Shown here in pieces: positions 1-64,000 of a stretch of DNA of 64,000 bases; position 1 is the stretch's first letter; every line of letters starts with the position of its first letter. Source of the DNA: a virus. The translations under genes and the position numbers were made by a program. The stretch is from IMG/VR virus record IMGVR_UViG_3300036770_008028, positions 93,499 to 157,498 of that record. One strand, written 5' to 3'. Below the pieces are notes generated by a model, which saw only the letters and a program-made list of their open reading frames with translations, was not told where the DNA came from and made no database searches.

Positions 1-501
1 TCTGTTGGAGCCAGCTTGGACGCACAGGAAGAAAAAGCAGAATACATCCGGAAAGGCACTGATTGGGCCGCAGTAGAACAGAACAGACGAGACATGTTGG
101 CCATATGTCCAGAAGTGGATTTCTATGTATCCCCCACACTGAGTGTGCTCAATGCCTGGCATTTGCCTGATTTTCATCGATCCTGGGTTGATAAAGGCTT
201 GATACGAGCACAGGATCTTAATGTAAACATTTTGCAGGATCCGGCATATTATCGTATAGACATAGCGCCCATGGAGTACAAACAGCGATTGAGAGTGAAG
301 TTTGAAGAACATCTTGATTGGTTACGATCTCGAGACCCGTTGCAACGTGCTACAGTGGGATTTACCAGCGCGATTAAATTCATGATGGCCACCGATAACA
401 GTCATCTCCTTGACAAATTTTGGTCAAAAACCAAAGAACTGGATGCTATCCGAGGAGAAAACATACTGCAAGTGCTGCCAGAATTAGAGGCCATGCAATG
501 A
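1..501 (+). CDS. Radical SAM protein, C-terminal part (cut by window edge)
   Basis: The reading frame is open from base 1, so the gene begins upstream of the window; an internal TTG at 16 is not the real start. The first residues (SVGASLDAQEEKAEYIRKG) match the barrel strand and following helix of twitch-type radical SAM proteins, in which a Ser/Asp-rich strand is followed by an EYIRKG-like segment. The rest has the usual mixed C-terminal half and no further cysteine cluster. The stop overlaps the next gene's start (ATGA), so this is the first visible member of a coupled run of three radical SAM genes. Substrate unknown. The iron-sulphur motif would lie upstream and cannot be checked here. 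Confidence 0.75.
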   Translation, partial: SVGASLDAQEEKAEYIRKGTDWAAVEQNRRDMLAICPEVDFYVSPTLSVLNAWHLPDFHRSWVDKGLIRAQDLNVNILQDPAYYRIDIAPMEYKQRLRVKFEEHLDWLRSRDPLQRATVGFTSAIKFMMATDNSHLLDKFWSKTKELDAIRGENILQVLPELEAMQ

Positions 502-1715
502 ATGTGCCTCACGAAAAATTCTGTATCCTGCCCTGGATCAGTTTAGAAGCCAGCCCTGTTGGCACAGTGCGACCTTGTTGTCTGGCAGAAGAAGAGATCT
601 CTGACGATGACGGAAACAAGTTTGAATTGATCGACGCAGAATTTTCTTCAGTGCAAAACAGTAGATACATGCGAGATCTCAGACAGCAATTCTTGGATCA
701 AAAACAACCACGCACCTGTCGCAAATGCTGGAACGAGGAGCGTGCTGGCCGGACCTCCAAGCGCATGCATACCTTGGACCGTCTCAAACACATGGTCACG
801 GACCGTGATTGGACCGCAGATGCCAAGCCATTGATGTTCTTGGATCTCAAATTGGGAAATATCTGTAATCTCAAATGCCGTATCTGTGGGTCATGGAGCA
901 GCAGCCAGTTTGCCGCCGAAGAGTTGCATTTCTTGAGGCAAGAAGAAAAAAAGACCAGTGTACACTATGAGATGCTGAAAAAAGGAGCATGGCCTCGAGA
1001 GAACAAACGATTCTGGCAAGAAGTCGACACTGTGCTTGACCAGATACGCTATATCGAATTCACCGGCGGCGAACCTTTCATGATACGTGAGCACTTTGAA
1101 ATGTTACAGGGCATCGTGGATCGTGGTATCGCACACCAGGTCGAGATACACTATAATACCAATGGTACACAATGGCCGGAAGCTGCCGAACAGATCTGGC
1201 AGCACTTCAAAACAGTAGAGATCGCTTTCAGCATCGACGACCTTGACAGCAGATTTGAGTATCAAAGAACCAATGCGATATGGCAAGAAGTGATCACGAA
1301 TCTACAGCGTTTCCGAGATCTTAGGTCTCGATACAAAAATATAACTCTGCAGGTATGTTCCACAGTGAACGTGTTCAATGTGTTTTATCTTGAAAGCCTG
1401 GCACACTGGATAGACTCTCAGGATTTTGATTTCATTTATTGGAACATGCTACACGAGGCCTATTATCTTTCTGTGGGCACCATGCCAGACAAGGCCAAAC
1501 AAGAAGCCATACGTAGGTTAGAAAACGCCGAGGTGAGAGATTTCCATCGCAGCGAATTCAATCGAGTGGCTGATTTCATCCGCAATGGTAACAGCCTGGA
1601 CGGGAATATCTTGCGCATGAAAGTGGCCGACCTAGATCGCAAACGCAGTACGGATCTCAGAGTGGATCATCTGGATCTGGCCTTGGCCATTGATTACAAC
1701 GGTCCCAATGGATAA
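498..1715 (+). CDS. Radical SAM protein, twitch/SPASM-like
   Basis: 405-aa protein starting at the ATG that overlaps the preceding stop. CNLKCRIC at residues 123-130 is the CxxxCxxC loop that binds the 4Fe-4S cluster and S-adenosylmethionine. A GGEP-type motif (TGGEPFM) follows near residue 189. An N-terminal segment (KFCILPW, then VRPCC) and a CxxC-like pair upstream of the core are typical of the phage proteins of this group and may hold an auxiliary cluster. The family makes radical-based changes to peptides, nucleotides or sugars. Position next to an SGNH hydrolase and a carbamoyltransferase suggests, by inference only, a role in making or modifying a sugar or small molecule. Overlaps the next gene by 8 bases. 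Confidence 0.85.
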   Translation: MNVPHEKFCILPWISLEASPVGTVRPCCLAEEEISDDDGNKFELIDAEFSSVQNSRYMRDLRQQFLDQKQPRTCRKCWNEERAGRTSKRMHTLDRLKHMVTDRDWTADAKPLMFLDLKLGNICNLKCRICGSWSSSQFAAEELHFLRQEEKKTSVHYEMLKKGAWPRENKRFWQEVDTVLDQIRYIEFTGGEPFMIREHFEMLQGIVDRGIAHQVEIHYNTNGTQWPEAAEQIWQHFKTVEIAFSIDDLDSRFEYQRTNAIWQEVITNLQRFRDLRSRYKNITLQVCSTVNVFNVFYLESLAHWIDSQDFDFIYWNMLHEAYYLSVGTMPDKAKQEAIRRLENAEVRDFHRSEFNRVADFIRNGNSLDGNILRMKVADLDRKRSTDLRVDHLDLALAIDYNGPNG

Positions 1716-3006
1716 ACCGACTACCTTGTGTATGGCGCCCTGGACTCATACCTATCTGAGTCCGCAGACTGAGCGTCGCCTGTGCTGCGCCAGCCGAGAA
1801 CCTGCACAGAATTTCCAGCAGTACATTGACACAGCCGCGGGCACAGGCGAATACATTCCCATCACGCTGGAACAGCACTGGAACTCGGAACACATGCGTT
1901 CGGTTCGCAGGCGCATGATGGCCGGAGAGATCTTGCCCGAATGCGACGTGTGCAACAACAAACTGTTGAACACCGATGTATATCGCACATACTTCAATGG
2001 ATTGTTCGGTCACAAATACCAAGAGGCCATGCACAGCACAGACCAAGATGGCCGTACCACTATGCTGCCAGTGAGCTGGGATTATCGATTCAGTAATCTC
2101 TGTAATTTCAAATGTCGTACCTGTGGCGACATGCTGAGTTCGGCATGGGAAAGTGAACAACGGCAGCACAAAATGATAGATTGGACCAATCCTAAGAACG
2201 GTTGGATGGTTCCAGCAGTACGTCAAGAAATCGTCAAGTTCCAAGAAACTCAGATAGAACAAGAATTCGCAGAAGCAGTAGAACAACACCGTGTGGAAGA
2301 AATATATTGGGTGGGAGGCGAGCCATTGATGTATGAGCAACACTGGCGATACATGAAACGTATCGTAGAACTCGGTGATGGACCCAGACTCTATGCCAGA
2401 TATAATACCAATCTCTCTAGGGTAGATTATCGCGGTATCAATCTTTATCTGGACATCCTACGTCATGTAAGAGATTGGCAGATCTGCGCCAGCCTCGATG
2501 GAACCGGTGCTGTGGGAGAATATATCCGCACCGGACTTGACTACGAGCAGTGGAAACAAAACTTTGCTCGCGGACTAGACATATCCCGCCATCGCAGGCA
2601 GATGAGAATCGACTTCACTCTTACACTTCCGGGACTGTTCGAAGTAGCCAATATTCAAGCATTGTCTCAAGAATTTGACGTGGACATCCTGGCCAAGGTT
2701 GTGTTCAGTTTCACGCCGGACATCATAATGAGTCCGTTGGTATTACCACGTAATTTACTGGATCGCATGATAGATCGATCACTAGATGGTCTACCCCCGG
2801 GCGCACTGCGAGACGTATTGACTCAATTAAAAACCAGACCAACCTTCCAGGAACAATGGCCGGATACATGGCAGGCAGGATTGATCAAAGGCAAGCGACG
2901 AATTCTCAAGATTGAAAGTGTACGCAATGATACCTACAAATTTGAGGACATCATACAACAAGATGAGGAGATATATGCCTGGTGGCAAGATATTAGAACG
3001 GATTGA
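1708..3006 (+). CDS. Radical SAM protein, twitch/SPASM-like
   Basis: 432-aa paralogue of the preceding gene. The cluster loop is CNFKCRTC (residues 132-139) and the GGEP motif lies near residue 204 (VGGEPLM). The N-terminus (TTLCMAPWTH, then RLCCAS) repeats the Cys-Pro-Trp and Cys-Cys pattern seen in the other radical SAM proteins of this window, so they form one family. ATG 1708 is chosen because it gives an 8-base overlap with the upstream gene and fits the paralogues; an in-frame start lies 18 bases upstream. Substrate is unknown. Tight coupling with its neighbours suggests that the radical SAM proteins act in one pathway. Confidence 0.85.
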   Translation: MDKPTTLCMAPWTHTYLSPQTERRLCCASREPAQNFQQYIDTAAGTGEYIPITLEQHWNSEHMRSVRRRMMAGEILPECDVCNNKLLNTDVYRTYFNGLFGHKYQEAMHSTDQDGRTTMLPVSWDYRFSNLCNFKCRTCGDMLSSAWESEQRQHKMIDWTNPKNGWMVPAVRQEIVKFQETQIEQEFAEAVEQHRVEEIYWVGGEPLMYEQHWRYMKRIVELGDGPRLYARYNTNLSRVDYRGINLYLDILRHVRDWQICASLDGTGAVGEYIRTGLDYEQWKQNFARGLDISRHRRQMRIDFTLTLPGLFEVANIQALSQEFDVDILAKVVFSFTPDIIMSPLVLPRNLLDRMIDRSLDGLPPGALRDVLTQLKTRPTFQEQWPDTWQAGLIKGKRRILKIESVRNDTYKFEDIIQQDEEIYAWWQDIRTD

Positions 3007-4069
3007 AATAGGTTTACGCAACACAACCGATGAATCGATTCTCAGGATTTATATGGATGCCTATGATAACAGCTTGAGTCGAAAATGGCTGCAATCACTA
3101 GAGCACTGCCTGGCGGAACAATATCATCTAGAGAAAAATTACTGTTTCATGGGCTTTGTCACACATCGTCGTGACGGCGAATTTATTCTGCGTCAGATCA
3201 ACAACTCGATCGCAGCCATCAATGACAGTGCGCTGCCATATCACATAGATGATCAGTTTACCATGGAGAACACTATCCATGAGCATCCGTTGCCTGGCTG
3301 GCAGCATGGTAAAATGCTGAATCAAGATAAATTTAATGCGCTACATAGATATTTTGAAGATCTACAAGGAGTCAGCGGCAATCTCAGTGGATTATACAAA
3401 CAGGCCACTGCTGAGATTCGTTGGCACATCAGGCAATTGAATTTGCTCTGTCACGAATTTGAAACATGGGCAATCAGTTATCGCAAATTACACATGGCAC
3501 CCGAATGGCAGAGACCAAGTCAATTGATGTGCTGGCTAAATGCTCCAAGATTTATGCTGGATCAAGAAGACTACGAACTTTTTGGCATTGACACCATCAA
3601 TAGATCACTGGGCGGAGTGTTTGTGGGTGTAAACAAAGCTGTGGGCAAACATCATTGGGAGGTTTTCCATGATGAAGGTAGGGACAGTAGAATAAATGAA
3701 CTTACAACGTCAACCATGAAGGTTCAGACAGAGGCTTCGGCAGATTTTGACATTGAGTGGGCCAGAGATCCCGGTGGGTTTGACTGGCAGATACAGGAAC
3801 TCAATGAATTTCGACGATGGTTGATAGTCAATGGATTTGATCCAGAAGACAAATCATTGACCATCGGTCATCCTCAGATTGGCCAGATAGATCTTTTGAA
3901 CTCCTTTGGTACAGACCATTATGACAGCATATGGAAAATATTGTCCCAGCATCTAGATGTGAAATACATAAAGACATCGACGGTTAGAGCGGATTATCCT
4001 TACTGTTGGAGCGATCAAGATTTCATGCATCAACAGATAGAATTGATTGAAAATGGAGCATCATTATGA
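2975..4069 (+). CDS. Conserved phage-type protein of unknown function
   Basis: 364 aa. ATG 2975 is preferred over an in-frame start at 2912 because GAGGAG lies 4 to 6 bases upstream, and it leaves a short overlap with the radical SAM gene. The protein is rich in Trp, His and aromatic residues, has no signal peptide or membrane span, and shows no motif I can assign to an enzyme. Segments such as LPGWQHGKMLNQDK and GVFVGVNKAVGKHHWEVF look structured and conserved. It sits between radical SAM genes and an SGNH hydrolase and is coupled to the 33-aa gene after it, so it probably belongs to the same pathway. Confidence 0.7.
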   Translation: MPGGKILERIEIGLRNTTDESILRIYMDAYDNSLSRKWLQSLEHCLAEQYHLEKNYCFMGFVTHRRDGEFILRQINNSIAAINDSALPYHIDDQFTMENTIHEHPLPGWQHGKMLNQDKFNALHRYFEDLQGVSGNLSGLYKQATAEIRWHIRQLNLLCHEFETWAISYRKLHMAPEWQRPSQLMCWLNAPRFMLDQEDYELFGIDTINRSLGGVFVGVNKAVGKHHWEVFHDEGRDSRINELTTSTMKVQTEASADFDIEWARDPGGFDWQIQELNEFRRWLIVNGFDPEDKSLTIGHPQIGQIDLLNSFGTDHYDSIWKILSQHLDVKYIKTSTVRADYPYCWSDQDFMHQQIELIENGASL

Positions 4070-4167
4070 AATGGCTTAAAAATATTTTCTACAAGATACG
4101 CCTGGAAGTGCGTTACCGGAAAAAATTACGAGACCTGCGCAAAAGAGATCCGTTTATCTATAAATGA
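4066..4167 (+). CDS. 33-aa basic small protein, translationally coupled
   Basis: A short frame that starts in an ATGA overlap with the gene before and ends in another ATGA overlap with the SGNH gene after it. Both junctions being the same kind of overlap is strong evidence that it is translated. The product is very basic, with a Trp/Leu-rich N-terminus (MKWLKNIFYKIRLE) that can form an amphipathic helix, followed by RKKLRDLRKRDPFIYK. The Lys/Arg-rich end finishing in DPFIYK looks familiar from small proteins of T4-like phages. Function unknown; membrane surface or nucleic-acid binding are both possible. Confidence 0.65.
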   Translation: MKWLKNIFYKIRLEVRYRKKLRDLRKRDPFIYK

Positions 4168-4814
4168 AACTTTTGACACTGGGATGTAGTTTTACCCGAG
4201 GCAGCGAATTAGTAGAACCAAATGTCACGTCGTGGCCAGTCGTGTTGGCCACAAAGTTGGGATGGGACGTCGATAACCGCGCAGAATTTAATGGTAGCAA
4301 TGACATGATGTTTCGTAAGGCCATAGAGCGAGATCAAGATTACGATCTTGTCATAGTGGCCTGGAGTGAGGCACATCGCATGGAAGTGTGGCTCAATGAC
4401 AAGATAATTTCAGCACGCCGACGCCATCCCATTGGGCCGTTCAGTGTGAATCACAATTCAGCAGGACAGACACTGGAATGGGTGAAACCTTTTTTCGCCA
4501 ACCACTACGACGAACAGTATTTCTTGAGAAAGTGGTTGTGCCAAGCGGTAAGTTTACAGGATCATTTCAAACTGCACAGTCAGCGCTATGTTTTTCTCAC
4601 GGCTTTTGGCAACGAGGAACCTTTGAAAAACTATCAAGGTGTGTTAAAATCTAAGATTGACACAGATCGTTGGGTAGGATGGCCGGATCAGAGTATCATG
4701 ACATGGACTGCGGGTCTGCCCTATGGTCCCTACGGACACCCACTAGAACAAGGACATGCTGTAGTGGCAGATAAAATCTATGAACATATTAGGCATCTCG
4801 GCTGGGTTTCATGA
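4164..4814 (+). CDS. SGNH/GDSL-like hydrolase
   Basis: 216 aa. Block I is GCSFTRGSE near residue 8, with the nucleophile Ser. Block III is GSNDMMF near residue 51, with the Asn of the oxyanion hole. The C-terminal GHPLEQGHAVVA contains the catalytic His region. A central VIVAWSEAHRMEVW strand is typical of the phage branch. Enzymes of this fold remove or transfer acyl groups on sugars and lipids. Between radical SAM, carbamoyltransferase and sugar-nucleotide genes, it most likely edits an acylated sugar, but this is inferred. Start overlaps the 33-aa gene (ATGA); the end overlaps the carbamoyltransferase by 35 bases. A second SGNH protein lies at 53708-54415. Confidence 0.75.
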   Translation: MKLLTLGCSFTRGSELVEPNVTSWPVVLATKLGWDVDNRAEFNGSNDMMFRKAIERDQDYDLVIVAWSEAHRMEVWLNDKIISARRRHPIGPFSVNHNSAGQTLEWVKPFFANHYDEQYFLRKWLCQAVSLQDHFKLHSQRYVFLTAFGNEEPLKNYQGVLKSKIDTDRWVGWPDQSIMTWTAGLPYGPYGHPLEQGHAVVADKIYEHIRHLGWVS

Positions 4815-6261
4815 TGCTGCTGTGAGCATTGTGTCGCCTCAGGGCGACATACTGTTCGCCGGTCACAGTGAACGTTATAGCCGTATCAAGAATGACTCCA
4901 GCATACATCCAGATCTGCTGAAAGAATGCTGCGACTATGAGTTTGATACCGTGGCCTTCTATGAACGTCCTTGGATGCACAATTATCAACAGTGGAGATC
5001 TGGACAACGGGTCTACGGACCCTGGACCACCCGACAGGCTATACGACAGCATCTTGGTTCATGGTATCAACATCCGGCCAGGCGAGAAGTCAGTTATCGC
5101 CATCATCTCAGCCATGCCGCATCTGGATTCCAGACTTCACCTTTCCAGGAAGCTGCTGTGGTAGTGATAGATGCCATCGGCGAGATGGATACCATATCAA
5201 TCTGGCAGGCCCACTACGATGATCGTGGTCAAGCACAGTACCGATTGCGCTGGCGTCAAGGCTATCCACACAGCATAGGATTGTTTTATTCTGCAGTGAC
5301 CAAGGCCGTGGGACTGAAACCCATGGAAGAAGAATACATCACCATGGGCATGGCTGCATATGGCACGGGTCTGGGCACAGCCTGGATGAAACAACAGGTC
5401 ATTGACAGCATGACGGATGTGCGCTTCCTGCGCAATCTACATATTGGGTTTGACGACCATGAGTGGTCATCTTACCACAAAGAAGATCTGGCTGCAGCAG
5501 CACAACATCTCACTGAACTGTTGATCCGCAATGTGATGCTGCGCGCCAGGTCCTTGATCCACAGCGACAACTTGGTTTACATGGGCGGAGTGGCCTTGAA
5601 CTGTGTAGCAAACTCTAGACTAGGAGACATCTATGACAAAATCTGGATCATGCCCAACCCGGGCGATGCGGGTTCCAGCCTTGGAGCCGCCGCTCTGGCT
5701 CACGGAGGACGGCTTCGCTGGCGCGATGCTTTTCTTGGGCACGATATCCATGGTGCTTACCCTGTTCGCGATGTTCTTGATCATCTCCATACCCATCGTA
5801 TCGTTGGCGTGGCTAGCGGTCGCGCTGAATGGGGCCCGCGAGCGCTGGGGAATCGTAGCCTACTCGCAGACCCCCGAGGGTCTGAAATCAAGGATCGGGT
5901 GAATGAGATCAAACGCAGACAGAAATTCCGACCCTTTGCTCCAGTCATACTGGAAGAGTTGGCTGATGAGTATTTTGCTATGCCCCGCGGCTGGGGTCAT
6001 TGCCGTTACATGCAGTCAGTCGCTCGTTGTCGGGAGCCTGACCGTTTTCCTGCTATATGCCATGTTGATGGCACCAGCCGAGTACAGACAGTACCGCAGG
6101 ATGGTTCAGGCATCCGGCAACTCCTAGAGCAATGGTATCTGCTCACAGGATGTCCTATGCTGCTGAACACCAGTCTCAACATCCGAGGAGAACCCGTGGT
6201 CAACGATCGTGCGGATGCTGACCGATTCGAACAACTGTATGGCGTGAAAGTGTGTAGTTAG
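4780..6261 (+). CDS. NodU/CmcH-family carbamoyltransferase
   Basis: 493 aa with the family signatures in order: N-terminal MNILGISAGFHDAA, HHLSHAA (residues about 108-114) for metal binding, GGVALNCVAN, GDAGSSLGAA, then the C-terminal RAEWGPRALGNRSLLADPR, FRPFAP, HVDGTSRVQTV and LLNTSLNIRGEP. These enzymes move the carbamoyl group of carbamoyl phosphate onto a hydroxyl of a sugar, antibiotic or modified base. The protein is somewhat shorter than many NodU proteins, but both halves are complete. In phages such enzymes have been linked to modified DNA bases and surface sugars; the neighbours here (aminotransferase, epimerase, glycosyltransferase-like genes) fit a sugar acceptor. Its stop overlaps the convergent amidinotransferase. 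Confidence 0.9.
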   Translation: MNILGISAGFHDAAVSIVSPQGDILFAGHSERYSRIKNDSSIHPDLLKECCDYEFDTVAFYERPWMHNYQQWRSGQRVYGPWTTRQAIRQHLGSWYQHPARREVSYRHHLSHAASGFQTSPFQEAAVVVIDAIGEMDTISIWQAHYDDRGQAQYRLRWRQGYPHSIGLFYSAVTKAVGLKPMEEEYITMGMAAYGTGLGTAWMKQQVIDSMTDVRFLRNLHIGFDDHEWSSYHKEDLAAAAQHLTELLIRNVMLRARSLIHSDNLVYMGGVALNCVANSRLGDIYDKIWIMPNPGDAGSSLGAAALAHGGRLRWRDAFLGHDIHGAYPVRDVLDHLHTHRIVGVASGRAEWGPRALGNRSLLADPRGSEIKDRVNEIKRRQKFRPFAPVILEELADEYFAMPRGWGHCRYMQSVARCREPDRFPAICHVDGTSRVQTVPQDGSGIRQLLEQWYLLTGCPMLLNTSLNIRGEPVVNDRADADRFEQLYGVKVCS

Positions 6262-7283
6262 AGATAGGACTCTAGTCCGCCACGGCGGCGTATGTCTTGA
6301 GTGCAACAACTGATTCCGCCGTCCCAGAAATAACTGTGACGCAGCTCTGACACGATGGGTTCTATGCGATGTCGACGGCAGAAATCAAACACATCTCGAT
6401 TGTAGGCTGAAAATATCACGTGACTCTCGTCTAGCACCAAGCAGTTGACATCAAACACTGTCTCGGCCACGAATCCGGTCCACTTCTTGAGATAGGTATC
6501 AACGAATGCTGTGAATTCTGGAGTAGGAGTCTGTCCCTGCACATACCAAGCTCCCGGAGATTCTTCATATTTGAACTTGCCTACTTCCATGGCAGCCCAG
6601 ATAGAACTGTCCCAAATCTTCAGCACTTCCCAACCGGGAAAGTCTCTGGCCAGATCTAGATTGACATCGTGCTTGCTGCTGAGGATCACTCCGGGTTTGA
6701 GGATCGCGAATACAGCATCTCCATGCCCATCTGTGACAGCTTCATGTACGCGATATTCTGGACCCAGCACGTTATCCACGATCCAGCGAGTCTGTTCCGG
6801 GCGCAGGAAATCGCTGTTGTCGAAAAACACGTCCTGACCCACTCTCACGATACAACTGGCGCTGGCTCCGTTGAGTATGCAGTCGGGATTCCAAGTACCG
6901 CCATGGGGATCTATCACCGCTGCTCCATAACTCTGACAGATGCGATCTAGTTCTGGCATGGGCAACACACGCAGGAGTTTTTGTCCCAGCGTGATCTGCC
7001 AGTCTCTGGGAGTGAGTGGCGGCAACGGAGCACCCTGTCCCGAAGTCTGTTGCTGTTGGAACTGGTCTTTATCTGGTAGATCCGGTCTCAGCACACGTGC
7101 ACCAAACTGTTCTATGGTGCGCTGCAAATTATCGAGATCTTCCGCGGTCTCTGACAGGATCTGTTGTAGTTGATTCCTGACCTGCGCATCTTCTATGAAA
7201 TCAAAATAGTCGGGATCATAGGCACGCCCCACTATGACTTCTTCCAATGGTTGCCAACTGGTGTATGAGTTTACTGATGACAT
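6258..7283 (-). CDS. Amidinotransferase (GATM/StrB1-like)
   Basis: 341 aa of the pentein fold. Visible motifs are the N-terminal WQPLEEVIVGR, DPHGGTWNPD, a catalytic His-Asp stretch (TDGHGDAVFA) and the C-terminal nucleophile region GGISCCTQDIRRRG, where one of the two cysteines should carry the amidino group from arginine. The family makes guanidino compounds such as guanidinoacetate or streptidine units. Related genes are known in T4-like marine phages. It converges on the carbamoyltransferase, and the upstream gene on the same strand overlaps its start by 13 bases. The substrate is not evident; a guanidinylated sugar would fit the neighbouring genes. Confidence 0.85.
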   Translation of the reverse strand: MSSVNSYTSWQPLEEVIVGRAYDPDYFDFIEDAQVRNQLQQILSETAEDLDNLQRTIEQFGARVLRPDLPDKDQFQQQQTSGQGAPLPPLTPRDWQITLGQKLLRVLPMPELDRICQSYGAAVIDPHGGTWNPDCILNGASASCIVRVGQDVFFDNSDFLRPEQTRWIVDNVLGPEYRVHEAVTDGHGDAVFAILKPGVILSSKHDVNLDLARDFPGWEVLKIWDSSIWAAMEVGKFKYEESPGAWYVQGQTPTPEFTAFVDTYLKKWTGFVAETVFDVNCLVLDESHVIFSAYNRDVFDFCRRHRIEPIVSELRHSYFWDGGISCCTQDIRRRGGLESYL

Positions 7284-8458
7284 CGTAATCCTTGTATCAA
7301 AATATTTAATCTATCGCGCTTGGAGCTCAAGAAAAGTTGTTGATTGTGGGCGACGATATCCCAATTTTCGAGATACAACTGATGCAATGATTCTAGATCC
7401 ATGGCCAATAGTCTTTTTGTTTCCGCCATGGCTGCTTGATATCTTTCAGTGGTATCAGATATATCGTCGTAGCTATTATCTATTCCCCTGGGCAATCGGT
7501 AGCCAAGATCAGTCAGTGTGCGTAAAGTCCGCGAACATCCCAATACTACAAATGGCTGTGCATGTTTCAATGGTTTGAAGATTTTTTCAGTTAGAAAAGC
7601 ACCACCACTCTGATCTGCATCCATGTGTGTTTCCAGCACCAGATTAAAATAAGAATCTGAATAATGCTGATCCACATGTAGACTATGATCATTGTGTTGA
7701 TCGCTGGTGAGATCGTCTGCAGCGAAAGGGCAACAAGCAAGGAACGCATCAAGACTTGATCTGAGACCGAGAAAACGATCTATTTCTATAGGATTATCTT
7801 CGCTGCGATCGCCCACAGACACAGAATTGTCGTAACTGAAAAAAACGTCTCGAGCAAGATCCAAACGCCAAATGTCGGCCATGGCAGTGGCACGCCACCA
7901 TTTGTGAGTCCTTACCAGGGCAGTGCATTTATGAGATCTTGGTCGGTCGTGCATCTCGGCGGCCGGGATGTCTTGATTACGCAGGCGGTACAACAGTTCA
8001 TCGTCCGCGAAATACACACATTGTGATAGATCGTTGGCCCGTGTGTTAGCGGAAACCAGCCATATGCGATCAGCACAGATACCGGCCTCTTGTGCTTGCT
8101 GATATAGATGCTGTTGTATTTTCTGTGGATCGTCACCTTCGCTGTACCAAAACAACAGTTTCATGAGTCTGTGTTTTAGTCTGTCCAATGCAGCGGGAGA
8201 TAGAAGTTCAAACCATCGTACACCAAAATCAAAAAAAGAAACAGACACGATGTAAAAACTATCTCTGTCGCTGCGATCCACGGTCTGTATTTCGTGATCC
8301 ACATGTTCGGTCCGGAGATAATCCAGGAGCATAGGAGGTTCTGAATACGGCCATGTCACGCTGAATTTTTTCCAAGATTCCTCTCCTGGTGTGGCCACGT
8401 GTGTCGCTAGATTTGGGTAGAATCTATTTCGTACCTGTTGATCGATTATCAATTTCAT
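7271..8458 (-). CDS. Glycosyltransferase-like protein of the LTEK phage family
   Basis: 395 aa, starting at the ATG that overlaps the upstream stop (ATGA). It is a close paralogue of the next gene. Shared marks are FWYSEGDDP, WLVSANTRA, THKWWRATAMADIW, a YFNLVLETHMDADQSGG segment, then LTEKIFKPLKHAQPFVV and a LGYRLPRGIDNSYDDISD-type C-terminus. The TEK...PFV block resembles the nucleotide-sugar site of GT10 and exostosin-like enzymes, which is why I infer sugar transfer; no activity is proven. One of seven relatives in the window. Coupling to two paralogues implies that they act together, perhaps adding successive sugars. Confidence 0.7.
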   Translation of the reverse strand: MKLIIDQQVRNRFYPNLATHVATPGEESWKKFSVTWPYSEPPMLLDYLRTEHVDHEIQTVDRSDRDSFYIVSVSFFDFGVRWFELLSPAALDRLKHRLMKLLFWYSEGDDPQKIQQHLYQQAQEAGICADRIWLVSANTRANDLSQCVYFADDELLYRLRNQDIPAAEMHDRPRSHKCTALVRTHKWWRATAMADIWRLDLARDVFFSYDNSVSVGDRSEDNPIEIDRFLGLRSSLDAFLACCPFAADDLTSDQHNDHSLHVDQHYSDSYFNLVLETHMDADQSGGAFLTEKIFKPLKHAQPFVVLGCSRTLRTLTDLGYRLPRGIDNSYDDISDTTERYQAAMAETKRLLAMDLESLHQLYLENWDIVAHNQQLFLSSKRDRLNILIQGLRCHQ

Positions 8459-9615
8459 TTCAGCAACCTGATCATTGGTTCTAATGCGAGCCATTGGCGT
8501 TGGGAAAACCAATATCGATTCCACTCAACGTCGTGTAGACAGCGACGATATAGATCTTTTATCTTTGAAGATTTGATATCTTGGAGCAACTTTTTGATCG
8601 CTAGCCATCTTTCTGTGGGGTCAGAGATACCATCATAACTGTTGTCCAACACAGAATCAAACACCCTGTAGCCCAGATCTCTGAGATGTTGCAAAGTTCC
8701 TGCTGGTCCAACGATCACAAAAGGTTGCGCATACTTGATGCATTTCCATGTTTTTTCAGTCAAGAAAGTACCGTCGCTCTGATCTGCGTCAAAATGTGTT
8801 TCCATGACGACGTGGAAACAAGATCGACTGTACAATTCTTCGTTGACATAGCGATGATCATTTTTCTGGGCACGGTCAAGATCGTCACAGATGTAGGGGC
8901 CGCTAGATAAAAATTCGCCGGTTGCTTTCTCCCAACCTGGAACGGTTTTTATAGATATAGGGTTGTCTATGTCGCTGTCAATGATTTTAACAGAAGTATC
9001 ATAACTCCAAAGACTATTTTCTAGCAGTCCTTCCCTCCAGAGATCCGTCACACAAGACAGTCTCCACCATTTGTTTACACGGTTTAACAGAGTAAAATCA
9101 TGCTCCGGAATGCTGTCTATCTGTTTTCTAGGAGACTGATTCCTGTTGACATATCTGAAAAAACATTCGTGGTCGTCGAAATAGTTCTCTGCCGCGGTAT
9201 TGGCCGAGACAAATATGAATCGATCTAGTAGACCATGCGCTGTTGCTAACTCAACGAGTCTCGACGAGATCCTCGAAGGATTGTCTCCTTCGTGATAATA
9301 AAATAAAATCTTAAATTTTCCCTGCTTCGCCCGGTCTCTGGTAACCTCAGGAATCAGCGAAAAATAATCTATATCAAAGTCAAACCAGTTCAATCCAATA
9401 GGGTACCAACCGTTTTCTGCCCATTGGGTCTGTTCCACTCTATATGATATGTGGTTGTGATCTAGATACATCAAAAATCTAAAAGGTATGACCCAAGGCC
9501 AATGCTGTCCAAATTCGTGCCATTCTTTGGTGAAAGGTTCCGCTTCCATGAGAGACAGATTCGGATGGCCGATATTACTGCCCGCTGTGTGATCGTATAC
9601 CCAAGTCAATTGCAT
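8455..9615 (-). CDS. Glycosyltransferase-like protein of the LTEK phage family
   Basis: 386 aa, starting at the ATG 9615 (MQLTWVYDH) that overlaps the upstream gene by 10 bases. Parallel to the downstream gene in nearly every landmark: FYYHEGDNP, FVSANTAAEN, NKWWRLSCVTDLW, VVMETHFDADQSDGTFLTEKTWKCIKYAQPFVI, and LGYRVFDSVLDNSYDGISD. The pair therefore arose by tandem duplication. The TEK block is the likely donor-binding segment by analogy to GT-B sugar transferases. No signal peptide; probably cytoplasmic. Confidence 0.7.
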   Translation of the reverse strand: MQLTWVYDHTAGSNIGHPNLSLMEAEPFTKEWHEFGQHWPWVIPFRFLMYLDHNHISYRVEQTQWAENGWYPIGLNWFDFDIDYFSLIPEVTRDRAKQGKFKILFYYHEGDNPSRISSRLVELATAHGLLDRFIFVSANTAAENYFDDHECFFRYVNRNQSPRKQIDSIPEHDFTLLNRVNKWWRLSCVTDLWREGLLENSLWSYDTSVKIIDSDIDNPISIKTVPGWEKATGEFLSSGPYICDDLDRAQKNDHRYVNEELYSRSCFHVVMETHFDADQSDGTFLTEKTWKCIKYAQPFVIVGPAGTLQHLRDLGYRVFDSVLDNSYDGISDPTERWLAIKKLLQDIKSSKIKDLYRRCLHDVEWNRYWFSQRQWLALEPMIRLLK

Positions 9616-10694
9616 GATACTTTGATGGAATCCAACATCTGTGTTAATTCCTTCCACAGTATTGATTCGAAATCACCTCCATAGAAGTGTCGGAAATTGT
9701 GTTCCACCGTGGATCGGGCATGCCGATGATATTGTGAGAGTTCATGAGCACTGCAGTCGTCGAGGTGTTTGAGCAGATCAGCCACGGCAATCAAACGATC
9801 ATGATCGTTCATGGTATCATAGTCTTCAGACCATAGATGATCAAAAGTCTGGAATCCATAACGCCGTAGATATTCTAAACTACCTTGTGTGGATACCATC
9901 ACGAAAGGCATCCGCAGGCAGATGGGTTTGAATGTTTTCTCGGTGAGGTGATTCCTACGTCCTGTATACACAGTCTCAGTGATCACATGTGCCAGGCTAG
10001 TGGCATTTTCCGCAAACAGACTCAACCAGCAACTGTGCATGGGATGGTCAGTTTCGCCCGGAAAACACATGGGCAATGATGCTTCGCGGAAAGTTTGTTG
10101 CACTGTTGGTCCGAACTTTGCACTGAGTTCTACCACATCCTGCCCCTCTACTGGGCATACCCAGGGAAAACTGATCCAGGCGTTGCGGACCTTTCTTTCC
10201 AGGAGATGATACATCAACAAGATTCGATGATCTCTTTTACCGCCGATTATACGGTTGGGACTGATAAAACTGCGGGTGATTTTCCTCTGCTCTGGCGGTG
10301 CGATCAAGAAGGTACGATCATACCCTCTGTACCAATCTAGGGCAGCCCATCCATGGAAAAAATAATAGAATGGAGTGAATCCATATTCTTTACACAGTGC
10401 GTCCACAAACTCGCTTTCTGACTCGCTGGTAATTATTATTTTTTGTCCCTCTATATCGCTATTTTTTTCTCGCACTGCATCAAACAAAGGTTGATGTGTG
10501 TCCAAATGAATAGGCTCTTGGTCGTGAAGTAATATATAATGTTGTTCGTAGTCTATATCCTGGCCAAAATTAAACAGGCTGTCGGGATCAGATCTCCCCG
10601 GAGGGTCACAGAACCACATGCGTGTAGGTAAAGTGATGTTGTTTCTGATCCAGGGCCAGAATATGTTGTTGTAAATCTCATCTATACGGATCAT
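9606..10694 (-). CDS. Glycosyltransferase-like protein of the LTEK phage family
   Basis: 362 aa. C-terminal core NHLTEKTFKPICLRMPFV followed by GSLEYLRRYGFQTFDHLWSEDYD marks the same family as its downstream neighbours. The N-terminal half (HYILLHDQEPIHL, FYYFFHGWAALDWYRG) is most similar to the gene at 18123-19277, so these two form a subgroup. The start codon overlaps the start codon of the divergent gene 10693-12525 within a CATG, leaving no intergenic promoter between them. Function inferred as glycosyl transfer from the TEK/PFV block and gene context. Confidence 0.7.
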   Translation of the reverse strand: MIRIDEIYNNIFWPWIRNNITLPTRMWFCDPPGRSDPDSLFNFGQDIDYEQHYILLHDQEPIHLDTHQPLFDAVREKNSDIEGQKIIITSESESEFVDALCKEYGFTPFYYFFHGWAALDWYRGYDRTFLIAPPEQRKITRSFISPNRIIGGKRDHRILLMYHLLERKVRNAWISFPWVCPVEGQDVVELSAKFGPTVQQTFREASLPMCFPGETDHPMHSCWLSLFAENATSLAHVITETVYTGRRNHLTEKTFKPICLRMPFVMVSTQGSLEYLRRYGFQTFDHLWSEDYDTMNDHDRLIAVADLLKHLDDCSAHELSQYHRHARSTVEHNFRHFYGGDFESILWKELTQMLDSIKVSCN

Positions 10695-12525
10695 GTTTGA
10701 CGTTTTTTATCTAGGAAAAAAGCCAGGATTGTTTGCCCACGAGCGCGAGGCAGATAGCATTGAGCATGCCATGAGCCTGAGTCGTACTCGATATTGCTGG
10801 GTCGTAAATTACTTAGCGGATTACACTGGTTGGGATTTCCTTTGGGAACCCCCTCCCTGGCAGGCTCATCAGCGTCATGCCTGGGCGAGCCAATGGCAGC
10901 GAGATTCGGGAACTTATCTCGTGCCCCAATCTGGGTATATTGACACTAATTATCATGATCGTCCCCAGATCACTATGACAGCCGACATGGATCTCTGGCA
11001 GAACATCGACAGTGTGGCAGAGTTTGATTTTTCCTGGCATCCAGATTACACAGATCCAGTATTCAATTACGAATTTGGTACTCAATGGCAAAAAACTGGG
11101 GGTCCTCGATATCCCATGCCAGGCGCAGCGGAGACCAAATACGTGAGCCAAAGTGGCAGCACAGTACGAGCCGTGGCACAGCATGTCTATGTGATCGATC
11201 ACATGGACGCACATGCACAGATCACAGCGGGCGAAGTTCCGATGACCGTGGTCAAGACTGTGAGATTTTTTGACAACTACAAGGATACATTGACTAGACT
11301 AGCCAATTCTGTGCCTGCGGATCAAGAATTCATCTGGATCGTGAGCAGTGTGTGTGATTATCAAGATTTTGATTTCACTTGGCATCCAGAAGCCTGGCAG
11401 AACCACATGTTGCATGTTTTTGCTTCCGGAGATCAAAAGTTCGGTGATACCTTTTTCATGCATGTTCCCACTTTCAGATCCAAGATCTCGGAGTTCGAAC
11501 TGCTGGATTGGTATGATCTCAATTTCGTTTCCGGTATCCGGGTACCTCGACGGCCAATGCCGGTAGTACTGCACAGCGGAGATTCTCAAGTCGATGCTGT
11601 GAGGACACAGGACTGGCCGGGCCCATTGGCATTGTTTACTGTCAAAGACTCGGTCAGTGATGCCATGACCACTGTTCCATTATGGAGAGAAAAGACTCGT
11701 ACCATAGTGCCTCTCAGCAATGGAGCCGGTTCAGTGATCGTGCCGAAATCAGCGGTGTCTTATATCAAGACTCAGTTATATGATTATCCATATATCGATC
11801 GTGATCATAGGATGTTGAAAGATGATCCATCGGATGTGGTTTTTATCAGCAATGGGGAATATGGCGCAGAGCATCATTGGGACGTTTTAAACCAGTCAGT
11901 TTCAAAACACAACAACAGAGTGTGCCGTGTCGATGGAGTAAATGGCAGGGTGGCTGCTTATCAGGCCGCGGCCAAAGCCAGCCACACTGATTGGTTTTTT
12001 GCTGTGTTTGCCAAACTACAGGTCAATGAAGACTTTGATTGGTCATGGCAGCCCGATCGTATGCAACAGGCCAAGCACTATATCTTCCATGCCTATAATC
12101 CTGTGAATCATCTCACCTACGGTCACCAGGCCATGATCGCCTACAATCGTAGATTGGTCTTGGACAACACCGGACACGGCCTGGACTTTACCCTAGATGA
12201 TGCACACGAAGTGGTGCCCGTGGTATCAGGAACCGCATACTATGACAACGATCCCTGGACCTGCTGGCGCACTGCTTTCCGAGAGTGTATCAAATTACGG
12301 CACAGTCTTCCAGATGTTGAAAATGACTATAGATTACAACAATGGTTATCGGTTGGGGAAGGTGCAAATGGACACTGGTCGACCACAGGTGCCAATGACG
12401 CTGTGAATTACTACGATTCAGTGGGAGGCGATTTTGACCAACTCCGAAAGAGTTATGAATGGGCATGGTTGGCTTCATATGCCATGATGCTTCATCCCGA
12501 ACTGGTCACGCAGTCTCGTACCTGA
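10693..12525 (+). CDS. Large phage protein with four W-x-P-D repeats
   Basis: 610 aa. Four related segments each contain an aromatic-Asp-Phe/Trp-x-Trp-x-Pro core: GWDFLWEPPPWQ, FDFSWHPDY, FDFTWHPEAWQ and FDWSWQPDRMQ, each followed by an aromatic strand (such as HVFASGDQKFGDTFFMHVP). This indicates an internally repeated fold of about 110 to 150 residues. The last third has GAEHHWDVLNQSV, RVDGVNGRVAAYQAAA and WFFAVFAKLQV, a layout I know from unannotated proteins of large phages that may be related to sugar or nucleotide-sugar enzymes. No signal peptide. Start ATG overlaps the divergent gene's start. Function unknown. Confidence 0.75.
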   Translation: MFDVFYLGKKPGLFAHEREADSIEHAMSLSRTRYCWVVNYLADYTGWDFLWEPPPWQAHQRHAWASQWQRDSGTYLVPQSGYIDTNYHDRPQITMTADMDLWQNIDSVAEFDFSWHPDYTDPVFNYEFGTQWQKTGGPRYPMPGAAETKYVSQSGSTVRAVAQHVYVIDHMDAHAQITAGEVPMTVVKTVRFFDNYKDTLTRLANSVPADQEFIWIVSSVCDYQDFDFTWHPEAWQNHMLHVFASGDQKFGDTFFMHVPTFRSKISEFELLDWYDLNFVSGIRVPRRPMPVVLHSGDSQVDAVRTQDWPGPLALFTVKDSVSDAMTTVPLWREKTRTIVPLSNGAGSVIVPKSAVSYIKTQLYDYPYIDRDHRMLKDDPSDVVFISNGEYGAEHHWDVLNQSVSKHNNRVCRVDGVNGRVAAYQAAAKASHTDWFFAVFAKLQVNEDFDWSWQPDRMQQAKHYIFHAYNPVNHLTYGHQAMIAYNRRLVLDNTGHGLDFTLDDAHEVVPVVSGTAYYDNDPWTCWRTAFRECIKLRHSLPDVENDYRLQQWLSVGEGANGHWSTTGANDAVNYYDSVGGDFDQLRKSYEWAWLASYAMMLHPELVTQSRT

Positions 12526-13598
12526 TCCGCGATGTACTCCACTTGCAGATCCGTAAGTTCGGGATAGATAGGTAGGCTCAACACTCTACGACACAACGCA
12601 GATGCTGAACTAAGGAATGAAGGTCCTGGCCATTGCCGATAGATGTCGATCTCGTGCAAAGGCTGGGCGTAATGTACCTTGGTCTCGATGCCACGTATAG
12701 CGAGATTTTTTTGTAGGATATCACGACCTTCTACATCGATCACGAATTTATGGAATGAATGATCATGCCAATTCTCGCGTGTGGTCAGACAGCGCACAGC
12801 ACTTGCTCCTAATTTATCCATCCAAAACTGGGCTATCTCGGCCCTGCGTTTCTGCCAATCATCAAGATAACGAGTCTTTACCAAAAGTCCTGCACAGTCG
12901 ATTTCACTCATGCGGCTATTGGTTCCAACATCATGATGGTTGGGCTTGCCGTTGTTACGCCGTGACTGTGCGTAGCGATAAAGATCGGGATCATTGGTCA
13001 CAACAGCACCACCGTTGCCGTAGGCAGCCAGATTTTTCATGGGATCAAAACTGATAGCGGCAGCCTGACCGATGCGCACAGCGCCGCCAGCCAGCCAGTG
13101 TTGAGCAGCATCTTCTATTACAAGACCATCATGGAGCACTGTATGGCGCCATATTTTGGTATCCCCGATGTGCGTGATTGATGCTCCGTAGAGACCCACC
13201 AACACCATGGCCTGATAGCTCACGTCCGGTATTGATCGCATGTCAAAGATGCCCGAGGCATCTACATCAACAAAATGAACGTCCCACCCTGCACGCATGA
13301 ATGCATTGGCAGTGGCCACATAGGTCACAGCCGGTATCAGCACAGTGGGAGGATTGGGTGCGCTATTCCGAGTGGCATAGTAGGTGGCAATGATTTCCAA
13401 AGCCTGTGTACCAGAATGGCAGGTCACTGCATATTTGCTGCCATTGCGTCGTGCCAGCCAGTTTTCGAACTCTGCTGTGAAATTGCCATCCATAAGATTG
13501 CCCGATCTCAGCACCTCATCTGTGGCATCTAGGATCTCAGATCTGAGATTGCTATACTGTTTTTGGAGCCCAGTAAACGGAATCTTTAAACCAAGCAT
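12492..13598 (-). CDS. DegT/DnrJ/EryC1-family PLP aminotransferase
   Basis: 368 aa from ATG 13598 (MLGLKIPFTGL). Family landmarks: the N-terminal IPFTGLQKQY, CHSGTQALEI, PAVTYVATANA, DVDASG, EDAAQHW, and SFDPMKNLAAYGNGGAVVTND, where the Lys of DPMKN should hold pyridoxal phosphate. RRNNGKPNHHDVGTNSRMSEIDCAGL follows as expected. These enzymes aminate keto-sugars bound to nucleotides. The next gene upstream is an epimerase/dehydratase that could supply the keto-sugar. Start chosen for the family N-terminus; it overlaps the epimerase by 47 bases. The 3' end overlaps the convergent repeat protein by 34 bases. Confidence 0.9.
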   Translation of the reverse strand: MLGLKIPFTGLQKQYSNLRSEILDATDEVLRSGNLMDGNFTAEFENWLARRNGSKYAVTCHSGTQALEIIATYYATRNSAPNPPTVLIPAVTYVATANAFMRAGWDVHFVDVDASGIFDMRSIPDVSYQAMVLVGLYGASITHIGDTKIWRHTVLHDGLVIEDAAQHWLAGGAVRIGQAAAISFDPMKNLAAYGNGGAVVTNDPDLYRYAQSRRNNGKPNHHDVGTNSRMSEIDCAGLLVKTRYLDDWQKRRAEIAQFWMDKLGASAVRCLTTRENWHDHSFHKFVIDVEGRDILQKNLAIRGIETKVHYAQPLHEIDIYRQWPGPSFLSSASALCRRVLSLPIYPELTDLQVEYIADQVRDCVTSSG

Positions 13599-14538
13599 GA
13601 TATCTCTGGAATCCTTCTTCAATGTCCACCTTGGGGTCAAAGCCAAAATCCCTGCGAGCCCGATCGATGTTCAGAGCGCCGCGGCTGGGGAAATCCGCGT
13701 CTTTGTCACGTACTTCTACGGTGCCACGGCCTGCTATCTTCACAGCAAGATTGGCTGCATCCAGCAGGCTCCATGAATGGCTTTTGGTTATGTTATAGGT
13801 TTGATTTCTCACTGTGGGACTCACGGCAGCAGCCACGATACCATCAGCGGCATCTTCTACATAGGTAAAATCCAAGGTCTCAGAGGCACCATTGACTTTG
13901 AGTGTTCCGCCGCGCATGGCAGTGAGCAAGAATTTAGAGATCACTCGATCTTCTACATCAAGTTCACCATATACCGCACTGGGACGGATGATCACATGAT
14001 CGAACAGACCGCGCCGTGTGTAATCGCGCACCAACCATTCTCCGGCCAATTTCATGATACCGTACTGTCCTTGTGGCCGGCATTCAGCATCTTCTCGCAC
14101 ATCGTCAGTGAAGTCACCATAGACCATACTGGACGAGATATAGATGAATCGACTTACATGGTGTTTTTTAGATTCTTCTAAGAGATTCAACAGACCTTCA
14201 CTCATGGCGCGGCTGCCAATCATGGGATTCACGTTGACCACTTTCTGTCTAGGAAAACTGGCCATGTGTATCACCATATCGGGCCGATATTGGCGCATCA
14301 TCCAATTGATACCGTCATTGTCAGCGATATCGATCTTGTGCGTTTGCAGTCCGACCTCTGGGATCTTCTTGCGCCGTTCGGCCATGAGATAGTCTAATTC
14401 ATCTTGGGGGACCAAACCGTAGTTTGTGCGTGTGTCGGCGATCGAGACATCGTGCCCTAGGTCCAACAATCTACGCACTACATTGTGTCCAATAAGACCC
14501 AGCCCACCGGTGACTAGGATTTTTCTTTTTATTTCCAT
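13552..14538 (-). CDS. NAD-dependent epimerase/dehydratase (SDR)
   Basis: 328 aa extended short-chain dehydrogenase. The nucleotide-binding turn GGLGLIG is at residues 11-17, DIAD near residue 71, and the catalytic YxxxK is YGIMK around residue 160, with an upstream YISSSMVYGD strand. It acts on nucleotide sugars, as a 4,6-dehydratase or epimerase. Together with the aminotransferase it can form an amino-sugar branch, which would feed the glycosyltransferase-like genes on either side. Exact substrate cannot be told from sequence. No terminator separates it from the aminotransferase. Confidence 0.88.
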   Translation of the reverse strand: MEIKRKILVTGGLGLIGHNVVRRLLDLGHDVSIADTRTNYGLVPQDELDYLMAERRKKIPEVGLQTHKIDIADNDGINWMMRQYRPDMVIHMASFPRQKVVNVNPMIGSRAMSEGLLNLLEESKKHHVSRFIYISSSMVYGDFTDDVREDAECRPQGQYGIMKLAGEWLVRDYTRRGLFDHVIIRPSAVYGELDVEDRVISKFLLTAMRGGTLKVNGASETLDFTYVEDAADGIVAAAVSPTVRNQTYNITKSHSWSLLDAANLAVKIAGRGTVEVRDKDADFPSRGALNIDRARRDFGFDPKVDIEEGFQRYHAWFKDSVYWAPKTV

Positions 14539-14735
14539 TTTAAAAAATACTCCGTGGCTTGTTTTTCTTCCAACGATCCTCTTATGGTGATTTTGTGACC
14601 GAACGTGCTAGGATCTGCAGATGTGTGGTACGCTAAGTCTCGGGCATTTTCCATCACCCACTTGCCCTTTTCAGTCTGTTGCCATTGATAGATTGGTTCG
14701 GCCACATAGACATCAACATCGTCAACATCGCCCAT
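14529..14735 (-). CDS. Small phage protein ending in FLKW
   Basis: 68 aa from ATG 14735. An in-frame GTG at 14765 is less likely because it coincides with the expected transcription start of an extended -10 promoter (TGTTATAAT, minus strand, 14772-14780). The protein has a KGKWVMENA segment and ends with EKQATEYFLKWK. Similar C-terminal ends (aromatic/Leu-Lys/Arg-Trp or -Tyr) occur in the small proteins at 19278, 45644 and 45907, so these look like a dispersed small family. Function unknown. Its end overlaps the epimerase start by 10 bases. Confidence 0.65.
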   Translation of the reverse strand: MGDVDDVDVYVAEPIYQWQQTEKGKWVMENARDLAYHTSADPSTFGHKITIRGSLEEKQATEYFLKWK

Positions 14736-14783
14736 GATAAAAGAGTGGAAAGTTATGCTGATCACTGTGACATTATAACAGGG

Positions 14784-15473
14784 CTAGGCTGATTGATCTA
14801 CGAAGTCTGACGACATTGGAAAGATTTTTGCGATCACTTCAGCACAGGCCCTGGCCACAGCCTGATGCTCTCGTTGTGTACCGTTGGCACTCCTGAGCTC
14901 GATGAAATGCACCCATGATCGCAAGGTACCGTTCATGTATAGCCGGCTTTCGGTAAGACCCTCGGGCAACACAGCACGGGCCTGCTCTTTGGCTATGCCA
15001 TTACTGATAGCCCAGATGTAGGCATATCGTGCTGATCGTATGACTTGATCTTGCTTTTCCTGCCAAAGTCGTGCGAGTTCTCGATCATCTGGATCGCTGA
15101 GGTTGAGTTCTGTGGAGTTCTGTCTGTTTTTTGTATCTTGCAGTCGTGCATCTCTACGAACAAACGCGAGATCTTCAACAGGGTTAGCATATCGCTGGCT
15201 GAACTCTTGAAATGAGAATGATCGGTGTCTGAGGATCTGTCGGGCGATGTCTCGGGTGGTTCGGATTTCAAGACAAGCTGACACCATTTCGAGTGGCGAC
15301 CAGTGTTGGTGCCGGACCAAGTATCGGATGAGTGTCTCGGACGTCTCTGTGTTGAATTGATTGGCGGGATTGGACACACGGGCGCAATACGCGATGAGTT
15401 CTTGCGCATCCGAGATGCCCAGATCTCGGAATTCGCCTGTGGGTTGACTGTGGGATACCAAGCGAACATGCAT
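14784..15473 (-). CDS. thyX: Flavin-dependent thymidylate synthase ThyX
   Basis: 229 aa. The ThyX signature RHRSFSFQEFSQR (RHRxxSxxxxSxR) is at residues 82-94 and binds FAD and dUMP. The C-terminal half has RAVLPEGLTESRLYMNGTLRSWVHFI, which carries the conserved Arg and the LP..., NxxxWxHF pattern. The enzyme makes dTMP from dUMP with methylene-tetrahydrofolate, supplying thymidine for phage DNA. ATG 15473 shares one base with the upstream stop (TGATG); a GTG lies one codon upstream. The run 16454 to 14784 is a coupled unit of phage housekeeping genes. Confidence 0.96.
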   Translation of the reverse strand: MHVRLVSHSQPTGEFRDLGISDAQELIAYCARVSNPANQFNTETSETLIRYLVRHQHWSPLEMVSACLEIRTTRDIARQILRHRSFSFQEFSQRYANPVEDLAFVRRDARLQDTKNRQNSTELNLSDPDDRELARLWQEKQDQVIRSARYAYIWAISNGIAKEQARAVLPEGLTESRLYMNGTLRSWVHFIELRSANGTQREHQAVARACAEVIAKIFPMSSDFVDQSA

Positions 15474-15775
15474 CACATACCCTTCAAAAGTTTGTCTGTT
15501 TCGGGCTGGATAATGCCAGCCACTGCCTCTACATCCAGCACCAATTCCATGCTCACGATTTCTTCTTCATTGTTGTTGATGAAGTTGGTGACGGCCTGTT
15601 CTATGGATTCGTCGTCAATGCCCTGCTTTCGCAGGGTACGCAAATTGATAGATTTTTGTCTCCGATCGCGTGTTTTAAAGACTACTTTTTTAACGCACGA
15701 GATGGGACAGTGATCTTTTTCTACGTCATTGACGATGCGTTCCCATTTGTCTAAAAAGTCGCTATCAAGCCGCAT
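15473..15775 (-). CDS. Conserved small phage protein
   Basis: 100 aa, acidic C-terminal half with an ELVLDVEAVAG strand and a NNNEEEIVSMEL segment; the N-terminal part has a Cys in DHCPISCVKK. No known domain found by eye. It is coupled to thyX by a TGATG junction and overlaps the gene upstream by 11 bases. The gene order (this gene, thyX) suggests a role in early nucleotide or replication functions, but nothing in the sequence proves that. Confidence 0.75.
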   Translation of the reverse strand: MRLDSDFLDKWERIVNDVEKDHCPISCVKKVVFKTRDRRQKSINLRTLRKQGIDDESIEQAVTNFINNNEEEIVSMELVLDVEAVAGIIQPETDKLLKGM

Positions 15776-16454
15776 CAGCAGTCTTGGCCTTCTTGGGGCG
15801 GCCTGCTTTGCCGGTAGTTACTTTCTCTGGCACAGCGCCAGACATAGCAGAAGCTTCTTTCATCAAGCGTTGGCTTTCTGCCAGGAGTCCCTGTGCTTCT
15901 CTATGCATGCGTTCTGCTTGTTGGCGGAAGTTTTCGGCCAAGGACATGTCATCCAGCGCACGAGCCGCATCACTGCCGGCCACTGCCGCACCACGAGTAT
16001 TCTCCGCAGGAGCACCCACTTCACGCCCAAAATCATCGCGAGGTTTCACTTTGCCTGTCATACCACGATTGGCATCAAGATCTGCCAGGCGCTTCACGGC
16101 ATCTTCGCCCATCTTCATTTCGCGGATGATAGAATTCATTTCTTCGAGATTGACATGACTAGTTGCATTGGGAGTGACCACTACCTGCTTGGTCTGCACT
16201 TTTTTGATCATGCCTTCGCTGTGTAAGGTCTGCAGGATGGGTCTACCATCGGGCAACAGACTGCGGAATAGGGCATCTCCGAGATTTTCTGCGGTTTGCC
16301 CTACATCTGACTCGATCACTTTCATGATGCTGTCATGCATACTGACCGGAAGGGTTTCGGGATAGATAACCAGGCACATGTGTTCCTCGCCCGGCACTTC
16401 TCTGAATACGATGGCGACCTTGCGATCTCCGTGTTTACCGATGTGTTTGATCAT
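15765..16454 (-). CDS. Conserved phage protein with AT-hook-like tail
   Basis: 229 aa. The N-terminal 120 residues form a folded domain (VAIVFREVPGEEHMCLVIY, VVVTPNATSHVNLEEMN). The C-terminal 90 residues are helical and charged with Ala, Gln and Glu heptad-like spacing, and end with GRPKKAKTADAA. GRPKK is an AT-hook-type DNA minor-groove binding motif, so DNA association is possible. I know similar proteins from T4-like phages but not their function. Coupled at both ends with neighbouring phage genes. Confidence 0.75.
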   Translation of the reverse strand: MIKHIGKHGDRKVAIVFREVPGEEHMCLVIYPETLPVSMHDSIMKVIESDVGQTAENLGDALFRSLLPDGRPILQTLHSEGMIKKVQTKQVVVTPNATSHVNLEEMNSIIREMKMGEDAVKRLADLDANRGMTGKVKPRDDFGREVGAPAENTRGAAVAGSDAARALDDMSLAENFRQQAERMHREAQGLLAESQRLMKEASAMSGAVPEKVTTGKAGRPKKAKTADAA

Positions 16455-16654
16455 TTTACTTCTCCTTGTGTATTTGCGTTGGCTTCGGCCTCGGCGACTA
16501 CTGCGGTCAAAAATGCAGTTAATTTTTCGTAGGTTTCGCCCACGGTTTTCATCTCCGACGCCCGGAATGCACCACGTTCGCAGGCCAGATCGATGATGTT
16601 CTTGATCACGGCAAGATCGGTGATTGACAGTGGGGTCAAGGTTTGATTTTCCAT
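16451..16654 (-). CDS. 67-aa conserved phage protein
   Basis: 67 aa; mostly helical with a central DLACERGAFRASEM block that looks conserved in T4-like phages. ATG overlap with the next gene (ATGA at 16451-16454). It is the first gene of the thyX unit on the minus strand, downstream of the terminator that ends the VWA gene. No enzymatic motif. Probably a small structural or regulatory subunit. Confidence 0.75.
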   Translation of the reverse strand: MENQTLTPLSITDLAVIKNIIDLACERGAFRASEMKTVGETYEKLTAFLTAVVAEAEANANTQGEVK

Positions 16655-16670
16655 GCTGATATTTACGTCA

Positions 16671-16704
16671 TAAAAAAACCCTACTAACGGAAATCAGCAG
16701 GGTT
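16671..16704 (-). terminator. Rho-independent terminator after the VWA gene
   Basis: On the minus strand AACCCT and AGGGTT form a stem around a 16-base loop region with further partial pairing, followed by a run of seven U. It lies 20 bases beyond the stop of the metallopeptidase/VWA gene. Confidence 0.8.
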
Positions 16705-16723
16705 TTGGGGGATTTTGGATGAA

Positions 16724-18013
16724 TCAGTCTTGATCGTCTCCGTACTCTGCCCACACACCAAATGGTGGGCTTGGGTTTTTGTTACCATGTATGATCCATA
16801 CTGTATCGCAATAATTCTCATCGCCCCAGGATCCAAATGGGTACCCATCTGTGAACACCACCAATTTCCGAGGTTCGATCTCTTCGGCTTTCATGAAGTT
16901 GAAGATCGCTTCGAAATCAGTACCACCACCGCCTTGCACGTCGTACTCTCCGATGTCTTCGAGATTGTCCGACGTGTAAACCTGGGGATTGTAGCACTGG
17001 GTATCGAAAGTAAACACATGGATACGATAGGAATCAAAACTCTCCATGATACCTTGTATCTCGCTCAAGAAGTCTCGCGCCTGCTTGTCCGAAATGGATC
17101 CGGAAGTATCGATGGCCACAGCGATGTCGATGGCATCGGTGGTCTTCATGCCTGGCATCACTGCATCTACGTGCCAACCTTTGCGACTTGAACGCAACCA
17201 GGTAAAGTCAGACTTGATGGTGCTCTCCAGTTGCATGCGGAGCAGTTCACGCCAGTTCATCTTGGGTTCAGTGAGTTGCTGGATCAGACGCTTTACACCT
17301 AGGGGCAAGTTACCGGCGTCGCAGGTCTGTGCGGCACTGAGCATGGCTTCTTTGATCTCGTCTTTGATCTTGTCACGCTCTTCCTGACTTAACTTGGGTC
17401 GACCCTTGCCTTCTTTTCCATCTTGGCCGGAACCTCCACTTTCGCCTTCGCCGTCCAAGTGCTCGTCAATCACACGATCCAGTAGATCATTGATGGAGAT
17501 TTTTTCTGCATTCTCATACAGTTCGTCGTAAATCTCTTCGGAACTCTTGCCTTCGTATTTGGAATCGTAGAGACAGGGCACCGAAGTGATGAACTCGCCC
17601 ACGCGATGTTTTTTCAAGTCACCGTTGACACAGAAGTCATTGGCGATGTTCCAGAGCTGGGGATCACGATTGCCTCGGCGACCAAAATGATCATACACAC
17701 AATGGAGCACTTCATGCCCAAACAAGAATTCAATTTCTTTTGGCTTCAGCATCTTGATGAAGCGGCTGTTGTAATAGAAATTCCTACCATCCGTGGCAGC
17801 GGTGGCGCACCATTCATCGGCATTGACCAGTTTGAGCCGTGTGGCCAGATTGCCAAAAAACGAAGCACGGAGCAACATGCCCACACGGGCAGTGACCAGC
17901 AGTTCGCGTACCTCTCGATCCAGTTTGGGATCCATGGGACCGATGAGATTGGCAAAACGCTTGGCATCGTCCTTGTTGACAGTATCCGTGGCAGTGGCAT
18001 GTAAAACAGTCAT
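16724..18013 (-). CDS. Metallopeptidase-like/VWA-domain protein (DUF2201-type)
   Basis: 429 aa from ATG 18013, which has AAAGGAG 6 bases upstream; earlier in-frame starts lie in the promoter. Two domains: an N-terminal zincin-like part with HEVLH (H100, E101, H104) and a C-terminal von Willebrand A domain with the metal site DTSGS near residue 300 and FTDG near the end. Between them lies a charged Gly/Lys/Glu linker. Such proteins work with MoxR-type AAA ATPases in protein remodelling or maturation. A MoxR-type ATPase gene lies at 19561-20652. Read from a strong sigma-70 promoter (18039-18067), so probably early. Confidence 0.85.
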   Translation of the reverse strand: MTVLHATATDTVNKDDAKRFANLIGPMDPKLDREVRELLVTARVGMLLRASFFGNLATRLKLVNADEWCATAATDGRNFYYNSRFIKMLKPKEIEFLFGHEVLHCVYDHFGRRGNRDPQLWNIANDFCVNGDLKKHRVGEFITSVPCLYDSKYEGKSSEEIYDELYENAEKISINDLLDRVIDEHLDGEGESGGSGQDGKEGKGRPKLSQEERDKIKDEIKEAMLSAAQTCDAGNLPLGVKRLIQQLTEPKMNWRELLRMQLESTIKSDFTWLRSSRKGWHVDAVMPGMKTTDAIDIAVAIDTSGSISDKQARDFLSEIQGIMESFDSYRIHVFTFDTQCYNPQVYTSDNLEDIGEYDVQGGGGTDFEAIFNFMKAEEIEPRKLVVFTDGYPFGSWGDENYCDTVWIIHGNKNPSPPFGVWAEYGDDQD

Positions 18014-18038
18014 ATCGGCTCCTTTAAGCATTTCTACT

Positions 18039-18067
18039 ATTATATATGAATGGTATTTTTCGGTCAA
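18039..18067 (-). promoter_or_regulatory. Sigma-70-like promoter for the VWA gene
   Basis: TTGACC (18062-18067), 17-base spacer, perfect TATAAT (18039-18044) on the minus strand, 26 bases before the start codon. Confidence 0.85.
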
Positions 18068-18122
18068 CCTTGCAGCATGAGAAATTTTGCAGGCCATGAC
18101 ATGGTCATCAAATACATAAAGC

Positions 18123-19277
18123 ATGATCACAGTGGAAAATTTGTATTGGGTGTTATTTGAGCAGTTGCTCAAGCCAGTAGGGCTTGATTGTTTTTATTAC
18201 TACCCTTTTGGAACCCAAAACAATCTCAGCAGGACGAACGAGTTCATAGTTCCGAGGTGTTTTAAAGAGCAACATCATGTGCTGTTTCATTTTGATCAAG
18301 AGCCATTGTGGCAAAACAATCTGGGATATCTTTATGATAAATTGGGCTACGAAGCATGGTCTCAAAAACTGATGAGAGTGTTGGCCAACAGCGAACATTC
18401 GCAGATTAAAAAAGACATCTGTCGAGATCGTGGTCATCTGGATTGGTATTTTTTCTTCCATGGATTTGCGGCACTGGCATGGTACAATGACAGCCAGTTC
18501 ATCCTAGATCAAGAACCGATCTCCAAGGTATTTCTCTCATTGAATCATTTAATCAGAGATAAAAGATCGTATCGTATCGCCCTGCTGGCCAGACTGGCGC
18601 ACCGAAAGATACTGCATCATGGAGCCATCAGTTTTCATGCCACCAGGTCCGAAGTTGATCTAGAGGCTGCTCAAGAGCACAGCCTACTGACCGATAAAGA
18701 TAGGTCCATGCTGACAGATCTGCCCGATCTCCCCATGATATTGGATCCAGTTGAACCCAGCGGATCGATGAGCGCACAATTTGGTCATGCTGAATACAAA
18801 ATGTGGCAGAGTGCTTTTGTGCATTTGGTGAATGAAACGGTGTTTTATGAGCCCAAACTTCACCTAACAGAAAAAATCTTCAAACCCATAACCTGTCTAA
18901 GACCTTTTGTGTTGGCGGCTGCGCCCGGAAATTTGGCCTATCTTCGCAGTTATGGGTTTTTGACATTTTCTGACTGGATCGACGAGTCCTATGATCAGGA
19001 AACAGATCATGACAAACGACTCGACATGATCGCCGATGAATTGCAAAAACTCTGTTCACTGTCAATACCACAGTTGCAACGCATGTTGGATGATATGATG
19101 CCGATCTTGCAGCACAACAAGCAACATCTGTTTACAAATTTCCGACGCATCATAGTTAACGAACTGGTGGACAATTTTGACGCCTGTGTTCGGATCTGGA
19201 ACAATGGCCGGGTAGACGGCAGGCAGCGGCCTTGTATTCCCGATGTCGACTCGGTCAAACGATTGCTCCTGGCATAA
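18123..19277 (+). CDS. Glycosyltransferase-like protein of the LTEK phage family
   Basis: 384 aa. Family core KLHLTEKIFKPITCLRPFV, then GNLAYLRSYGFLTFSDWIDESYDQETDHDKR. The N-terminal half has HVLFHFDQEPLW and WYFFFHGFAALAWYN, closest to the 9606-10694 protein. The TEK/PFV region is the likely donor-sugar site by analogy to GT-B enzymes. It is an isolated plus-strand gene inserted among minus-strand genes: divergent from the VWA gene and convergent with the 79-aa gene after it, whose stop lies one base beyond its own. Substrate not known. Confidence 0.7.
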   Translation: MITVENLYWVLFEQLLKPVGLDCFYYYPFGTQNNLSRTNEFIVPRCFKEQHHVLFHFDQEPLWQNNLGYLYDKLGYEAWSQKLMRVLANSEHSQIKKDICRDRGHLDWYFFFHGFAALAWYNDSQFILDQEPISKVFLSLNHLIRDKRSYRIALLARLAHRKILHHGAISFHATRSEVDLEAAQEHSLLTDKDRSMLTDLPDLPMILDPVEPSGSMSAQFGHAEYKMWQSAFVHLVNETVFYEPKLHLTEKIFKPITCLRPFVLAAAPGNLAYLRSYGFLTFSDWIDESYDQETDHDKRLDMIADELQKLCSLSIPQLQRMLDDMMPILQHNKQHLFTNFRRIIVNELVDNFDACVRIWNNGRVDGRQRPCIPDVDSVKRLLLA

Positions 19278-19517
19278 TTATCTTTGATATTTGAGACCAA
19301 AAATCATGGCATCATGTGGGTCGCGGAAATGGAAATCAATGATCCAGACGTTGCCTTGGGTATCCGGCGTCGATGCTGTGACGAATTGCCATCTTCGGTT
19401 CTTTCCGGGATAACCAAAATCTGATGCGACTTTTGCAAGTAAATCTTTTACTTCGCCGTGGCTGTATGGTCTGAACTCGATACGCACCACAGATGTAGGG
19501 AGGGCAGGATCCGACAT
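19278..19517 (-). CDS. Small phage protein with [16 protein letters not shown] end
   Basis: 79 aa. The end, [21 protein letters not shown], has the same form as the ends of the small proteins at 14529, 45644 and 45907. The pattern resembles a short fold that pairs a beta-strand with a helix containing Asp-Ala. No catalytic motif. The gene is convergent with the glycosyltransferase-like gene and lies 43 bases beyond the stop of the MoxR-type gene. Confidence 0.65.
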
Positions 19518-19560
19518 AGCCCTATGTCCGCTTGCGCGATGGACCCTGCCCTATTGACAC

Positions 19561-20652
19561 TTACGAGTTGGCCTGCAGGATGTACTTGCCGTAACGCTGA
19601 TGGAACTCGTCAAAATTCTTGAGCTTGGTGGGCTGGAATGGCAGGTTGTAGGTTGTGAGCGCGATGCGAGCACCCATCACCACCAGCTCGGTCTCGAAGT
19701 TCTTCATCATGTAGCCGAAGAAATTATCCGCCATGGCATGGAACTCTTTGTCTGTGACCTTGCGGACCTCCAAGGCATCTTTGAGTTCATAGCACAATGA
19801 AATCACCAGGCTGTACATGGCCGAAACTTCTTTGACCTGCAGTTCTTTTTCTTTGCCCGACAGAATGTCTTCTGGCTGTGGCAGTTTGCCGGAGATCTTG
19901 CGATGTGCCTGGAATTTCACTGCCAAGCCCTCGCCCACTGTACCAGCGATCAAGTCAGTGGCCGAAGCATCATCGAGGTCCTCGTCCTCTAGCAGTTCGC
20001 TCACAAAGGTCCATGAACGTGGTGTAGCGAATGCACGGCTGGACGATTTAGCATCGAAGTCGTAGAGGTCCTGCTTGGCGAAACTCAAGTATCCGACCAC
20101 GTCTTTGTGGATGCCGTTGAGCACAGCCCACTCTTGCCAGACTGCAAAGTCAGGACGCATCTCCACATGGACGAAACGATTGGCCAAGGGCGTGGGCATG
20201 CGATAGGTAACACCCTTGTCAGATTCACGGTTGCCCGCGGCGATCATCACAACATTGTCGGGCATGCGGTATTTGCCGATGCGTCGGTTCAGCACCAACT
20301 GATAGGCCGCGGCCTGTACCGCAGGTGCCGCCGAGTTCATCTCGTCCATGAACAACACCACCACAGGATACTGGCTGGCCAGTTCATCGTCGGGCAAGTC
20401 GATGGGCGGCGCCCAGTCCATCTTGCCTAACTCTTTGTTGAAGAACGGAATACCACGGATGTCGGTTGGGTCCATCTGTCCCAGGCGCAGATCGATCATG
20501 AAGCCGCCCAGTTCCTGGGTGATATCGGCCACTACCTCGCTCTTGCCGATACCGGGAGGCCCCCACAGGAACATGGGTCGTTTTTTGTTGAAACACTTTT
20601 TGATTGCTCGGCGGGCACCAATCGCAGTAACGGTGCGGGTTTCTACGGACAC
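19561..20652 (-). CDS. MoxR-type AAA+ ATPase
   Basis: 363 aa from GTG 20652, which has AAAGGA 8 bases upstream; the alternative TTG at 20688 lies inside the promoter. Walker A GPPGIGKS at about residues 31-38, Walker B VVLFMDEMNSA near residue 100, and GNRESDKGVTYRMPTPLANRFVH with the sensor 1 and arginine-finger region. MoxR ATPases partner VWA proteins to remodel or insert metal cofactors in target proteins; the VWA partner is at 16724-18013. The two are separated by three other features, which is unusual, as the genes are usually adjacent. Read from its own promoter at 20691-20719. Confidence 0.88.
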   Translation of the reverse strand: MSVETRTVTAIGARRAIKKCFNKKRPMFLWGPPGIGKSEVVADITQELGGFMIDLRLGQMDPTDIRGIPFFNKELGKMDWAPPIDLPDDELASQYPVVVLFMDEMNSAAPAVQAAAYQLVLNRRIGKYRMPDNVVMIAAGNRESDKGVTYRMPTPLANRFVHVEMRPDFAVWQEWAVLNGIHKDVVGYLSFAKQDLYDFDAKSSSRAFATPRSWTFVSELLEDEDLDDASATDLIAGTVGEGLAVKFQAHRKISGKLPQPEDILSGKEKELQVKEVSAMYSLVISLCYELKDALEVRKVTDKEFHAMADNFFGYMMKNFETELVVMGARIALTTYNLPFQPTKLKNFDEFHQRYGKYILQANS

Positions 20653-20690
20653 AGGGCTTTTCCTTTCGATCGTTGACTTACTGTACAATC

Positions 20691-20719
20691 ATTGTACGAT
20701 ATAACAATTTAGTGGTCAA
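20691..20719 (-). promoter_or_regulatory. Sigma-70-like promoter with palindrome over the -10
   Basis: TTGACC (20714-20719), 17-base spacer, TACAAT (20691-20696) on the minus strand. The perfect inverted repeat GTACAATCATTGTAC (20683-20697) covers the -10 and the start region, so it could be a repressor operator. Confidence 0.75.
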
Positions 20720-20739
20720 GTCTAGCGATATCGAGAGGT

Positions 20740-20759
20740 TAGTAGGTGCTTACCTACTA
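20740..20759. repeat. 8-bp hairpin TAGTAGGT/ACCTACTA
   Basis: Inverted repeat with a 4-base loop overlapping the stop of the radical SAM gene at 20757. No U-run follows on either strand, so it is not a clear terminator. Its arms share GTAGGT...ACCTAC with the terminator stem of the ncRNA at 49346. Confidence 0.55.
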
Positions 20760-21983
20760 GTAGCGTCCCTGTAGTTCCGGGATCAGTGCATCCAGGCTGG
20801 TGGACCGGATGGTATCATAACTACGTATTATGTCCTGCATCTGCGCCCATGCAGGATCAACAACTGCTTGCTGGCAGTGAGCCAGCATGGCTTGTACGCA
20901 TTCCATAGATCGATGCCAATCTGATACACAGCGAAAGTTGCTTTGTCTGGACTGGACCAATTTCGCAGCCCTAGTCAACCTTTCGATAGACAACTGGATG
21001 AGATCTGTGGGCAAATTGGCCACTGCCAGCGAACGGGGCCACATGATATATTCTAGGCTGTGGCGAAGTCCCCGTTCGCTGGCAAAATCGATCAGACGAT
21101 CTACAGCCAACACATTGAGTCCGTACAGCACTGTGTGCAGATCCATGTCGGGAAATCTAAGTTGACATGCGTCTACAAATTGCATTTTTTTTTGCCAATT
21201 GCTGGGATATCTCAGATATTCGTCCAGGGCACCGTGACCATCCACGCTGACAGTGATTGAGACCTTCTGGAACTGATCCAACAAGTCCATGAAAGACTCT
21301 TTGACATTCACACCATTGGTGGTAATTATCAGTCTTATATGTTGACTATGACCTTGATCCACACACCACCCTAGATAGTCATGCAATGGTCTACTGATGG
21401 TGGGCTCGCCGCCAGCCAAATTGATCCATTGCAGTTGTGGGGTGATCAGTTTTAGTCTATCGAGATCGTCTACAGTGAGCGAAAACACCTGATCTGTTCC
21501 AGCGGTCACAGCAAATCTTGATTTTTCGTGGATAGGCCAGCCAAGTCGATCGTAATCTTTTTTGATACTGCGGCTGTAATTGGGATTGCAAGTGATACAG
21601 CGCAATTGGCATAGATTGCCGCAACTGAGATTGAGTCCCTGGATCAGTGATCTGGACTCAATGTTATCGATCAAATGCTGCATATCAATATCATCGACCT
21701 CGTTCCGACCTAGATACCGAAGGTTGCGACGTTGGCGCATGCTGGTTTTTCCATCGGCTTCATTGCGCCAACACAGATCGCATTCGGGCACCGCATCGCC
21801 GTTGATAAATCTCCTACGGAGATCGACCATGTATCCGCCGTACCAGTGTTGATCAAGACCAACGGAACGGCTGTCGTTGTGCTGCACTAAACTTTGATTC
21901 TCTTTGCAACATAGACCATACTTGAATTCCGGATTGATCCATATTTCATACCATGGCACTGAGCAAATGCGCTTGGCAGTCAT
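20757..21983 (-). CDS. Radical SAM protein, twitch/SPASM-like
   Basis: 408 aa. CQLRCITC at residues 125-132 binds the 4Fe-4S cluster and SAM; AGGEPTISR is the GGEP motif. N-terminal VPWYEIWINPEFKYGLCC and CDLCW pairs repeat the layout of the radical SAM proteins at the window start. It ends a coupled minus-strand run that begins with the ABC transporter (26638), the PP-loop protein and the Asp/Asn-hydroxylase-like protein. The overlap with the hydroxylase gene (4 bases) suggests that both act on the same product. The 3' end has a hairpin at the stop codon. Confidence 0.87.
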   Translation of the reverse strand: MTAKRICSVPWYEIWINPEFKYGLCCKENQSLVQHNDSRSVGLDQHWYGGYMVDLRRRFINGDAVPECDLCWRNEADGKTSMRQRRNLRYLGRNEVDDIDMQHLIDNIESRSLIQGLNLSCGNLCQLRCITCNPNYSRSIKKDYDRLGWPIHEKSRFAVTAGTDQVFSLTVDDLDRLKLITPQLQWINLAGGEPTISRPLHDYLGWCVDQGHSQHIRLIITTNGVNVKESFMDLLDQFQKVSITVSVDGHGALDEYLRYPSNWQKKMQFVDACQLRFPDMDLHTVLYGLNVLAVDRLIDFASERGLRHSLEYIMWPRSLAVANLPTDLIQLSIERLTRAAKLVQSRQSNFRCVSDWHRSMECVQAMLAHCQQAVVDPAWAQMQDIIRSYDTIRSTSLDALIPELQGRY

Positions 21984-22726
21984 TGATCAAACCATTGTTG
22001 TTTGACGCTGCAGTTCGTCATGTGCAACAGTTCTGCGTTCAGGCTGTGCCGATCGATCCGACCAACCAACACGTAACGAGTCCAACTGTCGGTATTGATC
22101 ACGCTGTGCAGCCAGGTCTGATTGTTCACCAAGTAGATGTACCCGCATCTGTGTTGCAGGTAACCCGCTGGCCAAAATTTCAGATTGGCTGCGCAAGGGT
22201 TCAACGGCATCCAGAAATATTCCATAGTGGTGGTTCCCTGGACTTTGGGATCTCGATGAGGTTGTATCCAACCTCCTGGTGCCAAGGCCTTGACATCTGC
22301 CCAGTGAAGGCGTATGCCTAATTCGCGCATGCGTTCGCGGATGTCTTGACACACTTCGGGATGCAACCGTGGACGGACAACTTCTGCTGGCATTTGTGTG
22401 CCGGAAATCTGAGCCGCCAGGGCAGGATAGTGGTCACGGAGAATAGCACATTGTTGCCAGCCTTTTTGGTGCTCGGTTGCGAACCATGAACGCCCTTGCG
22501 ACTGATTGTGTAATCTACGATTCTGTTGTTCTGCGATTTCGTCAAACAATACGTGGTGTTCTTGTTCCAGAATCTTAGCACTGTGGTGAGTATCGAATTT
22601 GATGGGCAGTTCAACCCAGGGAATGTCAGTTCTATACCAAAAGGTTTCTGGATCCCACGACCACACTCCGGTAGGCCGGTAGCCGGGAAAATCTGCTGCA
22701 TGGAAATCTGCGGTGTATTGATTCAT
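21980..22726 (-). CDS. Aspartyl/asparaginyl beta-hydroxylase-like 2OG oxygenase
   Basis: 248 aa from ATG 22726, which overlaps the upstream stop (ATGA). LAPGGWIQPHRD supplies the H-x-D iron ligands and NNQTWLHSVINTDSWTRYVLVGRI supplies the distal His and the Arg for 2-oxoglutarate, the layout of the Asp/Asn hydroxylase branch. Such enzymes hydroxylate peptides, amino acids or small molecules with Fe(II) and 2-oxoglutarate. Its tight pairing with a radical SAM gene and a PP-loop gene suggests a small biosynthetic or peptide-tailoring pathway. The target is unknown. Confidence 0.8.
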   Translation of the reverse strand: MNQYTADFHAADFPGYRPTGVWSWDPETFWYRTDIPWVELPIKFDTHHSAKILEQEHHVLFDEIAEQQNRRLHNQSQGRSWFATEHQKGWQQCAILRDHYPALAAQISGTQMPAEVVRPRLHPEVCQDIRERMRELGIRLHWADVKALAPGGWIQPHRDPKVQGTTTMEYFWMPLNPCAANLKFWPAGYLQHRCGYIYLVNNQTWLHSVINTDSWTRYVLVGRIDRHSLNAELLHMTNCSVKQQWFDQ

Positions 22727-23193
22727 GAGCGCTCGGCACACCATTGCCAGAATGGCGTGGTAAAGTCCATGCTCCAGATGCCATTCAACCTTAGTTGAGT
22801 GGCTCCGGCATATATGGGGTCGATATGGATACCGCGTGCGGACATGTCGTTGACCCAGGCCTCCGGCATGCTGTGGCGGAATGTGCCCGCGCCATACAAA
22901 AGATGTTCCAGGCGTATACTGGCTATCTCGATGTCCATGATTTCAACATAATGATCTATAATATCGTCCTGGTCCAGCACTAGATCCTGATCTGTTTTGT
23001 CTCGCATGATCAATTGCAAACGATTGACAGATTGTAAATCAGCATCATAGGCTAGTATCTGGCATTCTTGACACTGCGAATACGGGCTGGCCCACAGCAG
23101 ACGCTGTGCTAACCGCTGACCATTGAGCCAAACTTCGACGGTTGGTCTGCGACGGCCATAATGGAACTGCAAGAAAAATTTGATTGTTGTCAT
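22723..23193 (-). CDS. Conserved phage beta-sandwich-like protein
   Basis: 156 aa. Strand-rich N-terminal half (KFFLQFHYGRRRPTVEVWLNGQRLAQ) and a central DDIIDHYVEIMDIEIASIRLEHLLYGAGTFRHSM segment, then WVNDMSARGIHI and LNGIWSMDFTTPFWQWC. It resembles conserved T4-like phage proteins with a carbohydrate-binding-module appearance, but I cannot assign a fold firmly. Coupled with the hydroxylase gene (ATGA) and 20 bases from the PP-loop gene. Confidence 0.7.
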   Translation of the reverse strand: MTTIKFFLQFHYGRRRPTVEVWLNGQRLAQRLLWASPYSQCQECQILAYDADLQSVNRLQLIMRDKTDQDLVLDQDDIIDHYVEIMDIEIASIRLEHLLYGAGTFRHSMPEAWVNDMSARGIHIDPIYAGATQLRLNGIWSMDFTTPFWQWCAERS

Positions 23194-23213
23194 CGATAAT
23201 CACTGTGTGGCAC

Positions 23214-24338
23214 TTACTTAGCGTGTGATAGATGTCTGAGATTTGATGCCAGAGGCCTCACAGGATACCAATCACTCAGTATGACTGGCAACCAATCACT
23301 ATCTCGCTGGTGTGGCACAGCAATTTTCGTAATCGTTTCTATGTCGCGCAATCCTTGTTGCCAGACTCCAAGTTCACTGCTGTTTTTATCATGGATGAGG
23401 TTTTTGGCTGACATACTTTCGGGACTGTTTGGATTTTGCGCGACTCGTGACTTAAGCCATCCCTGCCGCGCGCTGCTGTTGTCTACACAGGTTCGGCCCA
23501 TGGCTCGGTTCCACACTTCATATTGCCAGTCCAGACATTGGTTACCTTGCACTTTGTGGAAATGATCAAACCCGTCAGGACCCATGACCATTATCATATT
23601 TTCAAAATGATCTATGGCCATGTGACACTGAGCCACGTGCAAATCGGTCAGATCATTGGTCATGTAGAAGAATTCGCAATCGGTATTCATGTACTGATAC
23701 ATTCCGGCATCAACACCGAAATTGTACCATGTACCGTCGGCAAGCAGCACCCGAGGTTTGTCGTGAGCCCAGATATCAGCGCGTCGGCTGTGTTGGTCAA
23801 TGATCCGGGCAGTGCTAGATATATGATTTTGTAAAAAATATCTATGCATTTTTGGATACATAATGCTGCAGCCAGGACTGAAAATCCAATCTTCCCCTAG
23901 ATCACAGTATACCGAAGCAAAATGCCAGTGGTTGACAGGTACATGATTTACCACAAGTTTGGGCATGTGCTGTTGTTTTACCTGATGTGCGTAAGATACC
24001 GCACTGTGGATTTCGGGATCATCAAACCACTGCCGATCATAGATCACCACCTCATCCAAGGCGATGCCATTGGCAACGAAGGCATCCAACACAGTGGTAC
24101 TGTCCCATCCCCCGCTGAACCATAGAGTCAACCAATCATATCGGTCGCGCAGTTGCAGGCAACGCTGTCGAAGTAGGTCTTGCCATGTCGCAGACGGTCT
24201 TGCAAAATTGCACTGCCCAAATGTGGAGCGTAAAAAATTGAAACGTATACGAGATACATCTCCTTGTGCCTCTCGGAAAGCATCTATCTTGCTATGTGTA
24301 CGATAATTTCCCACCTCATAATAAAGTTCCTGTATCAT
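23214..24338 (-). CDS. PP-loop ATPase (asparagine synthase/QueC superfamily)
   Basis: 374 aa. WLTLWFSGGWDSTTVLDAF contains the PP-loop SGGxDS at about residues 75-80, which binds ATP and adenylates an acid or amide. The following DEVVIYDRQWFDDPEIH strand fits the HUP fold. The protein is larger than QueC and lacks its zinc cysteines, so it is not QueC; amide-bond formation or thiolation by adenylation is the likely chemistry. Its ATG overlaps the permease stop (ATGA), so it is translated with the ABC transporter. The imported compound may be its substrate, by inference. Confidence 0.8.
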   Translation of the reverse strand: MIQELYYEVGNYRTHSKIDAFREAQGDVSRIRFNFLRSTFGQCNFARPSATWQDLLRQRCLQLRDRYDWLTLWFSGGWDSTTVLDAFVANGIALDEVVIYDRQWFDDPEIHSAVSYAHQVKQQHMPKLVVNHVPVNHWHFASVYCDLGEDWIFSPGCSIMYPKMHRYFLQNHISSTARIIDQHSRRADIWAHDKPRVLLADGTWYNFGVDAGMYQYMNTDCEFFYMTNDLTDLHVAQCHMAIDHFENMIMVMGPDGFDHFHKVQGNQCLDWQYEVWNRAMGRTCVDNSSARQGWLKSRVAQNPNSPESMSAKNLIHDKNSSELGVWQQGLRDIETITKIAVPHQRDSDWLPVILSDWYPVRPLASNLRHLSHAK

Positions 24339-25084
24339 CTACGTGGTATCAATCTTGAAAATGACCATGACATGATGCCACCCAAAATCATGATCATGAG
24401 CAGGCACGCGTAGACCTCTAGGTGATCGAATCTTCCCTTGAAGTCATACATCAAGGTACCAATGCCAATGTGTCCACCCACTGTGCCAAACACTATTTCG
24501 ACCGCAAACAGGATGCGCCACAGGAACATGAAATAGGTTTTGCTCAATGACACCAATCCCGGCAGCATGCTGGGCACATAGACCTTGATCACTGCCTGCC
24601 ACGGCGTGAGTCTTAGGTCACGTATCTGTCGGCTCCATGTGTCGTGACTGATGGTCACTAAGCTGTACACACTAGGCAAAAAAACCCAAAGCACGCCCCA
24701 TGTCATGAGGGTGAAAATCAGGCTCTGTGAAAATCCAAAGAAGATCAAAAAAACCGGTAACCAACTCATGGTCGGGGTGGGTCCCAGCATATCACAAAAA
24801 TTTATGGTGAGCCGTCGGGCAAATTTGTTAGGGTATGTGGCCAGTACAATGACCAACATAAGAATCGACACCATGGCAAATGATACCACTGTCATCCAAA
24901 CGCTGTTTGCCACTGCCTCTAGAAATTGCACCCTGCCCAGCATTTCAACCAGTTTTATCAGTACCAAATGTAGATGCGGCCACAGCAGCTGATTGTCTAC
25001 CACCCATGCTGTGGTCTGCCACAGCATGGCCAGCAGTAGCAGCATGGCCAGTCTAGTCTGAAAGGTATTGTTTGACATGGTCAT
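24335..25084 (-). CDS. ABC transporter permease (SsuC/TauC type)
   Basis: 249 aa with about six membrane spans. The permease/ATPase contact loop lies in RDLRLTPWQAVIKVYVPSMLPGLV, a degenerate EAA motif typical of the sulfonate/nitrate/thiamine-precursor family. A GGHIGIGTLMYDFKG segment precedes the last spans. Overlaps the ATPase gene by 32 bases and the PP-loop gene by 4. Forms one importer with the two genes upstream. A full ABC importer is unusual for a phage. Confidence 0.88.
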   Translation of the reverse strand: MTMSNNTFQTRLAMLLLLAMLWQTTAWVVDNQLLWPHLHLVLIKLVEMLGRVQFLEAVANSVWMTVVSFAMVSILMLVIVLATYPNKFARRLTINFCDMLGPTPTMSWLPVFLIFFGFSQSLIFTLMTWGVLWVFLPSVYSLVTISHDTWSRQIRDLRLTPWQAVIKVYVPSMLPGLVSLSKTYFMFLWRILFAVEIVFGTVGGHIGIGTLMYDFKGRFDHLEVYACLLMIMILGGIMSWSFSRLIPRR

Positions 25085-25682
25085 AGGTGATTTGTTCCGG
25101 TCGGAGTTTGATCAATGAGTCTGGGGTCAGCATGCAGCAGTGATCCGACAGCAAAGCGGCCTCGTCGATGTTGTGTGTGATCCATAGCACTCCTAAATTT
25201 TGTTCCCTGACCAATCTACGGAAGTCATCTGCTATGGTCATCGCAGTGAAACTATCCAGATGATTCAACGGTTCATCGCACAGCAGCAGTTCTGCTCCAC
25301 GATATATAGATCTCAACAACACAAAGCGCTGCCGTTGACCACCGCTGATCTCGTCAGGTCTGCGATCGATCAGCGGTGTAAGTTTCCAGCGCTCCGCCAC
25401 TGTGGTCCAGGCTTCATTGACCTTGGCCAGCAGGAAATTTTGTTTCACGGTCATCCAGGGAAACAGTTGATTGTCTCCCTGGTACACACTGTGCAAGATT
25501 GGCTTGCCTATGATTCGACCTTGGTGTGCAAGGTCACCTCTGATGGACTCCAACAAGGTAGTTTTGCCCACCCCACTGCGGCCCATCAGTACCAGAATTT
25601 CTCCTGGCCTGATTTCGAGGTCAACCTGCGGTAGGCAAGCCACACCCTGCCGCAAGGGTTGAAAACCTTCAAGACGTATCAC
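25053..25682 (-). CDS. ABC transporter ATP-binding protein (SsuB/TauB type)
   Basis: 209 aa from GTG 25682, in a GTGA overlap with the binding-protein stop; a longer in-frame start at 25721 would run deep into that gene. Walker A GRSGVGKTT, signature ISGGQRQRF, Walker B LLLCDEPLNHLD and the H-loop LWITHNIDEA are all present, so it should be active. It powers import through the permease encoded next. Slightly shorter than most SsuB/TauB proteins. Confidence 0.92.
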   Translation of the reverse strand: MIRLEGFQPLRQGVACLPQVDLEIRPGEILVLMGRSGVGKTTLLESIRGDLAHQGRIIGKPILHSVYQGDNQLFPWMTVKQNFLLAKVNEAWTTVAERWKLTPLIDRRPDEISGGQRQRFVLLRSIYRGAELLLCDEPLNHLDSFTAMTIADDFRRLVREQNLGVLWITHNIDEAALLSDHCCMLTPDSLIKLRPEQITYDHVKQYLSD

Positions 25683-26638
25683 AGCAGATCTTCGCGCCAG
25701 ATGATGCTTTTTTGGTCCCAAGACTTCATGCTGCCTGCAGGTAGCATGCCCATTTCTTCAGTTAGATGCAACCAATCCATCACAGCAGGTGTGAATTTGG
25801 TAAAGGCAACTATGTTCATCTCTTTGTAGTAGCGCACGATGGTATCAGCGTCAAGGTCTTTGAGATCATGTCTTTCTACCATGGCTCGCGCCAGGACCGG
25901 CATGTTAGTGTTGTACTCCTGCTGAGCCACCTTGATGGTATCCAGCAAGGCCAGTGCCAATTTGGGATTGTCTTTGGCCCATTGTGTGTTGATCACTGCA
26001 GAATTAAGAAAGCCGGTTTGACCGGGATACAGCACTCGGTTACCCATTTCGCGCAATTTATTGCTGATTGGTGCTCCTTGGATAGCACAATCAATACCTT
26101 TCGTCCCACTGGCAAATGCCTGCAGTGTCTGTACTTGGCTGAGCAACACGATCTGGTCTTCCAGCGCCAAGGGGTCACCAAAATTATCGCGGGCCAGTTT
26201 CTGGATGATCAGATGACTGCCGCTCTGCTTGCCCGAAATGATGATGCTGCGTTTGTTGGCTTTGATGTCCTGGATATCTTTCACATAGGGCTTGCAGACC
26301 AATGGGGCGTCTGAAGTATTGAACATGCTGATAAATTGCAGTTTTCCCGGAGACTCTTTGTGCAGTTTTACGATGGTGGGCAAACTGGCAATGTTGATGT
26401 GGCTCTTGCCAGTCATGAGATTGGTCAAGGCCTCCACTGAGCCTCTGGAATATTGGATTTCCAATTTTGCGTTGTTGATGCCGTGGCGCTTGGCCACTTC
26501 CGGAAAGTGTTTTTGCATGGACAGCACGATCATTTCCGGACTGGCCAATTTTACTGCGGTCAAAGTGAGCGTCTCGGCCCAGGCCACGGATGTGGTCAGT
26601 GCAGCGGCCATGACGGTCCCTAAAAAGATGCGTTTCAT
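25679..26638 (-). CDS. ABC transporter substrate-binding protein (SsuA/ThiY/NMT1-like)
   Basis: 319 aa from ATG 26638 with GGAGA 7 bases upstream. Signal peptide MKRIFLGTVMAAALTTSVAWA, cleaved near AWA-E, so the mature protein is periplasmic. The rest has the NMT1-like order: LTAVKLASPEMIVLSMQ, YSRGSVEALTNLMTGKSHINIASL, and a GSHLIIQKLARDNFGDP hinge. Relatives bind sulfonates, nitrate, riboflavin or thiamine precursors; the ligand cannot be told here. First gene of the coupled operon that runs to 20757. Confidence 0.88.
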   Translation of the reverse strand: MKRIFLGTVMAAALTTSVAWAETLTLTAVKLASPEMIVLSMQKHFPEVAKRHGINNAKLEIQYSRGSVEALTNLMTGKSHINIASLPTIVKLHKESPGKLQFISMFNTSDAPLVCKPYVKDIQDIKANKRSIIISGKQSGSHLIIQKLARDNFGDPLALEDQIVLLSQVQTLQAFASGTKGIDCAIQGAPISNKLREMGNRVLYPGQTGFLNSAVINTQWAKDNPKLALALLDTIKVAQQEYNTNMPVLARAMVERHDLKDLDADTIVRYYKEMNIVAFTKFTPAVMDWLHLTEEMGMLPAGSMKSWDQKSIIWREDLL

Positions 26639-26711
26639 CAAAAAATCTCCATAAAGATGTAAGTGAAATTGCTAGTAGAAGAACTCTACACACGGTAGGC
26701 GTTCTGTAGTA

Positions 26712-26740
26712 ACACTACAGTAAAGACATTGATATGTCAA
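26712..26740 (-). promoter_or_regulatory. Putative sigma-70 promoter for the ABC operon
   Basis: TTGACA (26735-26740), 17-base spacer, weak -10 TAGTGT (26712-26717) on the minus strand. The -35 and spacing fit the window's promoter set; the -10 is poor, so an activator may be needed. Confidence 0.5.
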
Positions 26741-26818
26741 GCGTCTAAGAAAATCCGACGTCGAACCATTCGGCGCTGCTGAATTTATTTATTGCAGCAA
26801 ATCGTGTTAAATAAAAAA

Positions 26819-27382
26819 ATGAATGACTATTTTTTCCAACCAATAGATCTGCCACCGCTTCCGGAGCGCTTTGTCGAACAGGCTCTGACTGGAACTCGGA
26901 CTGATCTCTTGGTGACCAGCGTTGACAGGCAGATACATGATCGAGGCAGTGTTTATCGTAATGCACAACTACAACGCTGGCGACTTAGCCAAGATCTGGT
27001 AGAGTGGCTGCACCAACAGGGCATCAAAGGATTCGACGACGTTTCGGTACAGACCATACAGCAAGGCGATACCTTGGGCCCGCACACTGACAGTTGGCAA
27101 AGCTGCAAACTGTTCTATCTTTTGGAACCGGGTGGTCCAAACGTGGAAACGATATGGTATCAGCAACCAGGACATGATTTGATCCGGGAAAAATTCCTTT
27201 TGATTGAAGATACCAAGGACCTTGAAGTGGTTCATAGGATGGTTATTCCACCGCGGCAGTGGGGCTTCATCAATGTGCGAATTATACATGAAGTAAAAAA
27301 CATGACCAACCGCAGAGAAACTGTGGTTGCCAGTTTCACTGACTACATCGATTTCTCACCTTTGGTGGTGCAGAAAAAATAG
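26819..27382 (+). CDS. 2-oxoglutarate/Fe(II) oxygenase-like protein
   Basis: 187 aa from ATG 26819, just after an A-rich stretch containing TTAAATAA. GPHTDSW supplies an H-x-D pair near residue 92, and IIHEVKNMTNRRETVVASF supplies a distal His and Arg, which fits the 2OG-Fe(II) fold. The central LFYLLEPGGPNVETIWYQQPG strand is typical. A paralogue lies at 49581-50216. Phages often encode such oxygenases, but targets (DNA base, protein or small molecule) are unknown. It converges on the tmRNA gene, sharing the hairpin at 27381-27399. Confidence 0.7.
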   Translation: MNDYFFQPIDLPPLPERFVEQALTGTRTDLLVTSVDRQIHDRGSVYRNAQLQRWRLSQDLVEWLHQQGIKGFDDVSVQTIQQGDTLGPHTDSWQSCKLFYLLEPGGPNVETIWYQQPGHDLIREKFLLIEDTKDLEVVHRMVIPPRQWGFINVRIIHEVKNMTNRRETVVASFTDYIDFSPLVVQKK

Positions 27383-27399
27383 GCCCCATAACAGGGCCT
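27373..27399 (-). terminator. Terminator of the tmRNA gene
   Basis: AGGCCC/GGGCCT stem with a 7-base loop; on the minus strand it is followed by six U. Located just beyond the plus-strand oxygenase stop, so it may serve both directions in part. Confidence 0.8.
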
Positions 27400-27818
27400 A
27401 TCCTGACATTTTTGATAACAAGGCATGTCTGCCCCGGAGATCATGCTGCTAAGGCAAAGATCTCGTCATTGGATGCGTTGGCATCTATTGGTTTTGCTTG
27501 ATTTAGGGTCATCGCCTACCCCGCTGTCCACTCGGCTACTCCTTGCCCTGTCGAAACCATGTTCAGGCCCATCATAAGCAGTCGCAATCGGTATAGGTTG
27601 ATCAAATCTATACCAATCCGTCCTAAGCGTAACAACTGCTTATGGTGGACCTGCCGGGATTCGAACCCGGGTCCAGAACACATTTTGCTCTGCTTCATAC
27701 AGCGATAATGACGAAACTGCCAGGACATGTACGGGCTTCGCCTGCCCTAAGGCCTCACACCTTATCGATCTTGCCAGTGGATTGATCAAGCGCCACTGGG
27801 GATATACTCCTGCACAGT
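27400..27818 (-). ncRNA. ssrA: Two-piece (circularly permuted) tmRNA
   Basis: Minus-strand order is acceptor piece first, then coding piece. The acceptor piece ends with the T arm, CAGGTCC, A and encoded CCA at 27643-27645. After a 72-base intervening segment the coding piece begins at 27570 with GGGCCTGAACATGGTTTCGA, the classic tmRNA 5' end. GGGCCUG and CAGGUCC form the 7-bp acceptor stem. The tag frame (27497 to 27441) reads AKPIDANASNDEIFALAA then stop. The intervening segment folds by itself (ACTGCTTA/TAAGCAGT and CTATACC/GGTATAG). Permuted tmRNAs are known from alphaproteobacteria, some cyanobacteria and betaproteobacteria; the tag end is closest to the betaproteobacterial type as I recall it. 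A NATAAATA late-type promoter precedes it (27824-27831). Confidence 0.93.
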
Positions 27819-27823
27819 AAGTC

Positions 27824-27831
27824 TATTTATT
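27824..27831 (-). promoter_or_regulatory. T4-type late promoter-like box before the tmRNA
   Basis: AATAAATA on the minus strand a few bases before the predicted start of the tmRNA precursor. Matches the T4-like late consensus apart from the first base. Confidence 0.45.
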
Positions 27832-28825
27832 TTACACTGATTGCAAGATTTTGCAACCAGTTTCCAAAATCTCCTGTCCAATCTTGTCGCCACTGGCGCA
27901 GGAGAGACTGGTTGTGCTCGGCCGCCTGCTGCAATCTCCCTGCATGACACCCGAGATCTTTTATGCTGGCCAGAGCCGACACAACGAATCGATCTGTCTT
28001 GGCCTGTGCTCGTGTCAGTGTGTCATATCCATGATCTACCAGATCATCCAAGACATCAAACCCAAGATAGCGCAAACGTTGCACAGCGAATCTGCCGGCA
28101 AATACCACCCAGGGTCTGGGCAATTGCAGTGCTGTAAAGATCTTCTCGCTGAACGCCACAGAATCGTCGCTGCTGTAGGTCTCAACCACGATGTTTAATC
28201 GGGCAGATTGCAGGGCTTGATCATGATCAAAATCGTGATTGCGATAGGGCATCTTTGGCGCCAATCGCCCATAGGTTTTTTGATAGCGATTCTGTATCTC
28301 GGATCCAAGATTGGTCCATTGGTGTCGTAAGTTGTCTTGGGCCTGTTGGTGATTGTGCTGGCGCCAATTTTCCGGAATCACACAGTTGAAATTAACAGTG
28401 CCTTGGTGTAGATGTATTTTTTCGCTGAGTGCCAGCATGAGTTCCAACCGCACAGCATCTATTCTGTTGATCAAGAAACTGTAGTCACGCTCAGCGGGTT
28501 GATTGATCACAGGGCTGTAACCATAGATCCCATGCCAGGAATCTGGCAAACGGATCACGGTGGCGTTGCAGGGCCTGGATATCACGGTGTCAGTGATTAC
28601 GATGTCTCCCGCTGCAAAATCATTTATGTCGATCATGGCGGCAACATCGTCTACCAGGCATATGGCCGCTCTTTTTTGACCACGCCGCCAGACGTATGTG
28701 TGTTCTTGTTGGAATCCTGCGATTTCTACACAGGTCTTGACAAAGGCCAGAGAATTGGCTTCTGATTGGACATATCCACTGCGGGACATGATTTCATTTT
28801 GGAACACATCGTGTGCAGTGGTCAT
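27827..28825 (-). CDS. Glycosyltransferase-like protein of the LTEK phage family (divergent)
   Basis: 332 aa from ATG 28825; ATG 28789 is equally possible, as neither has a clear Shine-Dalgarno. The motif block is changed to SVAFSEKIFTALQLPRPWVVFAGRFAVQRLRYLGFDVLDDLVDHGYD, so the usual TEK is SEK and the PFV is PWV, close to the SEK form of GT10 enzymes. NIVVETYSSDD precedes it as in the other members. The first 120 residues differ from its relatives. Divergently placed to the ParB-like gene, with little room for promoters. Confidence 0.65.
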   Translation of the reverse strand: MTTAHDVFQNEIMSRSGYVQSEANSLAFVKTCVEIAGFQQEHTYVWRRGQKRAAICLVDDVAAMIDINDFAAGDIVITDTVISRPCNATVIRLPDSWHGIYGYSPVINQPAERDYSFLINRIDAVRLELMLALSEKIHLHQGTVNFNCVIPENWRQHNHQQAQDNLRHQWTNLGSEIQNRYQKTYGRLAPKMPYRNHDFDHDQALQSARLNIVVETYSSDDSVAFSEKIFTALQLPRPWVVFAGRFAVQRLRYLGFDVLDDLVDHGYDTLTRAQAKTDRFVVSALASIKDLGCHAGRLQQAAEHNQSLLRQWRQDWTGDFGNWLQNLAISVK

Positions 28826-28840
28826 GATGCAAAGGTATAT

Positions 28841-29398
28841 ATGGACATGAGATATTTACTGTGCTGGCTGTCTGACACTGACATTAATCTGTTGCGTCCG
28901 GCCTTGGATGTGGATGGATTGTTAGATCTGGCCAATCAGGGCGATCCAGATGCCTTGGCCAATATGGTGCGATTGAATTGGATGGTATCGGATGTGCGCC
29001 ACACAGGCATCATCAAACCTGTGTTCGTACGAGATCACACCATGGATGTGATAGTGGGAGACACACGCATCATGGCTGCTCGTTTGGCAGGACTACAGCG
29101 CGTACCGGTAATGGCTTATCTCAAACAGGCACAGGGCATGACATGTTCATCTATACATGATATCTTGACACTGACCGGGTTCGGCTCTGATGCATCAATA
29201 CACTGGACTCCTGCCGACATAGACATACTGTCAGAACCACCTGCCTGGATAGACATCGGCGATAGTCGCACACAGCATCACGGACACGATCAGCAACGGC
29301 GACTAGAGGTCATGCAAGATTATGTCAAAAAAAATCCCCAACCCTTAAGCCGAGACTGGTTGCTCGAGCCCAGAGATTGGGGAGACATTTTTAACTAG
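28841..29398 (+). CDS. ParB/Srx-like N-terminal domain protein
   Basis: 185 aa from ATG 28841 (AAAGG 5 bases upstream); an earlier ATG at 28766 overlaps the divergent gene. TGIIKPVFVRDHTMDVIVGDTRIMAARLAGLQRVPVMAYL is the ParB/sulfiredoxin-type fold, where GDTR matches the Gly-Arg nucleotide-binding corner (GERR in ParB). No helix-turn-helix DNA-binding half follows, so it is not a chromosome partition ParB; such short proteins may bind nucleotides or act as nucleases. Converges with the 52-aa gene by an 8-base overlap. Confidence 0.7.
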   Translation: MDMRYLLCWLSDTDINLLRPALDVDGLLDLANQGDPDALANMVRLNWMVSDVRHTGIIKPVFVRDHTMDVIVGDTRIMAARLAGLQRVPVMAYLKQAQGMTCSSIHDILTLTGFGSDASIHWTPADIDILSEPPAWIDIGDSRTQHHGHDQQRRLEVMQDYVKKNPQPLSRDWLLEPRDWGDIFN

Positions 29399-29549
29399 GC
29401 ACCTGTCTCGGAAGATAAGGCACCGATCGTGGCCCATGCAATTGTTGCAACAAGCGTCGCGCTTCTTCGGCAGTTTCGGCCCCGATCCTGACCTTTATTT
29501 CTTCGGTGCCCGGACCTGGCTGCCTCACAGTGGCTTCCCATAGTTTCAT
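29391..29549 (-). CDS. 52-aa small phage protein
   Basis: Starts at ATG 29549, two bases after the phosphoesterase stop, and begins MKLWEATVRQPGPGTEE. The pattern MK-aromatic-E-T-V followed by GAETAEEARRLLQQLHG resembles a small conserved phage family that ends in an Arg-Leu-Leu helix. Overlaps the ParB-like gene end. Function unknown. Confidence 0.65.
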   Translation of the reverse strand: MKLWEATVRQPGPGTEEIKVRIGAETAEEARRLLQQLHGPRSVPYLPRQVPS

Positions 29550-29551
29550 AG

Positions 29552-30160
29552 TCAGTCCACTATGGGTCCGTTGCCGTTGCGAAAGCCCACGGTACCACCT
29601 TCGGCTTCGATGCGCTTGATCACATCCTCGAACAAGATAGGCGCGAAGTCCGGAGTCTGCTCTACACAAACGCAGTGGTAACGACTATCGAGTTCTGTGC
29701 CGTAAAGAGTCGCTCCGGTACGAGCATCAACGCCACGAGCTCGACGCACGCGTTGGTAATGCAAGTGTCCATGGATGTTGGTGCCAAAGCGACCAAGGCT
29801 GGCTTCGTGAACAGGAATATGACTAAGGATCATTCCGTTCATCACATGGTAAGCACGCAGTTCACGGAAGTACTCACGGTATTCATCATCGCGGAAGATG
29901 TCGTGGTTGCCACGGATAAGCACCTTGTCGCCGTTGATGCGAGCAAGAGTCTTGAGACTCTTCCGGTTGATTACGACGTCTCCGAGGTGATATACCTTGT
30001 CTTGAGGTCGGACACGTTCGTTCCACACCCGCACCAGATGTTCATCCATCTCTTCTGGATCTGTCCAAGGCCGCAGTTTGCTACCGTCGTCTCGGGTGAA
30101 GCGGCACACACCAGCGTGACCAAAGTGCGTGTCAGATACTAACCATACTGCTGGCATCAT
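29552..30160 (-). CDS. Calcineurin-like metallophosphoesterase
   Basis: 202 aa. The five metal blocks appear in order: VSDTHFGHAG, HLGDVVIN, RGNHDIF, SHIPVH, and NIHGHLH. These bind two metal ions and hydrolyse phosphoesters, phosphodiesters or nucleotides. The short form is typical of phage and prophage phosphoesterases (MJ0936-like). Substrate not clear. Not related in detail to the PlcP protein at 42488, which is of the UDP-diacylglucosamine hydrolase type. First residue may be the second Met. Confidence 0.87.
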   Translation of the reverse strand: MMPAVWLVSDTHFGHAGVCRFTRDDGSKLRPWTDPEEMDEHLVRVWNERVRPQDKVYHLGDVVINRKSLKTLARINGDKVLIRGNHDIFRDDEYREYFRELRAYHVMNGMILSHIPVHEASLGRFGTNIHGHLHYQRVRRARGVDARTGATLYGTELDSRYHCVCVEQTPDFAPILFEDVIKRIEAEGGTVGFRNGNGPIVD

Positions 30161-30178
30161 GCCCCCCTTTCTTGGTGA

Positions 30179-30340
30179 TTATCTGCCCCGACCAGTGGTT
30201 TTTTTCTGCGGTCGGTTGTTACCCACACGCACTGGTGCGGTGGCTGTGATCTTGACTTCAGTACCATCTGTAGTCTTGGTATCGGGATTTTGCTGTGCTC
30301 TTTTTTTGGCCAGCGCTTCTTTCAATCCTTTGATGCTCAT
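30179..30340 (-). CDS. 53-aa basic small phage protein
   Basis: Starts at ATG 30340 with AGGAG 6 bases upstream, a strong site. Product MSIKGLKEALAKKRAQ... continues with a polar Thr/Lys middle and ends KKTTGRGR. Highly basic and mostly disordered apart from the N-terminal helix; a nucleic-acid-binding role is plausible. A perfect hairpin (30376-30392) lies in its leader. Confidence 0.65.
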   Translation of the reverse strand: MSIKGLKEALAKKRAQQNPDTKTTDGTEVKITATAPVRVGNNRPQKKTTGRGR

Positions 30341-30392
30341 TGAGATCTCCTGTCGGGGCATGGCAGCGAGAGGTCGATGCTTCGTAAGCATC

Positions 30393-30799
30393 TGCGGGCG
30401 TTGCAGACCCTAACATCGCTGTGAATCCATGTCTAGTAGTTATCGCGAGAGGCCAAGACCAACTGCATCTCTCTGACTGATAGAGCATCGCGATAGTGAA
30501 CGAGCATGAGGCTAGCGGCGCCGGGCGTTAGGGCTTACAAGGCCGCCCCGGTTGACATAACGCATTGCCCTTGACCCATGGTCAAGCCCACTGTGCTGTG
30601 TTTAAGACGCCAATGCTGGCGGAACCAGCCTTTGCCGGGCTACCAACCCGGCCTTGACATCCCCTGATGCGTGTTCATCTCCAGCCACGGAGCACGGCCT
30701 ATAACGGCTACAGCGGCCCAGGGTGGTAGTGCTTCCCTCACAGTTGGGATATAGTGGCCAGCCTGCTTTCTCTCACAGGCTTGACCATGGATCATTGGT
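30393..30799 (-). ncRNA. Gene-free structured region, possible RNA (strand uncertain)
   Basis: No convincing coding frame. Several strong hairpins stand close together: CTTGACC-cat-GGTCAAG (30570-30586), GCTGG-cggaa-CCAGC (30615-30629), GCCGGG-ctaccaa-CCCGGC (30634-30652) and GCCTG...CAGGC (30761-30780). The density suggests a structured RNA or a long leader/trailer of the omega gene transcript. No known RNA family was recognised (RNase P, SRP and 6S marks absent). Strand taken from flanking genes. Confidence 0.4.
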
Positions 30800-31036
30800 T
30801 TAATTGTCCTGAGGTGGACGCTCGCGTCGATCAAGATTTGCCGGCTTCAGGAGATAATCTCGACCGATGTTGCCGGCTTCGATCTCTCGTAGTGCAGTGA
30901 CCACAGGACCATTGTCGCAGGTCACAGTTGGTCTCCATCCTCGGTTTAGTTCGCGCGCCCGTCGGGCGCCAATCAGCACGAGATCGTATTTGCTGCCCAC
31001 TGCTCGTGCTGCCAGTTCGCTTGAAATCCTTGCCAT
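30800..31036 (-). CDS. rpoZ: RNA polymerase omega subunit-like protein
   Basis: 78 aa from ATG 31036 with GGAG 7 bases upstream. It begins MARISSELAARAVGSKYDLVLIGARRAREL and continues TCDNGPVVTALREIEAGNIG, which matches bacterial omega (MARI/VT..., FDLVLVAARRARQ, TVIALREIEEG.I) through the whole conserved core. Omega helps assemble and stabilise RNA polymerase and mediates ppGpp binding in proteobacteria. The highly conserved ALREI box points to the proteobacterial type. Read from its own promoter (31063-31091). A phage-encoded omega could replace or compete with the host subunit. The C-terminal tail is short and polar. Confidence 0.85.
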   Translation of the reverse strand: MARISSELAARAVGSKYDLVLIGARRARELNRGWRPTVTCDNGPVVTALREIEAGNIGRDYLLKPANLDRRERPPQDN

Positions 31037-31062
31037 TGTGTGCTCCGATCATGTAAACAACA

Positions 31063-31091
31063 ACTGTAACACATCTGGCCGGATGTGTCAA
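31063..31091 (-). promoter_or_regulatory. Sigma-70-like promoter for the omega gene
   Basis: TTGACA (31086-31091), 17-base spacer, TACAGT (31063-31068) on the minus strand. It begins 8 bases beyond the encoded CCA end of the first tRNA, so the omega gene may be read both from this promoter and from the tRNA transcript. Confidence 0.7.
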
Positions 31092-31098
31092 TAGAGTT

Positions 31099-31174
31099 TG
31101 GCCCGTCCAGGAGGAATCGAACCCCCGTATAGATGTTTAGAAGACACCTGCGTCATCCACTACGCTATGGACGG
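31099..31174 (-). tRNA. tRNA-Arg(TCT)
   Basis: Seven-base acceptor CCGTCCA/TGGACGG, anticodon loop CTTCTAA, T loop TTCGATT, discriminator G, encoded CCA. Reads AGA/AGG. Confidence 0.93.
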
Positions 31175-31181
31175 ATTGTGC

Positions 31182-31255
31182 TGGAGCGCCCGGAGAGAAT
31201 CGAACTCTCGATCCCACGTTGGCAACGTGGCGTTTTGCCCCTAAACTACGGACGT
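31182..31255 (-). tRNA. tRNA-Gly(GCC)
   Basis: Anticodon loop TTGCCAA, T loop TTCGATT, discriminator T, encoded CCA. Odd: the first acceptor pair is A1/C72, a mismatch. The 5' end lies three bases from the stop of the DUF458-like gene. Confidence 0.88.
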
Positions 31256-31258
31256 TAG

Positions 31259-31732
31259 TTATGCGGCTCTCACGCTCTTGAGCCTGTCGGCGGCATAACT
31301 GGCAGCCCAGGCCACGGGCTTTACCATGGGGATCACATTGCATGTACCACGGATGTATCCGATAGCCTGTTGCACCACGCAACTGGATCCATGCATCTCG
31401 TTGGGATTTAGATCTAGGTGCACTTCGATGGGCCACCCTGCCAGCACCGGAGCCAACCTCTGGAACAGTTCGCTCACGCGATACACTTCGTTCATGAGAC
31501 GCATGCTGGGACGATTGTACCGCTGATCATAGTCGCGTTCGCGGTCCATCTCACCAAAGATCTTGCAACCATTGTTGCCGTTGCGATGGATCACAGCCAC
31601 GGTGGTGTATTCGGCCCACCACTGTCGACCCACTTTGAAACGTTCTGAATCCGCACCAATATAGATGCGTGTGCCAGGCCCTAAGTCATGCACATAGATT
31701 TGTATTTGTTCTGGATCTATCCTTGGCATCAT
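31259..31732 (-). CDS. RNase H-like DUF458-family protein
   Basis: 157 aa lying inside the tRNA array. RIYIGADSERF near residue 22, WWAEYTTVAVIH, DYDQRYNRPSMRLMNEVYRV and EVHLDLNPNEMHGSSCVVQQAIGYIRG fit the DUF458 pattern, an RNase H-like fold with acidic residues D in GADS and HLDLNP. YkuK-type proteins belong here; their activity is poorly known. The placement between tRNA-Gly and tRNA-Arg suggests co-transcription with the tRNAs and perhaps a link to RNA processing, but that is inferred. Confidence 0.8.
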   Translation of the reverse strand: MMPRIDPEQIQIYVHDLGPGTRIYIGADSERFKVGRQWWAEYTTVAVIHRNGNNGCKIFGEMDRERDYDQRYNRPSMRLMNEVYRVSELFQRLAPVLAGWPIEVHLDLNPNEMHGSSCVVQQAIGYIRGTCNVIPMVKPVAWAASYAADRLKSVRAA

Positions 31733-31754
31733 GCCTCCCTTGGTTATTTACTCT

Positions 31755-31831
31755 TGGCCGGTCCTGACGGATTCGAACCGCCGGCTTCCTGTTTCGAAGA
31801 CAGGCACTCTAGTCCACTGAGTTAAGGACCG
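31755..31831 (-). tRNA. tRNA-Arg(TCG)
   Basis: Acceptor CGGTCCT/AGGACCG, anticodon loop CTTCGAA, T loop TTCGAAT, discriminator G, encoded CCA. Reads CGA/CGG. Confidence 0.93.
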
Positions 31832-31835
31832 CGAC

Positions 31836-31928
31836 TGGTGGAGAGTGTGGGATTCGAACCCACGGCCCCGATTTCTCGAAGCAACACCTTAGCAGGGTGC
31901 CGATTTAAACCGACTCATCCAACTCTCC
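31836..31928 (-). tRNA. tRNA-Ser(GCT)
   Basis: 93 nt with the expected long variable arm. Anticodon loop CTGCTAA, T loop TTCGAAT, encoded CCA. Discriminator is A, unlike the usual G of bacterial tRNA-Ser. Confidence 0.9.
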
Positions 31929-31932
31929 GACA

Positions 31933-32025
31933 TGGTGGAAGAGGTGAGACTCGAACTCACACACCCATCTCTGGGCCTTCGGTTTTCAAGACCGCTGCCG
32001 CTATGCCGATTCGGCTAACTCTTCC
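31933..32025 (-). tRNA. tRNA-Ser(TGA)
   Basis: 93 nt with a long variable arm. Anticodon loop CTTGAAA, T loop TTCGAGT, acceptor GGAAGAG/CTCTTCC, discriminator A, encoded CCA. Confidence 0.9.
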
Positions 32026-32138
32026 ATATTCGTACCGGTTACCGGATCCGGTGCAGACTTTTGGTCCCTGCGGCTCGTAAACTCACCCACCCTTGACGCC
32101 ATGCTCTGCAGAGGGCCAGCCGGGTGACGCTGTGTGCT

Positions 32139-32216
32139 TGGTACCCCTGCTCAGATTCGAACTGAGAGTGCTTCTCCTTTTGAGAGAGACGGCTTTACCA
32201 ATTTGCCCACAGGGGT
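32139..32216 (-). tRNA. tRNA-Leu(CAA), short variable loop
   Basis: 78 nt. Perfect acceptor ACCCCTG/CAGGGGT, D stem GGC/GCC, anticodon loop CTCAAAA, T loop TTCGAAT, A73 and CCA. The variable region is only six bases (AGCACT), so it lacks the long arm that normally marks bacterial tRNA-Leu. Confidence 0.85.
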
Positions 32217-32217
32217 C

Positions 32218-32294
32218 TGGTGCGGAACCTGGGATTCGAACCCAGACTGTGAGGTGTTTAAGACCTTGACCTCTGCCGATTGGGCTAGTTCCGC
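32218..32294 (-). tRNA. tRNA-Leu(TAA), short variable loop
   Basis: 77 nt. Acceptor GCGGAAC/GTTCCGC, anticodon loop CTTAAAC, T loop TTCGAAT, A73 and CCA. Variable region five bases (ACAGT). The anticodon stem has an A27/C43 mismatch and the D stem is weak. Confidence 0.82.
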
Positions 32295-32300
32295 TTGATA

Positions 32301-32378
32301 TGGTACCCCAGGAGAGACTCGAACTCTCAATGAACAGTTTCTAAGACTGCCGTGTATACCTGATTCCACCACCGGGGC
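32301..32378 (-). tRNA. tRNA-Leu(TAG), short variable loop
   Basis: 78 nt. Acceptor GCCCCGG/CTGGGGT with G-U pairs at both ends, long D loop as in tRNA-Leu, anticodon loop CTTAGAA, T loop TTCGAGT, A73 and CCA. Variable region five bases (TCATT). Confidence 0.85.
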
Positions 32379-32384
32379 ATTGAT

Positions 32385-32460
32385 TGGTGCTGATTGAGAG
32401 AATCGAACTCCCGACCGGCGCATTACGAGTGCGTTGCTCTACCAACTGAGCTAAATCAGC
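32385..32460 (-). tRNA. tRNA-Thr(CGT)
   Basis: Acceptor GCTGATT/AATCAGC, anticodon loop CTCGTAA, T loop TTCGATT, A73, encoded CCA. Reads ACG. Confidence 0.93.
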
Positions 32461-32465
32461 GTGTA

Positions 32466-32541
32466 TGGTGCCGACTCCTGGTTCCGCGCCAGGCTCTCCT
32501 GCTCTTCAGGCAGGCGCTTTCACTAGATTAGCTTAGTCGGC
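32466..32541 (-). tRNA. tRNA-Phe(GAA) with unusual T loop
   Basis: Acceptor GCCGACT/AGTCGGC, anticodon stem CCTGC/GCAGG with loop CTGAAGA, encoded CCA. The T stem CCTGG/CCAGG closes the loop CGCGGAA in place of the usual TTCGANT, and the D loop lacks the GG pair. May be degenerate or specially folded. Confidence 0.75.
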
Positions 32542-32654
32542 AAAAGGTTCCCGAGACCGTGCTTACCCGCGACACGATAGTCATCACTAACCAGAGGATG
32601 GGTCCAGAGCCACTGGCGGCCGGCTGCACTTACTGAGATGACTGGAACAAAACT
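32542..32654 (-). other. 113-base gap with tRNA-sized inverted repeat
   Basis: No tRNA is recognisable, but AGTCATC (32579-32585) and GATGACT (32637-32643) pair across 65 bases, like an acceptor stem. CCAGAG...CTCTGG-type pairing lies inside. It could be a decayed tRNA or another small RNA. Confidence 0.3.
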
Positions 32655-32728
32655 TGGTGCGTCGTGAAGGAATCGAACCTCCGTCTGATCCTTGTAAGGG
32701 ACCGGCCCTACCATTAGACGAACGACGC
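32655..32728 (-). tRNA. tRNA-Val(TAC)
   Basis: Acceptor GCGTCGT/ACGACGC, anticodon loop CTTACAA, T loop TTCGATT, A73, encoded CCA. Confidence 0.93.
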
Positions 32729-32729
32729 A

Positions 32730-32804
32730 TGGGGTATCCTAAGGGTATCGATCCCTTGCCGTGGGCTCCACACGCCCAAGTGCTGCCATTACACCAAGGA
32801 CACC
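32730..32804 (-). tRNA. tRNA-His(GTG)
   Basis: Anticodon loop GTGTGGA, acceptor GTGTCCT/AGGATAC with the extra G(-1) opposite C73 that marks tRNA-His, encoded CCA. T loop is ATCGATA, a small departure from consensus. Confidence 0.9.
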
Positions 32805-32806
32805 AT

Positions 32807-32881
32807 TGGTACCACCGCCAGGAATCAAACCTGGTTCTCAGCCTTCGCAGGGCTGTGTGACCGTCATTTCACCACGGTGAT
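32807..32881 (-). tRNA. tRNA-Arg(GCG)
   Basis: Acceptor ATCACCG/CGGTGGT, D stem GTGA/TCAC, anticodon loop CTGCGAA, T loop TTTGATT, A73, encoded CCA. Bacteria normally read CGN with ICG (gene anticodon ACG); a GCG anticodon need not be deaminated to read CGC and CGT. Confidence 0.87.
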
Positions 32882-32934
32882 ATCGAGAGACGAGAGGCTG
32901 GCTTACAAGGCTCGTTACGGCATCGTCCTCAAAC

Positions 32935-33008
32935 TGGTCTCGGTGGCAAGAATCGAACTTGCGCCACATGCTCCCAAAGCACGCATGATACCATTTCACC
33001 ACACCGAG
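32935..33008 (-). tRNA. tRNA-Pro(TGG)
   Basis: Acceptor CTCGGTG/CACCGAG, anticodon loop TTTGGGA, T loop TTCGATT, A73, encoded CCA. Confidence 0.93.
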
Positions 33009-33012
33009 TACA

Positions 33013-33086
33013 TGGCCGGGGCACTAGGACTTGAACCTAGACTAGCACAGTCAAAGTGTGCGGTGCTGCCATTACACTATGCCCCA
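33013..33086 (-). tRNA. tRNA-Gln(TTG)
   Basis: Acceptor TGGGGCA/TGCCCCG with a weak U1/G72 pair as in tRNA-Gln, anticodon loop CTTTGAC, T loop TTCAAGT, G73, encoded CCA. Confidence 0.93.
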
Positions 33087-33091
33087 AAAAT

Positions 33092-33166
33092 TGGTGCTGA
33101 TGAGAGGAATCGAACCTCCGACTTACGCCTTACCAAGGCGTTACTCTACCCCTGAGTTACATCAGC
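33092..33166 (-). tRNA. tRNA-Thr(GGT)
   Basis: Acceptor GCTGATG/CATCAGC, anticodon loop TTGGTAA, T loop TTCGATT, A73, encoded CCA. Confidence 0.93.
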
Positions 33167-33167
33167 T

Positions 33168-33244
33168 TGGTGGCGATGGAGGGATTCGAGCCCCCGATCT
33201 TCCGCGTATGAAGCGGCTGCATTAACCTGCTATGCTACATCGCC
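33168..33244 (-). tRNA. tRNA-Met(CAT), elongator-like
   Basis: Acceptor GGCGATG/CATCGCC fully paired, anticodon loop TTCATAC, T loop CTCGAAT, A73, encoded CCA. Full 1-72 pairing argues against an initiator; lysidine-modified Ile(AUA) cannot be excluded. Confidence 0.9.
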
Positions 33245-33248
33245 TGGG

Positions 33249-33323
33249 TGGTAGGGGCAGCAGGGATTGAACCTGCGACCTCGATGTTAAAAGCATCTTG
33301 CTCTTCCGCTGAGCTATACCCCC
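33249..33323 (-). tRNA. tRNA-Lys(TTT)
   Basis: Acceptor GGGGGTA/TGCCCCT, anticodon loop CTTTTAA, T loop TTCAATC, A73, encoded CCA. Confidence 0.92.
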
Positions 33324-33324
33324 A

Positions 33325-33372
33325 TTACTGCACATTGTCTCTGATCCACTGCCAGTATTCTGCTGCGGTCAT
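33325..33372 (-). CDS. 15-codon mini-ORF inside the tRNA array
   Basis: Between tRNA-Lys and tRNA-Ile, minus strand: AAGGAG, 6 bases, ATG, then 15 codons (MTAAEYWQWIRDNVQ) and TAA. The ribosome site is strong and the spacing ideal. It may be a real micropeptide, or ribosome-binding sequence that protects or times processing of the tRNA transcript. No homology can be claimed at this length. Confidence 0.35.
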   Translation of the reverse strand: MTAAEYWQWIRDNVQ

Positions 33373-33391
33373 GATCATCTCCTTGTGTGAT

Positions 33392-33465
33392 TGGTACCCG
33401 ATGATGGTTACGATCCAACGTCGCGCGATTATCAATCGCGTGCTCTACCATTGAGCTAATCGGGT
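33392..33465 (-). tRNA. tRNA-Ile(GAT)
   Basis: Acceptor ACCCGAT/ATCGGGT, anticodon loop TTGATAA, A73, encoded CCA. T loop is ATCGTAA and the T stem has one mismatch. Confidence 0.88.
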
Positions 33466-33466
33466 C

Positions 33467-33540
33467 TGGAGCGGCGAAGGGGAATCGAACCCCTGTCATC
33501 AGCTTGGAAGGCTGTCATAATACCATTATACTACCGCCGC
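33467..33540 (-). tRNA. tRNA-Gly(TCC)
   Basis: Acceptor GCGGCGG/TCGCCGC, anticodon loop CTTCCAA, T loop TTCGATT, T73, encoded CCA. Confidence 0.93.
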
Positions 33541-33545
33541 TGGCT

Positions 33546-33620
33546 TGGTGGAGATGGAGAGAATCGAACTCTCAATTCCTGCTTGCAAAACAGGTGTGTT
33601 CCCATTAGCACTACATCCCC
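33546..33620 (-). tRNA. tRNA-Ala(TGC)
   Basis: Acceptor GGGGATG/CATCTCC with G3-U70 (the Ala identity pair), anticodon loop TTTGCAA, T loop TTCGATT, A73, encoded CCA. Confidence 0.94.
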
Positions 33621-33625
33621 GTTGG

Positions 33626-33703
33626 TGGAAGTGAGGGTGGGATTCGAACCCACGGTTGCACCGGGTTGCAGCCGGTTGCCTTGGACCACTCGGCCACCTC
33701 ACT
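33626..33703 (-). tRNA. tRNA-Cys(GCA)
   Basis: Acceptor AGTGAGG/CCTCACT, anticodon loop CTGCAAC, T loop TTCGAAT, U73 (Cys identity), encoded CCA. Confidence 0.92.
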
Positions 33704-33709
33704 ATGTTG

Positions 33710-33796
33710 TGGCTCCAAGGGCAGGGATCGAACCTGCGTCCACTCACGTGCTCACCGGTTAACAGCCGGGGCCCTTACCTCTAGGGGTACCTTGGA
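33710..33796 (-). tRNA. tRNA-Asn(GTT) with long variable arm
   Basis: 87 nt. Acceptor TCCAAGG/CCTTGGA, anticodon loop CTGTTAA, T loop TTCGATC, G73, encoded CCA. The variable region is 16 bases (33734 side: GAGCACGTGAGTGGAC) and can pair CAC/GTG, a class II arm that Asn tRNAs do not normally have. Confidence 0.85.
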
Positions 33797-33803
33797 AAGA
33801 ATT

Positions 33804-33877
33804 TGGTAGCGGGACCCGGAGTCGAACCAGGAACGGAGGCTTATGAGACCTCCATGATGCCATTTCAATATCCCGCA
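33804..33877 (-). tRNA. tRNA-Met(CAT), possible initiator
   Basis: Acceptor TGCGGGA/TCCCGCT with a U1/U72 mismatch, a feature that could mark an initiator, but the anticodon stem (GAGGT/GCCTC) lacks the three G-C pairs of initiators. Loop CTCATAA, A73, encoded CCA. Confidence 0.85.
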
Positions 33878-33885
33878 TGGATCGG

Positions 33886-33960
33886 TGGTGCTGGTGGAGA
33901 GAATCGAACTCCCAATCTACTGATTACAAATCAGTTGCCTTACCATTGGGCCACACCAGC
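33886..33960 (-). tRNA. tRNA-Thr(TGT)
   Basis: Acceptor GCTGGTG/CACCAGC, anticodon loop TTTGTAA, T loop TTCGATT, A73, encoded CCA. Confidence 0.93.
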
Positions 33961-33979
33961 AAGAACTTTACTTATATCA

Positions 33980-34053
33980 TGGCTACGGTGGAGGGAATCG
34001 AACCCCCATCATCAGTTTTGGAGACTGAGGTAATACCATTATACCACACCGTA
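33980..34053 (-). tRNA. tRNA-Trp(CCA)
   Basis: Acceptor TACGGTG/CACCGTA, anticodon loop CTCCAAA, T loop TTCGATT, G73 (Trp identity), encoded CCA. Confidence 0.93.
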
Positions 34054-34058
34054 ATGAT

Positions 34059-34149
34059 TGGTACTCCCGGGGGGAGTCGAACCCCCATCGGCCGATTATC
34101 TGTCGCTACGGGGTATAAGCCCGCTGTTTTACCATTAAACTACAGGAGC
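34059..34149 (-). tRNA. tRNA-Ile(TAT) with long variable arm
   Basis: 91 nt. Acceptor GCTCCTG/CGGGAGT, D stem GTTT/AAAC, anticodon loop CTTATAC, T loop TTCGACT, A73, encoded CCA. The variable region is 21 bases (AGCGACAGATAATCGGCCGAT), a class II arm not expected for Ile. Reads AUA. Confidence 0.83.
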
Positions 34150-34157
34150 GAAAAATC

Positions 34158-34232
34158 TGGCGGTGCCAAGGGGTAACGATCCCCTTCTTCGAGCGTGACA
34201 GGCTCGTGTGCGTCCATGAACACTTTGGCACC
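34158..34232 (-). tRNA. tRNA-Asp(GTC)
   Basis: Acceptor GGTGCCA/TGGCACC, anticodon loop CTGTCAC, G73 (Asp identity), encoded CCA; T loop ATCGTTA departs from consensus. Confidence 0.92.
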
Positions 34233-34238
34233 TAGAAC

Positions 34239-34313
34239 TGGTACACGGTACGGGAATCGAACCCGTCTTTACGGCGTGAAAGGCCGTTGTCCTAACCGAT
34301 AGACGAACCGTGC
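34239..34313 (-). tRNA. tRNA-Glu(TTC)
   Basis: Acceptor GCACGGT/ACCGTGT with G1-U72, anticodon loop CTTTCAC, T loop TTCGATT, A73, encoded CCA. Confidence 0.92.
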
Positions 34314-34319
34314 ATGACA

Positions 34320-34406
34320 TGGTGGGTGCCCACGGATTCGAACCGCGAAGGCCAAAGACAAGAGATTTACAGTCTCCCCCCGATACCGTTACGGGACTAG
34401 ACACCC
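34320..34406 (-). tRNA. tRNA-Tyr(GTA)
   Basis: 87 nt with the long variable arm normal for bacterial tRNA-Tyr. Acceptor GGGTGTC/GGCACCC, anticodon loop CTGTAAA, T loop TTCGAAT, A73, encoded CCA. First tRNA in transcription order. Confidence 0.93.
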
Positions 34407-34860
34407 AAAAATGGCGGTTCTTGTGGACTTTCACCACACTCTTGCATTCTGAGAGCTTTACCAGTGTCCCGTATCGTCACCGGTCAGGGCTATTGTCAGG
34501 GGTTGCATGACGACCTAGGCTAGACATTGCGTGTGACTAGCACGCCTGTTTCTCGCCTGTCCATCACTACCTGGCAGGGAACTGAGAGCTCAGAAGGAGT
34601 ACCTTTCCAGAGAACCATACTTGAACACACTACTGAGTCGGCGACCGTGCAGCCGAACGTGATCGGTCCTCTCCGCGGATGCTCCGTGTTCTGAGAGTAA
34701 TGTGTTCAAATATGGTGCCACTTGCGTGGCCACCATCGACAGGATCGTGTCCTGCCCAGTGATTTTTCACACCACACAAGGTGCTTCATCCCACTGTCCG
34801 CCCGTTTGTCCTTTTATTGTACGCTGACCTGGCCCTCGTTGCCTGGCGTATAAAACAAAA
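34407..34860 (-). ncRNA. Structured non-coding region between leader and tRNA array
   Basis: No coding frame is supported. Stable elements: a 9-bp stem TTGAACACA/TGTGTTCAA plus TACT/AGTA enclosing 89 bases (34621-34709); ATGGT-GCCAC around a GNRA-type GCAA loop on the minus strand (34712-34736); and CAGGA/TCCTG (34740-34754). A tRNA-like remnant with a CCA end and TGGTGAAAGTCCA T arm lies at about 34413-34457 but has no 5' half. Placement beside phage tRNAs resembles GOLLD/ROOL-type large RNAs, though no sequence match is claimed. Confidence 0.45.
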
Positions 34861-35049
34861 AACCCTGGTATCTCTCGATCCAGGGTCCCGGTAGTTTGAA
34901 CTGATTACAACTCGATCTACTGGGACCCTCCACTATCACTATTCTCGATCGCACGGGCATAGACTGATAGGGATCCAAACCATGTAGGCTGGCAACCTAG
35001 CGTCTTGGGCAAATGCATCGATATGAGTGATAATTGTTGAGTCATCATA
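34855..35049 (-). promoter_or_regulatory. Attenuator-like leader of the tRNA operon
   Basis: From the predicted start near 35049 the minus-strand RNA first forms a long imperfect stem (TATCACT/AGTGATA, TCGAT/ATCGA). Next comes AGGGTCCC-x-GTAG (34917-34929) with CTAC-x-GGGACCCT (34882-34894). The terminator hairpin ACCCTGG/CCAGGGT (34862-34886) followed by six U reuses the five bases 34882-34886, so the two stems exclude each other. This is the design of an antiterminator/terminator switch in front of the 30 tRNA genes. Confidence 0.6.
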
Positions 35050-35055
35050 GTATCT

Positions 35056-35084
35056 ATTGTATGGGTTTATTTATACCTCGTCAA
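35056..35084 (-). promoter_or_regulatory. Sigma-70-like promoter of the tRNA operon leader
   Basis: TTGACG (35079-35084), 17-base spacer, TACAAT (35056-35061) on the minus strand. The spacer contains an exact T4-type late box TATAAATA (35068-35075), so the region could work both early and late. Confidence 0.75.
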
Positions 35085-35093
35085 CCTTTGTTT

Positions 35094-35122
35094 TGAAAAA
35101 CCCTACCAAAATTAGGGTTTTT
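35094..35122 (-). terminator. Terminator after ahpD
   Basis: AACCCTA/TAGGGTT stem, 7-base loop, then UUUUU on the minus strand, 3 bases beyond the ahpD stop; symmetrical enough to act on both strands. Confidence 0.85.
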
Positions 35123-35124
35123 GG

Positions 35125-35637
35125 CTAACCAGCCATCACACGGCTCACTGCAGTCATCACGGCCGCGATGCGACCAATGTCTCTCAGTTGCTCCACAGAG
35201 TAGCCTTCTGCCTTCAAGGTGTCGTAGTGCGCCTTAATGCAAAAGTGACATTTACCCACGATCGAAGCGGCCAGGCTGTAGGATTCAAAACGAGCCTTGG
35301 TGGTGCCACCGTGAGTGGCGATGGCGTTCATCCTCAATTGCGCGGGTAATCCTTGTAGATTAGCATCTTCTGCCATCTCTACATAGGGATACCATACGTT
35401 GGTCATGGCCATAAGGCTGGCAGCAGTGATCGCGGCCTCGGCTTCCTGTTGGTCCGCCAACTGGCTTTGGATCCAGGTCCACAGTTTAGTGTTACCAGTG
35501 GCGAACACAGCAGCCAAGGCCACTGCTTCGGCTTCTTCTGCAGCCAAGGTATTGCGTTTGACCACCGCATCGATGTTCAAGCGAGTGTCTTTGGCGTAGT
35601 CAGGCAGGCCATCTTTGAGTTGATCTACCCACTGCAT
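35125..35637 (-). CDS. ahpD: Alkylhydroperoxidase AhpD family protein
   Basis: 170 aa. GKCHFCIKAHYDTL holds the redox CxxC (CHFC) with the downstream His expected for AhpD/carboxymuconolactone decarboxylase proteins, followed by LRDIGRIAAVM. AhpD passes electrons to AhpC and has weak peroxidase activity itself. It lies 2 bases after the ahpC stop, so the two are co-transcribed. Length agrees with bacterial AhpD. The pair forms a peroxide defence unit; in a phage it may protect the infected cell or be a recent host gene. Confidence 0.92.
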   Translation of the reverse strand: MQWVDQLKDGLPDYAKDTRLNIDAVVKRNTLAAEEAEAVALAAVFATGNTKLWTWIQSQLADQQEAEAAITAASLMAMTNVWYPYVEMAEDANLQGLPAQLRMNAIATHGGTTKARFESYSLAASIVGKCHFCIKAHYDTLKAEGYSVEQLRDIGRIAAVMTAVSRVMAG

Positions 35638-35639
35638 CG

Positions 35640-36200
35640 TTAGGCCGCTTTCTTGAGTTTTTTAGTTTCAAGAGTATCTGCACCAACTTGGCGATTGCAC
35701 TCGCACAGTTCACCGGTCTGGAGAGCATCCAGCACACGAAGGGTTTCGTCAGCACTGCGACCCACGTTGAGGTTATTGACCGTGACATGCTGGATCACAC
35801 CTTCGGGATCGATGATAAAGGTGGCACGGAGAGCGGCACCTGCCGGCGCAAAGAACACGCCCAATTGATTCACAAGGCTCAGTTCACCACGCTGGGTGTC
35901 TGCGAACTGGATGTGACGGATTTTGCGCAGATCTTCATGGGAGGCCTGCCAGCCCAGTTTGCAGAACTCGTTGTCTGTGCTACCTGTGAGCAACACAGCA
36001 TCGCGGTCCTCAAAGTCCGAGAACAGTTTGTCGTAAGCCACGATCTCGGTGGGACACACGAAAGTGAAGTCTTTGGGGTAGAACACGATCACTTTCCATT
36101 TACCCACAAAGCTCTGCTCCGTGATGTCAAAAAACTTGTCAGATCCAGGATTCACACCTGTCACAACAAATGGTTCAATCTTTTCACCTACTGTTTTCAT
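35640..36200 (-). CDS. ahpC: Alkyl hydroperoxide reductase AhpC (2-Cys peroxiredoxin)
   Basis: 186 aa. The peroxidatic cysteine C49 is in DFTFVCPTEI, and GELCECNRQ near residues 164-170 holds the resolving cysteine. Reduces hydrogen peroxide, organic peroxides and peroxynitrite. Full length for the family. The start has AAGGA upstream but at a longer than usual distance. Read from TTGACT-N18-TATCAT at 36258-36287. Forms a two-gene operon with ahpD that ends in a terminator. Confidence 0.95.
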   Translation of the reverse strand: MKTVGEKIEPFVVTGVNPGSDKFFDITEQSFVGKWKVIVFYPKDFTFVCPTEIVAYDKLFSDFEDRDAVLLTGSTDNEFCKLGWQASHEDLRKIRHIQFADTQRGELSLVNQLGVFFAPAGAALRATFIIDPEGVIQHVTVNNLNVGRSADETLRVLDALQTGELCECNRQVGADTLETKKLKKAA

Positions 36201-36608
36201 ATTTTTTTTCCTTTTGGTTTGGGGGATTTTGAGACCCTATGTCTCAGTGTTTCTACTATGATACACGAGTATATATCATAGAGTCAACCTAATTTTTATA
36301 AAATTTTATTACTTTTTTCCTATGGGCGCTATAGCCTAGCACAATAGGAAAAACTGCTCTGACAGCTCCGTCGCGGTGTTTTAAGTTACGCCCTATCACA
36401 CCTGGTTAGACTTACACAGACAGCCATCGCTTCTGTGCGCCCTCAGCAGGTCGAACTCCATTAAATGGATAAGGTGATAGGCACCTCCGCTCGCCACAGG
36501 CCCGTTGTCGCATTGCCAGCGCCAGTTCGGTTGGACTGGAACCACCCGTGGCTGTCACACCACTTCTCATCGTCTGGGTCGGACTATCCGGTGACGCCGG
36601 AACGTTCT
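36201..36608. other. Gap of about 400 bases, no gene seen
   Basis: Contains the ahpC promoter (36258-36287) and an inverted repeat TTTTCCTAT/ATAGGAAAA (36315-36352) without a U-run. The remainder has short GC hairpins (for example around 36584-36600) but no open frame with a ribosome site and no RNA family I recognise. It could hold the 3' end signals of the gene at 36609. Confidence 0.5.
36258..36287 (-). promoter_or_regulatory. Promoter for ahpC-ahpD
   Basis: TTGACT (36282-36287), 18-base spacer, TATCAT (36258-36263) on the minus strand, 58 bases before the start. Confidence 0.65.
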
Positions 36609-37523
36609 TTACTCAGCGGGTTGACTCAGTCCCCGCCATTGGTTTACTATCACAGGTTGGTCGCTCTGTTTCCACAGCACACCGTCCCAGTGGCACCGTT
36701 GCGGAAACGGCCAGGTACCGATGATCACTTCGTATTCACCTTCTCTCACAGGATCCAGGCTGGCAGGCCACCAGGGTGTGAGTTCAATACCTTCCCAGGT
36801 TTCGATCTCAGAATCGATGGCCTCTTGGGCCCACATCTCTTCACCTTCTGGAATAGGAATATCTAGATCATCTTCTTGCTCCACACGATATACCTTGAAC
36901 TCCATGCCCTTGCCAGTGGTACTGTAGCCATCATGGCCTTCTACGTCTTCGCCATCATATTCCACGCCCGAGATCAAGCGCCACCCATCGCAGTCCTGCC
37001 AGGAGATCGACAGTTTCTTGGGATCAAACGGTTGGGTGATACGGATGGTGCCAGAGAAAAAGGTGCCCTTTTCGATGCTCTGTGCCAGGAACACACAGGT
37101 ACCGTCGGGCTGGTCCTCCTCGGGGCAACAATGACTGTGATTCATGGTATCCACGCCCTGGGAGGCCAGGTGATCGAGATCGAGGTTACTCTCAAACAGA
37201 TCTCGTCCTTCCAGTAAATCTGTCACAGTGATCCAGCAGGCATTGGATGCTTCACAGCCCGACTCGTGGCAGATATCATCAACGTCATGCCAGGCACCAT
37301 CGGTGCAGAAACGTGCATCCGCGGGCACATCCATGGTGCCATCCCAGTCGTAAACAAAGTCATCTAGGTCGTCGCGATCTTGCCAATAGTCGTAGGCTTC
37401 TTCAGAGATGCTACCGATCACGATCTCCCCACCGTAGCCACTGAGGCAGATCTCTACATCCCGCGGAGTGAATTTTAATGCATCTACTAGATCTTGTTTC
37501 TGTTTACGAGTGGCCATTGGCAT
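36609..37523 (-). CDS. Acidic conserved phage protein
   Basis: About 304 aa from ATG 37523 (MPMATRKQ); ATG 37517 two codons later is equally likely. Very acidic (many Asp, Glu, Trp), with KFTPRDVEICLSGYGGEIVIGSI, YDYWQDRDDLDDFVYDWDG, DVPADARF and HCCPEEDQPDGTCVFLAQSIEKGTFF segments. I recognise the general type from T4-like phages but know no function. The cysteine pattern (C-x-C, CC, C) could bind metal. Overlaps the 58-aa membrane protein by 20 bases and is the last gene of the operon starting at 37933. Confidence 0.7.
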   Translation of the reverse strand: MPMATRKQKQDLVDALKFTPRDVEICLSGYGGEIVIGSISEEAYDYWQDRDDLDDFVYDWDGTMDVPADARFCTDGAWHDVDDICHESGCEASNACWITVTDLLEGRDLFESNLDLDHLASQGVDTMNHSHCCPEEDQPDGTCVFLAQSIEKGTFFSGTIRITQPFDPKKLSISWQDCDGWRLISGVEYDGEDVEGHDGYSTTGKGMEFKVYRVEQEDDLDIPIPEGEEMWAQEAIDSEIETWEGIELTPWWPASLDPVREGEYEVIIGTWPFPQRCHWDGVLWKQSDQPVIVNQWRGLSQPAE

Positions 37524-37680
37524 CACCGGGATTGGAAAACAGTGCTTTTGAAATTGTTGAAAAACAGTGCGGAATCCAACCTGCAAAGGCCACGGCATAG
37601 GCCGCTGCCAAAGGTGTATCCCAGTGAACGAAGATCAGCACCAGGCAGATCAAGGCAATAATACCGGCCATGACTCTCAT
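37504..37680 (-). CDS. 58-aa double-span membrane protein
   Basis: ATG 37680 with GAGGAAA before it, starting one base after the 83-aa gene stop. MRVMAGIIALICLVLIFVHW is one membrane span; AAAYAVAFAGWIPHCFSTI is a second. Ends with a polar SNPGDANGHS tail. Together with the gene upstream it makes a pair of small inner-membrane proteins, such as phage superinfection or lysis-timing factors, but this is a guess. Confidence 0.6.
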   Translation of the reverse strand: MRVMAGIIALICLVLIFVHWDTPLAAAYAVAFAGWIPHCFSTISKALFSNPGDANGHS

Positions 37681-37681
37681 G

Positions 37682-37933
37682 TTATTTCCTCATCAGTTCC
37701 TGTTGAACACGGGTCTGCTCATTTTCGTAGATGCTGTAGCTGAGCCGGAACCACGAGATGCCGGCATCCAGGATCACCAAGCCTGCACCCGTGGCTGCCA
37801 CAGTCATGACCAAGGCAGCGGGTGCCGCAAACAGCATCAGCACAGTGGCCACGGCTAAGCACAAGAAACCCCAGAAAGTGGGACTGGCGAAACAGCCCCG
37901 GAACCGCCATTTAATGAATCCTTTAATGTTCAT
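37682..37933 (-). CDS. 83-aa membrane protein
   Basis: ATG 37933 with AAGGAGG upstream. Basic N-terminus (MNIKGFIKWRFRG), then two hydrophobic stretches (TFWGFLCLAVATVLMLFA and ALVMTVAATGAGLVILDAG) and a charged tail with ENEQTRVQQELMRK. Inner membrane with both ends probably cytoplasmic. First gene of a three-gene operon under TTGACC-N17-TATACT (37963-37991). Confidence 0.7.
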   Translation of the reverse strand: MNIKGFIKWRFRGCFASPTFWGFLCLAVATVLMLFAAPAALVMTVAATGAGLVILDAGISWFRLSYSIYENEQTRVQQELMRK

Positions 37934-37962
37934 TGATACCTCCTTGATGTGTTGATAGCGTT

Positions 37963-37991
37963 AGTATAACAGGCTGTGATTAATTGGTCAA
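37963..37991 (-). promoter_or_regulatory. Sigma-70-like promoter for the membrane-protein operon
   Basis: TTGACC (37986-37991), 17-base spacer, TATACT (37963-37968), minus strand; the -35 lies inside the end of the upstream gene. Confidence 0.8.
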
Positions 37992-39032
37992 GCGGCGAAT
38001 TGAATCCTCAAATCTATCAAACATGTCAGCAACAACATGATTCAGTCGGAAAAAGTTGTTTTGATTTTTCATCGCAATGTTCATCAGGACTGGCTTGTTT
38101 GTTTGCCAATCAAAATTTTGTAAAGTATCGCACAGACGCACTATCATATCTATTCTATCACGGTAGTCTGTGACAGTATCATAGGTTTCATCCCAGACCG
38201 TGTTGTAGGTTTCGAACCCTAGTTCTCTCAGGTGTTTCAAAAAATAAGGTGTAGAAACAGAAATAAATGGCATGCCGGATATTAGGACTTTTACTGTTTT
38301 TTCTGTAAGGAAGAATTGCTCCTGAAAATCAATGTCGGTTTCCACTACTAGATTAAAAAATGCCTGGTTATACATCTTGATAGGCAGTGTCTGGCTGACA
38401 TTATGATAGTGTTTTTCCACCAGATCACTATAGGGATCAAATGTTCCTGGCGCAAAATCAACAACATCGGCATGACAAGGCATGCCACGATCTTGGCCGC
38501 TGTAGCGCAAAATATAGTTTGAATATGATAATTTTGACCGCAGTTGATCCACGAGATAGGTTCGTTCCGATCGGATATTACCAATGGTGCTGACAAACAC
38601 AGCCGATTTAGCACAATCATAGTCATATTTTTTTTCAGAATAGTAACAGAATTTGTAAGGATTTAGATAGGTGTTTGACACGTCCAATAAAAAAAACGGA
38701 TAGTATATAAGCTCATATTCAAAAAACAATCTATAGTGATCTTGATTCCACCATCCATTGCTTAAAATTAGGTATTTGTGATCGGATCTATATTGATCAA
38801 ATAACTGTTTGCTATGTATACCTTCGGTGATACAATCAATCACCACGATTTCACTATCGCTGGTGTTAATTGATTCTATATCGGAATGATGGAAGCAAGG
38901 CCAGCCCTGCTCGCAGGATGTCACTAGGGACTTCCTGCTAGAGATATAGAAGTTGCTGTTATCGATGTACGAGTTATACATGTCCAAAAAGTCTTGAATG
39001 CCATTGCAACCATTTGTATTGATTTTAATCAT
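37980..39032 (-). CDS. Glycosyltransferase-like protein of the LTEK phage family
   Basis: 350 aa from ATG 39032 (MIKINTNGCNG). The C-terminal block FFLTEKTVKVLISGMPFISVSTPYFLKHLRELGFETYNTVWDETYDTVTDYRDR is a clear family match. The DNA is AT-rich compared with its neighbours, and the N-terminal part (SRKSLVTSCEQGWPCFHHSD) is unlike the other members, so it may be a newer arrival. FNLVVETDIDFQEQ precedes the TEK block as in other members. Activity inferred, not shown. Confidence 0.68.
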   Translation of the reverse strand: MIKINTNGCNGIQDFLDMYNSYIDNSNFYISSRKSLVTSCEQGWPCFHHSDIESINTSDSEIVVIDCITEGIHSKQLFDQYRSDHKYLILSNGWWNQDHYRLFFEYELIYYPFFLLDVSNTYLNPYKFCYYSEKKYDYDCAKSAVFVSTIGNIRSERTYLVDQLRSKLSYSNYILRYSGQDRGMPCHADVVDFAPGTFDPYSDLVEKHYHNVSQTLPIKMYNQAFFNLVVETDIDFQEQFFLTEKTVKVLISGMPFISVSTPYFLKHLRELGFETYNTVWDETYDTVTDYRDRIDMIVRLCDTLQNFDWQTNKPVLMNIAMKNQNNFFRLNHVVADMFDRFEDSIRRLTN

Positions 39033-39405
39033 GGTGGTCCACAGGATGCCATCCAATCTCGGCTAGATCATGCCGGATCTCGTCCGTGATGTGACCTTCT
39101 GCCACACGCAGTTCTTCTTTGCCGTTGTGCACCAAATCGTCATCGGGATGGCTCTGCATCATGCCCGAGCAGTACCAATCCATGTAATCTCCCTCGCCTC
39201 GGATATCGGCTATGATCGATCCGGCTGACCTCCAGGAACATGACCATGTCTTATCGGTCAACACGGTCCAGACATCTTGATACTGCCATTCTTGGTTGCA
39301 CATGGCCGCATAGAGATTCTGCGCATACACATCGTTGTCACGTACTTTAGACACTAGCCAGTGGCACTGGCACATGTCCGTGTCCATCTGCCCAGTTGGT
39401 TCCAT
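39025..39405 (-). CDS. Conserved phage protein (WSCSWR/YMDWYCSG type)
   Basis: 126 aa. KTWSCSWRSAGSIIADIRGEGDYMDWYCSG is a signature I recall from T4-like marine phages; the C-terminal EGHITDEIRHDLAEIGWHPV is also typical. The ATG at 39405 or the internal Met at residue 7 or 11 could be the start; the longest is reported. Overlaps the start of the glycosyltransferase-like gene by 8 bases. Function unknown. Confidence 0.7.
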   Translation of the reverse strand: MEPTGQMDTDMCQCHWLVSKVRDNDVYAQNLYAAMCNQEWQYQDVWTVLTDKTWSCSWRSAGSIIADIRGEGDYMDWYCSGMMQSHPDDDLVHNGKEELRVAEGHITDEIRHDLAEIGWHPVDHHD

Positions 39406-39448
39406 TTGACTGATGGACTACAGGTCACTGCGTCTTGTCAACACGATG

Positions 39449-40507
39449 TCATTTCAATAGATGTTCTTTGAAGACGCTAGGAAAACGATAGGCATTTTCA
39501 TGCCACCAAACCATGTTTGTGAGTTTGGGTGCGGTGATATTTGCTCGGAGACGATTTACCACTTGGTTGCCATCATCAGCCGTGATCCACTCATAATTGC
39601 CAGTATCCTTTTGCAAGGCAGCAGCGGCATCTGGATCTGTGATCATTTTACGTAAAGCAGTCCTTAGACGTTCTGTGTTGGGATTGCCTTTGTTAACCCA
39701 CAATGCTTTTTGCAGAACATCCCGGAAGTTGCGGCTCAGGGTATATGCTTCGTAAAGAGGTCCTCTGGGTTCCTGGCCATGCAACTTCTTGAACACATCT
39801 TCAAATCTGAATCCGGCAGGAAAGTTTGGATCATCGTGCTGTTTCCTGGTGGCAAGATCGTAGATACCATGATGGAACCACAGTTCGGCCGCTGCTTCTG
39901 GCTTTTGATAATGCTTGAACCAGGCAGCCACTGATTCGCGAGCCACGTTGAATTCGCCACGCATGAATCCCAATCTTCGCTCACTGCCGGGCACACCATT
40001 GACCCAGATCACATTTTTGTTCCAGCAGTCAAGATAGGCCTGCATAGTGGGTAGATTACCACACACCAGCATGGCGATGGCCATACCGTCGGTTTCTTGA
40101 CCCGAACTGCCTGCAATCTTAACACGTTTTCCGTCTATGAGATCTTCGCCGCGTTTCTTGCCCACCACGATGTTGAGATTCATCATGCCGATTGAATCAT
40201 AGTGCTTGTAGTCATAGGCCACGTTGTCCACGAGATAGCCAATGCCGTTGCCGCCATGAGACACCATGATGACTTTGTCATCAAATCTCAGTTTGTTGTG
40301 GAACTCGTTGAAGCCGGGTATGTCTTTGGCTCCAGGAATGTGCTGGATAACAATGGGTTCACCCAACTGTTTTTCCAGATGTTTGGCTATGATTGCTGCC
40401 CAGACTGCTGTGCCGTTGCCGGCTGCCTGCGGCACAATCATGCGATATTCGGCCTGTGCAGCCGTGATGACAAAAAATGCAGCAAATGCCGCTAGTAACT
40501 TCTTCAT
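39449..40507 (-). CDS. Tripartite tricarboxylate transporter binding protein (TctC/Bug family)
   Basis: 352 aa from ATG 40507 with GGAGA upstream; longer starts lie upstream in the intergenic gap. Signal peptide MKKLLAAFAAFFVITAAQA. The mature protein has VPQAAGNGTAVWAAIIAKHLEKQLGEPIVIQHIPGA, the Bug-family ligand clamp, and ARESVAAWFKHYQ, plus a C-terminal ALRKMITDPDAAAAL helix. It captures carboxylates in the periplasm for the TctA channel encoded upstream. Bug proteins are most abundant in Burkholderiales, which fits the host guess. One of the two transporter sets in this phage window. Confidence 0.85.
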   Translation of the reverse strand: MKKLLAAFAAFFVITAAQAEYRMIVPQAAGNGTAVWAAIIAKHLEKQLGEPIVIQHIPGAKDIPGFNEFHNKLRFDDKVIMVSHGGNGIGYLVDNVAYDYKHYDSIGMMNLNIVVGKKRGEDLIDGKRVKIAGSSGQETDGMAIAMLVCGNLPTMQAYLDCWNKNVIWVNGVPGSERRLGFMRGEFNVARESVAAWFKHYQKPEAAAELWFHHGIYDLATRKQHDDPNFPAGFRFEDVFKKLHGQEPRGPLYEAYTLSRNFRDVLQKALWVNKGNPNTERLRTALRKMITDPDAAAALQKDTGNYEWITADDGNQVVNRLRANITAPKLTNMVWWHENAYRFPSVFKEHLLK

Positions 40508-40527
40508 TTGAATTTCTCCGTTGTAAT

Positions 40528-41970
40528 TTAGGTGTAATCGATACCACGATTTCTTCGCAACAAACTCCAGGCCATGATGCCTAGGCCGATCGTGATAATG
40601 CATACGAACAGTGGCCGTGCCAGGAGATCAATGAAAGAATATAGGGCCAGCGTCTGTTGCGAATAATTTTCTAACTTCTCACTGAGTATGTATGCCACCA
40701 GCACAGCCGGACGAGAAATTTTGAATCGCACACAGACCACGCCCAGCATCGAGCATATGGACAATACATAAAGATCATTCCATGTGCCCGAATACTGCCA
40801 ACAACTCCAGACTACCACGATCATGATCACCACGGCGTAGATCCAGTAAGGAATCTCCAGGATTTTCACTATCCAACGTGTGGTAAAGATACAGAGAAAG
40901 AAACACAGCACAGTGCCCACCATGAAAGCCATGCCTAGGGCTGTGATAAAGTTGGTGTCTGACAACAGTTCGGGTGAACCCAGCTCCAGACCAAAGTACA
41001 TGCAGATGGCCATCATGATGGCAGCAAATGGTGCGCCCGGTATGCCAAACAAAACAGTAGGTATGAGACTGGCAGGTTTCTGGGCATTGTTGGCGCCTTC
41101 GCAGCCCAAGAGTCCTTTGTAGTTACCGCATCCAAATTTCTCAGATCGGTGCCGGGCCACTGTGGCTCCGTAAGCCAGGATGTCACCGATGGTGCCGCCC
41201 ACACCCGGCAACAGCCCAGTAAAAAAGCCAATGGCTCCGCCTCTGGCCACGTCGCCTCGATGGTGCCAGCAGTCACCAAACCCTTGGCGAAGTTGTCGCC
41301 AGTAGTCCTGGATGGGTTCGGGTCGGTTGTTCTGGTGACGGAATCCTTGAAAGACCTCGGGCACAGCAAACAGGCCCGCGATCAAGGGAATCATCTGCAC
41401 ACCGGCAGCGAGATATTCCCAGCCAAAAGTGAGACGATGTGCACCGGTAGCAGGGTTCTGGCCGATCATGCCGATGAAGATGCCCAGACCAATGCTGATC
41501 ACGCTGAGCCAGGGATTGCGAGTGGTGATGAATCCCACGCAGGCCAGGCTCAAGATCATAAAGGCCATAAATTCCGGAATGCCAAAAAACATTATGAGCT
41601 TTGAATAGAACGGCATAAGGCCAAAGGCTATGGCTCCCCAGAACAACCCGTTCACAGTAGAATCCATCAGCGCGATGCCGATGGCGCGGCCAGCCTCACC
41701 GCGCTGAGCCATGGGATAACCATCTATGATTGATGCTGCCGTGGTGTTTGATCCCGGGATGCCGGTGAGTATGCTGGTAAAAGAATCTGCCGTGCTGCAG
41801 GCTGCTATCAGGCTGGTCATGAATACCACGCCTAGATAGGGATTGGCCATGAACTGATCTGCCAATCCAAACACAGTCAACAATCCGGTGGTTACTCCGG
41901 CCATGGGCATGATGCCTACTAACACACCATACAGGGTACCCAACAAGCACCAAATTATATATTCAATCAC
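40528..41970 (-). CDS. Tripartite tricarboxylate transporter large permease (TctA family)
   Basis: 480 aa with about 11 to 12 membrane spans, starting at GTG 41970. GIMPMAGVTTGLLTVFGLADQFMANPYLGVVFMTSLIAACSTADSFTSILTGIPGSNTTAASIIDGYPMAQRGEAGRAIG is the first family block, and GFFTGLLPGVGGTIGDILAYG the second; both are highly conserved in TctA. The small subunit TctB, normally encoded between the other two genes, is missing. The channel could use a host TctB or work with TctC alone. 20 bases from tctC. Confidence 0.88.
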   Translation of the reverse strand: MIEYIIWCLLGTLYGVLVGIMPMAGVTTGLLTVFGLADQFMANPYLGVVFMTSLIAACSTADSFTSILTGIPGSNTTAASIIDGYPMAQRGEAGRAIGIALMDSTVNGLFWGAIAFGLMPFYSKLIMFFGIPEFMAFMILSLACVGFITTRNPWLSVISIGLGIFIGMIGQNPATGAHRLTFGWEYLAAGVQMIPLIAGLFAVPEVFQGFRHQNNRPEPIQDYWRQLRQGFGDCWHHRGDVARGGAIGFFTGLLPGVGGTIGDILAYGATVARHRSEKFGCGNYKGLLGCEGANNAQKPASLIPTVLFGIPGAPFAAIMMAICMYFGLELGSPELLSDTNFITALGMAFMVGTVLCFFLCIFTTRWIVKILEIPYWIYAVVIMIVVVWSCWQYSGTWNDLYVLSICSMLGVVCVRFKISRPAVLVAYILSEKLENYSQQTLALYSFIDLLARPLFVCIITIGLGIMAWSLLRRNRGIDYT

Positions 41971-42035
41971 TGTGTACTTTCATACTCACGATTCGATGAC
42001 ACGTTCCACACGAGTCTGAAAGCAAACCATGCCAT
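41967..42035 (-). CDS. 22-aa leader ORF coupled to tctA
   Basis: ATG 42035 to a TGA that overlaps the tctA start (GTGA). The peptide MAWFAFRLVWNVSSNREYES contains no known motif. The overlap suggests translational coupling of tctA to this leader, but the ribosome site (GAG) is weak. Confidence 0.3.
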   Translation of the reverse strand: MAWFAFRLVWNVSSNREYESTQ

Positions 42036-42073
42036 CGATCTCACTTGCTTGCCTTTGATGTATGCATCAAGGA

Positions 42074-42301
42074 TCAATTAAGCCTATGCGGTGCCATCTT
42101 TTCTAATGCTTCTGCGATGATGTCTCTGTCTTCGTCATCCAGATCATCCCAGTCCTCCAAGGCCACGGAATTCTCCGCCAGTTCGCCCGATTCAGCCATG
42201 CGTTCGAGCTCGGCGACCAGGGCATCCAGTTCCTCCTGGGTACCGTCGAATGTGTCAAACGCGCCTGGCGCAAATTCTATCTTGATCTTTTTGTCTGTCA
42301 T
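42074..42301 (-). CDS. 75-aa acidic phage protein
   Basis: MTDKKIKIEFAPGAFDTFDGTQEELDALVAEL..., with many Asp and Glu and an all-helical C-terminal half. IEFAPGxFDxFxGTQEELD is a pattern I recognise from small T4-like phage proteins. GAGAAAG precedes the ATG. Lies between tctA and the single tRNA-Met. Function unknown. Confidence 0.75.
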   Translation of the reverse strand: MTDKKIKIEFAPGAFDTFDGTQEELDALVAELERMAESGELAENSVALEDWDDLDDEDRDIIAEALEKMAPHRLN

Positions 42302-42317
42302 GTCTTTCTCAGTAGAA

Positions 42318-42392
42318 TGGTACCCCGGGCAGGAATTGAACCCGCACTCTGTCGATTATGAGTCGATTGCTTTACCATTAAGCTACCAGGGT
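42318..42392 (-). tRNA. tRNA-Met(CAT), separate from the array
   Basis: Acceptor ACCCTGG/CCGGGGT, anticodon loop CTCATAA, T loop TTCAATT, A73, encoded CCA. The A1-U72 pair is weak. Third CAT tRNA in the window; one of the three may be lysidine-modified Ile(AUA) or initiator. Own promoter at 42401-42429. Confidence 0.92.
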
Positions 42393-42400
42393 ATGTAATG

Positions 42401-42429
42401 ATTATAACAGTACTGGCATATCAAGTCAA
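42401..42429 (-). promoter_or_regulatory. Sigma-70-like promoter for tRNA-Met
   Basis: TTGACT (42424-42429), 17-base spacer, perfect TATAAT (42401-42406), minus strand. Its -35 shares one base with the Pho box read in the other direction. Confidence 0.85.
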
Positions 42430-42446
42430 TGTCATATCACGGTCAT
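42429..42446 (+). promoter_or_regulatory. Pho box upstream of plcP
   Basis: ATGTCAT-ATCA-CGGTCAT: two 7-base repeats with a 4-base spacer, as in the PhoB site CTGTCAT-N4-CTGTCAY. A TATGAT element (42465-42470) follows as possible -10. The core differs by one base in 15 from the box before pstS. Confidence 0.8.
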
Positions 42447-42487
42447 AGTTGCCGTTTTGGTACCTATGATACAGGTTAAATAATTGT

Positions 42488-43375
42488 GTGATGCCGCATA
42501 CCTACCGAAGCATATTCATCTCAGACGTGCATCTGGGAACCCGCGACTGCCAGGCTGATCGGCTCAACAGTTTCCTAAAACATCACACCTGCGATACCCT
42601 GTATCTGGTAGGCGACATCATAGACGCCTGGAAGATCCAGCAAAATAAATGGCGCTGGAGACAGAGCCACACCAATGTGGTTCGGCGCATCCTGGGTCAT
42701 GCCAAACGCGGCACCCGCGTGATATTCATAGCAGGCAATCACGATGAATTTCTCAGACCCATGATTCCGTTTGGCATATCATTTGGCCTGATCGAGATCG
42801 CGAACCAGGCGGAACACCAGGGTGCGGACGGTCGCCGCTATCTGGTCACCCACGGAGACATGTTTGATGGCATCACGCGCCTGGCGCCCTGGCTGGGATT
42901 CCTAGGTGACAAGGCCTATGATTTCGTGCTGACTCTCAACAGCCGTTTCAACGCTGTGCGCCGCAGACTGGGCCTGGGCTACTGGAGCCTGAGCCGGTAT
43001 CTCAAGCACCGAGTGAAAAAGGCCGTAGATTTCATATTCGAGTTTGAACGCAATCTCGCAACCTACTGCCGAAAACGAGGATTCGACGGTGTGATCTGCG
43101 GACACATACATCATGCCGAGATCAAAGAAATAGACGGTGTTTCTTACATGAACGACGGTGACTGGGTGGAATCATGTACCGCTCTGGTAGAACATCATGA
43201 CGGTCGCTGGGAGATAGTGACCTGGACTCAGGAGAAAGACGATGTGGATCATGATCTTGCTGGCAGTACACACCAACGATCCCCAAGACCGGCCAGGCAG
43301 GATCGAACTCACATTTCCGGACCAGGTCCAGTGCCAGACAGTGCTGGCAACCATGCAGTACGAACTGAAGTTTAA
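42488..43375 (+). CDS. plcP: PlcP-type phospholipase C (phosphate-starvation lipid remodelling)
   Basis: 295 aa. All five metal blocks of the metallophosphoesterase fold occur: FISDVHLG, LVGDIIDAW, AGNHDEF, VTHGDMFDG, CGHIHHAE. Overall it matches the rhizobial/SAR11 PlcP type along its length: GTRVIFIAGNHDEFLRP, ADGRRYLVTHGD, LGYWSLSRYLKHRVKKAV and GDWVESCTALVEHHDGRWEI. PlcP releases phosphocholine or phosphoethanolamine from phospholipids and leaves diacylglycerol. It lies directly before agt and behind a Pho box, the arrangement known in bacteria. The C-terminal 40 residues after EKDD are unlike the family and overlap another frame, so the stop may have shifted. LpxH-like activity is the alternative but fits less well. 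Confidence 0.9.
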   Translation: MMPHTYRSIFISDVHLGTRDCQADRLNSFLKHHTCDTLYLVGDIIDAWKIQQNKWRWRQSHTNVVRRILGHAKRGTRVIFIAGNHDEFLRPMIPFGISFGLIEIANQAEHQGADGRRYLVTHGDMFDGITRLAPWLGFLGDKAYDFVLTLNSRFNAVRRRLGLGYWSLSRYLKHRVKKAVDFIFEFERNLATYCRKRGFDGVICGHIHHAEIKEIDGVSYMNDGDWVESCTALVEHHDGRWEIVTWTQEKDDVDHDLAGSTHQRSPRPARQDRTHISGPGPVPDSAGNHAVRTEV

Positions 43376-43445
43376 ATCATTCCAGGTACGAGGCCAATGC
43401 GTAGAAAAATCCTCATCATCACAGACAATGTCCCAGATCAAATAA
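43242..43445 (+). CDS. 67-aa small protein overlapping plcP end and agt start
   Basis: ATG 43242 with AGGAG 8 bases upstream. MWIMILLAVHTNDPQDRPGRIELTFPDQ then C-x7-like spacing, with EYELKFKSFQVRGQC near the end; a hydrophobic N-terminus and sensible residue composition make it look like a real protein, more so than the overlapping plcP tail. It overlaps plcP by 134 bases and agt by 49. Short phage proteins of this build exist, but I cannot name a family. Confidence 0.45.
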   Translation: MWIMILLAVHTNDPQDRPGRIELTFPDQVQCQTVLATMQYELKFKSFQVRGQCVEKSSSSQTMSQIK

Positions 43446-44398
43446 ACGGTGTGGTAACCACGTTCCGCAACATAGAAATACCGGCCCAACACGATGGATA
43501 CGATGTGTCCTATATTGATCCCACGCACTTCCGGTCATGGCCGGCACCGGGCTATCCTGAAGTGCGACTGAGCTGGCCTCGTGGTATCGGCCGGCGCATA
43601 GAAGCACAGCACCCGGATCATGTACACATCGCCACGGAAGGTCCTGTGGGCCTGGCCGCCAGACTCTGGTTGGACCGAAAAGGCTGGCGCTACAATACCT
43701 CCTATCACACCAGATTCCCCGAATTCATGTCTCAGATCTATAGGGTGCCCACTGCATGGACCTATGCCTATGTGCGCTGGTTCCACAAGCATTCAGGTCG
43801 TGTGCTCACAACAACTGACACCATGGTGCGGGATCTCAGGGCACATGGATTTTCTGGAGACATACGGTCATGGACACGCGGTGTGGATCGCGTGATCTTT
43901 GATCCCGGTCTGCGCAATAGATCGGGTGGAGATAAGATATTACTGAATGTAGGCCGTGTGAGCCGGGAAAAAGGCCTAGACGATTTCTGCGAACTGCAGA
44001 TACCAGGCACACGCAAGATCGTGGTGGGTGATGGTCCTTATCTCGCAGAACTGCGTGACCGGCACCCCGACGTGGAGTTTGTGGGTGCCCGTACTGGACG
44101 CGACTTGGCACAGTATTTCGCCGATGCCGATGTGTTTGTGTTCCCTAGTCGCGTGGACACATTCGGTGTTGTGATAATAGAAGCCCTGGCCATGGGTACA
44201 CCGGTGGCCGCCTACCCGGTACCCGGACCGCGCGACATCCTCACAGCCGGCATCACCGGTCACATGGAACTGGATCTGGAATCTGCTGTGCTGCGCTGCC
44301 TGGATCTGGATCGTGCCCAGGTGCTGGCAGCTAGCCATGCCTGGACCTGGCAGGCCTGTTGGGAGATCTTCCGTGACAATCTAGTAGATTGCATGTAA
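43397..44398 (+). CDS. agt: Agt-type glycosyltransferase (GT4) for glycolipid synthesis
   Basis: 333 aa GT-B enzyme. N-terminal DNVPDQINGVVTTFRN carries the NGV loop of GT4 lipid glycosyltransferases; HIATEGPVGLAARLW and YNTSYHTRFPEF follow, then GVDRVIFDP, NVGRVSREKGLDDF and the donor-binding motif FVFPSRVDTFGVVIIEALAMGTPVAAYP (E-x7-E type). In alphaproteobacteria this protein, next to plcP, adds glucose or glucuronate to the diacylglycerol made by PlcP to form phosphate-free membrane lipids. GAGG precedes the ATG. The gene order and Pho box support the same role here. Confidence 0.88.
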   Translation: MRRKILIITDNVPDQINGVVTTFRNIEIPAQHDGYDVSYIDPTHFRSWPAPGYPEVRLSWPRGIGRRIEAQHPDHVHIATEGPVGLAARLWLDRKGWRYNTSYHTRFPEFMSQIYRVPTAWTYAYVRWFHKHSGRVLTTTDTMVRDLRAHGFSGDIRSWTRGVDRVIFDPGLRNRSGGDKILLNVGRVSREKGLDDFCELQIPGTRKIVVGDGPYLAELRDRHPDVEFVGARTGRDLAQYFADADVFVFPSRVDTFGVVIIEALAMGTPVAAYPVPGPRDILTAGITGHMELDLESAVLRCLDLDRAQVLAASHAWTWQACWEIFRDNLVDCM

Positions 44399-44403
44399 TA
44401 ATA

Positions 44404-44421
44404 CTGTCATATAACGGTCAC
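44404..44421 (+). promoter_or_regulatory. Pho box upstream of pstS
   Basis: CTGTCAT-ATAA-CGGTCAC, the 7-4-7 PhoB repeat with near-consensus first half. TTAGTG (44431-44436) is a possible -10 at the usual distance. Lies in the short gap after agt, so pstS can be read separately as well as by read-through. Confidence 0.85.
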
Positions 44422-44465
44422 TAAGTATCCTTAGTGCAATTCGCACTTTCACAAAGGAGACCTCA

Positions 44466-45476
44466 ATGAAGAAGTTTATTGCCGCCCTGGCTGTATCTCT
44501 ACTGGGCACCACGGCCATGGCCGCAACCATCACCGGCGCTGGCGCCACATTCCCTTATCCCATCTATGCCAAATGGGCTGAACAGTACAAAAAAGAAACC
44601 GGCGTGAGCCTTAACTATCAGAGCATCGGTTCATCCGGCGGCATCCGCCAGATCAACGGCAAGACTGTGGCTTTTGGTGCCACAGACGCACCTGTGAAAG
44701 GTGCGGATCTTGACCAAAGAGGCCAGGTACAGTTCCCCGCCATCATCGGTGGCACCATTCCTGTGTTCAACCTCGAGGGCTTCCGGCCTGGCGAACTTCG
44801 AATCACGGGTGATGTCCTGGCCGAGATGTTCATGGGCTGGATCGTGAACTGGAACGACCCCAAGATCGCCGCGCTGAACCCTGGCAAGCGGCTGCCTGAC
44901 CAGACCATCACAGTGGTGCATCGTGCAGACGGTTCGGGCACGACCTTCAACTTCACCGATTACCTCACCACCGTCAGCAAGCTCTGGGCTGAGAAGGTTG
45001 GCCGGGGCGCTGCTGTGAAGTGGCCTGCAGCCTCTTCGATCGGCGGCAAGGGCAACGAGGGTGTGGCCGCTAACGTGGCCCGTGTGAAAGGTGCTATTGG
45101 CTACGTGGAGTATGCGTATGCCAAGAAGAACAACCTGCCCTACTTTCAGATGCAGAACCGGGATGGCAAGTTCGTTCGCCCAGATGACAAGACCTTCGCT
45201 GCTGCCGCTGCTGGTGCTGACTGGTTCTCAACCCCGGGCATGGGCATCTCCATAGTGGATCAACCCGGTGCTGCAGCCTGGCCCATCTCTACTGCCAGTT
45301 TCATTATCATGTACCGTGATCCAGAGAACAAGGCAGCATCAGCAGAAGTGCTCAAGTTCTTTGATTACGCCTTCCGCAACGGCAAGAAAGCCGCTCTGGA
45401 ATTAGACTATGTGCCCTTGCCCGACGCGCTCACAGAGCAGATCCGGCAGCGTGTTTGGAACCAGATTAAGAATTGA
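44466..45476 (+). CDS. pstS: Phosphate-binding protein PstS
   Basis: 336 aa with AAAGGAG upstream. Signal peptide MKKFIAALAVSLLGTTAMAA. Phosphate-binding segments: GAGATFPYPIY, SIGSSGGIRQI, FGATDAPV and RADGSGTTFNFTDYL, all as in bacterial PstS. It captures phosphate in the periplasm for a PstCAB transporter, which must come from the host as no PstCAB genes are here. GC-rich third positions differ from many neighbours and suggest host origin. Viral PstS is known in cyanophages and SAR11 phages; here it stands downstream of plcP-agt and behind its own Pho box. Confidence 0.95.
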   Translation: MKKFIAALAVSLLGTTAMAATITGAGATFPYPIYAKWAEQYKKETGVSLNYQSIGSSGGIRQINGKTVAFGATDAPVKGADLDQRGQVQFPAIIGGTIPVFNLEGFRPGELRITGDVLAEMFMGWIVNWNDPKIAALNPGKRLPDQTITVVHRADGSGTTFNFTDYLTTVSKLWAEKVGRGAAVKWPAASSIGGKGNEGVAANVARVKGAIGYVEYAYAKKNNLPYFQMQNRDGKFVRPDDKTFAAAAAGADWFSTPGMGISIVDQPGAAAWPISTASFIIMYRDPENKAASAEVLKFFDYAFRNGKKAALELDYVPLPDALTEQIRQRVWNQIKN

Positions 45477-45595
45477 AACTGGCGGATTCAGTCTTGATGA
45501 TCATGGTGATCCCTGTGATCGTGCAGGCAGGGATCATGATCGGCATCACTTTCTATGGATTCCTCATGGTAGGACTGCAACAACTCGCTGCGTGA
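45473..45595 (+). CDS. 40-aa small membrane protein after pstS
   Basis: Starts in a TTGA overlap with the pstS stop (or at ATG 45497) and ends at TGA 45593-45595. The residues MIMVIPVIVQAGIMIGITFYGFLM form one membrane span; the end is GLQQLAA. Coupled to pstS, so it may be a partner at the inner membrane. Followed directly by a strong terminator. Confidence 0.5.
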   Translation: MKLADSVLMIMVIPVIVQAGIMIGITFYGFLMVGLQQLAA

Positions 45596-45622
45596 CGGCG
45601 TATAATAAGCCAAATAGTCACG

Positions 45623-45646
45623 ACCGCCCCTGGGGGCGGTTTTTTA
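45623..45646 (+). terminator. Terminator of the plcP-agt-pstS unit
   Basis: ACCGCCCC/GGGGCGGT stem with a 2-base loop and six U on the plus strand. Confidence 0.93.
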
Positions 45647-45916
45647 TTGGCTCCAGCGCAGGGCTATGATGGTTTCCAAATGTGGGTCCCGGCAGGCGAC
45701 TTCGATCCGGTGATTGCGAGCACTCTGTCGCACCCGCCAGAGATCGTCGGCTCCGCGCCACTCTGCGATCTGTGCCGTGGTAGAAACATAGTAGGGATTC
45801 CGACGGCTGTCTGGGGTGCGTTCTGCATCGGGTACACGGTAGGGCTGATTGGGTGCGACTTCTCGATCCAACCAGTCGATCACTGCCGTGGCGTTGTGTC
45901 GGGGGATCAGGACCAC
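45644..45916 (-). CDS. Small phage protein, LRW-ending family
   Basis: 90 aa; AEWRGADDLWRVRQSARNHRIEVACRDPHLETIIALRWSQ has the same end as the small proteins at 14529, 19278 and 45907 (Arg/Lys-Trp after a hydrophobic helix). Start codon is GTG-like with a 10-base overlap of the gene upstream. It converges on the pstS-unit terminator. Function unknown. Confidence 0.6.
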   Translation of the reverse strand: MVLIPRHNATAVIDWLDREVAPNQPYRVPDAERTPDSRRNPYYVSTTAQIAEWRGADDLWRVRQSARNHRIEVACRDPHLETIIALRWSQ

Positions 45917-46131
45917 TTCAGCCGAAACAAGATAGCATCACGTTCTGTGCCAAAACGATACAAATCAGGCATCTGTGTGTCCAGCACGCCGTTGGCTATG
46001 TCGGATCCCAAACGATACCAGTTGAGATCAAACTCACCTATGTTGGCCTTCAGCCACGGTACCACGGATTCATGATTGTGCCAGGTCCTACATTCCCAAG
46101 GGAACCGTTGTTCTACAGAATCCCAGTCCAT
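45907..46131 (-). CDS. Small phage protein, LKW-ending family
   Basis: 74 aa; LYRFGTERDAILFRLKWS at the end marks the same small family, adjacent to another member. The first half is Trp-rich (MDWDSVEQRFPWECRTWHNHE). Its start shares a base with the stop of the gene upstream. No enzymatic motif. Confidence 0.6.
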   Translation of the reverse strand: MDWDSVEQRFPWECRTWHNHESVVPWLKANIGEFDLNWYRLGSDIANGVLDTQMPDLYRFGTERDAILFRLKWS

Positions 46132-46826
46132 TACCAGGATCCTGGCCAGGCCGCATAGCGGTTGATTGAACGATGGGCGCTGACAATCTTCTTGGCCACG
46201 TCTGTGCGATACACATTGTGCCAGTAGCGACCAGCAAGGGCCGTAAGTTCTTCCAGTTCTTCGCGCTCGCCCGACCAGCGCAGTTTTGCGATGCTGGGGG
46301 GTCTGCCGCGCCAGGTGGCGAAGCCTAGATCCCAGAACGCGCGGATGATCTGTTCACGATTGGTCATGCGGCGACCAGTGGCAACCTCATACACACCTTG
46401 ATGCTCTTTAAGGCAGAAGCAGTGGCGCCAGGTCTGAAGCGTGACGACACCACCGCGACGGGTCTGTTCCGTGGCCGGAGTGACACAACTGATTGCTGCG
46501 GTCTCATCCATCCACTCTGCAAAATCCTGTCGCCACTCCACCGGTGCCATGCGACTGGCCACCTGGCCCACCGAACGCTCGCCCGCGATCTGGATCTTGC
46601 TGTCGGTGAGTATCACGTACTGTTGGTCATGGGCCCGGGCCGTGGCCAGCAAGAAGTTGAGATTGTCGGCACTGTCTGTGAGGGCCTGGGTCTCGAACGT
46701 GAACAAGGAGAGTTGATCAGCGTCGCGGGTGCGTCCGTCTTGGCGCCAGGCGTATCGATCTCTGCGGCTGTCGCCCATGCGCCGGCGTGCGTTTGATACT
46801 TCATGGATCTGTTCGTACCTCAGCAT
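46131..46826 (-). CDS. Unknown phage protein, 231 aa
   Basis: Arg-rich, soluble. NLNFLLATARAHDQQYVILTDSKIQIAGE and WRHCFCLKEHQGVYEVATGRRMTNREQIIRAFWDLGF are the most structured parts. No motif was recognised. ATG 46826 overlaps the radical SAM stop by 7 bases, so it is part of the coupled run starting at 49305. It may serve the radical SAM protein, but there is no direct sign. Confidence 0.65.
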   Translation of the reverse strand: MLRYEQIHEVSNARRRMGDSRRDRYAWRQDGRTRDADQLSLFTFETQALTDSADNLNFLLATARAHDQQYVILTDSKIQIAGERSVGQVASRMAPVEWRQDFAEWMDETAAISCVTPATEQTRRGGVVTLQTWRHCFCLKEHQGVYEVATGRRMTNREQIIRAFWDLGFATWRGRPPSIAKLRWSGEREELEELTALAGRYWHNVYRTDVAKKIVSAHRSINRYAAWPGSW

Positions 46827-47938
46827 GATGCTTCCTTGATAAACATTTCAAAACTGTTACCGCGGATGGTGTCGCGCATAACAATATTTTTTTTGAATAA
46901 TTGCCACATCGTGGGATCATACCTGGATCCACTCAACACGTTGCGAGCCGAGCGCACTGCTTCCATTATTTGTGGAGATAATGTAGTAGTAATCAGCTCA
47001 TCCAGGTGCGTTAGAGCATAAGCCTTGTGTGCCGGAGGCAGATTTTGCATCTGGAGATAATCCGGAGTAGTCAAAGATTCAATTTCTAGGTATAAATCGT
47101 TTTCAGCGCACCATGTGATCAACGGACCAAGATTGGCTACATTGAGATTTTGGCACACAGCATGTACAAGGCATTTTACATTGGGCAAACGCCGCATGAT
47201 CTGTATGTTTTGTTCTACGGCTTGCCATGATGCAGGGAATCTCATGTATTCGTACAATGGTCCTACAGCATCTACGCTAAACATGATACGCACCAATCTG
47301 AATTTTGCCAATGCTTTTTGCCATCTTTCACTCCATGTAGTACCATTGGTCGTGACATGTAAAAGCATGTCTTTGGCATGCGCGGCCGGAATATTGTTTA
47401 TCAATGACAGCAAATCTTTGTTATAAAAAGGTTCGCCACCGCGGATATTCACCACGTAAGGTCGCTGGTCAAGTAATTTTTGTAAATTATCATAGCCAGT
47501 TGATTGCCAGGCGATGTCAGTTTGTTGGATAGAATTCACACCTAATCTTACATTTTCTGCCAAAATCGCGCTGCTATTTTTTTCATCACACATCAGACAT
47601 CTTAGATTGCAAAGATTGCCAAGGTCGATCTCTACGGTACGGATCGGGCGATCAGGACGAGTAGGCAGGATGCTGAACTCCTTCATGGCACGCGTGCGCA
47701 AACTGGAAAAACCTGCATCTTCTCTTTGCCAGCATTGCACACATCCTGGATGTCGATGATCTGCCACGAAACTCTGGCGTACATCTGTCACATATTGACT
47801 AGCCAACCAATGCTCGTGCGAATGCCTATTGATATTCATCCGGACGTCACGTGGCATCACATGCTGGCAACATATATTGAATGTTCCGTCTGTTCTAATC
47901 ATCACATGATCAAAAGGATATGAACAGTGATTTTGCAT
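46820..47938 (-). CDS. Radical SAM protein, twitch/SPASM-like
   Basis: 372 aa. CNLRCLMC at residues 110-117, and RGGEPFYNKDL for the GGEP motif. N-terminal HCSYPFDHVMIRTDGTFNICCQHV and CVQCW repeat the auxiliary-cysteine layout of the other window members. Fifth twitch-type radical SAM gene of the window (one partial). ATG shares a base with the stop of the 79-aa gene upstream. Substrate unknown. Confidence 0.87.
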   Translation of the reverse strand: MQNHCSYPFDHVMIRTDGTFNICCQHVMPRDVRMNINRHSHEHWLASQYVTDVRQSFVADHRHPGCVQCWQREDAGFSSLRTRAMKEFSILPTRPDRPIRTVEIDLGNLCNLRCLMCDEKNSSAILAENVRLGVNSIQQTDIAWQSTGYDNLQKLLDQRPYVVNIRGGEPFYNKDLLSLINNIPAAHAKDMLLHVTTNGTTWSERWQKALAKFRLVRIMFSVDAVGPLYEYMRFPASWQAVEQNIQIMRRLPNVKCLVHAVCQNLNVANLGPLITWCAENDLYLEIESLTTPDYLQMQNLPPAHKAYALTHLDELITTTLSPQIMEAVRSARNVLSGSRYDPTMWQLFKKNIVMRDTIRGNSFEMFIKEASC

Positions 47939-48177
47939 TAAATCCAGCCTTGATCGCGACAGATTTTATCAAGCACGGACCTGGCCTGCGATAAATCACT
48001 CTCGGCCTGCCGATCGATCTCGGCTGCAATGATCATCTGCATCACGATCCAGGCCTGCAGGGCCACCGATCGGGGCATGCTTTGCACCCAGGTCACGATC
48101 TCGTCTATGGAGTCCATCTGCCACATGCGGTCGGCCAGTTCCTGCTGTAGGGGTGATAATCCGGTGAGTTCGATCAT
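47938..48177 (-). CDS. 79-aa conserved phage protein
   Basis: All-helical protein: LSPLQQELADRMWQMDSIDEIVTWVQSMPRS, then IVMQMIIAAEIDRQ. The LADRMW-MDS pattern is familiar from T4-like phages. ATG 48177 overlaps the 53-aa gene's stop (ATGA). Function unknown. Confidence 0.75.
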   Translation of the reverse strand: MIELTGLSPLQQELADRMWQMDSIDEIVTWVQSMPRSVALQAWIVMQMIIAAEIDRQAESDLSQARSVLDKICRDQGWI

Positions 48178-48335
48178 GACTGCTCCTTTCCTATCCTGTT
48201 GATTTCTTCAGTGAGAACCCGTTCCACCAGTTGGTTCAGCGTGATATCTTGTTCATGGGCTATTTTCATCAGGGTGTACCACTCTTCGTCGGTGAGTTCG
48301 ATTTCGATATCTACTCGGTTGTCAGTTTCGGTCAT
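48174..48335 (-). CDS. 53-aa protein, RHH-like
   Basis: ATG 48335 with AGGAGG 5 bases upstream, a near-perfect site. DIEIELTDEEWYTLMKIAHEQDITLNQLVERVLTEEI has the form of a ribbon-helix-helix DNA-binding protein (strand, two helices; ITLNQLVERVL). Ends in an ATGA overlap with the next gene. Likely a small regulator. Confidence 0.7.
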   Translation of the reverse strand: MTETDNRVDIEIELTDEEWYTLMKIAHEQDITLNQLVERVLTEEINRIGKEQS

Positions 48336-48463
48336 ACAGCCTCCTGGTTGCGGTGCTTGGGTTGACGTTGATAATCCGTGGCCGCACGATGCCGAGCCGG
48401 ACGGTTTTGGTTATTTTTGGCCACCCAATTGCGTTGTCTTATCTGTTGTTTTATTTTGGTCAT
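48332..48463 (-). CDS. 43-aa basic small protein
   Basis: ATG 48463 to TGA overlapping the next ATG (ATGA). MTKIKQQIRQRNWVAKNNQNR is followed by more Arg/His/Lys residues; nucleic-acid binding is plausible. Both flanking junctions are tight overlaps or 1-base gaps, which supports translation. Confidence 0.55.
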   Translation of the reverse strand: MTKIKQQIRQRNWVAKNNQNRPARHRAATDYQRQPKHRNQEAV

Positions 48464-48464
48464 G

Positions 48465-48641
48465 TCAATCTACCTGTATGTCTGCTATCTGTCCATCACG
48501 AAAAATATAAAAGAAATCTAACCACGCCGATCCACTTCGCACCGCGGCCCAGACACAGTCATTGCCGGGCTGTAGTTCGAAATCGAAGTAACCTTTTTGG
48601 GCAAGATCCTCTTGCACCTGCATCACTTCAAACTCGTTCAT
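48465..48641 (-). CDS. 58-aa small phage protein
   Basis: ATG 48641 ([19 protein letters not shown]), overlapping the upstream stop (ATGA). WAAVRSGSAWLDFFYIFRDGQIADIQVD forms a short sheet. Its end, RDGQIADIQVD, resembles the start of the next gene upstream ([11 protein letters not shown]). Function unknown. Confidence 0.6.
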   Translation of the reverse strand: MNEFEVMQVQEDLAQKGYFDFELQPGNDCVWAAVRSGSAWLDFFYIFRDGQIADIQVD

Positions 48642-48967
48642 GCTGTGATCCAATCTACACTGTCACGAGTCTCGATGTCCTCGCTGCCGTCGTATTCTGA
48701 AATTCGAAACTGAGTTCCCACTGGCAACCATCTGACCTGGAGATCCTGTAATCCACCCAGATATGATTCTGGATACTTGATCTGGGCTATGGCTTCGGCC
48801 TTCTCCTGCCAGTTTGCACCACCTTGATCCACAATGTCCGCGATCTGAGGGTCAAACAGCATGGCCATTTTTACATCATGGTCATGTTGCCAAGTGCTCC
48901 ACCCTGCACCGAATCCAGGCGAATACAGCACTGCTATCTGTCCGTCGCGGATCAGTCTATCCGTCAT
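48638..48967 (-). CDS. 109-aa conserved phage protein
   Basis: [21 protein letters not shown] near the N-terminus, [51 protein letters not shown] at the C-terminus: a pattern I recognise from many T4-like marine phages. ATG overlaps the GIY-YIG stop by 4 bases. Function unknown. Confidence 0.8.
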
Positions 48968-49305
48968 GCCGCCCTCACTCGCACATCAGTATTTAAGTTG
49001 GGCCGCAGTTCGCGGATCAGGGCGCGCTCAAGCTGGTGCGCTTCGGTCTTGCCGCGCACCACTGCCACGATTGAGTAGCAGAAGCACTCGGGCCCACGTC
49101 CACGCAGGGCTTCGTACAAGGCCCAGGATTTGTCTTCTGAGCGGCTACGATACAGATGTTTATTCATACGCACCCGCACCGACTTCAGCACTGTCGATTC
49201 AGTCTTGGCTGTCACACCGATATAGAAGTCCGTGCCCGATTGGATCTTGTACACGATGTGGGTGCGATCTGCTCGCTTTTTACGGGGTGCTTTTTTGATT
49301 TCCAT
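48964..49305 (-). CDS. GIY-YIG-superfamily nuclease-like protein
   Basis: 113 aa. [22 protein letters not shown] supplies the VYK...YIG signature; R[22 protein letters not shown] and the C-terminal [15 protein letters not shown] supply the Arg, His and Glu region. Short single-domain forms are common in T4-like phages; whether they act on DNA or RNA is not known to me. No homing-intron context. Promoter TTGACC-N17-TATAAT at 49312-49340. First gene of a long coupled run to 45644. Confidence 0.82.
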
Positions 49306-49311
49306 GTTATT

Positions 49312-49340
49312 ATTATATCAGAAAAGGCTTTTCTGGTCAA
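49312..49340 (-). promoter_or_regulatory. Sigma-70-like promoter for the GIY-YIG operon
   Basis: TTGACC (49335-49340), 17-base spacer, perfect TATAAT (49312-49317), minus strand, immediately downstream of the ncRNA terminator. Confidence 0.88.
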
Positions 49341-49345
49341 CCCAC

Positions 49346-49398
49346 GAAAAAGTAGGTAAGTGCGCACTAACTCTGTGGTTAGCAAGCACTTACCTACT
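49346..49398 (-). terminator. Terminator of the ncRNA gene
   Basis: 13-bp stem with an inner 5-bp stem, followed by UUUUU on the minus strand; the next promoter starts within 60 bases. Confidence 0.85.
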
Positions 49399-49549
49399 CT
49401 GGACCAAGTGATTGGTTGGCGCGTCCAGTGGCACCATAGGAGCGGGGCGAGCAGAACAAAGCATCACGACACCGGCTGCTCGGGACTGATGGAGTTTTGA
49501 CCCCTAAACATCACTTACGCTTTCAAATGATTCCGGTGCGCTTCATGAT
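49346..49549 (-). ncRNA. Stand-alone small RNA gene of about 200 nt
   Basis: Has its own promoter (49556-49584) and a strong terminator. No open frame. Inside: CTGGAC...GTCCAG with CCAA/TTGG, and CACCGG/CCGGTG pairing. The terminator stem is 13 bp (AGTAGGTAAGTGC/GCACTTACCTACT, 49351-49398) with an inner CTAAC/GTTAG, then five U. Size and isolation suggest a regulatory RNA or an RNA that binds protein; no 6S, SRP or RNase P hallmark was found. Confidence 0.72.
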
Positions 49550-49555
49550 GTATAC

Positions 49556-49584
49556 ATTGTATGTAAACAGTTTTTTTTGGTCAA
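49556..49584 (-). promoter_or_regulatory. Sigma-70-like promoter of the ncRNA gene
   Basis: TTGACC (49579-49584), 17-base spacer, TACAAT (49556-49561), minus strand; the -35 lies in the end of the oxygenase gene. Confidence 0.8.
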
Positions 49585-50216
49585 CCATGCTGCGAATTTG
49601 CATGCACGGAAAAATAAAAATCTTGTGGACGCACAGTGACACTGAACTCTAACCTGCGGTGAGTGAGTCCTGTCATGCCATGGCACACAAAACCATTATG
49701 AATAGACCATGACCGGACTGGAAACTGGCATCGATCTATCACCAAGAGTTCATCCATGTTGGTCCAGGACAGGCGCTGTCCTTGCTGCACATTATGTATG
49801 ATGCCGATCTGTCCCGGAACTTGATAGAACTCAGTCATGGCATCGGAGCCGCCCTGCTCAATCACCCAAATCAATTTCAGCATCCTGCCATCAACATGTG
49901 CACCTTGCACTGTCTGTCCTTCATGGTCGGCTGCGTTGACTCTCAGCGTAGCATCGCTAAAATCTGGCAGAATATTTTGGCGGATCCATTGCTCAAATTC
50001 TGGACCCATCGACACTGCTGCCTGACATCTGGTTATATATGGCTGTCCTTGATAAGTCACTTGTCTTTGTCGGTATTCTGCATGCCCATGATATCGTTGG
50101 TGAAGCAGGTCTTGATAATTTCGACTCTCGGCCAAATGTATGGCTTGGTCCACAAAATGTTCAGGGGGTGCGGGAAGATCAGGTAGAGGTAGCCAGGTGA
50201 ATACGGGGGGCAACAT
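49581..50216 (-). CDS. 2-oxoglutarate/Fe(II) oxygenase-like protein
   Basis: 211 aa from ATG 50216 (AAAGGAA 6 bases upstream). VQGAHVDGRMLKLIWVIEQGGSDAMTEFYQVPGQ holds an H-x-D pair, and VRSWSIHNGFVCHGMTGLTHRRLEFSVTVR holds the distal His and Arg; it is a paralogue of 26819-27382. Target unknown; phage relatives may hydroxylate a base or a sugar. The ncRNA promoter overlaps its 3' end. Confidence 0.7.
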   Translation of the reverse strand: MLPPVFTWLPLPDLPAPPEHFVDQAIHLAESRNYQDLLHQRYHGHAEYRQRQVTYQGQPYITRCQAAVSMGPEFEQWIRQNILPDFSDATLRVNAADHEGQTVQGAHVDGRMLKLIWVIEQGGSDAMTEFYQVPGQIGIIHNVQQGQRLSWTNMDELLVIDRCQFPVRSWSIHNGFVCHGMTGLTHRRLEFSVTVRPQDFYFSVHANSQHG

Positions 50217-50321
50217 AGCAGTTCCTTTGGCAGTATTTACACACTTACATGCCATATTCAAACAAAGTCAGGCATACGATATATATACATATGATAGTGT
50301 CTCCTTTTAACAATTCTTATC

Positions 50322-51386
50322 TTGCTCGATAAAAACCTACAAAATTTTGACCAGGATCTAAGACTGCAGTCTACTGTGTCATTGGATCACTACAATGATA
50401 TATTTTGCAAGCCATGGTTAAAGGATCAGTGGCATGTGATCTATCGACCCAGTTGCCTGCGCCGGCCTTACGTGGATCTTTACTGGAATATCGATTATCC
50501 AGAAGTACAATGGACCGATCATACCATCGTGATCTTGCATTGCCAGGATTTCCTCAGCATACACGATCATGGCTGCGCTGAACTCTATAATATCGAACGA
50601 CACTACGGAGATCGCAGCCGGCAGGTAGTGGTCATACACTGGAACTATGATCTCTACAGAGCCTATCGAGGTCCATTGAATCTTATCTACTTTCCCACAC
50701 ACACCTACGAAATATTGTGCAACCTCCGCAGTGATCAGTTCCAGGAATGGCGGCAGCGCAGTATCCCCCAACGATCTCGCACATGGCAATGTCTCAATGG
50801 TATCCCCAGACCACATCGGAGATGTGTGCATGACTGGCTCAAACCCTTGACCAATGGAATCACTTGTCTGGGAAAGATTGATCCTTTGCCGCAGGATGCC
50901 TATCATGATACCTATACCTGGACCGGAGATCCCATGATCAACGAGAACAATCTCATGAGATTGAGTTGGTTGTATGATCATACCTGGATCAATGTGGTCA
51001 CAGAAACACAGTATACCGAGACACCGGGTATCATATCTGAAAAAACAGTGTTCGCTCTGCTGGGACGACAGATACCCATCTTGATCGGCTATCGTGGCAT
51101 AGTAGAAGACTGTCGCCGATTGGGATTTGACATGTTTGATGATGTGGTGGACCATGGCTATGATCACTTGGAAGATGGCTATCGCTGGCGCCGGGCGCTG
51201 GAACTCAATGAAGACCTACTGAGAAATCATCGAGATCACAGTGATCTCATACCGCGATTACAACGTCAGCGCGAATGGTGTCTTGATAATTGGCCCGCGA
51301 TCATGATCCAGGATCATGATCGTCGTTGTGACGAGATATCACGGTCTCTAACCACCGATCCAGATCTCCATACATCTGAGCCATGA
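50322..51386 (+). CDS. Glycosyltransferase-like protein of the LTEK phage family
   Basis: 354 aa, apparently from TTG 50322; no ATG or good ribosome site exists upstream, so the start is uncertain. The family block appears as PGIISEKTVFALLGRQIPILIGYRGIVEDCRRLGFDMFDDVVDHGYD (SEK form, as in 27827-28825). WINVVTETQYTE precedes it. N-terminal half, with HCQDFLSIHDHGCAELYNIE, is distinct. A single plus-strand gene among minus-strand genes. 3' end overlaps the convergent gene by 86 bases. Confidence 0.65.
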   Translation: MLDKNLQNFDQDLRLQSTVSLDHYNDIFCKPWLKDQWHVIYRPSCLRRPYVDLYWNIDYPEVQWTDHTIVILHCQDFLSIHDHGCAELYNIERHYGDRSRQVVVIHWNYDLYRAYRGPLNLIYFPTHTYEILCNLRSDQFQEWRQRSIPQRSRTWQCLNGIPRPHRRCVHDWLKPLTNGITCLGKIDPLPQDAYHDTYTWTGDPMINENNLMRLSWLYDHTWINVVTETQYTETPGIISEKTVFALLGRQIPILIGYRGIVEDCRRLGFDMFDDVVDHGYDHLEDGYRWRRALELNEDLLRNHRDHSDLIPRLQRQREWCLDNWPAIMIQDHDRRCDEISRSLTTDPDLHTSEP

Positions 51387-51729
51387 GTGCTTCTCGGCTG
51401 CCAAAGAAGATGATGCGTTTGGTCTTGTTTCTCGAGTCGAAATCGAGATAATAAGGCCATTCAAGTTTGTGATCCAGATCCAGTATGGTTCGTTTGCTGA
51501 TACGGGATCTGTGTGCGCTCTGATGATTCTCGTTTGCCAGATCTAGTTGCCAGGATTCCAGTTTCAAGATCGAGTGCAGGATTCTATAGCCATGGTTGGT
51601 GAGTCTCAGGCCACCCTCGGGCCGTAGATTGGCCCACCAGGTGATCATGGCCTGCTCGATGCTTTCTCTATGTTCTTCGGGTATGCCGTCACGCAGTCGC
51701 GTGACGATGTCAAGTTTTCGGGTTGGCAT
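51301..51729 (-). CDS. 142-aa conserved phage protein
   Basis: MITWWANLRPEGGLRLTNHGYRIL and a C-terminal IIFFGSREALMAQMYGDLDRWL are marks of a T4-like phage family. WPYYLDF in the middle is also conserved. Overlaps the upstream gene by 20 bases and the convergent glycosyltransferase-like gene by 86. Function unknown. Confidence 0.78.
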   Translation of the reverse strand: MPTRKLDIVTRLRDGIPEEHRESIEQAMITWWANLRPEGGLRLTNHGYRILHSILKLESWQLDLANENHQSAHRSRISKRTILDLDHKLEWPYYLDFDSRNKTKRIIFFGSREALMAQMYGDLDRWLETVISRHNDDHDPGS

Positions 51730-52015
51730 GGGGGAACACAGTCTCCCCTTGTTTCAATAGCACTACCGAAAACTTATCGGTCTTGAATTGTGCATTGAGT
51801 TTCTTGGCCAGGTTGATGGCATGTCCTTGGTTAGAGAATGACACTTTCTTGTACTTAGGACCGGGATACTGCACCAGCATGTTGGCGGTTTTGAGATTGA
51901 TAGGAGCGCCGTCAAAAAACACCGCCCAGATACCCGTGGCTGCTAACACTTGCTCTGTTTTGTAGGTACTGCGATCTGTTGTTTCGACCAGTACTCGGGG
52001 TTTGGGTCTGCTCAT
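51710..52015 (-). CDS. 101-aa conserved phage protein
   Basis: YKTEQVLAATGIWAVFFDGAPINLKTANMLVQYPGPKYKKVSFSN is the typical core; basic C-terminus. I recall this family from T4-like marine phages. Read possibly from a late-type box GATAAATA at 52036-52043 (minus strand). Start is ATG 52015. Confidence 0.78.
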   Translation of the reverse strand: MSRPKPRVLVETTDRSTYKTEQVLAATGIWAVFFDGAPINLKTANMLVQYPGPKYKKVSFSNQGHAINLAKKLNAQFKTDKFSVVLLKQGETVFPHANPKT

Positions 52016-52035
52016 TGATATTAAACTCCTAGTTT

Positions 52036-52043
52036 TATTTATC
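52036..52043 (-). promoter_or_regulatory. T4-type late promoter-like box
   Basis: GATAAATA on the minus strand about 20 bases before ATG 52015, in a short AT-rich gap. Confidence 0.45.
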
Positions 52044-52058
52044 TTTTATATAGGTAGT

Positions 52059-52268
52059 TTAAAATCGCCCTCCGTCGATCTCGATGCTGTCGTCTGGGGC
52101 TGACCGTGCCGATACCTGCTGCTCTTGCAGGATCTGCAAGGCCAGTAACAGCCGTGTGATATCGGTGTGCAGATCTCTGGATTCGTTGAGACTCAGTGTT
52201 ATTTCTCTTTGCCCACGATTTTCTGCTGCCTTTACTCGATCTAGGAATCGATTGATATGTAGGCTCAT
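52059..52268 (-). CDS. 69-aa conserved phage protein
   Basis: INRFLDRVKAAENRGQREITLSLNESRDLHTDITRLLLALQ is a helical core seen in T4-like phages; the acidic tail ends DDSIEIDGGRF. ATG overlaps the upstream stop by 4 bases. Function unknown. Confidence 0.75.
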   Translation of the reverse strand: MSLHINRFLDRVKAAENRGQREITLSLNESRDLHTDITRLLLALQILQEQQVSARSAPDDSIEIDGGRF

Positions 52269-52714
52269 CGTGCTGCTTCGGCCTGTTCACGACTATGGAA
52301 TGGCCCACGATATTCATGGCGTTGTATGATGATCAGTTTGGGACAGTTCACGGCCTGCCAATCTCTTCCTTGCCGTACCAGATACCATCCGGCTGCATAC
52401 CAACTTTTACTCTTGGGTTCGCGCGTCCACAATGGTGCCTGATGCTTGACATCGTATACAGCATTGTAGGCTCGGCCTGTGGTCTGGTAACCATAGACCA
52501 TGTCATTGTGTGTGCGACGTGAACGACCGGTGCTCGCAGGTTCAAAATCTATGGCGACCTGCTGCTTGATTTTGGTGATGCTGGGAAATTTTTCTACGTG
52601 ATTATTGATGCGTACTTGGAAGCCATCGGGCCCACTCTGGATGTTACCGACCTTGCGATCATCCTGCTTGAGTATCCAGTACTGATTTGGTATCACTGCT
52701 TTGGCTAGGATCAT
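52265..52714 (-). CDS. 149-aa conserved phage protein
   Basis: ILAKAVIPNQYWILKQDDRKVGNIQSGPDGFQVRINN begins a beta-rich N-terminal domain; GWYLVRQGRDWQAVNCPKLIIIQRHEYRGPF ends it. A known type in T4-like marine phages, no function known to me. Overlaps the nuclease gene by 56 bases. Confidence 0.78.
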   Translation of the reverse strand: MILAKAVIPNQYWILKQDDRKVGNIQSGPDGFQVRINNHVEKFPSITKIKQQVAIDFEPASTGRSRRTHNDMVYGYQTTGRAYNAVYDVKHQAPLWTREPKSKSWYAAGWYLVRQGRDWQAVNCPKLIIIQRHEYRGPFHSREQAEAAR

Positions 52715-53711
52715 TGAGTACTCCTTGATAAGTTTGATTTAACCAGCGACCAAACTGTTCGGCCTGTTCGCTGGCACGGTTCAGTTCAAATTTTCCACAA
52801 AACTTCATGAACCTTACCCCTACTTGTCCTACATCTTTGTGAGAGACCTGCGTTCGGATGGCATCATCTACATAGGCCTTGACTGTGTCGGGTTGTGCCC
52901 GTAGGTCTATCAGGCTGCGATTGCGCATGTAATCATCCAACACGCGATGCTCTTGTCCCTCGTGATCAGTCCATCTCTGTAGCATGAGATTGTTCCAGGC
53001 ATATCCTTTGGTGTTGCGATCTGCGTAGGCTTCCTGCAATCCCACCTTGTTCTTGGTGCCTTTGGTACGCACACCAGGATAGGCCGAAAACACATTGTCA
53101 GATGCATCACCCCGCATGCACTTCTCGAACAGCAACCATTCTGGATCGGGTATGGTCTTGGGCTGCTTGGTTTTTTTGTCTGTGACCGGCTGGCCTTTGG
53201 CGTCAAATATCCCTTGAACAGTCAGGAGTTCGTCTGTGATACCGTTGTACTGATCTACATTGTGGCCTAGTAGTTGCACGAAATCGGTATCGCTTGATAC
53301 TATGGTATGATGATCTTGGGGATGTAGTGCGATCCAGCGGGCTATGATATCGTCCGCTTCTGCTGCTTCATGTCTGATCACTGAGCAGTTGGTCTGTTCA
53401 GCCAAGTATTTAGTAAAGTTATCATAAGTTTCCCAAAACAGGCGATCTTCTTCGAGTTCTTTGTCTGTCAGGGCCGCACGGGCCTCGGCACGATTTCGCT
53501 TGTAAGGAGCGTAGTGATCTTTGCGCCAGGATCGTCCTTCCAAGGCAAAAATCACATGATCTGACCGGAATCTCTGGGCCACTTTGTTAACTGCGCTGAG
53601 CGTGATGTGCAAAGCATATCCCACACGTTCCCAGGCGTCCTCAGCACGGAAAGCCACATGACGGGCCCGGAAAAACATGTTGGCAGTATCGATCAAGACG
53701 TAGTTCATCAT
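52659..53711 (-). CDS. 5'-3' exonuclease (T4 RNase H/FEN family)
   Basis: 350 aa. VLIDTANMFFRA (first Asp), EAAEADDIIARWIA (paired Asp/Glu metal ligands) and SSDTDFVQLL (third Asp site) are the conserved metal-binding blocks. It removes RNA primers and flaps during lagging-strand replication. GDASDN (residues about 193-198) is the helix-turn-helix region typical of the family. Start is ATG 53711 or the next Met. Coupled to the SGNH gene by an ATGA overlap. A core T4-type replication gene. Confidence 0.88.
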   Translation of the reverse strand: MMNYVLIDTANMFFRARHVAFRAEDAWERVGYALHITLSAVNKVAQRFRSDHVIFALEGRSWRKDHYAPYKRNRAEARAALTDKELEEDRLFWETYDNFTKYLAEQTNCSVIRHEAAEADDIIARWIALHPQDHHTIVSSDTDFVQLLGHNVDQYNGITDELLTVQGIFDAKGQPVTDKKTKQPKTIPDPEWLLFEKCMRGDASDNVFSAYPGVRTKGTKNKVGLQEAYADRNTKGYAWNNLMLQRWTDHEGQEHRVLDDYMRNRSLIDLRAQPDTVKAYVDDAIRTQVSHKDVGQVGVRFMKFCGKFELNRASEQAEQFGRWLNQTYQGVLNDPSQSSDTKSVLDTQAG

Positions 53712-54415
53712 GGCACCAATTTGTTAGACACACAGTATTGTAACACGAAACGAGCCCAGGCTGTGTGTGCTTCTGGCCCAAAATGCCAAGAATCGGGTGC
53801 CACAGTTTGGAAACCTTGCCTTTGTAGCCAGGCCGAATAGGTGGATTTGGAATCATAGGGGCCGATATAGTTCAGCCCCCAGGGTTTTTGATGCTTGATC
53901 AAACTGAAGTCATTGTTGCCATTGAAAAACACGTGCCGGATTCCGTGATCCTGGAGCTCCTGATGGAAATCCCAAATATGCGCATGTTGATCATGTACGC
54001 AAGCCCGCCAGTCTATAGCACTGACAAATTGACGATAGCGTTCTCGCAAGACCTCAGGAACGCCATCGGTACCGCTGGCTCCTACCTGATGCCAAACATC
54101 TTCAAAAAACCATTCCTGCCGTTCCCAGGTGCTCCATTGGATGATCACGAAATATTGTCCTGGAATCACATCTGGTCGGAACAGATGCTCTCGTGTGGTC
54201 CTCATGATGCGGGCATTGCTGCCGCCGGCCTGGGCCTGGCAATTGAGTCCCATCTTGAGAGTATCAGCCAATCGCCGTCCCCAACTCACAGCCAGATTCG
54301 CAGGATGTGGTGCACGGCCTAGATAAAAATACTGGCTGTCGTCCTCAGCAAACGCATGAGGTGTGACTGCTTCAGCGGCTGCTGTATGGCTGTCGCCATT
54401 GACGTACAGGATCAT
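53708..54415 (-). CDS. SGNH/GDSL-like hydrolase
   Basis: 235 aa. Block I is NGDSHTAAAE (nucleophile Ser), AGGSNARIMRTT has the oxyanion Gly/Asn, IQWSTWERQEW is the phage-type strand, and WHFGPEAH holds the catalytic Asp/His. Paralogous in build to 4164-4814. Likely an esterase or deacylase on a sugar or lipid. ATGA coupling with both the nuclease and the nucleotidyltransferase genes. Confidence 0.77.
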   Translation of the reverse strand: MILYVNGDSHTAAAEAVTPHAFAEDDSQYFYLGRAPHPANLAVSWGRRLADTLKMGLNCQAQAGGSNARIMRTTREHLFRPDVIPGQYFVIIQWSTWERQEWFFEDVWHQVGASGTDGVPEVLRERYRQFVSAIDWRACVHDQHAHIWDFHQELQDHGIRHVFFNGNNDFSLIKHQKPWGLNYIGPYDSKSTYSAWLQRQGFQTVAPDSWHFGPEAHTAWARFVLQYCVSNKLVP

Positions 54416-54945
54416 TTGGTCTGGAGATAAGGGTCGACGGGATCTGGTGTCAAGACCAATGCTTGATCTGGCGGTGTGCGGAGATTTTTTTCAATCTCGG
54501 CCTGTACCACACGTTTGCGCAGGCTAGAACTGGAAAATGAATGATCACGTGCATTGAATATGCATTCAATCTCCCTTCGTTCACATTCATACCGGCCACT
54601 GAAATGCTTGCCTTCGTATTCTACTCCTAGCACACGCACATCTAGAGGCAGGATCAGCAAGAGATCAACGAGATCTTGTTCCGTCTGATAAACCACCACC
54701 TCATCCACGTAGCGGCAGGCTGCCAATTGAATTTGTCGTTCCACGATGCTCTGCACGGGTCGATTTTTGGTGTCGGGCCGATCTATGGTAGGATCTGTTT
54801 GCAGCCCAGCGATAAGATAATCGCAGTGGTTTTTGGCTTCACTCAGCATGGCGATGTGTCCAGCATGTAGCATATCAAAGGTACTGAAAGTGATACCGAT
54901 CTTTTTGCCCTGAGATTTTAGTTCTTTGATGTGATTGAAGATCAT
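54412..54945 (-). CDS. Nucleotidyltransferase (cytidylyltransferase-like, HIGH motif)
   Basis: 177 aa. GITFSTFDMLHAGHIAML contains the HxGH site (HAGH) for the nucleotide phosphates; the following RPVQSIVERQIQLAACRYVDEVV is typical of glycerol-3-phosphate cytidylyltransferase and HldE/RfaE-type enzymes, as is SSSSLRKRV near the C-terminus (the ISTT/SSTxL block). It activates a phosphorylated sugar or polyol with CTP or ATP. Coupled to the SGNH gene. Confidence 0.85.
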   Translation of the reverse strand: MIFNHIKELKSQGKKIGITFSTFDMLHAGHIAMLSEAKNHCDYLIAGLQTDPTIDRPDTKNRPVQSIVERQIQLAACRYVDEVVVYQTEQDLVDLLLILPLDVRVLGVEYEGKHFSGRYECERREIECIFNARDHSFSSSSLRKRVVQAEIEKNLRTPPDQALVLTPDPVDPYLQTK

Positions 54946-55313
54946 GATATCTCCTTGCGACCTCCACCGATGTCACGCTCTCGGGTGAATCTAGGATTCA
55001 TGGCCTGTTCCTGTTCCCAGGTCTCCATTACAACATGTCTGCAAACATTCTGAAACCACTGGTCTACAATGTCTGCATCGGTTTTTCCTTGATATCCAGC
55101 ACGCAGGAGATTGGCCACAAACTTTTCGTTCCAGTCTAGTTCAAAACTACCTTCATGGAGATTTTCAGGATTGATGTCCATGCTAAGAATAGACACATAG
55201 GGTTCGCCGCGTTCTGTGGCTAGGTCTTTGGCAGATTTTGTTACCTTTGCAGGTCGTTCTTTGATTTCCGCGGGTCTTTGAGATTTTTTCTTGAATCTGT
55301 CAAACAGTCCCAT
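54942..55313 (-). CDS. 123-aa conserved phage protein
   Basis: MGLFDRFKKK, then LATERGEPYVSILSMDINPENLHEGSFELDWNEKFVANLLRAGYQGKTDADIVDQWFQNVCR: a pattern I recognise strongly from T4-like marine phages. Soluble. Function unknown. ATGA overlap with the nucleotidyltransferase gene. Confidence 0.82.
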   Translation of the reverse strand: MGLFDRFKKKSQRPAEIKERPAKVTKSAKDLATERGEPYVSILSMDINPENLHEGSFELDWNEKFVANLLRAGYQGKTDADIVDQWFQNVCRHVVMETWEQEQAMNPRFTRERDIGGGRKEIS

Positions 55314-55566
55314 TGGGATTTCCTTTCAACATCATGATCACGCCTTCATCTCTGTGTAGCCAACGGCGTTCGACGATGGGCTCGCCGGGTCCAGTCCACA
55401 TGGCCTCGGCCCTCACGGCCGGCCCCCATACTCTGCGTTGGGTACGATAACAGCGCCTAGGCCATACACTCCAACAATATTCAAATCTTGCCCGGCGTTC
55501 GAAGTCATCTTGATCCGCCAACAACCGGATGGCACGGGCCATGGTGCCTTCTATGGCCCACATCAT
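55300..55566 (-). CDS. 88-aa conserved phage protein (AMWTGPG type)
   Basis: ATG 55566 in an ATGA overlap with the QueE stop. WPRRCYRTQRRVWGPAVRAEAMWTGPGEP and ERRWLHRDE are conserved features I recall in this phage family. Function unknown. Confidence 0.75.
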   Translation of the reverse strand: MMWAIEGTMARAIRLLADQDDFERRARFEYCWSVWPRRCYRTQRRVWGPAVRAEAMWTGPGEPIVERRWLHRDEGVIMMLKGNPNGTV

Positions 55567-56456
55567 GTACCCCATTCGTTCTTGTAAATATCAACCTGAA
55601 GTCTGGGACTGTATCGCCACCCTCTTTCGAGTGCTAGATTTGCCACTTCTTGCGTGTTGAGATTGTACACCTGCGGTACCCCACCCGCGGGCATGAGATA
55701 GATTGGACCACCGAATCCGGCTTCTCGGTATTCAGCCACGGCACGCTCTGCATCTTCCACATCCTGTCTAGTGGCCACAACGAATTTGAGATAGGTCGAT
55801 CCTACCAGTTCATAACTCTTGACTATGGTGGGATTGATGGCCTTTTCCCATGCCTCTCCTGAACAGGGCAATTTAGGACTCACAGAGAACGTAAGCCGAT
55901 CGTAGTCTCGACCGTGACGGGTGAATTCTTCAAAGAAATAGTCACGTACCTCGGGATACAGTTCCTGGCTACCATTGGTCTCGATTGTGAGATCTTTCAG
56001 TCCTTTCTGTCTCAGTAGATCCAGCAGGGTGGGATACAGTTGCTGATAGGCAAGGAATGGTTCTCCACCAGTGATGATGAAATGTATCTGATCGCTCCAG
56101 TCTTGATCCCACTTTCCTTGTGGCAACAGCGCATGGATTTCGGCGGCAATGGTATCAACGTCTGCTTGTTTATTGAATCGCTTGAATTCAGGATAGATCG
56201 ATGCGTAGGTGTCGCAACCTGTGGTGACCAGGGGCAGGTCCCGGAATTCTCGGTACCGATCCGGGTCGGCTTCGACCCGGCGCAGGATTTCTACTACTTC
56301 AGGATTATGACCTTCGATATTCTCGTCTCGTGGCCGCCCAAACTTCCGGCAACGGAAGTTACAACCGTATGTGCGAAAAAAGATACTGGGCACACCGGCC
56401 CATTTGCCTTCACCTTGCAGGCTGTAAAATATTTCAGTGTATGTGATTTTTTCCAT
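55563..56456 (-). CDS. queE: 7-carboxy-7-deazaguanine synthase-like radical SAM enzyme (QueE)
   Basis: 297 aa. N-terminal EIFYSLQGEGKWAGVPSIFFRTYGCNFRC is the QueE signature. Odd: the third cluster cysteine is not in the usual C-x3-C-x2-C place; the residue there is Phe39, and the next cysteine is C81 in LVTTGCDTYASIYPEF. This rearrangement looks like a phage QueE subgroup. IITGGEPFLAYQ is the GGEP motif. It makes 7-carboxy-7-deazaguanine on the path to preQ0, used for tRNA queuosine or modified phage DNA. QueD and FolE lie downstream of the same strand; no QueC is seen in the window. Confidence 0.88.
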   Translation of the reverse strand: MEKITYTEIFYSLQGEGKWAGVPSIFFRTYGCNFRCRKFGRPRDENIEGHNPEVVEILRRVEADPDRYREFRDLPLVTTGCDTYASIYPEFKRFNKQADVDTIAAEIHALLPQGKWDQDWSDQIHFIITGGEPFLAYQQLYPTLLDLLRQKGLKDLTIETNGSQELYPEVRDYFFEEFTRHGRDYDRLTFSVSPKLPCSGEAWEKAINPTIVKSYELVGSTYLKFVVATRQDVEDAERAVAEYREAGFGGPIYLMPAGGVPQVYNLNTQEVANLALERGWRYSPRLQVDIYKNEWGT

Positions 56457-56458
56457 GA

Positions 56459-56953
56459 TTAGTCCTGAGATTTTTCGTTATCGTAAGGTTCGATATTTTC
56501 TTCGATGACGGCAGTATCGCCGTAACCATCGGCATCTACGAGGTCGATTTTTACAGGACCCAGGATGCACACATGATCGTCTTCGATCTCCCAGGCATGA
56601 TCTCCATCGTAGATCCAGCCCGTGCCCCAGCGGCCATAATCGTCCTGTTGCTCGCCGCGACACAGGGCTTCGATCTCTGCTTTTTCTTCATCGGTAAATC
56701 CGTCGCTGAAATTTACATAAACAGCACATAAGTCATCCAGCTCACATCCCCAACCGCATTGCGGATTACAATTAACCCGGTCTATTTCGAACTTCCATAC
56801 AGGTTCATCTTCTTCTCGAAATCCATACCCCCATCGCCATGTTTCAGTGACATCAAACCCGCGAACAGTTCCATCAGGCCGGCGTTCAAACACATCAACG
56901 AAGTATTCTACTGATTTTTTTTCCAAAGGCGTGATGCGATATAATTTTTCCAT
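56459..56953 (-). CDS. 165-aa conserved phage protein (RITPLEKKSV type)
   Basis: ATG 56953 overlaps the cupin stop (TGATG). MEKLYRITPLEKKSVEYFVDVFER, then ETWRWGYGF, CGWGCELDDLCAVYVNFSDGFTDEEKAEIEAL, and GWIYDGDHAWEIEDDHVCILGPVKIDL, each a known block of a T4-like phage protein family. Function unknown. It lies two bases upstream of queE. Confidence 0.82.
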   Translation of the reverse strand: MEKLYRITPLEKKSVEYFVDVFERRPDGTVRGFDVTETWRWGYGFREEDEPVWKFEIDRVNCNPQCGWGCELDDLCAVYVNFSDGFTDEEKAEIEALCRGEQQDDYGRWGTGWIYDGDHAWEIEDDHVCILGPVKIDLVDADGYGDTAVIEENIEPYDNEKSQD

Positions 56954-57294
56954 CAATGATTCCTTTTGCCTTGGAACACACAATTGAACAACATATGACT
57001 ATCTCCATCGTTTATGACTCTATGAAAGGCCCCGTCAGGGATCAAGACCACATCACCAGGGCTCACAGCAAACGGTTCATCGGTTTCTTCGCCTACGATC
57101 ATGTGACCGCGTCCCTGTACAAAAAAGTATACTTCTTCCTGCCCTGCGTGCCTGTGCCCACGGGTTTGTTTTCCACGATACAGCCATGTAGAACTCAGTA
57201 CGAGATTATCGAGATCGTGATTGTCCTTGAGTCGGTAAACTTCGTTGTCTTTGACGACGTCACCGCCGACGTCATGTACAGAATATTTCTTCAT
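56953..57294 (-). CDS. Cupin-domain protein
   Basis: 113 aa single cupin. GHRHAGQEEVYFFVQGRGHMIV carries the first cupin motif (G-x-H-x-H...E...G) and GDVVLIPDGAFHRVIN the second (G-D-x3-P-x-G-x2-H-x3-N). Metal ligands H, H, E, H are intact, so it may bind Fe or Mn and act as sugar isomerase, dioxygenase or binding protein. Overlaps the glycosylase gene by 23 bases. Confidence 0.85.
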   Translation of the reverse strand: MKKYSVHDVGGDVVKDNEVYRLKDNHDLDNLVLSSTWLYRGKQTRGHRHAGQEEVYFFVQGRGHMIVGEETDEPFAVSPGDVVLIPDGAFHRVINDGDSHMLFNCVFQGKRNH

Positions 57295-57697
57295 TCAAAT
57301 ATCTTTTCAGTTCTTTGTCTGTGGGTTCGACACCATAGTTTTGTTTGAAAAAGATCTCATATGAGTCCGAACCATACTTGCCAATGCCATACAACATTGT
57401 AGCATCTGTGCCGTCCCAGGTCAAGTAGTCTGCTGTCATTCGTCGCAGCCGTTTGGAGCGCACATTGACCATGCCCAGACTCCAGATCACATCTCTTACG
57501 TCTTCGTCGTGAGCACAAAGAAAATGCTCAGGTCCCGGCCAAGTATCCAAAAATATGGGCAGGACCGTTTTGACAGGCCTACGTCCAGTCTGGTTCAGCA
57601 TGATCACGGCCACCATATGTTGCCACGCACGATAAAATCTATCCGTGGACGGCAACTGCTGTTGCACCATGAGGTCATCGCGCAAAGGTTGGATCAT
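57272..57697 (-). CDS. HhH-GPD DNA glycosylase (MBD4-like)
   Basis: 141 aa from ATG 57697 (ATGA overlap). WQHMVAVIMLNQTGRRPVKTVLPIFLDTWPGPEHF, then LYGIGKYGSDSYEIF, is the helix-hairpin-helix segment of the MBD4/MutY/EndoIII fold; the downstream EPTDKELKRYLNE contains the catalytic Asp. MBD4-like glycosylases remove T or U from T:G/U:G mismatches. The small single domain is complete. May repair deaminated bases in phage or host DNA. Confidence 0.8.
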   Translation of the reverse strand: MIQPLRDDLMVQQQLPSTDRFYRAWQHMVAVIMLNQTGRRPVKTVLPIFLDTWPGPEHFLCAHDEDVRDVIWSLGMVNVRSKRLRRMTADYLTWDGTDATMLYGIGKYGSDSYEIFFKQNYGVEPTDKELKRYLNEEIFCT

Positions 57698-58047
57698 CGC
57701 AGGAATTTTTTGAGTTCGGGTGGTTTCCACCCTTCGGGTTTGAGTACTTTACCATCTTCACGTTTACGCACTTTACCTGTTTGTTGATCGATCTTGGCGA
57801 AGTTGGTATGCATCACTTCGTTCCAGGCACCCTGGCCGTCCGCGCCTAGGCTGTGTATAGCACCCACCGTGACCACCAAGATATCGATCAAGGCGTCGAG
57901 GTCGTCCTCGGCTGTGCGGCTAGCACACAGTTCGTTGAACTCTTCGCGGATGAGATTACAGTACATCTGGTACTGATCCGGGTTGAGTTTGCCCACTGTC
58001 TGATCGCAGGCTCGCATGAATACTGCTTGGTCTAAAAACACGCTCAT
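57694..58047 (-). CDS. MazG-like nucleotide pyrophosphohydrolase
   Basis: 117 aa from ATG 58047. LIREEFNELCASRTAEDDLDALIDILVVTVGAIHSLG contains the E-x-x-E...D-x-x-D motif of the all-alpha NTP pyrophosphohydrolases, and GKVRKREDGKVLKPEGWKPPEL is the usual phage C-terminus. Such enzymes clear abnormal or regulatory nucleotides (dNTPs, ppGpp). Full domain present. Confidence 0.85.
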   Translation of the reverse strand: MSVFLDQAVFMRACDQTVGKLNPDQYQMYCNLIREEFNELCASRTAEDDLDALIDILVVTVGAIHSLGADGQGAWNEVMHTNFAKIDQQTGKVRKREDGKVLKPEGWKPPELKKFLR

Positions 58048-58541
58048 TGATGTTGCTCCTCTGGATTCCAACGTCTCCACCACTCTTCCCAGGGAAACAC
58101 TATCCACTGCGGATCTGCGGCTTTGTTGATATTTTCTGCGGCATAATCTGGGGTGTGCTTGCTCTCGCTGGATTCGTTGTCATACAACACCGCCACACGC
58201 ACATTGTTGCCCCAGCACGACTCAATGTTCCAGTCTTGATGTATCCAGTTCAAGGTATCTCCAGAATCGTTGATGTCGTCTACGATCAAGATGTTACGAT
58301 GTTTTGTGGCATCTTCCTGCATCCAGAAGTTACTTTCACAGTCGGGCTCTTCGCCACGTAGACTGACCTTGAGTGTTTCCATAGGAACATCGAGATACTG
58401 GCTGATGAGATTGGCCGGGGTGAGTCCGCCCCGGGTTATGCCCACCACATAATCGGGTACCCACCGATCCTGCCACATCTGCCGAACCAGTTCTTGTACC
58501 TGCCGTTGCACATCATTCCAACTCACATAGATTTTTTTCAC
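58044..58541 (-). CDS. Phosphoribosyltransferase (Gpt-like)
   Basis: 165 aa from GTG 58541 (GTGA overlap with the methyltransferase stop); longer in-frame starts run into the neighbour. ILIVDDINDSGDTL is the PRPP-binding motif, GITRGGL the PPi loop. The family converts bases with PRPP (xanthine/guanine type). Fits with deazaguanine and nucleotide salvage genes nearby. Overlaps the MazG gene by 4 bases. Confidence 0.85.
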   Translation of the reverse strand: MKKIYVSWNDVQRQVQELVRQMWQDRWVPDYVVGITRGGLTPANLISQYLDVPMETLKVSLRGEEPDCESNFWMQEDATKHRNILIVDDINDSGDTLNWIHQDWNIESCWGNNVRVAVLYDNESSESKHTPDYAAENINKAADPQWIVFPWEEWWRRWNPEEQHQ

Positions 58542-59317
58542 AATTTCCTCGCTTTGATCAATAGATGCCATCCTAGATATTCGCGCACAGCATCTCTCAT
58601 CACATCGGGCATGGCTTCGAACCAAGATTCCAGTTCAAATCGGCCTTGTTTATAGGCCGGAACATTGTACATGAAACAATGATCTTGGCGTATGCGTTCG
58701 AGATGGAACACACCTTGTAGTAATTCCAGTATTTCGTCACGGGTGAATGCTTCGGCATAGGGGCACTGTGCCTGTGCTTCGAATTGATCTAGGCCTTTCT
58801 GGATCATGGCATACTTCCAGGAATTCTTGGCATAGACCATGAATCTTAGTTCGCTGCCAGTATGCATCACTTGAGAAATGTTGACTAGATGATCGCGCAT
58901 GCCAGGAAAATGATGCAACACACCATAACTGTAGACCAGATCAAATTCACCCAGGGTCTTGAGGAAATCCACGTCAGTAACGCTGTTCTGATGGAAATCT
59001 CCATCTAGTCCGTACACTTCGAATCTCTTGCGACTGAGTTCCAGGCTTTCTTCGGATATGTCGATGCCGGTATATTCAGCACCGTGACGTGCGAATTGTT
59101 CGGCATCGGTACCAATGCCGCATCCGATCTCCAGTACTCGTTTTCCCCGCCAGAGATGGAAGCCAGCGAAGTCAAGTATGTGTGGTTCTGCACGATAGCG
59201 TTTGACCGTGACCGCATCAAAGTAGGCTTCAGTGCCCACAGGTTCGGTGCTGTGTCCTACGTTGCAGGGCTGTCGGTTCCAGTATTCTGTGATACGCTGA
59301 TCAAGATCTGTGTTCAT
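58538..59317 (-). CDS. SAM-dependent methyltransferase (class I)
   Basis: 259 aa. VLEIGCGIGTDAEQFARHGAEYTGIDIS is motif I, with the acidic residue at the second strand end; FDLVYSYGVLHHF is motif II/III. Similar to small-molecule or lipid methyltransferases (UbiE/UbiG build) rather than DNA methylases, as no DPPY-like motif exists. Coupled by ATGA to the glycosyltransferase upstream. Could methylate a sugar. Confidence 0.82.
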   Translation of the reverse strand: MNTDLDQRITEYWNRQPCNVGHSTEPVGTEAYFDAVTVKRYRAEPHILDFAGFHLWRGKRVLEIGCGIGTDAEQFARHGAEYTGIDISEESLELSRKRFEVYGLDGDFHQNSVTDVDFLKTLGEFDLVYSYGVLHHFPGMRDHLVNISQVMHTGSELRFMVYAKNSWKYAMIQKGLDQFEAQAQCPYAEAFTRDEILELLQGVFHLERIRQDHCFMYNVPAYKQGRFELESWFEAMPDVMRDAVREYLGWHLLIKARKL

Positions 59318-60129
59318 TTAAACACTGTCAGTTGGCGATTGGGATCAAATTCTTCACTGGTCATCTTGGCCCAGGGATTTTGTTGGCCCGACAGCACTGA
59401 TCGGAACCAAGACATGGCCTGTCCCTGTGATTCCAACATCTCACAGATGCGCAAGGCATCGGCCATGCGTCTTTTGCGCCAAGTGACGTGATTGAAATCT
59501 CTAGGATCTGAAGGCCTACCCTCCAGCATGATGCGTTCATGATAAGTGTCGTCGCCGTTGTTGCCAGTGAGATCATGCCGGTCATGTATGACTCGAACAT
59601 CGATGTTGTGCATGATGTCTAGCATGTAGGCTACCTGGCTCACCCAGGCGTCGCTGATCTGATGCGCAGAGACGTAACCAAACAGGTCATGCCAGGCCCT
59701 GGGCAAGATTGGAAATATAGCATAGGGGTGATCTCGGTGTGTGGGCATGCGTAGCACGCGGAAATGACCGTCATGGCGGCATATTTCTTGATCCCACCCC
59801 TGTGTTTCCATCACGGCGTCATCATTCCAGAACATCAGCCATTGCCCTTGAGAATTGGCAGCCAGGGTGTTCACATACTCGTTCAGACGCACATACCCAA
59901 TGGGTTCGAATTCCATCACAGTGTAGTACACACTGGCCCGGTCCAACAAGGGTGCTAGATTTTCTAAGAACCATGATGAAGTCTCGGTGTCATCTGAATC
60001 AAATCCTAGCATCAGTTCGATACAGGACGCATCAGCCACAGTGTCTACCAGACTCATGATCGATCGTTGCAGTGCATCTGTCCTCCCGCGGGTAGGCAGC
60101 AGGACAGAAATGGCGCAATCACCCTTCAT
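59314..60129 (-). CDS. Family 2 glycosyltransferase-like protein
   Basis: 271 aa from ATG 60129 (MKGDCAISVLLPTRGR). The N-terminal strand SVLLPTRGR binds the nucleotide, and LMFWNDDAVMETQGWD has the D-x-D-like metal site (NDD). GT-A fold. The donor and acceptor are unknown. The C-terminal part is predicted helical. Overlaps the queD start by 11 bases. Confidence 0.75.
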   Translation of the reverse strand: MKGDCAISVLLPTRGRTDALQRSIMSLVDTVADASCIELMLGFDSDDTETSSWFLENLAPLLDRASVYYTVMEFEPIGYVRLNEYVNTLAANSQGQWLMFWNDDAVMETQGWDQEICRHDGHFRVLRMPTHRDHPYAIFPILPRAWHDLFGYVSAHQISDAWVSQVAYMLDIMHNIDVRVIHDRHDLTGNNGDDTYHERIMLEGRPSDPRDFNHVTWRKRRMADALRICEMLESQGQAMSWFRSVLSGQQNPWAKMTSEEFDPNRQLTVFK

Positions 60130-60652
60130 AGATAGCGGAGTTTCCTTCGTGTTCAAAAACTTCTACCGAACGCAGTCTAACGCCTTGGCCTACCGGATAG
60201 CGAGGTGTGAAATCAACGATCTTGTCATCCTTGAAGAAATGCCAGGACTTTCCGGCCTGGAACTCTTTCAGGATATCCGCCATCACGCTGTAGGCCAGTT
60301 CCGCGAACTTTTCACAGCCTACTGCTTCTACCAATCTGAGATCACACACACCGCCCTGATCCTGCAGGCCCAGTTCGGCCATCTTTAGGAACATGGGCAA
60401 ATGCGGATCATCCTTGGCGACCACAAGTGTGTGATCAAACATGTGATCGGCCCAGTCTTTGAATGCTTTCAATCCACCGAAGTCCATAACCCAATTCCTA
60501 TCATCAAGGGTATCAGACTCAAATACAAGACGGATGCCAATGCTATAACCATGCAATAGGCTGCAATGACTGTGACTGCTACGCCATTGACGGAAACAAC
60601 ATGAAAGTCCACGATCATTGCCATAAGTTTTTGTTGAAACGTAAGTTGCCAT
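60119..60652 (-). CDS. queD: QueD/6-pyruvoyl-tetrahydropterin synthase-like
   Basis: 177 aa from ATG 60652 (MATYVSTKTYGNDRGLSC). Zinc histidines in SSHSHCSLLHGY; active-site region VMDFGGLKAFKDW, FDHTLVV, and C-terminal EHEGNSAIY with the conserved Glu. Converts the FolE product to 6-carboxy-tetrahydropterin, the QueE substrate. The T4-like phage variant of the family. Possible late box GATAAATA at 60729-60736. Confidence 0.9.
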   Translation of the reverse strand: MATYVSTKTYGNDRGLSCCFRQWRSSHSHCSLLHGYSIGIRLVFESDTLDDRNWVMDFGGLKAFKDWADHMFDHTLVVAKDDPHLPMFLKMAELGLQDQGGVCDLRLVEAVGCEKFAELAYSVMADILKEFQAGKSWHFFKDDKIVDFTPRYPVGQGVRLRSVEVFEHEGNSAIYEG

Positions 60653-60727
60653 TTTTTGTCTCCTATGATAGCAAGACACGCAGAATTTGTAGAGCGGGAT
60701 GAGCGTCAGGAAGGCCGCTGAGAAACA

Positions 60728-61153
60728 TTATTTATCTGTAGGGTTTTTATACCCCGGTTTTTTGTAGTTGGCCTGGCCTGGAACCACACCACGCACACCA
60801 CCCACAGGATCTTCAACGTCATTTTTGCGTCTGGGTATGAGATGCACATGCGGATACATCACGGTTTGACCGGCCTCTGCGCCCATGTTGATACCCACAT
60901 TGAAACTATCGCATTCACCTCGACGTACCATGGCCGTGCCCATCAGCAAGGCCAACCGGAAGGCTTCTGTGATATTACCAACAGCATCTCGTTCGGGCAC
61001 GAAAAGACGATGTCCTGGAGTCACGGGATACTTGTCTAGGAATACCCGCACATCTCCTAGATCTATGTCTAGTTCGGTCCAAGGAGCCACTCCATCGATC
61101 TGGGCCTGTTTGAGACTATAATGCGTGAGATATTGATCTTTGGGCTCGGGCAT
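60728..61153 (-). CDS. HIT-family nucleotide hydrolase/transferase
   Basis: 141 aa. YPHVHLIPRRKNDVEDPVGGVRGVVPG contains the histidine triad (H-x-H-x-x-P) and the loop typical of the phage/bacterial AP4A hydrolase branch. GHRLFVPERDAVGNI is the N-terminal block. It hydrolyses dinucleoside polyphosphates or adenylated substrates. Final segment is Lys-rich. ATG shares a base with the lipoprotein stop. Confidence 0.87.
   Translation of the reverse strand: MPEPKDQYLTHYSLKQAQIDGVAPWTELDIDLGDVRVFLDKYPVTPGHRLFVPERDAVGNITEAFRLALLMGTAMVRRGECDSFNVGINMGAEAGQTVMYPHVHLIPRRKNDVEDPVGGVRGVVPGQANYKKPGYKNPTDK
60729..60736 (-). promoter_or_regulatory. T4-type late promoter-like box
   Basis: GATAAATA on the minus strand at the end of the HIT gene, about 77 bases before queD. 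Confidence 0.35.
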
Positions 61154-63555
61154 TAAAACTGATATCCATAAGTTAGTTTGACTTGGTACTGCGATTGATC
61201 GTTCACCACACCTCCCAATTTCACTGAATGGGCCTGTTGCTGCCAGCGTCGTTCCGCCCCAGCAAACCCCACGGGCCGATTACGGATCTTCACAGTTTTG
61301 TCAGTATAATGCATAGTTCCAGAATTGTCAACACTGGTAGGGAGTTTCATCTCCAAATGTCCTGCGAAAATAGTGGGCTGGAGACCCAGGTACACACTGA
61401 ACTGATCTGTTTGGTAACCGCCCACGGCATAGCCGGCCCATAATGGAGACACTGACTGGACCAATCCTTTCTGGATCTCGGTACTGGTCTGCATCACACC
61501 GGTCTGCGCAAACATGCCAGTGGACCATACTCGCGTGGCGGTAAAATCTAGCACCGTGCTGGATTCCACTGTACCAAATACTCCCGAGAAACTGAACCAC
61601 GGGCTCCCCGGCATGCGTGTGATGCCCACTCGATATGTGATCGGATCTTTGTCACCAAAGTGCCTGTTGGTGATGCTGGTGCTAAAACGTGTGTGATCCT
61701 GACCGCTCAGGCTCATACCTTGCCAGTCTCTGCGATCTTCGGCCACGAACCTGCTAGACCAGTTGTGTGTGACGTCTTGGGTGTTGGGTTCGAGATAGTC
61801 CACAGGCATGAATCCGGTCTGGACATTCATTCCAGCGAGATCCACCTGGAAGTTCCGACCCAGGGCATCTACTGCCTGTAAATTGCCCAGCAACCCTCGA
61901 TCCATGCCCGGCACACTGATCTGTCCTACCAATGGTCTGCGTGTACCATTCCTACCATCGAGACTGATGCCAAGCCCGCCGATGGGATCCATCACAGCCT
62001 GCCAGTCGATCACAGGGATGCCGTTGACAAAACTTGTGGCAGTACGAGCCAGTGCGTCGTTGGCTTCCACACCACTGAGGTAAGGCCATACTGTGCTGAT
62101 GGCCGCCAAAGTGGCCTGCACGGAAGTGGTGCCATTGCTACCGATCCTGGCAGCGTACACAGCGGTGCGTCCCACACCATTGTCATTGTATGGTACTGCC
62201 GTGATCAGATACAGATCTCCATTCGGCCCGGCAGCGACATTGACCATGTTATCCTGGCTGGATGCACCGGCCATGGTCTGTGTCTGTGTCCAAAAATCTC
62301 GCAGTACCGATCCGTAGGCTTCGACGAACTTGCCATCCGATGTGGCCAATAAAACTCTGTGACTATTGTGAGATCCTGAGTGATCTGGCGAACTCATCAG
62401 TATATCAGTCAGACCATCTTTGTTGACATCGACCAGGGTCGGTTGATAGGTCTGGTAACTCGCATGATCGAACTGTGCCAATACCGAATCGGTCACGTCC
62501 ACGAACACGCCACCGCCGCTGTTGCGCAGGAATTGCACTTCGCTGTATCCATGGGTAGTACTGATGCCATCGGGCAAGGTACTGAACACTATCACATCCA
62601 TGACTCCGTCGCGATCGAAGTCCATCGCTATGTTGCGTATTTCGTGGCTCGCGATACCAGCCGCTGCCAACTGTGTGCTCCATTTAGGCAAATGGAATCT
62701 ATTGGCCGGTAGTGCGGCTATCTCAGTCAGTACCAGTTGTCCTCCCACATCGCTCCAACTGAAAAGTTTGGTATCTTGGTTACCAGTGGCGCTGGCATCA
62801 CTCAGTATGATCGTCCGAGTACCGTTGCCGAGATAGTCTGCCACGGAGATGCCACTGCCGCCGCTGGCACCGATGGCCTGCAATACCGTGAATGATCCGG
62901 CCGCTGATCCAAATGCGATGGCTGGACGACTGTTATAATCAGTGATCACGATATCGGCATAGCCGTCGCCGTCCATGTCAGTCACGGCAGCATCATGGCT
63001 CCATACATTGCCAAAGTTTATGTCAGTGCGAGTGGTAAAAGAACTTGTTCCGCTGTTTAGGAATACCGAGCCCGGAGTGTTGGTCATTTTACCATCTGTG
63101 CTCGGAGCCACGAACATGTCTATATGCCCGTCACCGTTGAAGTCACCAAAACGGATGGCAGGTTCAGTGCCTTGCACACTGTTACTGACCCCCGAAAACC
63201 ATGATCCAGTTTCGTTGCTGAAAGTGCTGGCCCTGTTCCATCCATAGACCTGCAAGTTATGATTGCTCCAGTTGGATGCGTCAGCACCTCCGGCACTCAT
63301 GCGTCCGCCTACGACTACTTCTTGTACCGAATCGTTGTTGAGATCCTGGGCGAACACATCCTGGATCACGCTCATAGTGCTGCCATTGGCCAGAGTCTGG
63401 AAACTGCCCCCGGACTGGGGAGTGTAGTAGGGCACAGAAGATCTTTGATATGGACTCAGGGTTGAACTGAGTCCTCCACCGCCTCCTCCTCCCCCTCCGC
63501 AAGCGGTAAGGGCCAAACTGACCGAAACGGCTAAAGTTCTTTTGGTAAACCGCAT
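61153..63555 (-). CDS. FG-GAP/VCBS-repeat lipoprotein
   Basis: 800 aa. Lipoprotein signal MRFTKRTLAVSVSLALTAC with lipobox LTAC, followed by a nine-Gly run. The N-terminal 450 residues hold about five FG-GAP-type calcium loops of the form D-x-[DN]-x-D-G: FGDFNGDGHIDMF, VTDMDGDGYADIVI, AMDFDRDGVMDVIV, LVDVNKDGLTDILM and related YLGNG. The last 300 residues alternate polar and aromatic residues and end KLTYGYQF, as outer membrane barrel proteins do. Probably a surface-exposed, outer-membrane-anchored beta-propeller/barrel. A lipoprotein this large is unusual in a phage. Own promoter TTGACC-N17-TACACT. Confidence 0.85.
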   Translation of the reverse strand: MRFTKRTLAVSVSLALTACGGGGGGGGGLSSTLSPYQRSSVPYYTPQSGGSFQTLANGSTMSVIQDVFAQDLNNDSVQEVVVGGRMSAGGADASNWSNHNLQVYGWNRASTFSNETGSWFSGVSNSVQGTEPAIRFGDFNGDGHIDMFVAPSTDGKMTNTPGSVFLNSGTSSFTTRTDINFGNVWSHDAAVTDMDGDGYADIVITDYNSRPAIAFGSAAGSFTVLQAIGASGGSGISVADYLGNGTRTIILSDASATGNQDTKLFSWSDVGGQLVLTEIAALPANRFHLPKWSTQLAAAGIASHEIRNIAMDFDRDGVMDVIVFSTLPDGISTTHGYSEVQFLRNSGGGVFVDVTDSVLAQFDHASYQTYQPTLVDVNKDGLTDILMSSPDHSGSHNSHRVLLATSDGKFVEAYGSVLRDFWTQTQTMAGASSQDNMVNVAAGPNGDLYLITAVPYNDNGVGRTAVYAARIGSNGTTSVQATLAAISTVWPYLSGVEANDALARTATSFVNGIPVIDWQAVMDPIGGLGISLDGRNGTRRPLVGQISVPGMDRGLLGNLQAVDALGRNFQVDLAGMNVQTGFMPVDYLEPNTQDVTHNWSSRFVAEDRRDWQGMSLSGQDHTRFSTSITNRHFGDKDPITYRVGITRMPGSPWFSFSGVFGTVESSTVLDFTATRVWSTGMFAQTGVMQTSTEIQKGLVQSVSPLWAGYAVGGYQTDQFSVYLGLQPTIFAGHLEMKLPTSVDNSGTMHYTDKTVKIRNRPVGFAGAERRWQQQAHSVKLGGVVNDQSQYQVKLTYGYQF

Positions 63556-63584
63556 GATCGCTCCTAGATCATTGACATGATACT

Positions 63585-63613
63585 AGTGTACATTTTCCAG
63601 AATTTCTGGTCAA
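63585..63613 (-). promoter_or_regulatory. Sigma-70-like promoter for the lipoprotein gene
   Basis: TTGACC (63608-63613), 17-base spacer, TACACT (63585-63590), minus strand, 30 bases before the start codon. Confidence 0.75.
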
Positions 63614-63619
63614 CCAGGT

Positions 63620-64000
63620 TTATCTGGGTGCGAAATCCTGTTGCAGTTTGATGTTGTCGATGAACTCTTTCTTCACGGCGGCATCTGTCCTGAACGCACC
63701 ATGTAGCACAGTGGTCTGCGTGAGGCTGCTATGGGCCATGATACCCCTGTTGGTACAGCAACCGTGTTCTGCTTGGATATACACTCCGATGTCTTTGCTA
63801 TCAGTGGCCCGCATGATCTCGCGCGCGATGTCGTTGCAGAGTTCTTCCTGTAAGGTACCACGCCGGCTGCACCATTGTGCGATGCGTGTGTACTTGGAGA
63901 GTCCTATGAGTTTTTCTGCAGCCAGAATGCCAATATAAGCAACGCCAACAACGGGTTGGTGATGATGACTACACATACTGCGAATTTCACTGCGAACCAC
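63620..64000 (-). CDS. folE: GTP cyclohydrolase I (FolE), C-terminal part, cut by window edge
   Basis: The frame is open to the right edge, so about 126 C-terminal residues are visible. SEIRSMCSHHHQPVVGVAYIGIL is the zinc/active-site segment (CEHH in bacteria, here CSHHH); LIGLSKYTRIAQWCSRRGTLQEELCNDIAREI is the K-L-x-G-L-S-K and Q-E block; VYIQAEHGCCTNRGI is the final zinc Cys region and MAHSSLTQTTVLHGAFR the end. It makes dihydroneopterin triphosphate, the first step to preQ0 via QueD and QueE. Confidence 0.93.
   Translation of the reverse strand: MVRSEIRSMCSHHHQPVVGVAYIGILAAEKLIGLSKYTRIAQWCSRRGTLQEELCNDIAREIMRATDSKDIGVYIQAEHGCCTNRGIMAHSSLTQTTVLHGAFRTDAAVKKEFIDNIKLQQDFAPR

Follow-up and report, generated by a model that had tools for sequence, protein, structure and literature searches.

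The plcP-agt-pstS locus

The locus was found in a window of 64,000 nucleotides (positions 93,499 to 157,498 of IMG/VR record IMGVR_UViG_3300036770_008028), which forms part of a 157,498-bp contig of a T4-like myophage. Genes for a PlcP-type metallophosphoesterase, a glycosyltransferase and a phosphate-binding protein, together with two Pho boxes, were all located where an earlier sequence-only reading had placed them (Table 1). The plcP product belongs to metallophosphoesterase family PF00149 and carries the calcineurin-like motifs SDxHLG, GDIID, GNHDE, HGD and GHIHH. The agt product is a member of GT4 (PF13692/PF00534/PF13439), and its alignment to Pseudomonas aeruginosa Agt extended over 331 residues, the full length of the protein. 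PstS models gave 390 and 372 bits against curated cut-offs of 339 and 205. A 40-aa ORF like the one that follows pstS was also present after this gene in the closest relative. A gene for a TctA-type transporter adjoins the locus.

Table 1. Features of the plcP-agt-pstS locus (window coordinates)
Feature	Position	Strand	Remarks
Pho box before plcP, 7-4-7, ATGTCATATCACGGTCAT (ATGTCAT ATCA CGGTCAT)	42429..42446	+	p = 0.015 within own upstream region
TAAATA, T4-type late-promoter -10 element of plcP	42477..42482	+	30 bp past Pho box
plcP, PlcP-type metallophosphoesterase (predicted phospholipase C)	42488..43375	+	GTG at 42488, ATG at 42491
agt, GT4 glycosyltransferase	43397..44398	+	40% identity to P. 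aeruginosa Agt
Triple Pho half-site array of pstS, 11-bp period (ATGTAAT AATA CTGTCAT ATAA CGGTCAC)	44393..44421	+	
Pho box 2, before pstS, 7-4-7, CTGTCATATAACGGTCAC	44404..44421	+	
TAAGTA, late-promoter element of pstS with one mismatch	44422..44427	+	exactly 11 bp past first two half-sites (44393-44410)
pstS, phosphate-binding protein of Pst transporter	44466..45476	+	signal peptide; above curated cut-offs
Small hydrophobic ORF, 40 aa	45473..45595	+	overlaps pstS stop codon
Intrinsic terminator, GC hairpin and T run	45622..45645	+	hairpin ~45622-45641, -14.7 kcal/mol

Pho boxes and the composite promoter

The two boxes are identical at 15 of 18 bases over their full length. A loose consensus (≤3 mismatches) matched the window 16 times, against 9.8 matches expected, and a lone box is therefore weak evidence. 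Scoring by a 7-4-7 matrix put the plcP box above 98.5% of shuffled copies of the plcP upstream region, which alone is of only moderate significance, and the pstS box above all 200 (p ≤ 0.005). Most phage relatives carry strong boxes at matching places: against a background of 598 regions upstream of other genes on these contigs, the 99th percentile was exceeded upstream of 75% of phage plcP genes and 94% of phage pstS genes (Mann-Whitney p = 7e-25 and 3e-11, respectively), and among independent loci Pho boxes were found in 51%, compared to 0.3% of random stretches. In a second phage PlcP clade, the group of Pelagibacter phage Mosig, a box of the E. coli type was present in just 11%. Comparison with the other upstream regions gives the strong evidence for Pho boxes; the 7-4-7 direct repeats before plcP and pstS exceed chance and are conserved. 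Of the Pho boxes predicted by motif in one cyanophage, binding assays confirmed only part (PMC10976474). A further strong box, set aside here, precedes a gene of 287 aa (contig positions 40488-41351), where the spacing is ~47 bp and there is no phased TAAATA.

Elements of the TATAAATA/NATAAATA type, corresponding to the -10 region of T4-type late promoters, were present before phage genes; NATAAATA is the late promoter of cyanomyoviruses (PMC2984593). Among hexamers occurring at least 20 times in the genome, none is more strongly enriched upstream of genes than TAAATA (27 of 47 sites), whose position before plcP predicts a transcription start at or beside the start codon. Across viral loci, the Pho box is followed by TAAATA at helically phased spacings of 11, 21-22 or 30 bp. 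When such composite promoters were sought without regard to the genes behind them, 59 of the 70 sites having a gene lay before pstS or plcP. The pairing of a Pho box with a T4-type late element is a new observation of this study, the sequence-only reading having missed the phasing. Partial PHROG scans showed no gp55-type late sigma factor; the contig may be incomplete, and the family is divergent.

The arrangement suggests a phosphate-gated promoter, shared by many T4-like and jumbo phages, in which host PhoB would sit 11, 21-22 or 30 bp before a viral late-type promoter and control a viral Pho regulon (pstS and plcP-glycosyltransferase) for remodelling the membrane towards glycolipid, with the plcP mRNA beginning at the start codon. 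We give this full proposal an even chance. If correct, a host nutrient regulator would be directly coupled to viral late transcription. A competing view, which we consider improbable, is that the boxes bind an activator encoded by the phage, or belong to the TAAATA promoter as its upstream elements, and that the genes are plain late genes. The rigid phasing of the boxes to the phage's most upstream-enriched hexamer would fit this, as would those plcP genes that have TAAATA and no strong box. However, the 7-4-7 TGTMAY repeat has the form of the bacterial Pho box, the gene-blind scan placed it mainly before phosphate genes, and most other TAAATA sites of the phage genome precede genes without a half-site array.

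Relatives in other viruses

The sequence-only reading knew of no phage with the whole pair, but at least 600 relatives of plcP were detected in a scan of viral contigs, and close relatives of the gene set occur in hundreds of other viral sequences from aquatic sources, in most cases preceded by the composite promoter. Among the best 80 of these at least 600 relatives, a glycosyltransferase lay downstream of plcP in 77 of the 79 loci with room for one (Agt in 31, GT2 in 46), pstS was inside the examined flanks in 15 of 80, and a DesA-type desaturase occurred within ~10 kb of the plcP-glycosyltransferase pair in 20 of 80. Seen from the glycosyltransferase side, 133 of 141 phage Agt or GT2 genes had plcP immediately before them (70/72 GT2, 63/69 Agt). 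The composite promoter is likewise conserved in many viral contigs. Of the bacterial plcP loci examined, more than half have agt close downstream. An isolated pelagiphage, Mosig, also carries plcP together with pstS. No published report of a phage-encoded PlcP was found in the literature searched.

The GT2 partner of the viral relatives has a GT-A fold by fold search, which gave no hint of its acceptor, and the partner switched between GT4 and GT2 13 times on the best PlcP tree, with weak support. Neither a GT2 nor a desaturase was found on the window's own contig. For the Agt-type partner, the P. aeruginosa PlcP/Agt pathway yields both MGDG and GADG (PMC9804370), and a single SAR11 Agt was enough for both glycolipids in E. 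coli (PMC4796936).

Proposed function

The identity of the genes is established by sequence, phylogeny and operon structure, and the locus is likely to be a module for lipid remodelling and phosphate uptake under phosphate starvation, carried by a T4-like phage and driven by the PhoB of its host. Upon infection of a phosphate-starved cell, phosphorylated host PhoB would bind the Pho boxes and act jointly with the phage's TAAATA element to drive plcP-agt and pstS. PlcP would then cut the phosphorylated head groups off membrane phospholipids, leaving diacylglycerol, to which Agt would add a sugar, so that the membrane is kept without phosphorus. Phage PstS would hand phosphate to the host Pst transporter, and lipid-derived and imported phosphate would both be available for phage DNA. 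We infer the enzyme activities, the binding of PhoB, the timing, the benefit to the phage and the withdrawal of phosphate from membrane lipids.

A different purpose can be imagined for the same enzymes, namely that the two enzymes modify the cell's membrane or envelope so as to block superinfection, change lysis or resist grazing, phosphate release being incidental. An interchangeable glycosyltransferase (GT4 or GT2) whose GT2 form lacks an acceptor hint would suit such a role, and lipid remodelling is known to affect how cells interact with predators and perhaps with phages (PMC9457565, PMC9804370). We nevertheless judge it unlikely: the neighbourhood of pstS and the Pho-box control indicate phosphorus economy, and in bacteria the operon serves to spare phosphorus.

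Very unlikely is the reading that follows the usual annotation in databases, in which the metallophosphoesterase would be LpxH and the locus would act in the synthesis of lipid A or LPS. PGAP and phage records label such proteins UDP-2,3-diacylglucosamine hydrolase or diphosphatase, and a fold search with the predicted structure (of moderate confidence, low in the tail after about residue 248) placed LpxH structures first; this match is not discriminating, because the matches included no PlcP structure, which leaves LpxH as just the closest fold available. The NCBIfam LpxH models gave 44.7 bits against a cut-off of 134 and 33 against 190, both far too low, and identity was 58% to P. aeruginosa PlcP and 52% to Sinorhizobium meliloti PlcP. 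In the tree that the sequence-only reading had called for, the phage proteins grouped with PlcP and were split from a single LpxH clade (support 100). LpxH was rejected on these scores and this split, and by sequence the protein is PlcP.

That the contig is bacterial or chimeric and the operon an ordinary bacterial one, as the bacterial origin of the locus genes and the adjacent TctA-type gene might suggest, is extremely improbable and was rejected on the presence of T4 Gp23 major capsid protein in the same record (E = 1.4e-100; 0 matches in 14 control genomes) and of portal, tail sheath and baseplate families, to which are added a dense tRNA cluster with a tmRNA, a uniform G+C content (47-52%), the occurrence of this module in phage records 207-525 kb long that also encode Gp23 and TerL, the plcP and pstS of an isolated phage, and a phage-specific PlcP clade that leaves out the sampled bacterial sequences (support 99). 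The PF03237 terminase had no match in the window's own record.

The nearest relatives of this phage's PstS were those of members of the Acidovorax kalamii family (Burkholderiaceae; up to 78%), and no comparably strong match was present in 357 alphaproteobacterial genomes. The host is probably a member of the Burkholderiaceae, and the alphaproteobacterial and SAR11 setting in which the locus was first described does not suit this phage.

Phosphate-uptake genes are known in phages. Reports of phage lipid remodelling for phosphorus were not found in the literature searched. If the proposed function is correct, membrane phospholipid would be a phosphorus store mined by viruses, viruses that lyse cells in phosphorus-poor waters would set free membranes rich in glycolipid and low in phosphorus, and many viral 'lpxH' annotations would need a new name. 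The composite promoter makes it testable whether a host nutrient sensor gates viral late transcription.

Comparison with known systems

The closest counterpart is the bacterial plcP-agt operon (P. aeruginosa plcP with agt1/agt2; SAR11 HTCC7211 plcP-agt; plcP of S. meliloti and Phaeobacter), which is alike in its two enzymes, their order and Pho-box control. Unlike it, the present pair is phage-borne with a PlcP of a phage-specific clade, an unrelated GT2 can take the place of its partner, pstS is sometimes adjacent, and the promoter bears a late element, TAAATA, that was found in none of 80 bacterial plcP upstream regions. The PhoB-controlled pstS and phoA of cyanophages (P-SSM2, S-PM2d and others) similarly place phage genes, including one of the PstS family, under the host's phosphate two-component system, but we know of no lipid-remodelling enzymes in those systems, and the three cyanophage pstS upstream regions checked were without TAAATA and the composite promoter.

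In the isolated, T4-like Pelagibacter phage Mosig EXVC030M, plcP and pstS are likewise neighbours, and TAAATA lies 5 nt before plcP; unlike the window phage, neither Mosig nor S-SRM01 has an adjacent glycosyltransferase. Mosig PlcP is annotated as UDP-2,3-diacylglucosamine hydrolase, and the announcement of this phage did not discuss the plcP/pstS pair (PMC7892664). Viral lpxH has been reported from metagenomes as an LPS auxiliary metabolic gene (PMC10653327, PMC9611531), under the same label that PlcP proteins carry in public records. In viral contigs, a Pseudomonas LpxH query gave one partial match and a phage PlcP query at least 600; the two queries differ in how near they stand to their targets. 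The reported viral lpxH is probably, at least in part, PlcP. The lipid desaturases of cyanophages (Roitman et al. 2018, as cited in PMC11480375) catalyze a different reaction, but they too are phage genes that act on membrane lipids.

The plcP-agt-pstS Island and Its Phage Context

All elements of the island described in the sequence-only reading, plcP, agt, pstS and two Pho boxes of 7-4-7 form, were found where it had placed them. The three genes are co-oriented, and a GC hairpin plus T run closes the set; the two boxes are identical at 15 of 18 bases, and the pstS promoter region contains three half-sites with a period of 11 bp. Matches to a loose Pho consensus are not rare within the window, so that comparative evidence is required for the boxes. 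A hydrophobic ORF of 40 aa, possibly encoding a small partner of PstS, overlaps the stop codon of pstS, and the closest relative, L002, has a similar one. Directly adjoining the island are a TctA-family membrane protein gene (PF01970, 309 bits) and then a secreted-protein gene, TctC/Bug-like by eye and without a Pfam match, which could represent a tricarboxylate-type transporter on a phage.

Features of the window and of related viral loci
Feature	Position	Strand	Remark
Nol-like carbamoyltransferase, several radical SAM proteins	4780-6261; 46820-47938; others	+; -	carried in a phage genome
tmRNA and tRNA genes	27350-34313	-	dense cluster, 28 tRNA genes, most amino acids covered
TctA-family and secreted-protein genes	39449-41970	-	possible transporter
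Pho box 1	42429-42446		before plcP
plcP	42488-43375	+	start of same-direction gene set
agt	43397-44398	+	between plcP and pstS
Pho box 2	44404-44421		before pstS
pstS	44466-45476	+	last of three genes, before terminator
40-aa ORF	45473-45595	+	possible partner of PstS
First boxed family	L070:11703-12350 and relatives		6 loci
Second boxed family	L059:11936-12274 and relatives		4 loci
DesA-family fatty acid desaturase	L079:9650-10354 and 19 further loci		near phage plcP-glycosyltransferase pair
Divergent pstS/plcP intergenic region	L087 (Pelagibacter phage Mosig):7842-7991		several TTAAC repeats

The contig is of phage origin. The window spans bases 93499-157498 of an IMG/VR record 157,498 bp long. 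The remainder of that record encodes portal, major head, tail sheath, tail tube and baseplate families, and its match to Pfam Gp23 (T4 major capsid protein; E = 1.4e-100) had no counterpart in 14 control genomes. A search for terminase (PF03237) gave no match in this linear, possibly incomplete record. The tRNA cluster is dense at 31-34 kb of the window, with a further tRNA gene at 42.3 kb, as well as a tmRNA. Judging from PstS, the host is likely a member of the Burkholderiaceae: identity reaches 78% with proteins from the family to which Acidovorax kalamii belongs. Strong matches (E <= 1e-150) occurred in 21/201 genomes of that family, with matches in 2/340 of the wider class and none among 357 alphaproteobacterial genomes at a threshold of 1e-130.

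Identity of the Metallophosphoesterase

Proteins of this kind are publicly annotated as UDP-2,3-diacylglucosamine hydrolase or diphosphatase, but profiles and phylogeny upheld the earlier assignment to PlcP and ruled out LpxH. Scores against two LpxH models (44.7 and 33 bits) were far under the cut-offs of 134 and 190, and LpxH formed a single, separate clade (support 100) in a tree built from 8 LpxH, 43 bacterial PlcP and 35 phage proteins. The 33 IMG/VR phage proteins also formed one clade (99), whose nearest neighbours were PlcP from a Hyphomonas and from the isolated phage Mosig (97). The window protein is 58% identical to a P. aeruginosa protein whose gene precedes agt, and 52% to an S. 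meliloti protein encoded near an acyl-homoserine-lactone synthase gene, which we take to be SMc00171, the earliest described PlcP. Identity was 72-89% to the aligned IMG/VR phage proteins and at most 64% to bacterial proteins among the matches listed, so closer bacterial relatives may exist. Studies of viruses from the surface ocean and from Lake Baikal list viral lpxH among LPS genes (PMC10653327, PMC9611531), and we suspect that part of it is plcP.

Occurrence and Variation Among Viruses

The island is real, and this phage is not a sole case: when viral contigs were queried with the window PlcP, at least 600 matches came up. Among the best 80 of these loci, some of them near-identical, the next or next-but-one gene 3' of plcP specified Agt in 31 and a 240-aa glycosyltransferase, GT2, in 46; two lacked a glycosyltransferase and one ended too soon, giving 77/79 with room. 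Anchoring on the glycosyltransferase instead, plcP lay directly upstream in 70/72 GT2 and 63/69 Agt loci with room, and within the fetched flank in the eight exceptions. The Mosig protein as query recovered a second phage group, again with both arrangements, several adjoining a T4-type DNA polymerase gene. The module and T4 capsid genes occur jointly in records of 207-525 kb. The occupation of one slot by two unrelated glycosyltransferases suggests that selection acts on the combination of PlcP with some activity that glycosylates the PlcP product. PlcP and PstS of L002 are 87% and 90% identical to those of the window, but the Agt between them just 58%, and the glycosyltransferase seems to have been exchanged between conserved flanks. 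In 20 of the best 80 loci, a desaturase of the DesA type is encoded within about 10 kb of the pair.

Pho Boxes and a Composite Promoter

A 7-4-7 matrix of E. coli type, set by hand, was used to score boxes against 598 other upstream regions of the same contigs. Regions upstream of phage plcP (n = 71) passed the 99th percentile of this background in 75% of cases, and those upstream of phage pstS (n = 16) in 94%. The boxless plcP of three loci (L013, L019, L040) are expected, as they follow close behind a boxed pstS in an apparent operon. In the glycosyltransferase-anchored loci, 51% of plcP upstream regions had a box; the figure was 0.3% for random stretches and 11% for the Mosig group. Two small phage gene families, with strong boxes in every member found (6/6 and 4/4), are possible additional members of a phage Pho regulon. 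The TTAAC repeats of the Mosig intergenic region, where TAAATA lies 5 nt before plcP, are perhaps a SAR11-type Pho box variant.

TAAATA followed the strong box in 52/52 plcP and 12/14 pstS regions, while 3% of random 50-mers contain it. The spacing was 11 bp (26 plcP, 12 pstS) or 21-22 bp (24 plcP), rarely 7 or 30, and among independent loci 36/37 boxes lay 11, 21 or 22 bp from TAAATA. In the window, plcP has TAAATA at 30 bp and pstS has TAAGTA at 11 bp. The corresponding figures were 7/7 boxes in the Mosig group and 0/10 in bacteria. When viral contigs were scanned gene-blind for box-11 bp-TAAATA, 82 sites emerged; of the 70 with a downstream gene, 59 preceded pstS (33) or plcP (26). L475 and L482 each have two composite promoters inside one short stretch, consistent with separate ones for pstS and plcP. 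For most plcP genes, 4-8 nt separate the end of TAAATA from the start codon, and a Shine-Dalgarno-like motif is present in 3/69, so that the plcP mRNA is probably leaderless; the pstS leader is normal. TAAATA may be read by host sigma70, the 11-bp spacing being near the PhoB-to-minus-10 distance of sigma70 promoters. It is also the hexamer with the top upstream share in the genome (27/47 sites, against 3% expected), and NATAAATA has been described as the late promoter in T4-like cyanophages (PMC2984593).

The earlier reading of the island was right in essentials, and the finding is larger than it stated, comprising many viral loci and a composite promoter. This is a widespread viral module for lipid remodelling and phosphate, by its inferred function, with a phage-specific composite promoter. 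No report of a phage-encoded PlcP was found in the PMC open literature, which is no proof of novelty. The gene pair has bacterial parallels: the window GT4 shares 40% identity with P. aeruginosa Agt across 331 residues, and an agt homologue lies close 3' of plcP in over half of 80 bacterial plcP loci. In marine bacteria, agt is the most frequent plcP neighbour and Pho boxes are present; a SAR11 Agt suffices for MGDG and GADG (PMC4796936).
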